Source: a virus. Taken from it: a stretch of 41,273 nt of DNA. Below the pieces are notes generated by a model that worked only from the letters and a program-made list of their open reading frames with translations, did not search any database and was not told where the DNA came from. Each line of letters starts with the position of its first letter. The stretch's first letter is position 1. The translations under genes and the position numbers were made by a program. Location: IMG/VR virus record IMGVR_UViG_3300035703_003413, positions 1 through 41,273 of that record; one strand, 5' to 3'. Positions 1 through 41,273 of the stretch are shown here, piece by piece.

Positions 1-466
1 TAGAAGCAGAATATGGATTACGAGGATTTACTAGTGCATTTTCGTCCCAAGCAGGTTCTGAATCTGTTTTTAACTGACCATAGACTTCATCAGTAGAAAT
101 ATAAAAGAATAATTTTGTATTGTTTTTAACTGCTGCATCAATGAGAGTTTGAGTTCCCAGGACGTTAGAATGTATAAATGGAGCTGCCGTTTGAATAGAG
201 TGATCTACGTGGGACTCGGCGGCAAAGTGAACAATCACATCAGGCTTTTCAATTTCAAAAATATTATCAATAATATTTTTATTAGCAATATCGGCAATGT
301 AGAAGCTATCCGATTTGCCGTTGCTGATATAAAAATTACTTTTGCTGTGAGGATAAAGAAGGTTATCAATAGATATAAATTGATGATTTTTTCCTCTTAA
401 GAAAGAGGATTTCCTAATAAAGTTTGCACCAATAAAGCCCGCCGCACCTGTAACCAAAACTTTCAT
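1..466 (-). CDS. rmlB: dTDP-glucose 4,6-dehydratase, 3' end cut by window edge
   Basis: This is an extended SDR enzyme that converts dTDP-glucose to dTDP-4-keto-6-deoxyglucose, the entry point to rhamnose and many deoxysugars. About 155 codons are open from the ATG at 466 to the left window edge. The protein starts MKVLVTGAAGFIG, with the NAD-binding GxxGxxG, and also shows HFAAESHVDHS, STDEVYG (catalytic Thr, Asp and Glu region) and NPYSAS, where the YxxxK motif begins. These are RmlB signatures. The start overlaps the stop of the upstream gmd-like gene by four bases (ATGA), which implies translational coupling. The C-terminal half lies outside the window, so intactness cannot be judged. A related NDP-glucose dehydratase is the only realistic alternative. 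Confidence 0.93.
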   Translation of the reverse strand, partial: MKVLVTGAAGFIGANFIRKSSFLRGKNHQFISIDNLLYPHSKSNFYISNGKSDSFYIADIANKNIIDNIFEIEKPDVIVHFAAESHVDHSIQTAAPFIHSNVLGTQTLIDAAVKNNTKLFFYISTDEVYGQLKTDSEPAWDENALVNPRNPYSAS

Positions 467-1464
467 AGAGTATATTTAAATCCGTTTTGAGCGAGAATTT
501 GTTCTTGTTGAGCAAGTTTTAAATCGTGATCGATCATCTCCTCGACCATTTGATCAAAAGAAATTTGAGGCTCCCAGCCTAAGGCATTTTTAATTTTTGT
601 ATAATCACCACAAAGATGGTCTACTTCGGAAGGTCTAAAGTGCTTGTCAGAAACTTCGACATAATCTTGATAATTTAAACCAAGCTTAGTAAAAACAATA
701 TCTGCAAATTCTTTTACTGAGCGGGATTTTCCTGAACAAAGGACATAATCATCTGGCTTATCTGCTTCGAGCATCATAATCTGACCAGAAGCAATATCTC
801 TGGCGTCGCACCAATCTCGTTTAGCTTCAAGATTTCCAAGGGTTAATTTGTCTTGAAGACCAAGTTTTATTCTAGTAGCTGCCCTTGTAATTTTGCGTGT
901 GACGAAATGCTCGGAACGTCTAACTCCCTCGTGGTTGAAACTAACAGAATTAACAGCAAACATATTATATGCCTCTCGATAGTTTACTACCGCCCAATAA
1001 GCACCTATCTTAGCTGCGCCATAAGGGGATCGTGGATGGAAGGGCGTAGATTCACTTTGCGGAGGAGGAGTAGATCCATATAACTCAGAGGTAGAACACT
1101 GTAAAAATCTAGTATCTTTACTGAATTTTCTAACGGCTTCAAGGCATCGAATAACTCCAGTTCCATCAATATCAAAAGTATATTCAGGGATATCAAAAGA
1201 AGCTTTTACATAAGATTGAGCGCCACAATTGATAAAATAATCAGGCTTTAAATCTGATACAGATGAACAAATTGAGCTATAATCGGACAAATCTCCATAA
1301 AACAATTTTAAATTAGGATGATTAAATATATGATCAATTCTCCTGGTGTTAAAATTAGAATTTCTTCTAATCATTCCATATACTTGATCTCCTTTTTCAA
1401 GGAATTTTTCAACCAATACTGACCCGGTTTGACCAGTAACACCAGTAATTAAAACTTTCTTCAT
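463..1464 (-). CDS. gmd: GDP-mannose 4,6-dehydratase
   Basis: This enzyme converts GDP-D-mannose to GDP-4-keto-6-deoxy-D-mannose, the precursor of GDP-L-fucose, GDP-D-rhamnose and GDP-perosamine. The 333-residue protein is close to the family's usual length. It shows ITGVTGQTGS near the N-terminus (nucleotide binding), STSELYG (catalytic Thr/Glu), PRSPYGAAK (YxxxK), then NHEGVRRSEHFVTRKI and LEAKRDW, both typical of Gmd rather than of GalE or RmlB, and RPSEVDHLCGD near the C-terminus. It lies between an epimerase and rmlB. Its likely use is to supply GDP-fucose for the GT11 fucosyltransferase further upstream. No clear GDP-fucose synthase is visible, so that step may come from a neighbouring SDR or from the host. 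Confidence 0.94.
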   Translation of the reverse strand: MKKVLITGVTGQTGSVLVEKFLEKGDQVYGMIRRNSNFNTRRIDHIFNHPNLKLFYGDLSDYSSICSSVSDLKPDYFINCGAQSYVKASFDIPEYTFDIDGTGVIRCLEAVRKFSKDTRFLQCSTSELYGSTPPPQSESTPFHPRSPYGAAKIGAYWAVVNYREAYNMFAVNSVSFNHEGVRRSEHFVTRKITRAATRIKLGLQDKLTLGNLEAKRDWCDARDIASGQIMMLEADKPDDYVLCSGKSRSVKEFADIVFTKLGLNYQDYVEVSDKHFRPSEVDHLCGDYTKIKNALGWEPQISFDQMVEEMIDHDLKLAQQEQILAQNGFKYTL

Positions 1465-1476
1465 ATCTTATCTTAC

Positions 1477-2385
1477 CTATATGTTTTTAAAATATTTTAC
1501 AGTCTTATTGACTCCGGAATCTATATCATGAGTAACATGCCAGCCATAAGATTGCAATAATTTAGATGACAGGCAATTTCTAAATAACTCTCCCTCAATT
1601 TTAGGAGCGTATACTATAGTGTCATAATTAAATTCTGAGCATATCTTGCTAACTAATTGATTAACAGTAGTTTCTTTGCCAGTGGAAACATTAAACGCCC
1701 CAGAAACTCGTAAAGATAGCTCCATGGCATTTACGACATCTTCTACATAGATATAGTCTCGAATTTGTTCGCCCGTTCCAAAAACAGTTAATGGCTTATT
1801 GTCTTTAATATTATTAATAAAAATAGAAATAACACCAGCTTCGCCTTTGCTATTTTGGCGAGGACCGTAGACATTGCTTAATCTTAAAATTGTATAATCT
1901 AGTCCATAAATTTCTTTATAGAATCTTATATATTGCTCACCTGTCCATTTAGAAATGCCATATGGAGAAGCAGGCTGGATTACAGAAGACTCTGTCTTAA
2001 TAAAATCTTCATCATCTCGATAAATAGCGCCGCCAGAAGAAGAGAAAATAATTTTTTTAACGCTATGCTTCACGCATTCGTTTAAAACATTTAAAGTTCC
2101 AATTGTATTTATTTCAGCGTCTAAAATTGGATCAGTAATAGACTTTCTGACATTAATTTGTGCAGCTAAATGATATACAACATCCGGTTTAACTTTTTCA
2201 AAAACATCTGAAACAGAATTTTTATCACAAATTTCTACTTGAAAAAATTTGCATCTAGATGATAAATTATTTAAATCTCCAGAAGAAAGATCGTCCATAA
2301 CAAAAACTTCATGATTAAATTCAAGAAGCTTATCTGACAAATGACTTCCAATAAAACCTGCTCCGCCTGTAATTAAAACTTTCAT
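1477..2385 (-). CDS. NAD-dependent sugar epimerase, GalE/UDP-GlcNAc-epimerase type
   Basis: This extended SDR of 302 residues starts MKVLITGGAGFIGSHL, a perfect Rossmann signature. It has HLAAQINVRKS, the SSSGGAIY catalytic serine block, SPYGISK (YxxxK), RLSNVYGPRQ and RDYIYVEDV. This order is typical of UDP-glucose or UDP-N-acetylglucosamine 4-epimerases and related NDP-sugar epimerases. The exact nucleotide sugar cannot be read from motifs. A UDP-Gal or UDP-GalNAc product would fit the GT6 domain encoded upstream, since GT6 enzymes use those donors; that link is inference. It is 12 bases upstream of gmd and 6 bases downstream of a small DUF4254-like gene. Confidence 0.85.
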   Translation of the reverse strand: MKVLITGGAGFIGSHLSDKLLEFNHEVFVMDDLSSGDLNNLSSRCKFFQVEICDKNSVSDVFEKVKPDVVYHLAAQINVRKSITDPILDAEINTIGTLNVLNECVKHSVKKIIFSSSGGAIYRDDEDFIKTESSVIQPASPYGISKWTGEQYIRFYKEIYGLDYTILRLSNVYGPRQNSKGEAGVISIFINNIKDNKPLTVFGTGEQIRDYIYVEDVVNAMELSLRVSGAFNVSTGKETTVNQLVSKICSEFNYDTIVYAPKIEGELFRNCLSSKLLQSYGWHVTHDIDSGVNKTVKYFKNI

Positions 2386-2391
2386 AAAAAA

Positions 2392-2646
2392 TTACTTCTT
2401 ACCGTACATTTTTGTGGAGCCCTGTTTGTATAATTTTTGAGCTTCACCAGTTTTTATCATATGATTTAAACATTCATCTATTTCCTGTATTAAATCGTTT
2501 CTTTGCTGATTAACAATATTTGTTATTTTAGTAGCATCGGCAATTTCTTTATCTGTTGCTGATGCATTTCTTTTAATATCTTCTGCCATCCAAATTCTAA
2601 TATTAACGACTGTCAATTTATCAATTAAACTTCCTATTGTATCCAT
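2392..2646 (-). CDS. small DUF4254-like protein
   Basis: This 84-residue, soluble, probably all-helical protein begins MDTIGSLIDKLTVVNIRIW, followed by a MAEDIKRNA block and NQQRNDLIQEIDE. The pattern IGSLIDKL, then a Trp and Glu-Asp, then a QRNDLIxxID helix is one I associate with DUF4254 proteins, which occur next to glycosyltransferases in polysaccharide clusters and have no established activity. It is much shorter than the DUF4254 proteins I know of, so it may be a minimal version. It lies one base downstream of the Gmd-like SDR gene and six bases before the epimerase, clearly inside the sugar operon. Family assignment is from memory and tentative. Confidence 0.6.
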   Translation of the reverse strand: MDTIGSLIDKLTVVNIRIWMAEDIKRNASATDKEIADATKITNIVNQQRNDLIQEIDECLNHMIKTGEAQKLYKQGSTKMYGKK

Positions 2647-2647
2647 G

Positions 2648-3439
2648 TCATCCTTGTTTAAAACTTAATAATTCTTTTTGAGTATCAGACAGTAGGACAT
2701 CATATGTATAGTCATTTACAACATCTGCCATGATTAATTTTTGACCATCTAATAAGTGCCTAGATTCTTCTATAACAAAAGATTCAAAATTCATATTATT
2801 TAATTTATATAGATCTTGAACAAACTGCCTTATATTAAATAGTTTTCCAGACCCAACAACTGAATCTTGTTTTGCTAAAATACTTTGCTCTACAACAAAT
2901 TTAGCATGCACCATATCACGATAAAAATTTAAATTTCCAACATTAATTTTCTTTTTATGTAGAATAGAGTCAAAAATTTTCCCAAACAAAAAATATTTAC
3001 TTCGATACACAGAATTAAAATAAAAAGGGTGTATAAAAATTACCTTATTATACCTTTCATCGTGTTTTCTTAAATTTTTAATCTTATTAAAAAGTAATAA
3101 TTTTGAAATGGTATAATCATTATCTACTAACTTAAATTTGGGCTCTGTTTCAGAAGAAATCTTGCCCGAGCTAAGAGACCACATTTCACAACTTGTATAA
3201 CATACAATTTTTTTTGTATTTTCAATAAGGGAATTAATAATATCTAAAGTTATGAAATAATTAGGCGTAATATAATCTATGTTGTCTTCATAAATTCTCT
3301 GCTCAGCAAAAGTAATATAAGCAGAATCCCAAGAATTATTTTTCAAATAATTTAAATCAACATTTCTAGATGAGATTTTTATATATTCATTTGAAAAATA
3401 ATTGGACAACTGAGAAGTGTTTCCAATTACCAAATTCAT
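2648..3439 (-). CDS. divergent Gmd-like SDR (sugar nucleotide-modifying)
   Basis: This 263-residue protein is related to the gmd product at 463-1464. The segment INVGNLNFYRD aligns with LTLGNLEAKRD there, and GSGKLFNIRQF with CSGKSRSVKEF. A catalytic YTISK (YxxxK) is present, preceded by YTSCEMW in place of STSELYG. The N-terminal nucleotide-binding loop is reduced to GNTSQL instead of GxxGxxG, and the protein is about 70 residues shorter than Gmd. It could be a GDP-4-keto-6-deoxymannose reductase or epimerase (towards fucose or rhamnose), or a specialised dehydratase; the sequence does not decide. Its ATG overlaps the stop of the C-methyltransferase gene upstream (ATGA). Confidence 0.7.
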   Translation of the reverse strand: MNLVIGNTSQLSNYFSNEYIKISSRNVDLNYLKNNSWDSAYITFAEQRIYEDNIDYITPNYFITLDIINSLIENTKKIVCYTSCEMWSLSSGKISSETEPKFKLVDNDYTISKLLLFNKIKNLRKHDERYNKVIFIHPFYFNSVYRSKYFLFGKIFDSILHKKKINVGNLNFYRDMVHAKFVVEQSILAKQDSVVGSGKLFNIRQFVQDLYKLNNMNFESFVIEESRHLLDGQKLIMADVVNDYTYDVLLSDTQKELLSFKQG

Positions 3440-4656
3440 TTAATGCCTATTATCTCAAACTTTGGACAGGGCACTATAAATTTACCACCATTGGCTAAAA
3501 ATTCCATTTCTCTAGCACAAAACTCGCTAATAAAATGCCAAGGTAAAACTAATAAGTAGTCGGGCTTGGCTTTTCTCATTTCATCTTCAGAATAAATTGG
3601 AATATTTGTGCCAACGGTTTTTAATCCAAATTTATAAGTGCTTCTTTCTGCAATTCCATCAATTAAAGTGTAATCTAAATCAAAATATTGAAGCAATGTA
3701 TTTCCTTTAGTGGAAGCTCCATAGCCCCAAATTTTTTTACCTTTTGCTTTTTCAGCTTTGATAAAAGCTACAGTCTTTTCTTTTAATTCGTTGATCTTTC
3801 TAAAAAATTCTTTCCAAGTATCTTGAGAGTCTAAATTTAGCTTTTCTTCATAAGATAGCAAAGAATCAATTCTAAAATTAGAGACATCTCTATATGGCTG
3901 AGTTCCAAAAGTCTTTACATCTCCAACATCTTTCATTGCATACACTCTAAAAGACCCGCCATTAGTATCGTTTAATTGGCAGTCAACAATTTTAAATTTA
4001 TTTCTTTCAAATAGTTTTTTCAAATTAAATAAAGAATAATAATAAATATGTTCATGGCAAATATTATCAAATGCCATTTGCTCAATCATTAACGGCGTAT
4101 AACTTAATTGCAATACCCAAAGACCATTATCATCCAATACTTCATAAATATCTCTTATAAAGCTATCCGGATCGGATAGATCGTAAAACATAGCAATCGA
4201 TGTGACAACTTTTGGCTTTAATGATCCATACTTTGTAGATTTGAAATTTTCAGCAGTAAAGTAATCTTGAACAATTACATTCGCGTGTTTTTCAGATTCT
4301 TTCTTATAAGAATCATCTACAGGATCAATTCCAATTTTTATTAAATCACTAGGAACAAAACTTAGCAAAGTTCCATCATTACAAGCAATGTCTAACCAGA
4401 CATCGTTTTCTTTCATCTTTTTTACTTTAACAATAGAATCTACAATTGATTTTAATTCTTCTTTCATCGAAGAATTTGTACCAGAGCGATACCAATATTT
4501 ACCATACATAGTATCTAGTGGGGCACATTGGTCAAGTCTAACATTTCCATCATCTGTAAGCATCATTTTCATTTCAATTTTGCCTCCACGAGGAGACTGG
4601 TTAGCAGAAATGAAATCGGAAACATAAAGTTCACCTAAACTAAACAATTCTTTCAT
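3436..4656 (-). CDS. NDP-sugar C-methyltransferase (TylC3/NovU type)
   Basis: This is a SAM-dependent enzyme of the family that transfers a methyl group to carbon 3 of 4-keto-deoxysugars. The 406 residues contain a SAM motif WLDIACNDGT at about 87-96, the family signature CHEHIYYYS, then NGGSFRVY. The C-terminal Rossmann-like domain carries GYGASTKGNTLLQY, AERSTYKFG and LPWHF. The usual N-terminal zinc-binding domain is shortened: the CxxC that normally opens the family is missing and only one Cys (about 44) remains before YGKYWYRSGT. The substrate could be the 4-keto product of RmlB or Gmd, giving a branched sugar. It is followed by the Gmd-like SDR with an ATGA overlap. Confidence 0.88.
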   Translation of the reverse strand: MKELFSLGELYVSDFISANQSPRGGKIEMKMMLTDDGNVRLDQCAPLDTMYGKYWYRSGTNSSMKEELKSIVDSIVKVKKMKENDVWLDIACNDGTLLSFVPSDLIKIGIDPVDDSYKKESEKHANVIVQDYFTAENFKSTKYGSLKPKVVTSIAMFYDLSDPDSFIRDIYEVLDDNGLWVLQLSYTPLMIEQMAFDNICHEHIYYYSLFNLKKLFERNKFKIVDCQLNDTNGGSFRVYAMKDVGDVKTFGTQPYRDVSNFRIDSLLSYEEKLNLDSQDTWKEFFRKINELKEKTVAFIKAEKAKGKKIWGYGASTKGNTLLQYFDLDYTLIDGIAERSTYKFGLKTVGTNIPIYSEDEMRKAKPDYLLVLPWHFISEFCAREMEFLANGGKFIVPCPKFEIIGIK

Positions 4657-4686
4657 AAAAACCTTAAAATTGGTATTGATCCTGTA

Positions 4687-5568
4687 TCAAATTGTATTTA
4701 ATACTTTTTTAAGAGCACTATAATATTTTTCTTTTGGTTTTGGAGTTGCATGAATTTCAATTAATTCTATTGGTCCATTTGCCAAAGAAACAGTGCTACA
4801 TGTAAAATTACTAGTATATTGTATTTTGGGTGTTGGTTTATTACCCCAACATGACGTAGCTACAGATATACCACTCGATAAGCCAATAAATAAATCACTA
4901 TAGTTATTAACTAAGGCAGTTTGCCTTACAGTAAAATGCGAACATGATACAGACCCATGATTATCTAAGAATTTAGATATATCTTTTTCGGCTGAGGCAA
5001 AAATAAAATTACAGTCTCCAAATTTTTCTCTGCAAATTTTCATAGTTTCTGCCGTCATAGAACTGTCCCATGTAGATTGATTTGAACGGCAATCAGTCTC
5101 CAACATTATAGTTTTTTTATACGGAAGTTTTAAACAAAAATCTTTTACCATTTCTCTTTCTTCGTCAGAGAAGTATAGCATCGGATGCCATTCCCAAGAA
5201 GAATCTATCCCAAAAATTCTTTTAGAGATATTTGGGTAATCTATTCCATTTCTATTAGGGTCTGATGGATCATACATCCATGGGGCAGGAAAATATCCCA
5301 AATCTATATCATCTAAAGATGAAAATTTAGATTTCAAATCATGTCTCAAAGTATTGTCTGGATTTTTATTTTTAATAAGCTCAGTAAAGTCTTCCCACTC
5401 CCTAACTTCTACTGGAGCAAATTTCAAAACATCTGAGTGAATTTTAGAACAAAACCAAACAATATCTTTATCTTTCCAAATAATATCTTTATACTTCAAA
5501 ACAGACATGGCGGTCATTACATCGCCATGATTTCCATTCAAAAATATTGCAATTTTTTGATTTGCCAT
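4687..5568 (-). CDS. putative GT9/heptosyltransferase-like glycosyltransferase
   Basis: This 293-residue protein starts MANQKIAIFLNGNHGDVM, which resembles the GxGD loop of GT9 heptosyltransferases. Later segments fit the donor-binding half of a GT-B fold: KKTIMLETDCRSN, then NFIFASAEKD, and LFIGLSSGISVATSCWG, matching the GT9 theme in which a transferase 'sees' G-S/P-x-S/T-G and then a conserved aromatic. I chose the ATG at 5568, one base after the upstream stop, with AAAAGG about 11 bases before it, over an in-frame TTG at 5589. Function is probably transfer of a sugar to a surface glycan. Subfamily is uncertain and a non-catalytic relative is possible. Confidence 0.6.
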   Translation of the reverse strand: MANQKIAIFLNGNHGDVMTAMSVLKYKDIIWKDKDIVWFCSKIHSDVLKFAPVEVREWEDFTELIKNKNPDNTLRHDLKSKFSSLDDIDLGYFPAPWMYDPSDPNRNGIDYPNISKRIFGIDSSWEWHPMLYFSDEEREMVKDFCLKLPYKKTIMLETDCRSNQSTWDSSMTAETMKICREKFGDCNFIFASAEKDISKFLDNHGSVSCSHFTVRQTALVNNYSDLFIGLSSGISVATSCWGNKPTPKIQYTSNFTCSTVSLANGPIELIEIHATPKPKEKYYSALKKVLNTI

Positions 5569-5569
5569 A

Positions 5570-6262
5570 TTATACAACGCCTTTTGCAATTAAATGACTT
5601 AAATTATCACATGTTAAATTATTTATTTTATTCACTTTAATATTGGACATTTGCATGACTTCATAAACTAAAGTTTCTCCGCAAAAAATTCCATCTATTG
5701 TATTTCTTTTATTTTGTATAACATCTAAGAAATTAAATCCAGAAGAATATGCATTCATAATTTCATTTGAAGCAAAAGCGAATCTGTCATCAGTCATTTC
5801 TAAATCGGGAAGCCACTTATTAGAAATATTTAACATATTAGATGGATAATTTTTACACGTTATTTCTTGATGGAAATATAAATCAAATCTTCCACGTATA
5901 ACATAATCATATTTTATATTATTTTCAAGTCTATATTGTTCTTTTAATAAATTCGCCTGTTGTATACTATACCAAGAGCTGTATAACATTTCTACAAACT
6001 TATCTCTTGCATAACTTCGAGCATGAGATGCCATCATTCTATCAAGTTCTAAATGCGTATTGATCCACGTTTTTTGATTTTCAGATTTTAATAACTTGGG
6101 CTTATAAAGCTCATTTATTGGATAGTTTAAAGTTCCATCTAAATCATTCCAAGTGTGAATAAAGACATCAGGATTATTTGGAGCAATTAAAGTTTTATTG
6201 ATATTATCAAAGCCCTTTTCAACCCATCTAGGGAGACCTGAAATTAATAACGCTATTTTCAT
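5570..6262 (-). CDS. putative glycan-modifying protein (SGxPR / DVFIHTW / RxRFD family)
   Basis: This 230-residue protein has no signal peptide or membrane segment. It begins MKIALLISGLPRW, then DVFIHTWND, YSSWYSIQQANLLK and YDYVIRGRFDLYF. The same order appears in the longer protein at 10050-11021 (CGNLRTF, DIFICCDTND, YDVLLKWRFDN), so the two are diverged relatives. Proteins of this pattern occur in polysaccharide clusters of bacteria and large viruses and are usually called glycosyltransferase-like; RxRxD would be the acidic, DxD-like site. I know of no biochemical proof. The start overlaps the upstream GDPD-like gene by ATGA. Confidence 0.55.
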   Translation of the reverse strand: MKIALLISGLPRWVEKGFDNINKTLIAPNNPDVFIHTWNDLDGTLNYPINELYKPKLLKSENQKTWINTHLELDRMMASHARSYARDKFVEMLYSSWYSIQQANLLKEQYRLENNIKYDYVIRGRFDLYFHQEITCKNYPSNMLNISNKWLPDLEMTDDRFAFASNEIMNAYSSGFNFLDVIQNKRNTIDGIFCGETLVYEVMQMSNIKVNKINNLTCDNLSHLIAKGVV

Positions 6263-6720
6263 ATGCTTCCCTTATTAAAGAAAGAAATAAAATCAGAACA
6301 AATTCCATATACTTTTTTATATGTAAAACTATTTAATTCTTTCAGTGATAAAAGTGGTATCACTGATTTTTCATTAGCCTCAACTAATTCATGAGACCAA
6401 ATTAAATTACATTTATTAATAATAGTGTGATTTTCTTTTTGATGATAAAAAGATCTTATATCATAATCTATTAAATAACTGAGCGCATCAAAGTTTTTAG
6501 TATGAACCCATAATTTAGACGATCTCTCTAGTAGCCAATTTAAACTTATTTCATAATCAGGGCTGTCATGACCTAAATATAATTTATCATTAAATTTTCT
6601 TACATCAATTTCAACATCATATCCTAAATTAATAGCCTTCTGTATATAATCAGGGTGATTTTCATTTATATTAAAGTCACAATCAATATTGCCCCTATGA
6701 GATATAAGTACTGGCGACAT
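6259..6720 (-). CDS. glycerophosphodiester phosphodiesterase-like protein
   Basis: This 153-residue protein carries the core metal and catalytic pattern of the GDPD/PI-PLC TIM-barrel family: SHRGN (His8, Arg9), EIDVR (Glu37, Asp39) and GHD (His51). Known GDPD enzymes hydrolyse glycerophosphodiesters and are usually about 240-300 residues, so this is short and only the first half of the barrel is recognisable. KLWVHTKNFDAL and CNLIWSHE could supply later strands. Its position in a glycan operon suggests a role on a phosphodiester-linked sugar or precursor rather than on lipid; this is inference. It is two bases downstream of the TylF-like gene and overlaps the next gene by ATGA. Confidence 0.65.
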   Translation of the reverse strand: MSPVLISHRGNIDCDFNINENHPDYIQKAINLGYDVEIDVRKFNDKLYLGHDSPDYEISLNWLLERSSKLWVHTKNFDALSYLIDYDIRSFYHQKENHTIINKCNLIWSHELVEANEKSVIPLLSLKELNSFTYKKVYGICSDFISFFNKGSI

Positions 6721-6722
6721 GA

Positions 6723-7418
6723 TTATCCTATAAATAGTGGATTATTAATAATTCTTAAAGCAACATTTTCAATTGAAGGAGATATGTTCTCTCCATTAAG
6801 CCTATCAGAATCGAATTTTAATTCTTGAGCCGGTTCATTAATAATTGATCCTGAGCGATTACCGCCAATCCACTCGAAATCTATGTTGTATTGCTCAACG
6901 AATTCCCACCACGCCTTCCACTCATGTTCTTCAAAATTTTTATACCCCACCAATTCATCAAAAACAATAATGCAATTATTTTTAATTTTATGCTTAGTAT
7001 GTGTAAGGATATCTTTTGCAGAAGAATAAATATCAGAATCAATATGAATAAAAGAAATTTGAGAACTATTATTTTGCATAAAATTAGGTAAAGTATCTTT
7101 ATACCAGCCTTTTATTAATGAAATATGAGGAGATACTTTAGGAAGTACTCCACCAAGAGAAAAAGTTCCTTTAGGATATGTCACTTTGTTTGGCTCAACT
7201 CTACCAGTCCAATCCTCTGGCAAACCTTCAAAACTATCAAATCCAAAAATTATATTTTTAGAAGTGTATTTTCCTATTCTGTTAATGGTTCCGCCTGCAT
7301 GAACTCCAAACTCCAGCCAAAGACCATCATCTTTAACTAAACCATTTTCAAAAACATAATGAAGAGCTTTAGCTTGAATATCAGGTATTTTAAAAAGTTC
7401 CTCTTCTTTGTGTATCAT
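6723..7418 (-). CDS. SAM-dependent O-methyltransferase, TylF/MycF-like
   Basis: This 231-residue class I methyltransferase contains GLWLEFGVHAGGTINRI at about 32-48 as the SAM loop, then FGFDSFEGLPEDW, KGTFSLGGVLP, GWYKDTLPNF, FIHIDSDIYSS and IIVFDELVGY. This series is characteristic of the TylF/MycF (Methyltransf_24) group, which methylates sugar hydroxyls in a metal-dependent way; Asp residues in HIDSDIY and VFDE are the expected metal ligands. It probably decorates a sugar made by this cassette. It overlaps the HAD gene upstream by ATGA. The acceptor sugar cannot be inferred. Confidence 0.82.
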   Translation of the reverse strand: MIHKEEELFKIPDIQAKALHYVFENGLVKDDGLWLEFGVHAGGTINRIGKYTSKNIIFGFDSFEGLPEDWTGRVEPNKVTYPKGTFSLGGVLPKVSPHISLIKGWYKDTLPNFMQNNSSQISFIHIDSDIYSSAKDILTHTKHKIKNNCIIVFDELVGYKNFEEHEWKAWWEFVEQYNIDFEWIGGNRSGSIINEPAQELKFDSDRLNGENISPSIENVALRIINNPLFIG

Positions 7419-7765
7419 ATTTCCTCTATTCTTTTAGCTTTATCATCAATAATTAAATCATATAAAGGTTTATGATCCCCCATTTTAAGATCGTGAAATT
7501 TAGCACCCCAGGCATTTAATTGATTTAAAGTAAGTTCTTTTAAATAATTTAATCTTTCAATATTGTTTATGTTTGAACTGCCACGAGCAGTCCAATATAT
7601 TATTGTCCAACCAGAGTTATATAAAGAATTAATTTTTTTTATATATTCATAATTTGGAATTGCTTTTTCATAAATTCTTTCAGATTCATAAAAACATATA
7701 GTCTCATCAATATCTACAAATGCAATCGGAACTTCATTATTTTTATTGTGAATTTCGTTTTTCAT
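7415..7765 (-). CDS. small HAD-family phosphatase
   Basis: This 116-residue protein shows the HAD fold motifs in order: AFVDIDETI with Asp18 (nucleophile) and Asp20 (acid/base), YWTARGSS (motif II Thr), a Lys within HKPLYDL, and IIDDKA (acidic metal site). It lacks a large cap domain. HAD enzymes of this size remove phosphate from small sugar or polyol phosphates. The gene starts inside the end of the nucleotidyltransferase gene (23-base overlap) and ends in an ATGA overlap with the methyltransferase. It therefore most likely belongs to the same precursor pathway as the nucleotidyltransferase and the kinase/aldolase. Confidence 0.82.
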   Translation of the reverse strand: MKNEIHNKNNEVPIAFVDIDETICFYESERIYEKAIPNYEYIKKINSLYNSGWTIIYWTARGSSNINNIERLNYLKELTLNQLNAWGAKFHDLKMGDHKPLYDLIIDDKAKRIEEI

Positions 7766-8579
7766 TATATTTTTTCCAATATTGATAAGTATTAATTAAA
7801 TCATTTTCATTTTTAATTTGAGTGCTTGACAATATTGTTTGCCATGCTTCGAAATTTTCCACCTCTTCTGGTGTGCCAAAAACAGTAACAAAATCAGTTG
7901 GATAGCAAGTAACTTTGAGACCGTCTTTAATTAAAAGATTATATACTAAAGTTACGTAAAATTCTCCATTATAATTTATATTTAAATCCATTAAAGATTT
8001 AAAATATTTCTTAATGTATGATCCTTTTTTAAAATAATAAGTTCCAGTAGAAGCATGCTCATTCATTGGATTATCAGTATATGGCTCTTTTTCTTTTATT
8101 TCGGATACAATTAAATTATTTTCTTTAATGTGAGCCATAAAAGTTGGGCTTAATCTATGAGGGTGAAATCCAACATGACTTAAAATGCAACCATCGCTAT
8201 TGTTGTTTTTAACCCACTCTTTAAAATTAGAATAATCCCAGAGATAAGGATTATCACAATAGCAAATAATAACTTCTTCTTCATCATTTATGATGGAATC
8301 TAAATCTACGCTTGTTAATGTAAATACTGGTCCCTTTTTATGATTAGGAATAGTTAAAATATTGCAATTTGGAACCATATCTTTCAATACTTGATACATA
8401 TCGGTATTTTTAATATGACTTTCATTACAAATAAAAACAATTTCATCATCTTTATTGAACATTTTATAAATATATTCAATAATTTTTTCATTGTTAACCG
8501 TAATTAAAGGCTTAGGGTCAACATAACCTTTTTTAACAAATCTATCACCAGTCCCTGCCATTGGAATTATTACTTTCAT
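7743..8579 (-). CDS. sugar-phosphate (or related) nucleotidyltransferase
   Basis: This 278-residue protein belongs to the NTP_transferase family, which activates a phosphorylated sugar or polyol with a nucleotide. It begins MKVIIPMAGTGDRF, then PKPLITV, the nucleotide-binding GxGxR...KPL signature. CYCDNPYLW occupies the place of the usual metal-binding Asp segment, and FGTPEEVENF matches the C-terminal VGTPEEL theme. No C-terminal left-handed helix repeat is present, so there is no fused acyltransferase. The nucleotide and substrate are not readable. It overlaps the kinase/aldolase gene (ATGA) and the HAD gene, so these three are likely one pathway. Confidence 0.85.
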   Translation of the reverse strand: MKVIIPMAGTGDRFVKKGYVDPKPLITVNNEKIIEYIYKMFNKDDEIVFICNESHIKNTDMYQVLKDMVPNCNILTIPNHKKGPVFTLTSVDLDSIINDEEEVIICYCDNPYLWDYSNFKEWVKNNNSDGCILSHVGFHPHRLSPTFMAHIKENNLIVSEIKEKEPYTDNPMNEHASTGTYYFKKGSYIKKYFKSLMDLNINYNGEFYVTLVYNLLIKDGLKVTCYPTDFVTVFGTPEEVENFEAWQTILSSTQIKNENDLINTYQYWKKYNEKRNSQ

Positions 8580-10078
8580 ACATTTTTCCTATAACTTTCA
8601 GCTTCTAAATTATTTAAAAATTCAACATCTTCTCTTTTTAAATACCTTAGCGTGCCCATTTTGGGTCCAACATTTAGAATATAATCAGCAACAGCAAAAG
8701 TCTCTTTCTTTAAAGGATTATTATTAAAAATAACAGAATCTGGAAATAAAAAATCAATTGCAGGATTTGTATTAATATTTTTATTATATTCAAATTTATT
8801 TAATAATTTAAAATTTACCACAAATTGTTTAGCAATATTATTTATTTCATTTAATGTATTTAAAATTTTATTTAAGTCATTAAAAGATAATATTAAGCCA
8901 TGATTTTCTAAAAAATATATATTTTTATTTTTTACATTTTTAATAGTATTAAATAAATTATATCCGGGAGCATTATATTGTACATACTCATAATCATAGT
9001 TAGAATATAAATTTTTAATTATATTTTCAGAATCTTGCAGACATAAAATTAATGTGAGATATATAGGGTGTAAATGAATGACGTACTTGTCTAAGTAAAC
9101 GTGAAAACCCGTTTCCATTGAAGGTCTTTTAAATTTTGGAATGGCTAAAAATTCTTTTAAAGAATCATGTAATTCAAAATCATTACTAATATTTTTATTT
9201 TTAAAATTTTTAAAATTAAAGACTGAAAAACTTTTTGAGTTATTAACATCTTTCAGAGAAAATCCAGATGATTTAATTAATAAATAATTTTCTGAAAATT
9301 TTATAGAAATATTTCCACCCGTGTCTTGACATAATTCAATATCTCTTCCTATAGTTTCAGAAATATTTATAAAATTATTTAAATCATTAAAATAATTTTT
9401 AATAAATTGACATAAATTTTCATATTTATTAGTCTTATCTACCACGTCTATAATGATAGATATTTCCTCTTCTTTGTCTCCGATTTTTTTAATCTTTTCT
9501 TTTGAAGAAAAATTAATAATAATGTCTGCGCTAGATAATTGAGGTCGCTTAATAGTTTCACTATCTTTTTTTCTTTTATTTATAGAAGATAATACTTTTT
9601 CGTATGTGTACCCTCTTTCTTGCGTGTCTCTAATTATTTTCCAGTGAATTCTTAAATCTTCATCTGTTTCTATAAATATTTTTAAATCAATATTGTTTTT
9701 AGCAAAATCTGTATAATATGCATGCAGACCTTCATTAATTATATTCTTTTTAGGAATAATTTCAATAGGCTCGTCAAATTTTCCAGTATAATGATTGTAA
9801 ATAGATCTAGAAATAGAATTATTATTAATTATTTTATATAAATGATCGTCTCCTAGGTCTAAATTATTTGCAAGAGGATTTAAATGTGTAAAATTTTCCC
9901 ACTCGGGATGATTTCTTTCCCATTTATGTAAGTCATCTGTACTTAAAATTGTAGTATTGTCATAGCCAAAATACAATGAAATAATTTCAGTAAGCGTAGA
10001 TTTTCCAACGCCAGACTCTCCTGCTATACCAATTACAAAAGGAGATTTTTCATTCTTTTTTAGAATAAGATTTTTCAT
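8576..10078 (-). CDS. fusion of a PRK/uridine-kinase-like kinase with a class II aldolase domain
   Basis: This 500-residue, two-domain protein has an N-terminal part (about 13-200) that is a P-loop kinase of the phosphoribulokinase/uridine kinase family: GIAGESGVGKST (about 18-28), LSTDDLHKW, INEGLHAYY and a late RDTQERGYTYE lid segment. The C-terminal part (about 240-490) matches the class II aldolase/epimerase fold: GGNISIKF near 254, SSGFSL, PSMETGFH with Glu322, HLH with His335 and His337, and ENHG with His393. These are the catalytic Glu and three zinc-binding His of fuculose- and ribulose-phosphate aldolases and epimerases. All expected residues are present, so both halves look active. 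The likely role is to phosphorylate and split, join or epimerise a small sugar feeding the nucleotidyltransferase; the substrate is unknown. Confidence 0.82.
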   Translation of the reverse strand: MKNLILKKNEKSPFVIGIAGESGVGKSTLTEIISLYFGYDNTTILSTDDLHKWERNHPEWENFTHLNPLANNLDLGDDHLYKIINNNSISRSIYNHYTGKFDEPIEIIPKKNIINEGLHAYYTDFAKNNIDLKIFIETDEDLRIHWKIIRDTQERGYTYEKVLSSINKRKKDSETIKRPQLSSADIIINFSSKEKIKKIGDKEEEISIIIDVVDKTNKYENLCQFIKNYFNDLNNFINISETIGRDIELCQDTGGNISIKFSENYLLIKSSGFSLKDVNNSKSFSVFNFKNFKNKNISNDFELHDSLKEFLAIPKFKRPSMETGFHVYLDKYVIHLHPIYLTLILCLQDSENIIKNLYSNYDYEYVQYNAPGYNLFNTIKNVKNKNIYFLENHGLILSFNDLNKILNTLNEINNIAKQFVVNFKLLNKFEYNKNINTNPAIDFLFPDSVIFNNNPLKKETFAVADYILNVGPKMGTLRYLKREDVEFLNNLEAESYRKNV

Positions 10079-11021
10079 AATATCCGTTCCCAGGATTATA
10101 AGTAACTACCGTAGCATCAATATTTAAATTTTTCATAAAATTTTCTATAGATAAACTTTCATCATTATATCTATAAGGTGCAGAGGGATAACTTGCATTG
10201 CATAATTTTATATTATTTTTTTGAAAAACTTTAAATAAATGGTACTCAACAGATAAAGATATTTCATATAATTCATTGTCTTGTGTACATTTATGTTCTG
10301 AATTTTGTCCGTAATACTTGCACTTGCTACAAATATAGACCCTGCCTTCTGGCAAAAAGTCACCAGCAATATCATAAAGAGAAAAAAACAACTCCATGGT
10401 TTTACGATGTCCAAGAGCGTAAAAATCATAGATAATAGGTGAGTGTATCCCCGGAACATAAATATCAAATTTATCTAAATCATATAGTTTAAAATCAAAT
10501 TTTTCATTAGAAGTATTATCAAATCTCCATTTTAATAAAACATCATATTTAATATTATTTTTTAATTCATAATTTGACAGCAGATTATACGCTAATTTTA
10601 ATTTTCTTAATTGATGAATTAATAAAGCTGGATTATTTCCATTAATTTTAAATTTATTTAATTCTTTAAATTTACAGTCTTGACTTATATCAAATGGCGG
10701 TTCAATTATAATATCTTTTAAATAAGGCTGTAAAATATTAAAGTCTGATAATATTAAAGATTTAGCTTTTTCAAATTCAATAAAATCAATTTTTTGATGC
10801 AATCTACATGTGTAATTATTTAATATTTCAATTTTTTTATCTGTAGAAAAATATTGAACATCATTATGATAAAAATCATTTGTATCACAGCAAATAAAAA
10901 TGTCAGAGTTATTTGGAACTATAATATTATTAATAAAAGATTCTATTAATTTAATTTTAGTTTCTCTATGTGGCATTAAAAAAGTTCTTAAATTTCCACA
11001 TAAGACAACGGCACTTCTCAT
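10050..11021 (-). CDS. putative glycan-modifying protein with zinc-ribbon-like Cys cluster
   Basis: This 323-residue protein shares pattern and order with the one at 5570-6262: AVVLCGNLRTFL at the start, DIFICCDTND, and YDVLLKWRFDN as a possible acidic active site. It differs by a Cys/His insert near residues 229-243 (ICSKCKYYG then EHKC), which looks like a small metal site. It is probably a glycosyltransferase-like protein acting on the same glycan, but no characterised homologue comes to mind. It begins in an ATGA overlap with the gene at 11018 and its end overlaps the start of the kinase/aldolase gene by 29 bases. Confidence 0.5.
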   Translation of the reverse strand: MRSAVVLCGNLRTFLMPHRETKIKLIESFINNIIVPNNSDIFICCDTNDFYHNDVQYFSTDKKIEILNNYTCRLHQKIDFIEFEKAKSLILSDFNILQPYLKDIIIEPPFDISQDCKFKELNKFKINGNNPALLIHQLRKLKLAYNLLSNYELKNNIKYDVLLKWRFDNTSNEKFDFKLYDLDKFDIYVPGIHSPIIYDFYALGHRKTMELFFSLYDIAGDFLPEGRVYICSKCKYYGQNSEHKCTQDNELYEISLSVEYHLFKVFQKNNIKLCNASYPSAPYRYNDESLSIENFMKNLNIDATVVTYNPGNGYYEKSYSKKE

Positions 11022-11956
11022 AAATTTTCCAAAACAGATAAAATTACATTAACTCTATTAACGTAAGTATGTTTTGCTTTAACTTCATTCATTAAATATT
11101 TAATTTCATCAATAATTTTTAAACTATTTTTCTTTTCAATAGATTTATAAAATAAATTGATAGGATTAGAATCATACACAAGCATATCATTAAATAAATG
11201 ATTTGTTAATTCATTATTCGTAATCCCCATATGTCCATAAGAAATATTTTTTAATATTCTACATTGAGGAGCGTATCCATGTTTAACTTGCCACGGTCCT
11301 TGAATTGCTGGGGCTAAAAATGATTGATTTACAATTTTTCTATTTTCCTCAAAAGAAACAGGGTTTTTCCATGGATCTATAATTCTGACATTTATATTGT
11401 TTTTTCTGCATTCATCAAAAAATAAATCTAATTCTATACTATTTTGATATTCAGTAACTCTATCGCCATAAGTGCCTATCCAAACACATTCCCTGTTATT
11501 AATTTCATTCTTTGCCTCATTGTCATTAATCTCTTCTGGCAATAAATCAGTTGCCCAAGGCTGATAGATTGTATCAGAAGAAATATAAGTATAATCATTG
11601 ATCTTTGTCAGCTCATCCTTGGTGGTAAATGTAGGATGAGTTCGTGGTATAAAATCAGAATTAATATTATTATGAAAAATTTGAATATTAATTTTTTTTA
11701 AATTAATATATTTATCTTTATTTCCGCTATGCAAGATGTATTTACAAGTATTATTTAAAGGTATTTTTGTATCTACTTGACCCTCTGTTAGAAATATAGA
11801 GTTATTAAAATTAAAACCACTAACGTCATCATTATCATCAAACCAATAAGTATCAAATCCTAAAGATTTAAAAGCCTTATAGAAACCATAATGAACATAA
11901 GAAGAAGTATGGGAGTGTAATTTATGCCCCCATATAATTATTTTTTTAGCAATCAA
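11018..11956 (-). CDS. putative GT-B glycosyltransferase, CgeB-like C-terminus
   Basis: This protein of about 312 residues opens with KKIIIWGHKLHSHTSSYVHY followed by a WFDDND segment, a plausible first Rossmann half (acceptor side). The C-terminal half has GYAPQCRILKNISYGHMGI and later LFNDMLVYD, which matches the theme of CgeB/GT4-like donor-binding halves, where a protein 'R-x-x-E/N, S/C-G' loop precedes a Thr-Asn and 'LF...vY'. I chose the TTG at 11956, which overlaps the upstream stop (TTGA) and has GGGAG five bases before it, over a TTG 21 bases earlier. It lies among transferase genes. Donor and acceptor are unknown. Confidence 0.58.
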   Translation of the reverse strand: MIAKKIIIWGHKLHSHTSSYVHYGFYKAFKSLGFDTYWFDDNDDVSGFNFNNSIFLTEGQVDTKIPLNNTCKYILHSGNKDKYINLKKINIQIFHNNINSDFIPRTHPTFTTKDELTKINDYTYISSDTIYQPWATDLLPEEINDNEAKNEINNRECVWIGTYGDRVTEYQNSIELDLFFDECRKNNINVRIIDPWKNPVSFEENRKIVNQSFLAPAIQGPWQVKHGYAPQCRILKNISYGHMGITNNELTNHLFNDMLVYDSNPINLFYKSIEKKNSLKIIDEIKYLMNEVKAKHTYVNRVNVILSVLENL

Positions 11957-12597
11957 ATTAACTCCCAATTTTCCCAAATAAATGGAAAATCATAAGTTAA
12001 TTTATGTGTTTTAGATAGGCTTTCTCTTATTTTATAATATCTAGAAAGATAATTTTCTCCAAGTCTATGAAATTGAACCTGTATATTTTTAAAATTTTTC
12101 TGTAAATTATTTTCAATTATACACTCTAGAACTTCATACTCACTGCCTTCTATATTAATTTTAATTAAATCAACAAATAAAATGCCAAGATCTTCCATTA
12201 CATTTTTAATGGATTTTATTTGCACTTCTATCTTTTCTTCTGAATCAATAAATAAAGAAGTAGATACTCCAAGAGCAGGTCCAAGATTAATCATTGCCGC
12301 ATAGTTACTACCGCCAACCCCATAATTATACAGGTGAATGTTTGAATTATTAACAATATTATTTTTTCCAATTTCAAATATGGTAGAAGTCGCTTCAAAT
12401 GCATAAATTTTGGGACTATTATATTTTTCACTTATAGCAAGAGACCATTCACAATGAAATGCCCCAAGATCAATGCATATACTTTCAGAATTTAAATCAT
12501 ATTCATATCTTAATTTTTCAAAAGCGCCATTGGTCCATTTATCAAGCTGCTCTTTATCTAAATTTAGATTAATTTTTGTATCAATTTCTTCGTCCAA
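11953..12597 (-). CDS. FkbM-family SAM-dependent methyltransferase
   Basis: This 214-residue methyltransferase has CIDLGAFHCEWSLAISEKY as the SAM loop and IYAFEATS as motif II. Its LIKINIEGSEYEVLE segment is the FkbM-family hallmark, and VQFHRLG matches the later strand. FkbM enzymes O-methylate sugars and other hydroxyls. The start is a TTG supported by a strong GGAGGG ribosome-binding site at 12602-12607. The N-terminal helix (about 30 residues) precedes the fold and is within normal range. It is the first gene after a 61-base gap downstream of the fucosyltransferase, so it may methylate a sugar in that capped glycan; this is inference. Confidence 0.85.
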   Translation of the reverse strand: MDEEIDTKINLNLDKEQLDKWTNGAFEKLRYEYDLNSESICIDLGAFHCEWSLAISEKYNSPKIYAFEATSTIFEIGKNNIVNNSNIHLYNYGVGGSNYAAMINLGPALGVSTSLFIDSEEKIEVQIKSIKNVMEDLGILFVDLIKINIEGSEYEVLECIIENNLQKNFKNIQVQFHRLGENYLSRYYKIRESLSKTHKLTYDFPFIWENWELI

Positions 12598-12601
12598 GGA
12601 G

Positions 12602-12607
12602 CCCTCC
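12602..12607 (-). promoter_or_regulatory. strong ribosome-binding site deciding a TTG start
   Basis: On the minus strand GGAGGG lies four bases before the TTG at 12597. Most genes in this cassette have weak or no visible Shine-Dalgarno and rely on overlaps; here the gene follows a 61-base gap and has a near-ideal site, which supports both the TTG start and independent re-initiation. Confidence 0.75.
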
Positions 12608-12658
12608 AGTTAATCATTACGAGTTATCAGATCTTTATCTTTTTCTCATATTTTATAT

Positions 12659-13375
12659 TTATATCTTAGTCCAGTTTTCCGGAAGCAAGTCACCGGTATC
12701 ATGTGCTAACTTAGGACCAAACCATTTTTTTGGAGCTATAATTTTTTTACCAAAATTTGTATTTAAATAAGCTCCCCACCAAGAGAATGAAGAATTAGCA
12801 ATAATTACATTGTCACATTTTTTAGACATTATTGCCAAATCTTCATATGGAGAAGAATTTTCTGAAAATATAAATTGATTTCCAGTAAAATTGCTCTTAC
12901 ACCATGCGATGTCATCAGAAAATATAATATATCGATCAGATTTAATTATATCCATCGCTTGGCGATAATAATTCATATCAAGCTGATGATAATGGTCAGG
13001 AAGGTTTAAATAATCCCCTCGACGAACATGAATGGCACATAAATCAGACTCGGGCTCTACGTTCATACTTGGAGTTAAAGAGCTTAATATAAAATATTCA
13101 TACTCTTTAAAATATTTATAGCTTTGAAAATATCCACGCAAATCTAAATTAGGAGAATAAGGTATCTCTTTGTAATGAAAGAATGGCTCTTGATATGTTT
13201 TAGAAAATAATAAATTGTTGTAATAGCAGTCTTTTAAATTACAATAGTTAGAATATTCCCAGTGAGGAAAGCCATAAGAATCATTATTTTTTAAAGCCAA
13301 TCCAATTGTAGTAGCTACTTCAAATAATTGATTCCCCAGCCTCCCCCATTGACCTAATTGACTATAAGTAATCAC
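12659..13375 (-). CDS. alpha-1,2-fucosyltransferase (GT11)
   Basis: This enzyme transfers L-fucose from GDP-fucose, usually to the 2-hydroxyl of a terminal galactose. The 238-residue protein has the three GT11 hallmarks: GRLGNQLFE at 11-19, HVRRGDYL at 116-123 and SSFSWWGAYLN at 195-205. It is shorter than many bacterial GT11 enzymes (about 280-300), but the motif spacing is intact. The start is a GTG at 13375, overlapping the stop of the GT2-GT6 fusion gene (GTGA), so the two are probably translated together. The gmd product at the end of the cassette would feed its donor. The linkage is a family-based inference. Confidence 0.93.
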   Translation of the reverse strand: MITYSQLGQWGRLGNQLFEVATTIGLALKNNDSYGFPHWEYSNYCNLKDCYYNNLLFSKTYQEPFFHYKEIPYSPNLDLRGYFQSYKYFKEYEYFILSSLTPSMNVEPESDLCAIHVRRGDYLNLPDHYHQLDMNYYRQAMDIIKSDRYIIFSDDIAWCKSNFTGNQFIFSENSSPYEDLAIMSKKCDNVIIANSSFSWWGAYLNTNFGKKIIAPKKWFGPKLAHDTGDLLPENWTKI

Positions 13376-16095
13376 CTTACTGCCTTGTGATTTTTTTCTA
13401 GCAACATAATTTTTGGAGAAAATTTATGAGGTCTCCACTTTGCAATATAAGAAGAGTAATTTTCAGGATAATGATAGCTTGGAGTTAAAACTATTTCTGG
13501 CTCATGATCTAAGAAATATCTATTCAAAGCAGTTTCATCATGCCAAGTAGGTATAATATTATTTTGCAAATCTCTTTCAATCATTTCATAACACCATCTA
13601 GACAATTCTAGATAACTCTTAGCAGATCCGCCACTAAACCCGCCTCCGAAATAATATTTATATTTTCTAGAATCTGTATAAAAAACAGAATTTTTATTCT
13701 CTTCAAATGTGCCGCCGCCATTGAAGTAACCACAATGACGCACTCCCACTAATTCTCCCAAAGTCTCTGCGGAAACATGATCAACAAACTTGCAATCAAC
13801 ATCCACATAATACAAATAATCCATTTTAGATAATTCTTCAGAGTTATTTGTAAAATGTTTAAACCTATCCATGCTTGCATATGGAAAGCCTCTGTGCTCT
13901 ATGTTGATAACCTTATAATTTCTAGAAGTATTTAAAGACACTTCTTTATCGGTAAAAATAAAATAAGTGACTTCAAAACTAGGATCTTTAAAGTAAAATT
14001 TATCAGCAGATTCAATTAATTGAGAAATAAATTGATCATACTTACCAGTCGCGATGACTAATAAACCTATTTTATTTTTAGTATTTTTAGCTCTGCTTTC
14101 TAGTACATGAGCGGGCTCTTTGGCGAGAAGAGGATATTTATGCATTCCTCGAACGAGCCTGTCTAATTTTTGCTGTAGTTTTTGATTTACCTTGTGATCA
14201 TTAATAGGATTAACTAAATTATATATATAAAGATACTCACTTATAAATTTAGAGCGATGACCAGACATTTCTAGCATTGGAAACATCATAGCCATATCCC
14301 ATGTCATAGCCATGAAATTACCCTCATAATAAAAATCTTCTTTTTTAATTTGCTTAAATAGCCATGCGTAAAATGTTCTTAAGTGAGATGAGCACCAAGA
14401 ATATTGTCTATAAGTTTTAGTTTTAATTACGTGTTCAGGTATCTGTTGAGCAATTCCTCTGCCGCCATCTGGGTAGTTTTGATATTGCCCATATGTCATC
14501 CATACATCGCCAGAATAATGAATATTTAAAGTGTTTAAGACTTCGGGTCCAGCTAACCAATCATCGCCATCTAATGTCAAGACAATTTCATCATCATCGC
14601 AAGAATGAATCATATTATAAAGATTCTCTAAAGCACCTTTACGAACTTCATTTCTAACAATAGTGGCTTTATTTTTATTGGGATGATCCTCAACGGCTTT
14701 TAAAACGGCATCAAAAGTATTATCAGGAGAACAATCATCCGTAAACAAAACTCTAAAATTTGAATAGTTTTGGTTTAAAGCAGAGAGAATATTTTTCTCT
14801 GCCCATTCTTGATTTTTATAACTTGGAATTACAATAACAAATTTGTTCTTACCCTTTAAATTTGTGGATAAAGTATGAACGGGTAGAGTATATTCAACTT
14901 TTTGATTTGTTTTTAGAGCTTCAACATCTGCGAAAGAATCAAGCCTAACGTTATCCAAAGCTTCAACAACAATAATTCTAGATATTAAAATTTCACTATT
15001 GCCATCTTCAAAGACACCAACGTTTAATTTATAAGAATTTCCAAAATCAGGCTCTTCGCCTGAGCCAATATTTATACTTCTATCCTCTATATTAATTCCA
15101 AATAAAAGATTAACATATTGATCAGGAGTTTTTGAATTAGAAATACAAGCTTTTAATCTTCCATTCCCGCCAAATTTTTTACCATTAAAAATAATAGTAT
15201 ATTTTTTATTAGGCTGAATTGAAGAAATGGGTATTGAAAATATTGCCCCAGGCTTAACTGAAACGTAATTTCTTCCATTGCTAGCAATAAATTTAATGTT
15301 TCTGTTTTGCTCTTTAAAATTATTTTTTATAAATCCATTAAATTTATCGGAATCATAAACTATATTTATAGCTGGATGAGAATTTGTCATAAATTCTTTC
15401 TTTACATCAAAGGCTTGATTTAAGCCACCTATTCCATTATTGACGGTTACTTTATCATAATCTGCTACGTCATTCGGCGGAAGAGGGTTAGGAGGCTCTC
15501 TACTAATGAACAATTCTTTTTTATTTAAAGAATCACTATTTAATATATCCGATGCCAAATTAATATTAGTGACTTTACATTTATAGCTAAAAACAATTTT
15601 ATTATTTTGAATTGAATAAGCATTTGCGGGCTCTGTTTCAAGATCAATTATAAAACTACTGGGCTCAATGAATGCGCCTTCATTAGCAAACAAAGTATCT
15701 TTAACTAAAGATAGCCCTTTATAATTATGAAATTTTCTAACTATTGACTTCCAGCGAATTGACATATCTTCCTCATAACTTGCATTTATTTCTATGCCTA
15801 AAATTGCCACTTCTCCAAGAGAATCTTCTGTTCTTGATATGCGAATACTTTTCTCTTTAGAAAGAAGAGTTTTAACCTCAAACTGCTTAGATGAAACGGT
15901 ATAATTTTCACCGTTAATTTTTATCTTACCGTTTCCAGATACTCTTTTAAAATAAATATCTATGTAAGAAAAATCCTCATCAATAAGTAGAGATATTTTT
16001 CCAAACTTAGGCTCTAGTACATAGGTGCCATCATATTTGCAGCTAATGCTAGAAGAGCATAAAGCCTTCAGGTTGTCAAAGTAATATTCTTTCAT
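13372..16095 (-). CDS. three-part glycosyltransferase: unknown N-terminus, GT2, GT6
   Basis: This is a 907-residue protein. Residues 1 to about 410 are a beta-rich region that I do not recognise, possibly carbohydrate-binding. Residues about 417-640 are a GT2 domain: FVIVIPSYKNQEW, TDDCSPDNT and LDGDDWL (DGDD at 509-512). Residues about 674-890 are a GT6 domain, the ABO/alpha-1,3-galactosyltransferase family: YFIFTDKE, YASMDRFKHF, DYLYYVDVDCKF with DVD at 765-767, FGGGFSGGSA, and TWHDETALNRY with Glu854. GT6 enzymes add Gal or GalNAc in alpha-1,3 linkage to galactose. It would make two consecutive linkages from one chain. The next gene is the GT11, in a GTGA overlap; the start forms TGATG with the previous stop. 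Confidence 0.9.
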   Translation of the reverse strand: MKEYYFDNLKALCSSSISCKYDGTYVLEPKFGKISLLIDEDFSYIDIYFKRVSGNGKIKINGENYTVSSKQFEVKTLLSKEKSIRISRTEDSLGEVAILGIEINASYEEDMSIRWKSIVRKFHNYKGLSLVKDTLFANEGAFIEPSSFIIDLETEPANAYSIQNNKIVFSYKCKVTNINLASDILNSDSLNKKELFISREPPNPLPPNDVADYDKVTVNNGIGGLNQAFDVKKEFMTNSHPAINIVYDSDKFNGFIKNNFKEQNRNIKFIASNGRNYVSVKPGAIFSIPISSIQPNKKYTIIFNGKKFGGNGRLKACISNSKTPDQYVNLLFGINIEDRSINIGSGEEPDFGNSYKLNVGVFEDGNSEILISRIIVVEALDNVRLDSFADVEALKTNQKVEYTLPVHTLSTNLKGKNKFVIVIPSYKNQEWAEKNILSALNQNYSNFRVLFTDDCSPDNTFDAVLKAVEDHPNKNKATIVRNEVRKGALENLYNMIHSCDDDEIVLTLDGDDWLAGPEVLNTLNIHYSGDVWMTYGQYQNYPDGGRGIAQQIPEHVIKTKTYRQYSWCSSHLRTFYAWLFKQIKKEDFYYEGNFMAMTWDMAMMFPMLEMSGHRSKFISEYLYIYNLVNPINDHKVNQKLQQKLDRLVRGMHKYPLLAKEPAHVLESRAKNTKNKIGLLVIATGKYDQFISQLIESADKFYFKDPSFEVTYFIFTDKEVSLNTSRNYKVINIEHRGFPYASMDRFKHFTNNSEELSKMDYLYYVDVDCKFVDHVSAETLGELVGVRHCGYFNGGGTFEENKNSVFYTDSRKYKYYFGGGFSGGSAKSYLELSRWCYEMIERDLQNNIIPTWHDETALNRYFLDHEPEIVLTPSYHYPENYSSYIAKWRPHKFSPKIMLLEKNHKAVR

Positions 16096-16874
16096 CAGAA
16101 AGCTATTACATTATCAAATTTATATTTATCTTTATTTAAAGAATAAAATATAGGCTTTTGGTTGCTGTAATAAAGCTTACAATTATTATAGAATTTTTGA
16201 ACAAATTTATTATGTTCTTCGGTTTTAAATTGTCGGTAAGTGCTTTTATCACCACCATCTTCTCCTAAGTGCGTCCCTTCATCTTCTAAATACCCCAATT
16301 TAAATCCAGCAACCCTAGCTCTAAATCCATAATCACTATCCTCTAAACCATATTTACCGTAATCAAAATCATTAAAGAATCCAATCATTTTATGAACTTT
16401 TTTGGAGAAAACCATGCAAGCGGTTCCAAGATTTCCCTGCTGCTTGTGTTGAACTTTATGAGAGCCAACATCTACCAAAGGATATTTTACGTTTTCAAAA
16501 TTAACGCCTAACATACCATATTGAGAATTAAAAGTCATAATATCAATGCATTTTTGTAGCCAATTCTCGGGCAACAAAACATCATTATCCAGCGTTGCAT
16601 ACCAAGAAGAATCACCGGCAAGACCTAGAGTTTGATTTCTACCAACTGCAATTCCTAAATTTTCAGAATTGCATAAAAGCTTTGCGCCTAAATAATATTC
16701 ATTTTTTTCTCTGCTTGACAAAAACTCTTTTAAATAATCCACAGTTCCATCTTGAGAAGCATTGTCTACTAAAATTAATTCAAATGGAGATTTTGTAACT
16801 TCAAAGATATTATTTAAAGTTTCTTTAGTTAAATTCAATCTATTATAAGTTACCATTAATAATTTAGCGCTCAT
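16095..16874 (-). CDS. GT2-family glycosyltransferase
   Basis: This 259-residue GT-A enzyme has KLLMVTYNRLNLTKETL at the start, LILVDNASQDGT, NSENLGIAVGRN and TLDNDVLLPENW, where DND is the metal- and nucleotide-binding DxD. LEDSDYGFRARVAG supplies the later acidic motif with the catalytic base. No membrane segments are visible, so it is cytoplasmic. It forms TGATG with the next gene, the GT2-GT6 fusion, and overlaps the gene before it by 11 bases. Donor and acceptor cannot be read. Confidence 0.88.
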   Translation of the reverse strand: MSAKLLMVTYNRLNLTKETLNNIFEVTKSPFELILVDNASQDGTVDYLKEFLSSREKNEYYLGAKLLCNSENLGIAVGRNQTLGLAGDSSWYATLDNDVLLPENWLQKCIDIMTFNSQYGMLGVNFENVKYPLVDVGSHKVQHKQQGNLGTACMVFSKKVHKMIGFFNDFDYGKYGLEDSDYGFRARVAGFKLGYLEDEGTHLGEDGGDKSTYRQFKTEEHNKFVQKFYNNCKLYYSNQKPIFYSLNKDKYKFDNVIAF

Positions 16875-17841
16875 AAATCTTCCTTATTATTTGTTCAATC
16901 ATTGCTGGCAATGTATTTTGATATTTTAAATATCTCCACTCGGGGTCTACAGCTCCCTTAACCCTTCTCATCGTGGGTTTTAATTTAATTTTAGGCATAT
17001 GCCTAAGATAATACGAATAAGTACTCGACTTAAACATTAGTAAAGAAATTATAGAATAATCAGGCTGCCTTGATAAGACAACTTTAGCATTTTGAGCCAG
17101 TGATAAAAACCTACTAAAAGAATACTTAATAAATTTAAAATTACCATAATATTTGGAATGGTCATTCGACATAATAATTGTTTGAATTCCATTCAAAGAT
17201 AATACAGAAGAAAGTGCCCGTAATTCCATCATAGTTAAATTAACAAAATCTTGCTTGTGCATTGAGCTAGTCAATCTATCAGGAAGAATTAAAACATAAG
17301 GCTTGCTTAAAACATTTTTATTTAATTTGCACCAAGCAGTATATTCAAAATCTTGAGAAAGATTTCTTGATTTAAAAGGATAATGAAGCAAATTGTCAAT
17401 CATGAAATTTTTATTAAATACATCAATAAAATTATTTTTATTTTTCTTAAAATCTCTTCCAAGATATGTGTGATAATTCTGATAATTATCTAGCAAGTTA
17501 AAATAAGTATTATTCTCTTTGTCTTTAAAAAAATGAATTGGATACGAATTGGAAACTTCTTCAGTTATTTCTGAAGAATAATTTGCCAATCCCTGATTTT
17601 TTATTAAATCTTTAAATTCTTCTTTTCCATGCCAGAATATATTTTTTTCTGGATATTTAGTTTTAATGTATTCTATTGCATATGTAGAGAAGAACGATTC
17701 TAATAGACCGCCGTGACAAACTATATTAATATTTTTTGTCAATAAATAACGAGGATCTCCATTTAACTTTTTAACAATCATATCCTGATCATTAATATCC
17801 CATGGGATTCCAGGGCAATATGGTAAACATAATCTTTTCAT
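16864..17841 (-). CDS. unrecognised protein in the glycan operon, possibly GT-B-like
   Basis: I do not recognise this 325-residue protein. It is soluble and begins MKRLCLPYCPGIPWDIN. A first half with INIVCHGGLLESFFS and a second half with KPYVLILPDRLTS, IQTIIMSND and NAKVVLSRQPDYSII have the look of two Rossmann-like halves, as in GT9-type GT-B transferases (compare the gene at 4687-5568). No diagnostic motif is present, so this is weak. It is embedded between two GT2 genes with overlaps on both sides (ATGA with 17838), which supports a role in assembling the same glycan. Confidence 0.45.
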   Translation of the reverse strand: MKRLCLPYCPGIPWDINDQDMIVKKLNGDPRYLLTKNINIVCHGGLLESFFSTYAIEYIKTKYPEKNIFWHGKEEFKDLIKNQGLANYSSEITEEVSNSYPIHFFKDKENNTYFNLLDNYQNYHTYLGRDFKKNKNNFIDVFNKNFMIDNLLHYPFKSRNLSQDFEYTAWCKLNKNVLSKPYVLILPDRLTSSMHKQDFVNLTMMELRALSSVLSLNGIQTIIMSNDHSKYYGNFKFIKYSFSRFLSLAQNAKVVLSRQPDYSIISLLMFKSSTYSYYLRHMPKIKLKPTMRRVKGAVDPEWRYLKYQNTLPAMIEQIIRKIYER

Positions 17842-18647
17842 ATTACACAGTGCTCTTTATTTTTTAAATATAAATCATGGTCAATTTTATATAATGAACC
17901 ATATTGAGCTTTAAAATGTTTAACATTTGGCTCCATCATAAGCTTATTAACAGGATTCTTTTTTAAAGACACAGACTCTCCATGATCTATATTGGTACTC
18001 CCGCAATAAATTACTTTTTTACCAGATTTTACTACTTTTAAATTATAAGCAATATCTTCAAATGCCCAATTAAACTTCTCGTCTAACATGCCCATTCTAA
18101 AAAATAAATCACAAGGAGTAAGTAAACATGCTCCAGTTACTGCTTGAAAATATCTGTTTCTGCAGGCGTCAGAGTCTTCTTCTTCATTGGCTCGATAATG
18201 CCAGGGCATATTACCATACCTAGAAGAAAATATTACTCCTCCATGCTGAAGCTTATTTGTATTAGTGTAATTTAATTTTGCACCAACAATTCCCGGATCA
18301 TGCTTGATATAAACGTCCAACATATTTTTTAAAGATTCAGAGTCTTTAAAAAATATATCATTATTTAATAGTAAAAATAAATCTCTTTCCTGTAAGTTAA
18401 CTTTAGCCATGTTAGCTAAAGAATTAACGCCTTGAGAAAAATTGTCTCTATTATGATCTTTTTTAAGAATTGAAACTTTATTACCTAAAGTTTCTAAATA
18501 AGAAACAGAATCATCTTTACATCCGTTACTCCGAACATACCACTGAGCATCAATTCCTAAATTTTTTAAATTGTGAAATAGCCCTGGAACTAATCTTTGT
18601 AAAAGAAAAGAACCGTTCCAAGTTAAAGTTAAAATGTGAAGCTTCAT
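17838..18647 (-). CDS. GT2-family glycosyltransferase
   Basis: This protein of about 269 residues has MKLHILTLTWNGSFLLQRL at the start and RSNGCKDDSVSYL, where Asn-Gly replaces the usual Asp-Asn. It continues with DNFSQGVNSLANMA, LLNNDIFF as the DxD-equivalent (NND), LQHGGV and AFEDIAYNLKVVKSG. This is the dTDP-rhamnosyltransferase-like GT2 layout. I chose the ATG at 18647, which overlaps the upstream stop as ATGA and has GGAAAG about nine bases before it, over a TTG at 18662. It would add a single sugar to a cytoplasmic lipid- or protein-linked acceptor; the sugar is unknown. Confidence 0.82.
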   Translation of the reverse strand: MKLHILTLTWNGSFLLQRLVPGLFHNLKNLGIDAQWYVRSNGCKDDSVSYLETLGNKVSILKKDHNRDNFSQGVNSLANMAKVNLQERDLFLLLNNDIFFKDSESLKNMLDVYIKHDPGIVGAKLNYTNTNKLQHGGVIFSSRYGNMPWHYRANEEEDSDACRNRYFQAVTGACLLTPCDLFFRMGMLDEKFNWAFEDIAYNLKVVKSGKKVIYCGSTNIDHGESVSLKKNPVNKLMMEPNVKHFKAQYGSLYKIDHDLYLKNKEHCVI

Positions 18648-19348
18648 ATCTTTTCTTTCCAATACTTAGAAAAAGTATTATAAGATTTCTTATACATCTC
18701 AGATAATCCTATTTTAGAAGAAGTCATGCGTCCAAAATGATGTAATGGAGTCTTAACAACTTCCATAGTAATTCCAAGCTGCCTAGCCTTCCAGCTAAGA
18801 TGAACATCTTCAAAATATGCAAAGTATTTCTTAGACCAAATAACACCTTCTTCTTTTGCTATTTGATTGAATGTTTTTCTAGATCCAAGAACCGACCATC
18901 CACTTAAATATTCAAATTTATCTTGCAACACATGGGGCTCTGATGATTCACGAACAAAATTAAAATTATTATTTAATAATCCAGCCTGTGAAGAAATTAA
19001 TTTATCTCCCGCATCTTTAGTTAAATCATCTAACCATTTTGATTTATTTTTTAATACAGCAACGTCATTATTAAGAAATAATAAATATTCTCCCTCAGAT
19101 TTTTCGACTCCAATATTATTGGCAGCTCCAAATCCTAAATTTTCATTTATTCTAATATACTTAAAATCAGGCTTGTCATCGCTTTTATTTTCCATAAAGG
19201 ATTTTATAAAATCCGATGTGCCATCAGTACTGTTATTGTCTACAATAATGACTTCGTGATCTGATGATAAATTCATTAAATCATTAACACATTTTTGTGT
19301 AAATGAAACTTGATTAAATACAGGTATAATAATGCTAGATACCGTCAT
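18644..19348 (-). CDS. GT2-family glycosyltransferase (rhamnosyltransferase-like)
   Basis: This 234-residue protein shows SSIIIPVFNQVSFTQKCV, VIIVDNNSTDGTSDF, NENLGFGAANNIGV, LFLNNDVAV (DxD-equivalent NND) and YFEDVHLSWKARQLG. All core GT2 motifs of the rhamnosyltransferase-like group are present at normal spacing. The short C-terminus carries HHFGRMTSSK. The ATG overlaps the stop of the GT4 gene (ATGA), and its own stop overlaps the next GT2 start. If RmlB here feeds dTDP-rhamnose through host RmlC and RmlD, this or the next GT2 would be a candidate user; that is inference. Confidence 0.87.
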   Translation of the reverse strand: MTVSSIIIPVFNQVSFTQKCVNDLMNLSSDHEVIIVDNNSTDGTSDFIKSFMENKSDDKPDFKYIRINENLGFGAANNIGVEKSEGEYLLFLNNDVAVLKNKSKWLDDLTKDAGDKLISSQAGLLNNNFNFVRESSEPHVLQDKFEYLSGWSVLGSRKTFNQIAKEEGVIWSKKYFAYFEDVHLSWKARQLGITMEVVKTPLHHFGRMTSSKIGLSEMYKKSYNTFSKYWKEKI

Positions 19349-20439
19349 GCAGTTTCTTTCATCAATAAATTCAAGGCATTATCCCAAGTATAATTTTGAA
19401 CAGTTTCGCTCATAGATGATGACTTTGATTGAACTAAAGAATCATAAGAGCGATAGACTTCTCTTAAAGATTCTACAGCATGGTCTTGATTTGCTTCAAA
19501 ATAAGAATTGTAAACAGAAGCTTCCCAATATTGGGCTTCCATGGGCGCTCGAACTTCTTTGCCAGAAATTAAAATGCTATTATTATCATTGCAAAAATCC
19601 AACTGACCGCCATGGCGTGGAACTACAACTAATTTATTAGCAGCAAACCCCTCTAATGCAGGCATGAAAAAACATTCAGCGTGAGTCAAAGAATAAACAA
19701 CATCACAAGCGTTAAACAGCGAAACCATATTAGGAACATAACTTGTGATTAATTCAATCTCGGGATGATTTTTATATTTTTCATTTAAACGATGTATTAT
19801 CTTTTTAACATCAACTTCGAATGGTAATTTTTTATCTAAAGATGCCGTGGGAACTTTGGCAACCAAACACACGTCGTCTTTGTTAGTAAATGCCTTATAG
19901 AATGCCTCTATTGTTTCGGGTATAGCTTTTCTGATGTGCGGCTGACCTAATGGAATTAAAAATTTTAATTTCTTTTTAGTTTTTAAAGGATATTTATCTT
20001 TATATGAAAAATGTTCTAAATCAATTCCATGCGGAACCACTGTTAAATGAGACTCTGGAATTTTATTTTTAACAAAAATATCTTTAGCAAATTGGCTTGG
20101 TGCCAAAATTTTATCACAATATTTATAATATTTAATAAACTCTTTTGGAATTATAGGAAATTCATAACACCAAATTCCGAATCTATTTTTATTTCCACCG
20201 GCTAAATAATGTGGAAAATTAATCATAGCGGTATATGATATTTGCATATCATATTCTCCGCTACCAATTGTTTTAATGAATGGTTTTAAGTCTTCTGGAG
20301 TATGCTCTGGTCGATTTCCATCTGTAGAAACAAATTCTACATCGTGACCCAATTTAAGAAGAGATCTTCCTAAATTCTGGTTAACATATGCCCAGCTATG
20401 AGACTTGCCAAATAAAAAACCTTGAACCTTGACTCGCAT
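19345..20439 (-). CDS. GT4-family glycosyltransferase
   Basis: This 364-residue GT-B enzyme is the first gene of the carbohydrate cassette in transcription order. It shows KSHSWAYVNQNLGRSLL at the N-terminus, YCDKILAPSQFAKDIF and VVPHGIDLEHF (the GT4 donor-domain entry). KFLIPLGQPHIRKAI is followed by DVVYSLTHAECFFMPALEGF, which holds the catalytic E-x7-E region (ECFFMPALE), and then NKLVVVPRHGGQLDF. It is a retaining transferase, probably acting early in glycan assembly. It lies only 21 bases downstream of the 973-residue tail protein gene, so the cassette may be read through from the tail operon. Confidence 0.9.
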   Translation of the reverse strand: MRVKVQGFLFGKSHSWAYVNQNLGRSLLKLGHDVEFVSTDGNRPEHTPEDLKPFIKTIGSGEYDMQISYTAMINFPHYLAGGNKNRFGIWCYEFPIIPKEFIKYYKYCDKILAPSQFAKDIFVKNKIPESHLTVVPHGIDLEHFSYKDKYPLKTKKKLKFLIPLGQPHIRKAIPETIEAFYKAFTNKDDVCLVAKVPTASLDKKLPFEVDVKKIIHRLNEKYKNHPEIELITSYVPNMVSLFNACDVVYSLTHAECFFMPALEGFAANKLVVVPRHGGQLDFCNDNNSILISGKEVRAPMEAQYWEASVYNSYFEANQDHAVESLREVYRSYDSLVQSKSSSMSETVQNYTWDNALNLLMKETA

Positions 20440-20460
20440 GAGCCATTCTATAACGGCTAA

Positions 20461-23382
20461 TTAAGAAAGCAAACCCTGAAGTACATCAGAAGTGATTACT
20501 AAGTGCTGATTATTCCAACCTGCCTTCTTCAAGTATACTGTAATAGTAATTTTTGTCACTAATGATAAGTATACATTATCTTCTGCCAAGTCTTGAGCGT
20601 TCAAAGTCAAAATTCCAGTAGTATGATCGATATATGCACCAATTGTTGGATCCTCTATGACAACATATCCATCTAAATCGGCATCATACCCATCTAAATT
20701 CTTATAGAAAGATTGAATTGCTACATTGAATTTAATTTTATTTAATGCAATATCCTCAATCTTAACAAAAGAACAATCCGAATATTTCATGGCAGGATAC
20801 CCTGCAGCAGTTTTGCCACCACCAACATCTACAACAAACTTTTCATAAATATTAACGCTGGACTCGTTTAAAGGTATTTGAGGTAATCTTAATTCAATTG
20901 TTGAAATTTCAACATCTTGTCTAAAGTGAGTCCCGTCAGGATTTAATATTTGACCATGACCAATCAAAAGATTGTTAGGAACAAAGAAATCATTTCTACC
21001 CACCTCTACAGCAGGCGCTTCTGCAAACCTTTCTTCGCAAACAGTATTTGCCACAGGACTGCAAGAAAATAGCTCAGGATTAGTTAAATAAGTAAATGCT
21101 GCTGGAACTAATCTAGCCTCAGATGAAAGGCTTATCATCCAGTCTTGCCAGAATGGCTTAGGTACAATCTGATAAGTTACACCAGCAAATGGAACAGTTG
21201 TAAATGCAGAATCTATTTCTAGACTTGAAGGAATATAATATCCATCATAAACTAGCTCTGCATAACTCAAAGAAGATGCTGGGACCAAGTTTAATGAGGA
21301 GCCGTTTGCACGAATGTATCCATCGCCACAGTCAAAATATCCGTCATATCTTCCAACTAAAGGCTGAACCTCTAAACAGATATGAGTGAATGATGTGCCA
21401 ACTGGAAAAGAATTAATATTCTTATTTACATATAAAGATAGCAAATCGGCATCATTAGATGTAATATATCCGTCTCCATCCAAATCAGCTCGTAATAGAT
21501 CAAGCGTATCAATATAGCCATCAACAATTTTTTGCTGTGTTGAAGAGAAGTATAAACTTTCTCCAATTAAAGTAGATATTAAGGTAATGTCTGCATCGTC
21601 AATTATCCCATCACCATTGACATCGCCGTAGCCATCAGTACATAAAGTGGCTTTAACTACTTTGTATTTGTTGCTAGATAGCGTATTAGGAACAAGTGTA
21701 GAGCCGATTAAATTATTAGTAATTAAATCGGGATCGGGATTAATTATACAAAAGGTGCTGCCCTTAGCCAGACCAATTATATTTTGAGACTTAAATAATA
21801 GTGGATTCTTTTTAGGATTTAAGTCTTTAACAGCTCCAATAACAAGAGGATCTGAGGTGTTCTGAAGAGTTTCAAGCTCTGTTTCGGAGATTAAGCTAAA
21901 GCTAGGAACAAATTGTTTTCTAGAAAATGTATCATTGCCAGTTCTTTCGTCCTGCTCAATTACGCTGGCTTGAGTTACGGCTTGAATAATACCAATATTT
22001 AAAATATTAAATCCGGTATCATTAAGTGAATTGTGTCTTTCTTGATTGTCAATAGTTGCCCCTGACAATTCATCAATAGTAGTTTTTGGAATAATAATTC
22101 CTTGACCAGCATCATATCCTTGACCATCTGCTATCTTAACGGCATCCGTCCATACTTGATACCAAAGGTCTTCTTCAGATACATCTACCCAGCCAGTACC
22201 GCTATACAAAATCAAACGTGAATCTTCGGTTCTATCATTACCAGAACCAAATAATATAGACCCTACAGATGCATCTCCAGTTCTTTTAACTGTAAACGCA
22301 TAATAATTTCCTATCTTTAATCCGTTTGGTGCGCCAATTTTAGAAGAAGAAAAAACAATATCAACAGGTTGGAGTGTATCTGTAAGTACATAACCTATGT
22401 CTCTTAAATCTGCTTGATCAAAAGCAAATTGAACAAGTGGCTCAGACTGGGGATCAAAATCAATTGTCAAAGAGGGAATGATATCCGTAGGGCAAGAAAC
22501 AGTTGTTTGCAAAGCATAAACGCTAACAACTAAAGAGCCTGACCAATCATATTTATTTTCTTCTGGAACTAATTCGCTTCCAGAAGCACCCATTAATAAA
22601 GTGATTTTTTGAACGTTATCAGTTTTTGCAAGAAATTTTTGACCAACATGAGAAGATACGTCATTAGTGTTTAATGTGCGATTTGGTCTTCCGGTAGTAT
22701 TTACATTTAAAGAGTCAACATTGTATTGAGGTCCAATTGCCGTTTGCAATGTTGCTTGAAGTGTTGAAGTAGGATTGGCAATTTTAAAATCTCTCCAAAA
22801 TAAATCAGGCTCCACGTCCTGAGAAATCATCATGGCATCACGAGATACTTGGAACGCCCTAGCCTCTCTAACAACTAATCTTCCGCCTAAAGTTCTAGAG
22901 CAGTTATTGTTGCCTTTAAAATCATTAGTTAAAATAGCTAAAATTCTTTTATAATGATTTGCGGTGACTTGAGTTTCATTTTTATAAAAATAAAAACGAT
23001 CAATTTGCAAAGTATCATCAAACGATAAGCCGATAATAGCTACTTTTGTAGAGAATCTGCCAACCGCAGATGATCCAGTAAGCTCTATTTCTAATTGATT
23101 TCCTAAATTAATGTCAGTTGGCTGCACATGAGGAGACAATCCCGTGCCATCAAAATTACCTGTGCTTAATAAGCTTGCTTGAACAGAAGTTAACACGTCA
23201 GAATCAAAAAGAATTACTGGAACTGGGTTTTCTAATAATACACCAGATCCAAAATGATTATTAATGATTGAGGCTTGTACTTTGTTATTATAGTTTTGCT
23301 CAGTGTCTAAATCTTCTTTAGATACACGCTGGGCATCCCTAAATAAATTTTGTAAAGCGGAAACTTCTATTCTTTTAGTCAT
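20461..23382 (-). CDS. large tail or fibre protein with dockerin-like domain
   Basis: This is a 973-residue protein in the last position of the tail operon. It is beta-rich, with no signal peptide. Residues about 580-650 carry a duplicated calcium-loop module: GDVNGDGIIDDADI (loop 587-598, ligands D587, N589, D591, D595, D598) and DLDGDGYITSNDAD (loop 633-644, ligands D633, D635, D637, T641, D644). This is the type I dockerin pattern. The tripeptide DGY recurs many times (for example LDGYDADLDGYVV near the C-terminus). By position after J-like and I-like genes it would be a fibre, adhesin or fibre-attachment protein (P2 H position). Overall family is unknown. Confidence 0.72.
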   Translation of the reverse strand: MTKRIEVSALQNLFRDAQRVSKEDLDTEQNYNNKVQASIINNHFGSGVLLENPVPVILFDSDVLTSVQASLLSTGNFDGTGLSPHVQPTDINLGNQLEIELTGSSAVGRFSTKVAIIGLSFDDTLQIDRFYFYKNETQVTANHYKRILAILTNDFKGNNNCSRTLGGRLVVREARAFQVSRDAMMISQDVEPDLFWRDFKIANPTSTLQATLQTAIGPQYNVDSLNVNTTGRPNRTLNTNDVSSHVGQKFLAKTDNVQKITLLMGASGSELVPEENKYDWSGSLVVSVYALQTTVSCPTDIIPSLTIDFDPQSEPLVQFAFDQADLRDIGYVLTDTLQPVDIVFSSSKIGAPNGLKIGNYYAFTVKRTGDASVGSILFGSGNDRTEDSRLILYSGTGWVDVSEEDLWYQVWTDAVKIADGQGYDAGQGIIIPKTTIDELSGATIDNQERHNSLNDTGFNILNIGIIQAVTQASVIEQDERTGNDTFSRKQFVPSFSLISETELETLQNTSDPLVIGAVKDLNPKKNPLLFKSQNIIGLAKGSTFCIINPDPDLITNNLIGSTLVPNTLSSNKYKVVKATLCTDGYGDVNGDGIIDDADITLISTLIGESLYFSSTQQKIVDGYIDTLDLLRADLDGDGYITSNDADLLSLYVNKNINSFPVGTSFTHICLEVQPLVGRYDGYFDCGDGYIRANGSSLNLVPASSLSYAELVYDGYYIPSSLEIDSAFTTVPFAGVTYQIVPKPFWQDWMISLSSEARLVPAAFTYLTNPELFSCSPVANTVCEERFAEAPAVEVGRNDFFVPNNLLIGHGQILNPDGTHFRQDVEISTIELRLPQIPLNESSVNIYEKFVVDVGGGKTAAGYPAMKYSDCSFVKIEDIALNKIKFNVAIQSFYKNLDGYDADLDGYVVIEDPTIGAYIDHTTGILTLNAQDLAEDNVYLSLVTKITITVYLKKAGWNNQHLVITSDVLQGLLS
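21578..21626 (-). other. first dockerin-like calcium loop
   Basis: This encodes the D-x-N-x-D-G-x-x-D-x-x-D loop at residues 587-598 of the 973-residue protein, followed by the ITLISTLIG helix. Together with the second loop 46 residues later it gives the two-loop arrangement of a type I dockerin. Coordinates are approximate within a few bases. Confidence 0.7.
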
Positions 23383-23404
23383 GTTTTTATGTCGTAAAAG
23401 TAGT

Positions 23405-26400
23405 TTAAGCCAAATATTGTAGAGTAACTTTAGATTGAGCAGGTTTCAAAATATCAATTAAAGTTTCTAATATTTGTTTTACCTTTTCATTCTCAGAAAC
23501 TATATCAAAAGAGTCTATTATTTTAATAGTAAAATTATAGATACCAAAATATTTATCTCTCAAAATAGCCCATTCTTCATTTCTAGAATAGATCTTATCA
23601 AAATTTAATAAGAAAGTTGTATATAAATCTTCTACAACCGGCAATACAGTGTCAATGTTAGAATTATAGTTAATGTCTTTTTCTTGACCGGCAATAAAAT
23701 ATAAAGGCTGAATAGCGTTAGATATTTTAAAATTATCTATTCTTGCTTTTGCTAAATTAACAGAATTAATGTCTGATCCTATATAGAATTTCGTTATAAC
23801 ATCTAAGAAGTTCATGTCCGCAGTTAGTTTGGAATTATCTACTCCTGCAAATCCTTGACCGAATATAATTCCTGCGCCAAAGAGTAACCCAGACCCAAAG
23901 CGCACTGTGCCTCTTTCCTCGCCATCTACAAAGAGCCTTATTTCATCTTGATTGTTTGGCTGGTTAAACTTGTATGTAGCCTTAATTCGGTGCCAAGAAT
24001 TTCTAGCCCAAAGAACAGGCTGCCTGACTTGGTAATCATTTCCAGACGCTCTAACATTTAAATTGATGTATCCCGCAGGATCTTTATATATAGAAATTCT
24101 ATCTCCTGAAGTTCCAACTTGAACATAAGTAACTTTTACAGGCGTCTTTTGATATGGAAGTGCAGTATTTAATCTAATAGTCTTAAAATCAGATTCAATT
24201 GTTGCACCTGCAGCATAATTTTTCTTATCTCCCTCTACTAAGATAGATTGAATAGAAGCTGCACGATTATTTAGTTTAATAGTTCCTTTGGAAATAGAAA
24301 CTAATTCTTCTGTAATTAAAGCTGCGGCATCAAAATAAAAACGATACTCAGGATCGTTTGCAGTATCAAACATGGGAGATACCCAGAATTCAATTGTGCC
24401 TTCTAAGTTTGTAGATAGGTATCCCAAATTATCATAAGATAATGGTCTATCTTTAATTACCAATGATTTTCCAAAATTATTATTCACTCCATTATCAGTT
24501 TGAATATACGCTTTATTTGCTGTGACCCAATAATCTGAGTCATTGACAAATGGTACAGTATCAAAATGTAATAAAGTTATTGTATCGCTATTTTTTCTGA
24601 ATGGTCTAATTTTGGCTGCATCAACGGTAACGCTCTCAACTCCGGGAGATAAAGACTCTCCTATTCTTACATCTGTAAGCATTTTAGACAAAATTCTTAA
24701 CTCATCAATGATTGCCGACGCTTGATTTTGTTTAAATATACTTGATCCTATATGAATTTGCTCATTAGTTAATGGATCAAATGGAACTTCCAAATTTACA
24801 GAATAATCAAAGTCATAATATCCCTCATTTAAAAGATAGGGAACATTGACTTGACCGGCAGTCTCAAAAGTAAAGAATCCATTGGCAAAACCCGATCTTC
24901 CAATATTGGTATTGAAAATGTCATATGAGCCGTTAGAAAATGTCGCTGGAAGAGCGGGGCTAATTTCTACACTGGTATCAGAGTTTTTAGCCACAATCTG
25001 ATAAGCACCGGCAACTGATGGTGGAGAATTTATTATTAGTGATTGACCAATATTAGATTCAACAAAGTATCCATTCAAATCAGTTACTGTAGTAGTTCCT
25101 ATAGAACCGGATAAGTAATTGCCGGTCTGAGTTTTATAAGAGTATCTTATAACTGGGAATATAGTATTGCCCTCTGAATAAGTAATTGTATATCTTTCTT
25201 TAATTTCAATTACTGCAGAGTTTTTCGTAGAAACAAATGGTTTAACTACTGCATCTACAGAGGTAATTGTTTTGAATTTTTTAGATGTATATTGAGTGCC
25301 AGCAGAATTGAACGTTAGAACTTCGTTCGGAGTAGAGTCTGTAATTCCATTAATTGTCACGGTAACAGGGGTGCTAAAATCAACATTTCCTGCCAAAACT
25401 TTAATTGCAAGGCTTCTTCCCTCTGTAGAGGAAGATGTTTGACTTACACTGGAAGTTGTAAAGTTAAATACGCCCAATGAATAAGTTGAGTTTGTGGGTC
25501 CAATTGCTACTTTTGGTAAAATAACAGGATAGACTTTAACTTCATCCAAACTAATTGGAGAAGGAATTTGAGTTTTTAATATGTGAGAATTATTTCCCCA
25601 TACATAAACTCTTTCTCTTGCCCTTCTAAAATTCAAACCTAAAGTTCTAATAACTATTTGATCGCCTACTTCGGCATCTCCTAGAATAGTTAAAATATTT
25701 TGATTCAAAAAGTTCTTACTAATTTCATACCCTGGGAAATCTGCACGTAATCCTGGAAGCTCTATTTCAGAACCACTTCTTAGCAATGAAACTGTAAAGT
25801 TTTTATAAAAATCTATCTCTGAAGAAACGATAACAGAATAAGGATTTACTGAAAACTTTGCATCTGTTAAAATTGCTGGAACCACAGAAGCAAGAGTCAA
25901 AATGTTTGAAGCAACAGATACTATAGAGTAAGTTCCTAGCCCTAGCTCATTTATCTCTAAAGTGTCTCCTGGTACAATGCCTTCTGCTGCAAAGTCAATA
26001 GTATTTGAAAAAACAATATTTGTATTATTAGTTACTAAATCATTTCCTTCAATAATTTTACTTGGTATGGTGCCTAAAACATATTCTGGAACTACAGACC
26101 TGAAACGATCTGTTAAATTAGATACGGGTCTGCCGCCATACTTTATAATATTAGGAACTTCTACGCCATCAATAAATAAATGCATTTCATCTGATTTATC
26201 TTTAGTGGAAAGCTTCCAAGAAGCGGCAATATGATGAGCTTCGCCCGATCTCCAGTTAGAAATATCAGCGCTTACAGCATATTTATTTACTCGATCATAT
26301 GCTCCATTATCAAAAACTCTAAAAGTAAGATAACCGGAACCATCTTTGTATAAAGAGAATCTATTTTTAGATTCTTCTTTTCCAAAATCAAATAAATAAT

Positions 26401-29400
26401 GCTCCTCATCTGACATGAATCGAATACCATCAAAAGAATAACCAGGAGAATATCCGTCTAAAGGATAATATCCATCTAGGTAACCATCCACATATCCATC
26501 AACTAAATATCCGTCCTTATATCCGTCAGGGTATAATTCATCCTGAGAATCAATGTTAAAAGTAAATTGAATGGTTTTATTTTTTGTTTTTAATTTATCG
26601 TTAACTTCGCCTAAACCATCAATAAAATTAACATGATAAAAGCTTCCAGAGGTCTCTACAGTTCCTGAAAAGACATATCCATCAGCAACTTGCTCTCTAA
26701 CTAAAAACTTCCATTGAGACTCTGTGTCATCATAAAAGATGAAAGCACCAGTACTTGTGTAAATTGCAGCGGGTAATCCAGTGGTTTCATCGCTTTTAAA
26801 AACTGAAAATTTATTATTTAAATCAAAGGTTGGATGTTTACCAGATGAGCCTATATAAATAGAACTGCTAGGAAGAACATATCCATCTTTAAAAATTTGA
26901 AAAGTTAAAGTTGCATCATTATCTAGACCGTTCCATGTTGGAATTGCCCAAAGCTCTAGAGTTCCTTCTTCTAGTTTTAAATTACTAGAAACTGGCATTG
27001 TAATAGATTCATTTGAATTTTCTATTAAAACACCGTTATCAAATTTTCCAGTAGTTAATAGTAGATTTCCAGAAGTTTCTATTTTATTTGAGTATAAATG
27101 ACCGGTGTTTAAATTCCAATTTTCAAAAGCAGATTCAATGATTTCTGGGGGAATATGAGTAATGAATTCCACCAATGACTTCATAGATGGCAAGGTCGGA
27201 CCTTTTGCAAAAGATTGCAAGGCTCCTCGTAAAGCGTCTCTGTATCTTTCTCTTGGCAATGAAACATCAAAGTTATTTAAAATTGGTATGTTAACCAAGG
27301 CTCCGAAATTCTTTAATAAAGAATCTCGGAGTGCTCCAACTTTATAAGTTACATAGTAATTCTCTCCCTGGTTAAGGCTACCGGATTGAGAAAAATCTAA
27401 AGAGTTATCTCCATATTCATAACTAACAATAACTTCATCGGCAATGTATTCATAATCAACGTAATATTCTCCCCTGGCATAATCAACTATAGGAGTTGCA
27501 GATCCGTTTAATTTAATAGAATAAAATACAACTACATCATCTCCCACAATGGGAGAGTTCAAGCCAGAAAGCGTAATTGTATTGCCAGAAACTACTGCAA
27601 AGCTATCATATAATTCAGAATTATCTGATACTCTAATTACAGATTTAACTTCATGTATTTCTACTCCAGCCGAGATATACGGAGTAGTAATTACTAGACC
27701 TGCACCCACTGAAGTTGACAAGGTTTGCTGGACAGGATTTAAAGTAATTATGTTATTAGAATAGGTGGAATTTTCAGCAAAATTAATGTAATCAACATTA
27801 TTATTTAAATCATAGAGGTCATATACCCCTCTAACAAAACTAATGTCATCAGTAACAGTAATTGTGTTTGAAGAGACAACATAAGGATTTGAAGTACTGT
27901 TATTTAAAAATCTCTCATCTGATAACTCATAAGATTGAGGTATAATTTCATTATCAGAGAAGCTACCGTATTTAACTTCTTTATAAACAACATTTGGGAA
28001 TGTACTGTAGTACAAGCCCCCCACTGTTAAAATATGTTTATTTTGAGTCAATACAGAAGAGCGCTTATATGAAACAGTTCCAACATCGTAAGGGGAATTG
28101 TTATCAACTCCGACATATACAATACCGTCATTATAATTTATTAAATATTGACCTACTGATAACTTATTAATATTATTATTTTCATCCAAAGATACATAGT
28201 CATAATATAGTTCTTTTTCGAAAATATCCGTTCTGCTAAATGTTGCAGAACTATTAAACGCAGACCCAATAGAATCCTCTGACGCAGAGACAATTCTATT
28301 ATTATTTAAATTTATTTTAAATATTTTAACGCTAAAAATATTTAAAAGCTCTTCCTGTACCAAAAGTTGTTCATTATCTATATTTGTAAAGGCAACTCTT
28401 TCTCTAATTGTCTTTTCTACTCTTGGCGGTCTGGTAGAATTAAAATATACTGTATTAAAAGAGAAACGATCTAAATTATAAATTTCACCCGAAGTTTCAT
28501 TATAAATTCTAAAAACGTTTGTAATTGGCGAGTTTTGAACTGTAAAAGAAGAAGTTGAAGTAAATCTATTTTCAATTCTTTCTTGAAGCTGTTCTTTATG
28601 AACTTGAGGTATAAAATCAATATCTGGAATTAAAGTTTTCTCGTAAGAGAATTTAACAATTGCTTCATCTCCCTCTAAGTATCTTAAAGGAGAGCGCACC
28701 AATTCATAAGTATCTGCGTCATAAATATAATCCAAATCTTTAGAATATAAATTTTTGTACAGATAAGATGCTACTGGGGGGAAATCACCAGTACCATTGT
28801 TAGTAGATGCTCCATAAACATACACTGTTCCAGTATTATAATCTACTGAATACTCTCCTTTTGCTTTTGGTAATCCATCTAATTTAAAAACTAATTCTTT
28901 GATAAAAGCAGGATGAGAAGAAGAGAATGGTGGATTTGATTGCGGATCTAAAAAGTCCACCCCAGACAAAGTAGGAACAGTCCCCTGAGAGTCAACAATG
29001 GGGTAGTTTGGGAGAGAGAAAACTGTAACAATAGGAGGAACTACTTCTCTTACAATTTCTGAAATTTTATAAAGCTCGATAGTATCTTCTGATACAATTT
29101 TACCTAAATCTTTATATTCATAAGAAATTAATATGTAATCATTAGCTACTGGAGTTTTAAAATTAGCATCTTCTAAAACTTTAGAAGATAGCAAAATTTG
29201 ATTATCCTCTAATTCTAAATAAGAAGAAGCAAATTCTGGATCGTATCTATTATCTTTAATTTGATATCCTAAAGAAGCAATATTATAATTATAAGTATTT
29301 CCGTTAGAATACTTTATAGTTATAGAAGAAACTAATGTAATTAAATTTTTAAATAAATTTAAAGTTAAACCATCAAAAGTAGAAGGTCCAACCCCAGGAA

Positions 29401-30076
29401 CTAATTTTTCAGAGTTAACTTTAACTCTTTGCAGAGTTATTGGATAATATGGAAACTCGGAATAAGAAATAGAATCTGTAAATAATTTATTATCTAAATT
29501 CTTGGAAGCTTTAATTATTTCATATACGCCTTCTTCATTAAGGCGATCTGTGGGTCCGGGACCACGAGTTTTTAATTCATTAAAAATAGTTCTGCTTAGA
29601 TAATTGTCATTTTTTAATTGACCAATATCATACAATGCCCGAGATAAAAAATTAGCACTTGCATTAACAATATCTCTAGATATTGTTCCATAATCTAAAT
29701 TATAAGGATCTTCTTTTAAAGAATCTAATAAATAGTCTCTTAATGGATTAGACGGATCCTCTGCGCCTAGAACTAAAAATTTATTTAGCTTATCATCTTC
29801 AATTAAAAAGACGCCGTTAACCGATTTGAACTGAACGGTACTAGAAGATTTAAAAATTACATAGTACTGAACATATGGAAACAAGGGTCGTGTAATTATA
29901 TCTAAACGATCATTAACGACAGTAACCTTTAGCACCTCGGCATCTGGAACGTTTTTAACGTTAGATACTATAGAAACATTAGAAGTATTAATTAAAAGAT
30001 CTAAATTTAAATTAAATTTAGCTTGAATCTTAGTACTGTTAATGACTTTAACTTCTAATGCTTTTAAGACAGCCAT
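23405..30076 (-). CDS. giant baseplate/fibre protein with two LamG-like domains
   Basis: This is a 2223-residue virion protein. The N-terminal part (about 1-200) includes DPSNPLRDYLLDSLKEDP and SRALYDIGQL, probably the baseplate attachment region. It is followed by several repeated beta modules with the theme G-x-Y-x-V/I-x-Y-x-x-G-x-V-Y-V (for example KGEYSVDYNTGTVYV and VGQYLINYNDGIVYV). Two LamG/concanavalin-like folds follow, at about 1008-1320 (GTLELWAIPTW, later HHIAASW and MHLFIDGVEV) and about 1866-2065 (GTIEFWVSPMF, later HRIKATY and IRLFVDGEERG). The C-terminus ends LIDILKPAQSKVTLQYL, reminiscent of P2 gpI. A DGY-rich insert interrupts the first LamG. It probably contacts host glycans. 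Confidence 0.78.
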   Translation of the reverse strand: MAVLKALEVKVINSTKIQAKFNLNLDLLINTSNVSIVSNVKNVPDAEVLKVTVVNDRLDIITRPLFPYVQYYVIFKSSSTVQFKSVNGVFLIEDDKLNKFLVLGAEDPSNPLRDYLLDSLKEDPYNLDYGTISRDIVNASANFLSRALYDIGQLKNDNYLSRTIFNELKTRGPGPTDRLNEEGVYEIIKASKNLDNKLFTDSISYSEFPYYPITLQRVKVNSEKLVPGVGPSTFDGLTLNLFKNLITLVSSITIKYSNGNTYNYNIASLGYQIKDNRYDPEFASSYLELEDNQILLSSKVLEDANFKTPVANDYILISYEYKDLGKIVSEDTIELYKISEIVREVVPPIVTVFSLPNYPIVDSQGTVPTLSGVDFLDPQSNPPFSSSHPAFIKELVFKLDGLPKAKGEYSVDYNTGTVYVYGASTNNGTGDFPPVASYLYKNLYSKDLDYIYDADTYELVRSPLRYLEGDEAIVKFSYEKTLIPDIDFIPQVHKEQLQERIENRFTSTSSFTVQNSPITNVFRIYNETSGEIYNLDRFSFNTVYFNSTRPPRVEKTIRERVAFTNIDNEQLLVQEELLNIFSVKIFKINLNNNRIVSASEDSIGSAFNSSATFSRTDIFEKELYYDYVSLDENNNINKLSVGQYLINYNDGIVYVGVDNNSPYDVGTVSYKRSSVLTQNKHILTVGGLYYSTFPNVVYKEVKYGSFSDNEIIPQSYELSDERFLNNSTSNPYVVSSNTITVTDDISFVRGVYDLYDLNNNVDYINFAENSTYSNNIITLNPVQQTLSTSVGAGLVITTPYISAGVEIHEVKSVIRVSDNSELYDSFAVVSGNTITLSGLNSPIVGDDVVVFYSIKLNGSATPIVDYARGEYYVDYEYIADEVIVSYEYGDNSLDFSQSGSLNQGENYYVTYKVGALRDSLLKNFGALVNIPILNNFDVSLPRERYRDALRGALQSFAKGPTLPSMKSLVEFITHIPPEIIESAFENWNLNTGHLYSNKIETSGNLLLTTGKFDNGVLIENSNESITMPVSSNLKLEEGTLELWAIPTWNGLDNDATLTFQIFKDGYVLPSSSIYIGSSGKHPTFDLNNKFSVFKSDETTGLPAAIYTSTGAFIFYDDTESQWKFLVREQVADGYVFSGTVETSGSFYHVNFIDGLGEVNDKLKTKNKTIQFTFNIDSQDELYPDGYKDGYLVDGYVDGYLDGYYPLDGYSPGYSFDGIRFMSDEEHYLFDFGKEESKNRFSLYKDGSGYLTFRVFDNGAYDRVNKYAVSADISNWRSGEAHHIAASWKLSTKDKSDEMHLFIDGVEVPNIIKYGGRPVSNLTDRFRSVVPEYVLGTIPSKIIEGNDLVTNNTNIVFSNTIDFAAEGIVPGDTLEINELGLGTYSIVSVASNILTLASVVPAILTDAKFSVNPYSVIVSSEIDFYKNFTVSLLRSGSEIELPGLRADFPGYEISKNFLNQNILTILGDAEVGDQIVIRTLGLNFRRARERVYVWGNNSHILKTQIPSPISLDEVKVYPVILPKVAIGPTNSTYSLGVFNFTTSSVSQTSSSTEGRSLAIKVLAGNVDFSTPVTVTINGITDSTPNEVLTFNSAGTQYTSKKFKTITSVDAVVKPFVSTKNSAVIEIKERYTITYSEGNTIFPVIRYSYKTQTGNYLSGSIGTTTVTDLNGYFVESNIGQSLIINSPPSVAGAYQIVAKNSDTSVEISPALPATFSNGSYDIFNTNIGRSGFANGFFTFETAGQVNVPYLLNEGYYDFDYSVNLEVPFDPLTNEQIHIGSSIFKQNQASAIIDELRILSKMLTDVRIGESLSPGVESVTVDAAKIRPFRKNSDTITLLHFDTVPFVNDSDYWVTANKAYIQTDNGVNNNFGKSLVIKDRPLSYDNLGYLSTNLEGTIEFWVSPMFDTANDPEYRFYFDAAALITEELVSISKGTIKLNNRAASIQSILVEGDKKNYAAGATIESDFKTIRLNTALPYQKTPVKVTYVQVGTSGDRISIYKDPAGYINLNVRASGNDYQVRQPVLWARNSWHRIKATYKFNQPNNQDEIRLFVDGEERGTVRFGSGLLFGAGIIFGQGFAGVDNSKLTADMNFLDVITKFYIGSDINSVNLAKARIDNFKISNAIQPLYFIAGQEKDINYNSNIDTVLPVVEDLYTTFLLNFDKIYSRNEEWAILRDKYFGIYNFTIKIIDSFDIVSENEKVKQILETLIDILKPAQSKVTLQYLA
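26425..26535 (-). repeat. tandem DGY-coding repeat
   Basis: About seven copies of Asp-Gly-Tyr occur within about 36 residues (about 1180-1217) of the 2223-residue protein, written as 12- to 15-base units around GATGGATAT or GACGGATAT on the minus strand. The units are imperfect: KDGY, VDGY and LDGY vary before and after the core. The repeat lies between the two halves of the first LamG-like domain, so it is probably a surface loop. Confidence 0.7.
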
Positions 30077-30078
30077 AA

Positions 30079-33000
30079 TTATCGCTCTTCTATAACTATA
30101 GAAACATCATTTGCTACTATGTATTGATTTTTTAAGGCTTTAATACTTAAAACTGAGCCATTTGAACCAGTTTTATTAAAGTAAATAACTCTAGCCCGAT
30201 CAACACCTGCTATCGTATATGCCGAATTAATCAGGTCAGAGGAGTCTACTATCTGATTTAATTGATTAGAATTTAATGCGGCAGCAACTGCATCTTGAAC
30301 ATTCTGTTTTACAACAAGAGAAGAATTCTTAAATTCTTCAGTGACAACAATGTACATTGTAACATCTGCCAAGATGGGCTCGGCAGCTTTAACTAATACA
30401 TCGGCAGTAATAGGGCGTGTACTTTCAATTAACAAAGTTGCATCGCTAATTAATTTATTATAATTAGATGTAACAGTAATTCTTTCATTAACTTTAGGAG
30501 CTACAAAATCGTAATAAGATTTATATCTAGACTTAGCTATTGGCTGATTCATGTTAGTTATAGTCAAAGTAGACGCTGATGAAGCTGAGCTGTTAAACCC
30601 GCTAGAAATAGCAATAGTATCAACATAAACAAATTTCTTTTGAGTATATTGACTACCGGCTTTAGTAAAATATACATTTTCAGAATCAGAAGAAGTAACT
30701 AAGTAAAATCGAATACGAATTTTATCGCCAATAGAAATATTATTAGATAAATTATTGGAAGTGTTTGGAAGTTTGATTTGGAAGTTACTCAATGACAAGT
30801 CTTGAACCGCCTCTTCCTTAACTAAGGAGTTGTATTTTAAAGAGACTCCAAGAACATCATATTCATTACTTACTGATAAAACATTAGAGCTAGAATCTGT
30901 AATAACTTTTTCAAATTTAACTAGCCGAGCAACTTTCAAAGAAGACGATAGACTATCTTTAGAAGTTAATTTTAAAAAAGATCTTATAGCAGGAGACAAA
31001 TCGTGAGTTAGTCCATCGTTACTAGCTGTAAATAAAATATCTGCTGCATAAGCAATAGTATCTCCCGTAATAGTAAATACCCCTGGCACAATTGTTCCAG
31101 TAATGTTAAACATTAAATTAGAAGGAGCTTGTCGTAAATTTTGAATGACAGAACTTCCAGAAAACAAATTAGATACTGGTTGATTACCAACTAAAGATGA
31201 AATGTTTGTGTTAAAATAATTGCCATTTCTTATGGCGGGTAAAGATGATAGTAATGTACCAGGCAAAATATTGAAAATATTAGCAATATAAGTACATTCT
31301 ACAATTGAACCAGAGACAGCTAATGCTGATGGGATTATAGTAATTTGACTGTTATTAAAAGATCCAGTATCAGCATATACATCAGATGCATTATAAACAA
31401 CGGTCACAGAGTCGTTAAACTGAGCAACTGTATCTGATGGCAAATATGCAACTAATGCACTAATTGAACCGTTGTTATCTTTTGTGTTCCAAAGCTCTGC
31501 GCCGTCAGAATCTCTTTTTATAGAGACAACATTGGAAATAGCGGAAGAAACAACAACTGATAACTTACCGGAGATCAATACGACATTTGTGTTTTCTTCT
31601 GAAAAAACATTAACATTAAGCACAGAAGAAACTGAATGAGTTACATTGAAAGATAAATAAGACCCTGAAGAAGTTAATACTCCACGTTCTCGCCTTACTA
31701 AATTTGAGTATCCCCAATCTATGCTATCTGAAACGTTTCTAGAATTAAAAGAATAAATTTTATTATCAAAATCCCAATAAGGATCATAGTCAAAAATCCA
31801 AGTATAATCTACTTGTAAAATATCTGTAGTAGAAGGTAATGACTTTCCTGAAATTTTAATTCTTCCAGTATAATTTATTGTACCGGAGCCATCTGGGTTT
31901 TGGCTAGAAATTAAATATCTTTCTCCAGTAGAAACGTTAAATACTCTAGTAACAAGAGTAGCTGGAGAATGTAAAAGCTGAATTAAGCTTCTATCGGAGG
32001 CGACTACTTTACTATTTTCATTGGTAACAATAATATTTTGGGTAACTTTTTTTATTTCAGTAGAGTCTGTATAAAATAACTGATCTTGAGTGTTAAAATT
32101 ATTTTTAGTTTTATCTTCTGGAACATCGGATATCTTATTAGAAATCCAATGCAAACGATCAAAACCCCAAGGAGAATTTGCATATCCTCCAGTATCTCTA
32201 ACCAGTTCATAATTACCAGAAACTCTTCCAAAGATATCTGTAGTTTTTTCTTTAAAGTTAGGTCCGCTAGAAGAACCAATTACGGAAACTACATTGTTAA
32301 TTGGCTGAGCTGGCAAAGTGCTAGATGCTAAATTATCAATTCTTTTTCTAGTAACAGTTTTATTTTCGTCTCCAGTAATTTGACCTAATACATAATCGTT
32401 TAATGAATTGGTAGGGTCTCCCGTATTACTTTTATCTTTATAAATAAAAGAATCAACATTTTCTTGAAGCCTGATTCCATAAGTAATTATATCTACTTTT
32501 CCACCAGTTCCTTCAGAAATAATAGTTCTGGTGCCGTCTTCAGCGACGCTAACTTGAGTTCCATCTCGTGTCATTAAGTCATCGCCTGGAGGAATAACCA
32601 AAACGTCAAGAACAGAAGGATCTGTTCTAATAGTGCTAGAATATCCAAGAGCGGTACCGGTATTTGAGCCGCTAAAAATAGATAAAACTCTATTTTTAAA
32701 TACGCTATCAGTTTCGGCTGGTCTTCCTCCGCCAGCGGGAAAGACGTTAGTGACGCTAGTAATACCAACAATATTTGTTCTAGTTATTCCATACTTGGAA
32801 ATATTCCCTTGATCTCCAAAGGCTGTAGCCTCAACAACTAACTCAAGAGCATATTGTTCTGTAATTCCTAAAAAGTCTAAATCAGACTTGTATCTTGATA
32901 CTGTAGCTTTATATTGATTTTCTTGCAACGAAGTAATAGAAACGCTATTAATAACAGCAAATGAGGTTCCATTTTTAGCAAATAGTAAATCACCTTTAGA

Positions 33001-33309
33001 AATCGCAATATCAGCATCAATGCTATCAAAAAGTAATAAAGCTGGTACAGTGGCTCTTGCGCCCCTATTTCTTGCGGCTCCAATATTTTGAGCCCAATTA
33101 TCTAAATCGCTTCCAAAAGATTGTCTTAAAGATTGTAAGCTGGAAACTTTATTTAATTCATCATAAAGCTTTGAAAGCTGATCAGATGGACCATCAATAA
33201 GTAAATCTCTAGCTACAGTTCCTGGCTTGGTATCCAAGAGCGGCTGAGCTACACGATAAAACTCCAGATAACTTCTTATAATTTCACTGGAAGTACGAAT
33301 TTTAGACAT
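30079..33309 (-). CDS. baseplate wedge protein, J-like (P2 gpJ / Mu gp47 / T4 gp6)
   Basis: This 1076-residue protein is the ring-forming wedge component of contractile-tail baseplates. The N-terminal third is diagnostic: KPGTVARDLLIDGPSDQL, FGSDLDNWAQNIGAARN, ALLLFDSIDADIAISKGDLL, AFGDQGNISKYGI, then AGGGRPAETDSVFKNRVL, which is the Baseplate_J core. The C-terminal end (KAAEPILADVTMYIVV, LNQIVDSSDLINSAYTIAGV) matches the J-family closing domain. In between, a beta-rich insertion of about 600 residues makes it two to three times longer than gpJ. A good ribosome-binding site (AAGGTGG at 33316-33322) precedes the ATG. It follows the gp25/W-like gene as in P2 and Mu. Confidence 0.9.
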   Translation of the reverse strand: MSKIRTSSEIIRSYLEFYRVAQPLLDTKPGTVARDLLIDGPSDQLSKLYDELNKVSSLQSLRQSFGSDLDNWAQNIGAARNRGARATVPALLLFDSIDADIAISKGDLLFAKNGTSFAVINSVSITSLQENQYKATVSRYKSDLDFLGITEQYALELVVEATAFGDQGNISKYGITRTNIVGITSVTNVFPAGGGRPAETDSVFKNRVLSIFSGSNTGTALGYSSTIRTDPSVLDVLVIPPGDDLMTRDGTQVSVAEDGTRTIISEGTGGKVDIITYGIRLQENVDSFIYKDKSNTGDPTNSLNDYVLGQITGDENKTVTRKRIDNLASSTLPAQPINNVVSVIGSSSGPNFKEKTTDIFGRVSGNYELVRDTGGYANSPWGFDRLHWISNKISDVPEDKTKNNFNTQDQLFYTDSTEIKKVTQNIIVTNENSKVVASDRSLIQLLHSPATLVTRVFNVSTGERYLISSQNPDGSGTINYTGRIKISGKSLPSTTDILQVDYTWIFDYDPYWDFDNKIYSFNSRNVSDSIDWGYSNLVRRERGVLTSSGSYLSFNVTHSVSSVLNVNVFSEENTNVVLISGKLSVVVSSAISNVVSIKRDSDGAELWNTKDNNGSISALVAYLPSDTVAQFNDSVTVVYNASDVYADTGSFNNSQITIIPSALAVSGSIVECTYIANIFNILPGTLLSSLPAIRNGNYFNTNISSLVGNQPVSNLFSGSSVIQNLRQAPSNLMFNITGTIVPGVFTITGDTIAYAADILFTASNDGLTHDLSPAIRSFLKLTSKDSLSSSLKVARLVKFEKVITDSSSNVLSVSNEYDVLGVSLKYNSLVKEEAVQDLSLSNFQIKLPNTSNNLSNNISIGDKIRIRFYLVTSSDSENVYFTKAGSQYTQKKFVYVDTIAISSGFNSSASSASTLTITNMNQPIAKSRYKSYYDFVAPKVNERITVTSNYNKLISDATLLIESTRPITADVLVKAAEPILADVTMYIVVTEEFKNSSLVVKQNVQDAVAAALNSNQLNQIVDSSDLINSAYTIAGVDRARVIYFNKTGSNGSVLSIKALKNQYIVANDVSIVIEER

Positions 33310-33315
33310 TTATTT

Positions 33316-33322
33316 CCACCTT
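33316..33322 (-). promoter_or_regulatory. ribosome-binding site of the J-like gene
   Basis: AAGGTGG on the minus strand, six bases before the ATG at 33309. It is one of the clearest Shine-Dalgarno sites in the window and follows the longest gap in the tail operon. Confidence 0.75.
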
Positions 33323-33330
33323 AAAATAAT

Positions 33331-33357
33331 ATAGCACTAAAATGCTATTTTTATAGC
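33331..33357 (-). promoter_or_regulatory. two overlapping hairpins in the gp25-J gap
   Basis: The gap of about 80 bases between the gp25-like and J-like genes holds two alternative inverted repeats. One pairs 33331-33336 (atagca) with 33343-33348 (tgctat). The other pairs 33344-33348 (gctat) with 33353-33357 (atagc). They share one arm, so only one can form at a time. A U-rich tail follows on the transcript (ATTATTTT), so a weak terminator, an RNA-processing site or a translational control element is possible. Stems are only five or six AT-rich pairs. Confidence 0.4.
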
Positions 33358-33389
33358 TCATTATGCAAAGAATTTAAAATATTATATAA

Positions 33390-33827
33390 CTACAAGCTAG
33401 TAGTGTTAAATTCAAATTGAGCATCTGTTTTTGTAAAAGCTTTATTTAAAACAGAAATATAAATTAAAAAATATCTTGGATCAGACGTAAATCTTTGAAT
33501 TGATACTTCTCTAATGGCAGCTATAGATTCTTGAGGAGATAAATATTGGTATTTTTCTTGAATATCTTGTAATTCAATTAACGTTTTAATAGAATCTCTT
33601 AATTGAGATGAAGCATAAGTATTTGTAAAATCTTCAGGAAGGACATTTCCAATTAATGAGTTAGAAATTAAAGAACCATAAAAAGGATATTTAATTTTAG
33701 ATCCTTTTAAGGTAGTTGAAATTTTTAACAAATCTTGAACTAATTTGTCAGTATTTTCAACTATCTTTAGATCTCCATCTGAACCTATTGCTAGATCTCC
33801 ATCTTGGATTTTTAAATCAAAACTCAT
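33390..33827 (-). CDS. baseplate wedge protein, gp25/W-like
   Basis: This 145-residue protein of the T4 gp25 / P2 gpW family joins the wedge to the tail tube and sheath. It has DLKIQDGDLAIGSDGDLKIV at the start, then NTDKLVQDLLKISTTLKGS, PFYGS and LRDSIKTLIELQ, and a C-terminal strand pattern IREVSIQRF then FLIYISVLN. The length is typical. It sits directly upstream of the J-like gene, the usual order in contractile systems (V, W, J). Contractile injection systems share this family, but the surrounding genes point to a phage. Confidence 0.88.
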   Translation of the reverse strand: MSFDLKIQDGDLAIGSDGDLKIVENTDKLVQDLLKISTTLKGSKIKYPFYGSLISNSLIGNVLPEDFTNTYASSQLRDSIKTLIELQDIQEKYQYLSPQESIAAIREVSIQRFTSDPRYFLIYISVLNKAFTKTDAQFEFNTTSL

Positions 33828-33831
33828 ATCA

Positions 33832-35517
33832 CTATATTAAAGAATTAGTGTATTGGGTTGGATTGCTTCGTTCTTCTAAATAAAAATCAGCATATTTTAA
33901 AACATTATAAACTTTTTCTTCTAATGCTTTTAGTGCTTCTAGAACATTTTGAGAAGTAGCTGCTTGACTAAGCCTGCTTACTACCTGGGGAGATCCTTTA
34001 TATTTTGGATTATAATCTGATAATCTCTTGGCGCTTTCATCATCAATTAAATACAATAAATGTTTTATATCTATTGACCAAAGTCCAACATAAAAAGCGA
34101 GAACATCAACCAATCCAATACCTGATATTTCTCCTTTAATTATTTCTATATTTTTTAAAGCAGTAAATCCCTTTTCTGTAAACTCATCTCTTGAGCTTAC
34201 TAAGTCCTCTATTACCTTATTATATTTATTAACTTTTTCAGAGAAACTGTTTTGAACAAAAGGAGACGCAAAATTTCCCAATTTAGAAAATTCTTTACTT
34301 TCACTTTCTGCGTTAAGCTTTTTTATTTCTAATTGTTTAATTTTAGAATCTATTAAATAGTTTCCATTTTTGTAATATGTAGTATATAACTTTCCACCTG
34401 AAAGAGGTCCATTAGGATTTGAATTTGGCAGTGGTAGCCAATTAATATTAGATCTTACATCGTCTAATATTTGCTGAGACTCTAGCAATTTAGTAACTAA
34501 AAATTTTATAGATTTTATTAATTTTACAGTTGTTTGATATTCTATTACTTTTACTTTTCCTAATTCATCTTTAATATTATTAGGTAGTTCAGAGTTTTCT
34601 GCCAAAGTTTTTACAGTAGTAAGCAACAAACCATAATCAATTAAAGTAGTTGCTTTATTTGACGTATCGCCATTTAAAATGTTTTCTAGCGTAGCAAGAT
34701 CTTCTTTGCTTATTACGGAATCCTCTAATCTTTGTCTAATAATTAATTCTAGTCCCGGTCTAAATAAGCTTTTATTATTTAATATCTTTGTTTGTTTTTC
34801 CGTATTTAAGAATGGTGCGCAGACTATATTATCTATTGGAGTTACTACAGAGGCAATCGCCGGGTCAACAACAAATGGCTTTAAAGCATGAAATATTTTA
34901 GAAAAAGATTCTGAAAAAGATAAAATCTTATCAGAATAATTTGAATTATCTTGAGAAAATTTACGACCAAAAGACGTTCTATTTTCAATAGTAGCTAATT
35001 GAGGATCTTTTTCAAGATGATCTATCGATGGATCAAAATTAGCAAAAGGAAAAGTATATCTATACAAAATAGATCTGGTAATAACTTCAAGGCTGTCCTG
35101 TGAAATAAAAGATCTTCTATATTCTTCTAAAGTAGTTTCTCTACTATAAATAAATTCATGAGCAGTCTTTTCATCATATACCGCCTTATCTATTTTAAGC
35201 CTAGTTTCTGCAGAAGAAGAACCGAGAGGATTATATCCCGGACTATAATATCCTGATTTCTTACTTACAACTGGCATGCCCAACATTCGATAAAATGCAT
35301 GAACCCTACTTTCTAAAGGTTCGTCAGCACTAGCCTCTTTAGGATAAGATATTTCAAATAGTATAGCTGCGCTAGAAGATCCAACAGATAAGAAAGGCTT
35401 GGCATTAGACCTCATGCTATCAATGGGTCGAATATAAGTATTGTACAAAGTATCAATATCTTCTTCTGTATCGCTGAGATCGTCAAAATAATTATCTTGA
35501 GGTTTTGCTTTAGCCAT
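33832..35517 (-). CDS. unrecognised tail-operon protein
   Basis: This 561-residue protein belongs to no family I recognise. It is mostly helical and charged, with an acidic N-terminus (YFDDLSDTEEDIDTLYN), a central region rich in Lys/Glu/Asn, and long helices such as LEIKKLNAESESKEFSKLG and QNVLEALKALEEKVYNVLK. There is no signal peptide or membrane segment. Position between the hydrophobic protein and gp25, with gaps of 3 and 4 bases, makes it a structural baseplate or tail-completion protein. A chaperone or assembly factor cannot be excluded. Confidence 0.6.
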   Translation of the reverse strand: MAKAKPQDNYFDDLSDTEEDIDTLYNTYIRPIDSMRSNAKPFLSVGSSSAAILFEISYPKEASADEPLESRVHAFYRMLGMPVVSKKSGYYSPGYNPLGSSSAETRLKIDKAVYDEKTAHEFIYSRETTLEEYRRSFISQDSLEVITRSILYRYTFPFANFDPSIDHLEKDPQLATIENRTSFGRKFSQDNSNYSDKILSFSESFSKIFHALKPFVVDPAIASVVTPIDNIVCAPFLNTEKQTKILNNKSLFRPGLELIIRQRLEDSVISKEDLATLENILNGDTSNKATTLIDYGLLLTTVKTLAENSELPNNIKDELGKVKVIEYQTTVKLIKSIKFLVTKLLESQQILDDVRSNINWLPLPNSNPNGPLSGGKLYTTYYKNGNYLIDSKIKQLEIKKLNAESESKEFSKLGNFASPFVQNSFSEKVNKYNKVIEDLVSSRDEFTEKGFTALKNIEIIKGEISGIGLVDVLAFYVGLWSIDIKHLLYLIDDESAKRLSDYNPKYKGSPQVVSRLSQAATSQNVLEALKALEEKVYNVLKYADFYLEERSNPTQYTNSLI

Positions 35518-35520
35518 TCA

Positions 35521-37674
35521 TCACTCCACGTCAGTTTCGTCACGTCGAACTGGGGATTCTTCGACAGCTGCAACGAATGTATAAGTCTTTACATTTTCTT
35601 CAATAGAAGATGGCTGACCATTACCAGTAGTAATATTATATTTTGATAAAACTTTTCCGTCAAAAATTATAGCAATTCTTCCATCTCCAGGAACGGTTGA
35701 AAACAAATTAGCAACAAAGCTAGATGTTCCGTCATAAGCAAAGTCAGAAATGGTACCCAAAGAAATATCCGCAGATATTTTTGAAGCAATGCTCGTAGCG
35801 CATTCTTCTGGCAAATTTGAAGTTAGCAATGTTCCTGCACCATCTTTCAAGAAAACATTGACCAAAATTCCTGCATTGGTAAATTGTAAATCTGAGTCTA
35901 GTGTAAATTCAGTCTTGTAAGGACTTGCTGCTGCAACAACGGCTGCTGTAATTGTATTAATCGTATCTGCCTTTAGCTTGTTCAAACAAGCTATTGCTGC
36001 AGCTTGAAATATTGCTGCGCCCGCAGGGGAAATATCTTTTCTAAATGTTTCTAGAGCCGAATTAACGCACTGGTAGGTACCTTCCACATCTGGAAGAGCT
36101 GGCAATTTATCTGCTACTGGCTGTATTCCCTCTGCAACAATAATAGAATTTAAGATATTCTTTTCAATTGAAACTTCGGGTATGCATCCAAATGTTGTTA
36201 CATTGTAGCCTGCAAGGGCAGGAGCGTTTGGTTTCCAAGTAAATTGGATATTGTCAATAACAATTGCATCATCTGTAGATGGCAATTCTAATGAACTAGT
36301 AGGTGTTTTATAAACAAAATTATCTAAAGTAGCTTGCTCGCCACCTATCATGTACTCTGTCTCTGAGCCATCAGTGCCTATTTCAAAAATTTTACCACCA
36401 GAAACGCTTAATACTCCAGTAAATCCTTTGGTCAAATCTCTGGTAGCAAAAGCATCGACGTTTTCAGTGGAATTATATTTATAAGCAAATTGATAAGGTC
36501 TTTCAACTACAACGCAATCTTTTGCCTTAAAGGTGCGAATGCCTTTCGTATCCGTAAAAGTATTATCGAATTGAGAGGGATTAACTTCAAAAGTTAAATC
36601 AGCAGTATATTGAGCACGCTGAGGGGAAGTCTTTTTTGTAATAGTCACTGTTTCCGCCCAAAAATCTCCACCTACAATAGGAATTACTGGAGTATAAATA
36701 CTTGATATTGGATACTGAGCCTCTCCAATAGATTTATCAAATATTTGCCAGCGCTCTTTTCTAATTGGACTTAATAAACCAAGAGTATTGAATGTTTCAA
36801 TCGTAATTGCGTCTTCGGGATCATTTGGATCCAATTTAAAAGCTTTTACTGGATCTAATCCTACTTGCTTTAGATAAATTAACTGACCGCTTGATACTGG
36901 TATTCCATCTGGAGTGTTTTTAATAAATGGAGGACATATGGCAATTGGACAGCAGCCATTTTCATCTTCATCAGAACAGAATGTTACACCGGCAAATTGA
37001 GCAATTGATTTAATAACATTAATAATAGCTGCTATTGCTAGTAAAAATGCTAATACATTTTCCAAAAAGCATAGCACCATTGCAATCTTATTGACGGCTG
37101 CCAAAATAGCCTCGGCATTTGCATATCTAGCAGCGTCTACGAATATTTCAATGTTTCTTAAAATGGCTTCAATAATAGCTAAAATTGTATTAATTATATA
37201 TTCAATTAAAGCTAAAATTAATAGCAATAAAGCTATAATCATAGCTATCAATGCAAGAAATGGAAACAAGTTTAAAAATGGCGGCAAGCATTCTGTGAAT
37301 AAAACAATTAACTTTTCAGCAACTGCAAAAGGATTAGGAATAGCGCATAGAACATCGATAATGCATTTTATCATGTTCAAAAGAGCTAAAAAGAAATTAT
37401 ATAAGCTTAAGTATGGTGCAATTTGAGTTAATACATTGGATAAGAAATCAAAAATTCCCTTCATGTTTAAATCGGGAATTGGTAAAAACTCCCCACTTGG
37501 GAATAATGCGCCTAGAGCCTGTATTAAACCTGCAAAATCTTCAATTAATTTAGTGGGCAAATCAAATTGCGGTAAAGGAATTTGAATAGGAGAAAATGGA
37601 ATTCCAAACCCCGGAATAGTTGGCGGGGGCGGAACTTCAACATTTATTTGATTGTCGTTAGGACTGCAAGGCAT
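35521..37674 (-). CDS. tail-operon protein with long hydrophobic helical block
   Basis: This is a 717-residue protein. After a Pro-rich start (VPPPPTIPGFGIPF), residues about 43-227 are a nearly uninterrupted hydrophobic helical region, strongest at about 130-175 (LFPFLALIAMIIALLLLILA). Then comes a Cys cluster at 233-247 (FCSDEDENGCCPIAICPPF) and a soluble, beta-rich C-terminal part of about 470 residues. No classical signal peptide is present, and no membrane protein is expected in a baseplate operon. It may be packed inside the tail and insert into the host membrane during DNA entry, like a tape measure or pore; this is inference. It is 14 bases downstream of the spike-like gene. Confidence 0.65.
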   Translation of the reverse strand: MPCSPNDNQINVEVPPPPTIPGFGIPFSPIQIPLPQFDLPTKLIEDFAGLIQALGALFPSGEFLPIPDLNMKGIFDFLSNVLTQIAPYLSLYNFFLALLNMIKCIIDVLCAIPNPFAVAEKLIVLFTECLPPFLNLFPFLALIAMIIALLLLILALIEYIINTILAIIEAILRNIEIFVDAARYANAEAILAAVNKIAMVLCFLENVLAFLLAIAAIINVIKSIAQFAGVTFCSDEDENGCCPIAICPPFIKNTPDGIPVSSGQLIYLKQVGLDPVKAFKLDPNDPEDAITIETFNTLGLLSPIRKERWQIFDKSIGEAQYPISSIYTPVIPIVGGDFWAETVTITKKTSPQRAQYTADLTFEVNPSQFDNTFTDTKGIRTFKAKDCVVVERPYQFAYKYNSTENVDAFATRDLTKGFTGVLSVSGGKIFEIGTDGSETEYMIGGEQATLDNFVYKTPTSSLELPSTDDAIVIDNIQFTWKPNAPALAGYNVTTFGCIPEVSIEKNILNSIIVAEGIQPVADKLPALPDVEGTYQCVNSALETFRKDISPAGAAIFQAAAIACLNKLKADTINTITAAVVAAASPYKTEFTLDSDLQFTNAGILVNVFLKDGAGTLLTSNLPEECATSIASKISADISLGTISDFAYDGTSSFVANLFSTVPGDGRIAIIFDGKVLSKYNITTGNGQPSSIEENVKTYTFVAAVEESPVRRDETDVE

Positions 37675-37688
37675 TATATAAACCTATA

Positions 37689-39719
37689 TCATGTAATTTG
37701 AGTATCTTTAGGAAGTCTTGATACTATTCTTTTTTCAGTTCCACCATACATTACAATGCTTTCAGCTTCCATCAATATATTTGCTTTAGCTTTTAAATAT
37801 ATGTGCTGATCGCTAACTAAATTAATAGTGCCAGGAGATACGATCCAAATTCCATCAGGACCTATTCTAAATATGGCTAAATGCCCTCCTACCTGAACTC
37901 TTATGTCAAGCTCTCCATCTGCATAGGCGTCATTTTCAGTTGCAAATCTAGTATCAAAACTATTTCCAATACCTGAGCCGCCAATTTGCCAATAAACTTT
38001 TCCATCAAAAGAAGCGGCGTGACTAATTCCATTCTTATCTCTGCCTACATTTTGAACAATTCCGCCAGCCGTATCAAGCCAAATAGATTGTCTATCTACA
38101 GTGTTGGCGCCGACATTGATCGAAATAAACCCATCTAAATTAATCATGCCACTACGACCACCGGCATTAGCATCAGCTCCAGTTACAATAATAGTATCTG
38201 AAACAATTTGATCTAAAGGCTCCCAAATTTTATTTAATCTTTGATCTGCGTCAAAGAAAATTAAATCCTCTCCGCCTTCAATATAATTTGCGGTTTTTAA
38301 AAACTCATTGCAAGTCCGGGTGATGTCGTGAAAAGCAGTTCCATATTTAATAGGTTCATCTGTAAAGCGATCAGTTGGAGCTTGATAGCCATCTAGCTCG
38401 TCTTTAGTTCCAGAGAGTTTTATATTTGAATAACCAGCAAAGCTATCTAAATAAATATCCTTAGAGTCATCTGGTTTAATAAATTGATCTGTAAGTATTT
38501 CTGGATTTTCTTTAGATGCAAAAGTTGTATAGTTTTCATATCTTGTTAGAAGAGGAACGTTTCCAGTTTCGGAAGACGCTGGAATATTAATTTTAAATTG
38601 ACCTTCTTTATCAATGTCAACAAAGAATCTTGAACGATCTCTATAATAATCCGTTGAAAGCGTCTCTTCATCTTTTAAAGGCGAAGGTGGCTCTAAGCCA
38701 TCTCCAATATCTTTTCTAGCATTAATTTCAAAATGATAGGCAATGCTTTTTCTAAGTTCTCTTAGAATATTTTTATAAGCAGAACTTTTATCATTATTTC
38801 TTTTTAAAGAAACTTCATCTATTTTTCCAATTGGAAGTATAGACCTATTAATGTCTAAAATGTTTCCAAAAGAATCAACAACTGTACCTTTAATACTCTC
38901 AATTAAATTATTAGGTCTTTCTAAGCTTAAAGATAGAGGGACGGCTCTATTGTCTGATTTAGAGTCGGTTAGCTCTAAGACAGATTTTTCATCATCAGAG
39001 TCTAAGCCTATTTGATAATTACTTAATTCTTGCTGATATGATTTAAAATTATAATCATATGTAAATTCGTAAAATACTTCTCTAGACTCTGCTAGAGTTG
39101 GATTTCTAGGATCAGAAGACGTATTCTCTTTATTAACAGTAGAGCTAGGGTCCATCCCTATAGGAATTAAAGAGCTTTCGTAATCAATAGAGTTTAAAGT
39201 AGAATTTAAAAGATTTCTATTAGAACTAAAACCTAAATCTCTTTTTACTGTTCCGGAAACTTTTCTATAAGAATCTGTAAAAGAAAGTTCTTGTTTAAAA
39301 TTGTTTCTAACAATAGAATTACTAATATCAAGGCTATGGTTAGCATTTCCAGCACTAATCCCACCGGGCTCTACAAAAAGCCTGGTGTTTCTTTTAGCTT
39401 TAATTAAATATCTGTCCGGCTTAAAATCTCTTAAATTATTAGAATTCAAAGAAGAGGTTGTACTAGTAGAATTATTTACAAATAAATTTTTACTAGTAGT
39501 ATCGTAGCCGAGGCAATGCCATCTATCTCTGCTTTTTGTAATTTTAACAGAAGTTCCGCTTTTGGGGAACCCGCCCGCAAATTCACCTTCGGGGCTAATC
39601 CAAGAATTAGGAACAGCTACATCCAAGGGTCCAATAGGACTAGTAACTCTCATTGTACCGTTTTTGTTATAACTTATAACGGTAGCAACATAAATTTCAC
39701 CATCTTTAATTCCAGACAT
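37689..39719 (-). CDS. baseplate spike protein, OB-fold N-terminus (V/gp5-like)
   Basis: This 676-residue protein has an N-terminal region (about 5-75) that reads as an OB-fold domain of phage central spikes: GEIYVATVISYNKNGTMRV, PLDVAVPNSWISPEGEFAGG and KSRDRWHCLGY. The C-terminal part (about 530-660) contains short repeated beta strands typical of a spike prism: GGIVQNVGRDKNG, GGHLAIFRIGPDGIWI, INLVSDQHIYLKAKANILM. A charged middle region of about 400 residues separates them. It is probably trimeric and pierces the host envelope. No lysozyme motif is visible. It follows the hub-like gene, as expected for a gp27/gp5 or D/V pair. Confidence 0.78.
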   Translation of the reverse strand: MSGIKDGEIYVATVISYNKNGTMRVTSPIGPLDVAVPNSWISPEGEFAGGFPKSGTSVKITKSRDRWHCLGYDTTSKNLFVNNSTSTTSSLNSNNLRDFKPDRYLIKAKRNTRLFVEPGGISAGNANHSLDISNSIVRNNFKQELSFTDSYRKVSGTVKRDLGFSSNRNLLNSTLNSIDYESSLIPIGMDPSSTVNKENTSSDPRNPTLAESREVFYEFTYDYNFKSYQQELSNYQIGLDSDDEKSVLELTDSKSDNRAVPLSLSLERPNNLIESIKGTVVDSFGNILDINRSILPIGKIDEVSLKRNNDKSSAYKNILRELRKSIAYHFEINARKDIGDGLEPPSPLKDEETLSTDYYRDRSRFFVDIDKEGQFKINIPASSETGNVPLLTRYENYTTFASKENPEILTDQFIKPDDSKDIYLDSFAGYSNIKLSGTKDELDGYQAPTDRFTDEPIKYGTAFHDITRTCNEFLKTANYIEGGEDLIFFDADQRLNKIWEPLDQIVSDTIIVTGADANAGGRSGMINLDGFISINVGANTVDRQSIWLDTAGGIVQNVGRDKNGISHAASFDGKVYWQIGGSGIGNSFDTRFATENDAYADGELDIRVQVGGHLAIFRIGPDGIWIVSPGTINLVSDQHIYLKAKANILMEAESIVMYGGTEKRIVSRLPKDTQIT

Positions 39720-39735
39720 ACTTACCTCTTAAAGA

Positions 39736-41273
39736 TTACTTGAACCCAAGCCCTTTGTTGAAATCGCTAATAAACTTTTCTCTTTGATTGTTATAATCTT
39801 CAGTATTAGGGACTTCATTAGAATTGCTAGTTTCTGACCCGGAGTCAGTATTCGGCTGCGCTGAAGCCCAAACATCTATAACATGTTTAAATAAGTTATT
39901 TTTTAATTTATCAGCATATTGAGTGGTGCTAAGATCCGATTGAGAAACTTCAGAATTTAAAGCCATAGATCTGGCGATATTCCAAGCTTTAGTAGATGGT
40001 GATAGAACTTCTTCTTTGTCCTGTACTCCCAGATCCACTGGATACACTTCTATGTCTTCTTGATTTAAAGATAAAGATTGTTTATCTGAAACTTCATATG
40101 TTCCATCTGGTCCTGGAAAAAACTTTTGAGGATCAGATAATGCGCTTTTGACATCATCAGCAAATTTTTTTAATTTAGAATCTACTTCGGTAAAGCCCTG
40201 ATCTTTATTGTAATAACATCGAATTTGAATTTTAATTTTCTCACCATATTTAGATGGAGTTAATATACCAGTAGAAGCTAATAAAATATTAGCAATTGCT
40301 TTTCTATTGTATTCTCCAAATGCTGAACCGAAAATTGTAGAAGTTCCAGATTCTTCTTTCTCGGCATCTTCTGTAGTAGAATCTGGCGGTATAAATTTTA
40401 AAGCAGCAATTGCAACATCTGTTGAAGGATTATTATTACGAATATTCTTAACTAGATTGGCTTGATTTCTTCTGGTATATAATCCCTTGCCAATAATATC
40501 CAACATCGTTGGTATAAATTCTCCAGGCTTTCTTACGTATGTTCCTTTGATAGTCGTAGTAAAGTTTCCAGAGAAACTAAAATTATGATCAACGCTCGCT
40601 GCATATACTAACAAGTCTCTGCATTCTAAATAATAAACTTCCCCAGCTTGCATGTACTCATTACCACGAATGGTAATAGTTGCATTTAAAACATTTTTTC
40701 TTGCTTGATTTAATAAGAACACTGCAAATGGAGCGCACTGAGACACGGGATCACTTAAATATGCAGCGGATACTGGTTGAGATCTTTTGAACCCATATAG
40801 TCTCCACATGTCATAATCTGCTGCATATGCCGTGGAAAGTAAGTTGCCACCACTACCTATAGACGTGCTACCAGGAGCATCCACTAAAGAATTAGCAATA
40901 GAGCCATTAACTTCTACTGCTGTAAATGGAGGTGGATTCTCGGTAATATCAAAAGAGATTAAATCTACGTCTCGAATAATATATCTTGAACCAGAATTTG
41001 GTCCAAGATCATGAACATTCTCATCCTCCACCATATGCAAAAGAATTTCAGGAATTTTTCCATTATTTAAACTTTGATTAAAAGTAGAAAAAAGAGGAAA
41101 TCTTGCAGCGTCAGGATCTTTATTTATAGCCGTACCTTCTTCAAGGTTTTTTATAGCGTTACTTAAAAGCCTTATAACTGATTGTCTTTCGGAAACCATA
41201 GAAGAAACTTGAGAAAGCAATTCTAAAGCTTGAGCCTGGCTTGATATTTGATTAGTATAATTTGCTAAATCAC
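39736..41273 (-). CDS. baseplate hub-like protein, 5' end cut by window edge
   Basis: The reading frame stays open to the right window edge (512 codons), so the true start lies outside; an internal TTG at 41220 is not the start. The visible beginning is a coiled-coil-like stretch (QISSQAQALELLSQVSSM, QSVIRLLSNAIKNLE). The central part has TITIRGNEYMQAGEVYYLE, VYAASVDHNFSFSGNFTTTI and YVRKPGEFIPTM, a pattern found in late-control gene D / gp27-like hubs, where a 'RGnP-y-x-G' strand precedes 'V-sHxF-xGG-FtT'. The C-terminal region is acidic and Ser/Asn-rich. It stands upstream of the spike-like gene, which supports the hub role. Confidence 0.65.
   Translation of the reverse strand, partial: DLANYTNQISSQAQALELLSQVSSMVSERQSVIRLLSNAIKNLEEGTAINKDPDAARFPLFSTFNQSLNNGKIPEILLHMVEDENVHDLGPNSGSRYIIRDVDLISFDITENPPPFTAVEVNGSIANSLVDAPGSTSIGSGGNLLSTAYAADYDMWRLYGFKRSQPVSAAYLSDPVSQCAPFAVFLLNQARKNVLNATITIRGNEYMQAGEVYYLECRDLLVYAASVDHNFSFSGNFTTTIKGTYVRKPGEFIPTMLDIIGKGLYTRRNQANLVKNIRNNNPSTDVAIAALKFIPPDSTTEDAEKEESGTSTIFGSAFGEYNRKAIANILLASTGILTPSKYGEKIKIQIRCYYNKDQGFTEVDSKLKKFADDVKSALSDPQKFFPGPDGTYEVSDKQSLSLNQEDIEVYPVDLGVQDKEEVLSPSTKAWNIARSMALNSEVSQSDLSTTQYADKLKNNLFKHVIDVWASAQPNTDSGSETSNSNEVPNTEDYNNQREKFISDFNKGLGFK

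Follow-up and report, generated by a model that had tools for sequence, protein, structure and literature searches.

The overlapping genes for a GT6 glycosyltransferase domain and a GT11 fucosyltransferase, found in a virus record of 41,273 bases (here called the window), form a real capping module, occurring phage-wide, and their carrier is a large tailed phage. Dozens of phages and bacteria show the same pairing, which makes it very probable that the enzymes cooperate on a single branched sugar; confidence that they serve the same glycan is high. That this product is an ABO-like branch stands at about an even chance.

The two genes lie on the minus strand, where an ATG-started ORF of 907 aa (13372-16095) is followed by a GTG-started one of 238 aa. 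They share the four bases GTGA at the junction (...gcagtaaggTGA / GTGattact...), and the overlap reported by the initial annotation is confirmed by both ORFs and junction sequence. The same annotation had described the first gene as encoding a GT6 domain: this is present, as the PF03414 match at residues 663-907, but it is the C-terminal part of a larger protein, which also contains a GT2 domain. Features of the region are listed in Table 1.

Table 1. Features of the sugar cassette and its surroundings, in window positions
Feature	Position	Strand	Basis
RmlB-like dTDP-glucose 4,6-dehydratase, cut by record end	2..466	-	TIGR01181, 140 bits over 153 aa
GDP-mannose 4,6-dehydratase (Gmd)	463..1464	-	TIGR01472, 394 bits, just below cut-off 415
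GalE-like nucleotide-sugar 4-epimerase	1477..2385	-	closest solved relatives: UDP-glucose 4-epimerases (4zrm, 263 bits)
Sugar C-methyltransferase	3436..4656	-	PF08484, 153 bits
FkbM-type methyltransferase adjoining GT11	11953..12597	-	PF05050, 43.6 bits
GT11-type fucosyltransferase, 238 aa, GTG start	12659..13375	-	PF01531; phrog_2644; alignment; AF2; Foldseek
GTGA overlap	13372..13375	-	GT11 start codon and GT2-GT6 stop codon
GT6 domain, residues about 672-907	13375..14082	-	PF03414; NF041524; PDB sequence matches; Foldseek; motifs DVD, HCGYF, GGG tripeptide, WHDE, KNHKAVR tail
GT2 domain, residues about 418-600	14296..14844	-	PF00535, 60.8 bits at 421-581; mixed-confidence model
N-terminal region, two predicted beta-sandwich domains (residues about 17-180, 243-380)	14956..16047	-	AF2 secondary structure
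GT2 glycosyltransferase directly upstream of GT2-GT6 gene	16095..16874	-	PF00535, 68.5 bits; synteny in L009-L016
GT2 and GT4-like genes opening the cassette	18644..20439	-	GT2 18644-19348, GT4-like 19345-20439; order kept in L009, L010, L014
973-aa protein with dockerin domain, between tail genes and cassette	20461..23382	-	PF00404

The Pfam scores of both enzymes are far above chance: 140 bits for PF03414, with a cut-off of 25, and 98 bits for PF01531, with a cut-off of 23.9. In PDB sequence comparisons the GT6 domain aligns along its length with BoGT6a of Bacteroides ovatus, the closest of the PDB sequences at 37% identity across 203 aligned residues, and with the human ABO transferase (about 39% identity to GTA/GTB over 144 aligned residues). 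Counterparts of GTA H233, T245, W300 and E303 are present, the domain retains its catalytic Glu as well as the Lys/His/Arg set near the C terminus, and the tail, KNHKAVR, resembles the KNHQAVR of GTA. The AlphaFold2 model of the full 907-aa protein is of mixed quality (mean pLDDT 72.2), its GT6 part being mostly above 90. When the GT6 part was compared by Foldseek, human GTA ranked first (E 2e-23), while BoGT6a gave a TM of 0.88 by target length: the predicted domain is a GT-A fold, superposing on both. The N-terminal region of the protein matched no Pfam entry and could be assigned to no family; its beta-sandwich domains are modelled with pLDDT mostly between 70 and 90.

The 238-aa protein matches phrog_2644 and, aligned with 12 relatives, displays the HxRRGD signature (HVRRGDY) and the conserved C-terminal motifs (NSSFSWWGA). 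No relative was found among PDB sequences, and fold comparison was therefore used: the AlphaFold2 model (mean pLDDT 96.6) best matches POFUT1, FUT8 and NodZ, all GDP-fucose fucosyltransferases; no GT11 crystal structure came up among these PDB fold matches. According to the initial annotation, the pathway would be refuted if the active site of GT6 or of GT11 were missing from the predicted folds. Both folds keep their active sites, with DVD and catalytic Glu in a GTA/BoGT6a-like fold for GT6 and the active-site motifs in a GDP-fucose-enzyme fold for GT11, and the proposal accordingly survives this comparison.

The order GT2, GT2-GT6, GT11 is kept in the eight closest phage contigs, except at contig ends. 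Among cultured cyanophages, GT11 and GT6 are side by side in Bellamy and DSL-LC02 and two genes apart in P-SSM2 and ACG-2014f. At least 552 GT6-encoding stretches were retrieved from IMG/VR by profile search. Of 81 viral GT6 loci, 67 have a GT11 gene at a distance of up to about 8 kb, and in 52 it is no more than 3 kb away; strand is shared in 66, the GT11 gene may be upstream or downstream, and gene order varies; for GT6 loci from bacterial genomes, the count is 54 out of 80. As a control, phage loci lacking GT6 were considered: GT11 occurs at 7 of 64 epimerase loci and at none of 14 gmd loci. The contrast, 83% at GT6 loci and 11% in the control, may partly reflect cassette richness, because control loci are poorer in recognised glycosyltransferases (10/80, as against 29/81 for GT6 loci). 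Within the epimerase set, GT11 accompanies 8 of the 16 loci with GT6, more often than the 7 of 64 without it (p=0.0013), and after merging near-copies at 70% identity it is present in 30 of 38 GT6 groups. The reverse association is weak, GT6 being found at 9 of 80 GT11 loci: such a one-sided link would follow from a GT6 that depends on prior fucosylation of its acceptor and a GT11 that can act without GT6. Two bacterial proteins, moreover, fuse the two domains, in either order (GT6-GT11 in L140, GT11-GT6 in L175). Recurrent co-occurrence and fusion thus uphold the functional link proposed between the two enzymes; co-occurrence is evidence of a shared pathway, not of its product.

Metal use and donor preference of the GT6 domain may be predicted from its motifs. 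D-x-D is tied to metal dependence (PMC3961637), and the DVD of the phage domain implies that a metal ion should be needed. In human enzymes, Gly235, Leu266 and Gly268 characterize GTA, and Ser235, Met266 and Ala268 GTB, Gly at 235 and 268 being the A-type state (PMC4202792). Human AT displays A activity with AlaGlyGly or LeuGlyGly, B activity with MetGlyAla, and both with GlyGlyAla; GlyGlyGly is absent from the human AT constructs of that study (PMC6351642). In the phage domain the tripeptide at GTA positions 266-268 is Gly-Gly-Gly, and Gly also occupies the 235 position: positions 235 and 268 are thus A-like, while Gly at 266 corresponds to neither the A nor the B human enzyme. Taken together with the tripeptide activities in human AT, the A-type state of 235 and 268 would make GalNAc a likelier donor than Gal. 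Counting against a fucosylated acceptor, some GT6 enzymes, such as alpha-3GT and the Forssman synthase, have no such requirement (PMC6351642).

Viral GT6 sequences are uniform in their catalytic motifs: D-x-D and HDE are present in 88 out of 88, and AlaGlyGly, an A-type donor-pocket tripeptide, in 72. Bellamy, DSL-LC02 and ACG-2014f feature GlnGlyCys instead, a tripeptide that none of the ABO enzymes in PMC6351642 has. A tree built from 61 GT6 sequences unites the bacterial N-x-N enzymes (96/88), and places the domain of the 907-aa protein in a well supported group of six large-phage sequences (100/100). The tree does not fix the place of human GTA, which sits on a long branch (joining it to the N-x-N bacteria gave p=0.448 in the AU test); a claim of transfer for the origin of the vertebrate enzyme was consequently dropped. 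A cyanobacterial host was likewise not assigned: eight large-phage records, including near relatives of the window, contain no photosystem reaction-centre gene (psbA-type), a marker that carries no weight for the window itself, as it is a fragment.

The pair belongs to a same-strand run of sugar genes, extending from about 20439 down to the record end: a GT4-like gene, GT2, two family-less genes, GT2, GT2-GT6, GT11, the FkbM methyltransferase, further genes, the C-methyltransferase, the GalE-like epimerase, Gmd and the cut RmlB-like gene. A promoter scan of positions 1-20000 gave no signal above shuffled expectation. The enzyme families, their folds and catalytic residues, the arrangement of the genes and the repeated pairing are observations, to which we add the order of action, the linkages, the sugars and the target by inference, as follows. 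GT6 and GT11 would act last in an operon for glycan assembly, whose GT2 and GT4 enzymes would build the inner chain; with GDP-fucose as donor, GT11 would attach L-fucose to a residue resembling galactose, and GT6 would then add, in a metal-dependent reaction, alpha-GalNAc (less likely Gal) to the fucosylated residue, giving a branched ABO-type cap. The glycan would probably be placed on a phage structural protein in the cytoplasm. The case for this scheme as a whole, with an ABO-type cap carried by a phage protein, is evenly balanced.

The size of the product had been proposed to be that of a blood-group-like trisaccharide, which is weakened by the presence of the C-methyltransferase, of the FkbM methyltransferase and of at least 4 more glycosyltransferase domains: such additional transferases and methyltransferases indicate a whole glycan larger than the ABO trisaccharide. 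For the supply of precursors, Gmd and a GalE-like epimerase are both there, in the same operon, and the epimerase is a candidate source of UDP-Gal or UDP-GalNAc. The GDP-fucose route is covered only as far as Gmd, since the gene following gmd, passed over in the initial annotation, is RmlB-like and a GDP-fucose synthase (Fcl) was not found either in the 41-kb record or in G001, the 301-kb nearest relative, both of which may be fragments; a profile search for the synthase in the 301-kb relative returned SDR relatives only. Gene 2648-3439, considered as a candidate Fcl, was rejected, as its match to Gmd reaches only 25.8 bits and it has no solid PDB relative. The RmlB-like gene also stands beyond gmd in the nearest relative (L009/L176), and is complete in L009 (19315-20271); in L009/L176 the cassette is followed by genes for a TubZ-like tubulin, UvsW and DnaB. 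The phage may use a host Fcl, it may have an Fcl gene outside the sequenced fragment, or its Gmd may belong to the route of a different sugar.

The last option leads to a competing explanation, namely that the two enzymes do serve one glycan, but that its motif is not ABO, because GT6 has a different acceptor, GT11 a different linkage, or Gmd feeds a different 6-deoxyhexose. It is a possible reading, put forward tentatively. It would fit with the position of gmd, adjoining RmlB and not Fcl, with the two methyltransferases, with the GlnGlyCys tripeptide of the three cyanophages and with the existence of a GT11 enzyme, HhFT2, which forms alpha-1,3 links (PMC4202792). Against it, acceptor-site residues are conserved, and several related cassettes (G006, DSL-LC02, P-SSM2, ACG-2014f, AG-345-F15) have an Fcl-like gene next to gmd.

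Genomic position suggests where the glycan may be carried. The sugar run has genes of the baseplate and tail (Baseplate_J, sheath initiator) upstream of it; in the search for relatives of the tail proteins, a baseplate protein weakly matched Bacillus phage G and 37689-39719 matched nothing. The 973-aa dockerin-domain protein stays beside the cassette in L009, L010 and L014 and is a candidate target of glycosylation, suggested by this position. Among the cassette genes scanned, no Pfam match was obtained for a lipid-carrier initiating transferase, flippase, polymerase or ligase. Location of the glycan on the virion is proposed because the cassette is beside tail genes and lipid-linked export families are unmatched. 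The same evidence bears on a rather unlikely alternative, in which the pair acts on host surface glycans by LPS-type remodelling during infection, for example blocking other phages: LPS/cell-wall genes of T4-like cyanophages have been discussed in these terms (PMC9602691), the same pair is used for the O-antigen of E. coli O86 (PMC4202792), and host machinery could make up for the unmatched families; but the place of the cassette after the tail genes is kept in relatives. Attachment of the glycans to modified DNA bases, as in DNA-hypermodifying phages, is very improbable: phage glycosyltransferases acting on DNA are known (reference 46 of PMC12619734), but the 41-kb record contains no base-modification genes near the cassette, and the pair recurs, also in fused form, in bacteria, where capsule or O-antigen is its natural role. 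A chance pairing of unrelated sugar genes is just as improbable, phage sugar islands being rich in glycosyltransferases of many families, but co-occurrence rates, varying gene order and fusion proteins all pointing the other way.

Of the known systems, E. coli O86 is comparable in gene content, GT6 (WbnI) and GT11 (WbwK) being encoded in one cluster which produces an ABO antigen, blood group B (PMC4202792, PMC4982269). It differs in being bacterial, chemically proven and based on transfer of Gal, while the phage GT6 is a D-x-D enzyme, fused to GT2, and its ABO-like product is a prediction. With the human pair, GTA/GTB (GT6) and FUT1/FUT2 (GT11), the phage shares the GT6 fold, DVD, the catalytic Glu and the C-terminal KNH..VR tail; the phage GT6 differs in GlyGlyGly as opposed to LeuGlyGly/MetGlyAla, in having no Golgi anchor region and in the GT2 fusion. 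BoGT6a, which transfers GalNAc to 2'-fucosyl-lactose (PMC3961637), has in common with it the YPE acceptor-side motif and the AGG/GGG tripeptide class, but is NAN and metal-independent, while the phage enzyme is DVD. The LPS-type islands of P-SSM2, Bellamy, DSL-LC02 and ACG-2014f, with their neighbouring GT6 and GT11, contain Gmd, Fcl and epimerases in several cases, but their GT6 proteins (231-244 aa) are not fused to GT2 and are only 30-39% identical to the GT6 domain of the 907-aa protein.

In 2014, GT6 enzymes were on record for two cyanophages and for bacteria of 36 species; the family is present in vertebrates, bacteria and phages, but not in invertebrates, plants and fungi (PMC3961637). 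GT6 in cyanophages had already been described, as had the ABO pathway of E. coli O86 with both enzymes. The recurrent pairing pattern is an addition of the present analysis; the open-licence library searched yielded no publication describing the two enzymes together in phages. A broader scheme may be advanced with reserve, as a possibility short of an even chance: tailed phages of several lineages would share a GT6+GT11 module, mostly with D-x-D GT6, for an A-type (GalNAc) branch decorating the virion, and in the present lineage GT6 would have been joined to GT2, two steps being combined in one protein.

Should the product prove ABO-like, antigens of this type would have in phages a major source besides animals and bacteria. 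GT6 is common in phages (more than 550 stretches in IMG/VR). The near-constant GT11 partner provides a simple rule for the products of GT6-bearing phage sugar islands, testable in the cultured cyanophages that have the pair. These findings also touch on how GT6 came to be shared by vertebrates, bacteria and phages.

The motif D-x-D is found in each of the viral GT6 sequences examined (88 out of 88), while N-x-N is carried by most of the bacterial GT6 sequences of the set. In the tree of 61 GT6 sequences, the bacterial N-x-N enzymes form a single group; human GTA, the A-type ABO enzyme, takes no settled position among the GT6 sequences.

In the 907-aa GT2-GT6 protein, the GT2 domain is preceded by two predicted beta-sandwich domains (residues 17–380), both without any family match. 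These domains are reduced or missing in several relatives.

Within the sugar operon, one gene features a phosphoribulokinase/uridine-kinase-like domain, fused to a class II aldolase domain. In the nearest relative of the window (L176), a TubZ-like phage tubulin gene is located immediately past the sugar cassette.

Coordinates of the described features
Feature	Location	Context
GT2-GT6 protein, 907 aa	window 13372-16095 (-)	
Kinase-like/aldolase gene, 500 aa	window 8576-10078	
Protein with dockerin domain, 973 aa	window 20461-23382	between baseplate genes and sugar cassette
Protein with Laminin_G_3 lectin-like domain, 2223 aa	window 23405-30076	between baseplate genes and sugar cassette
TubZ-like gene	L176:10553-11872	
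GT6/GT11 protein	L140:7998-9626	Planctomycetota MAG
GT6/GT11 protein	L175:3870-5363	Gastranaerophilales MAG

In two bacterial loci, L140 and L175, the GT6 and GT11 domains are joined in one protein, in opposite orders. Two giant-virus proteins from BFVD, named GT6 and GT2-like (A0A5J6VM96 and A0A3G5AIA8), match the AlphaFold2 model of the window's GT11 protein over part of their own length: these structural matches suggest that further GT6/GT11 or GT2/GT11 fusions may be present in viruses of eukaryotes.
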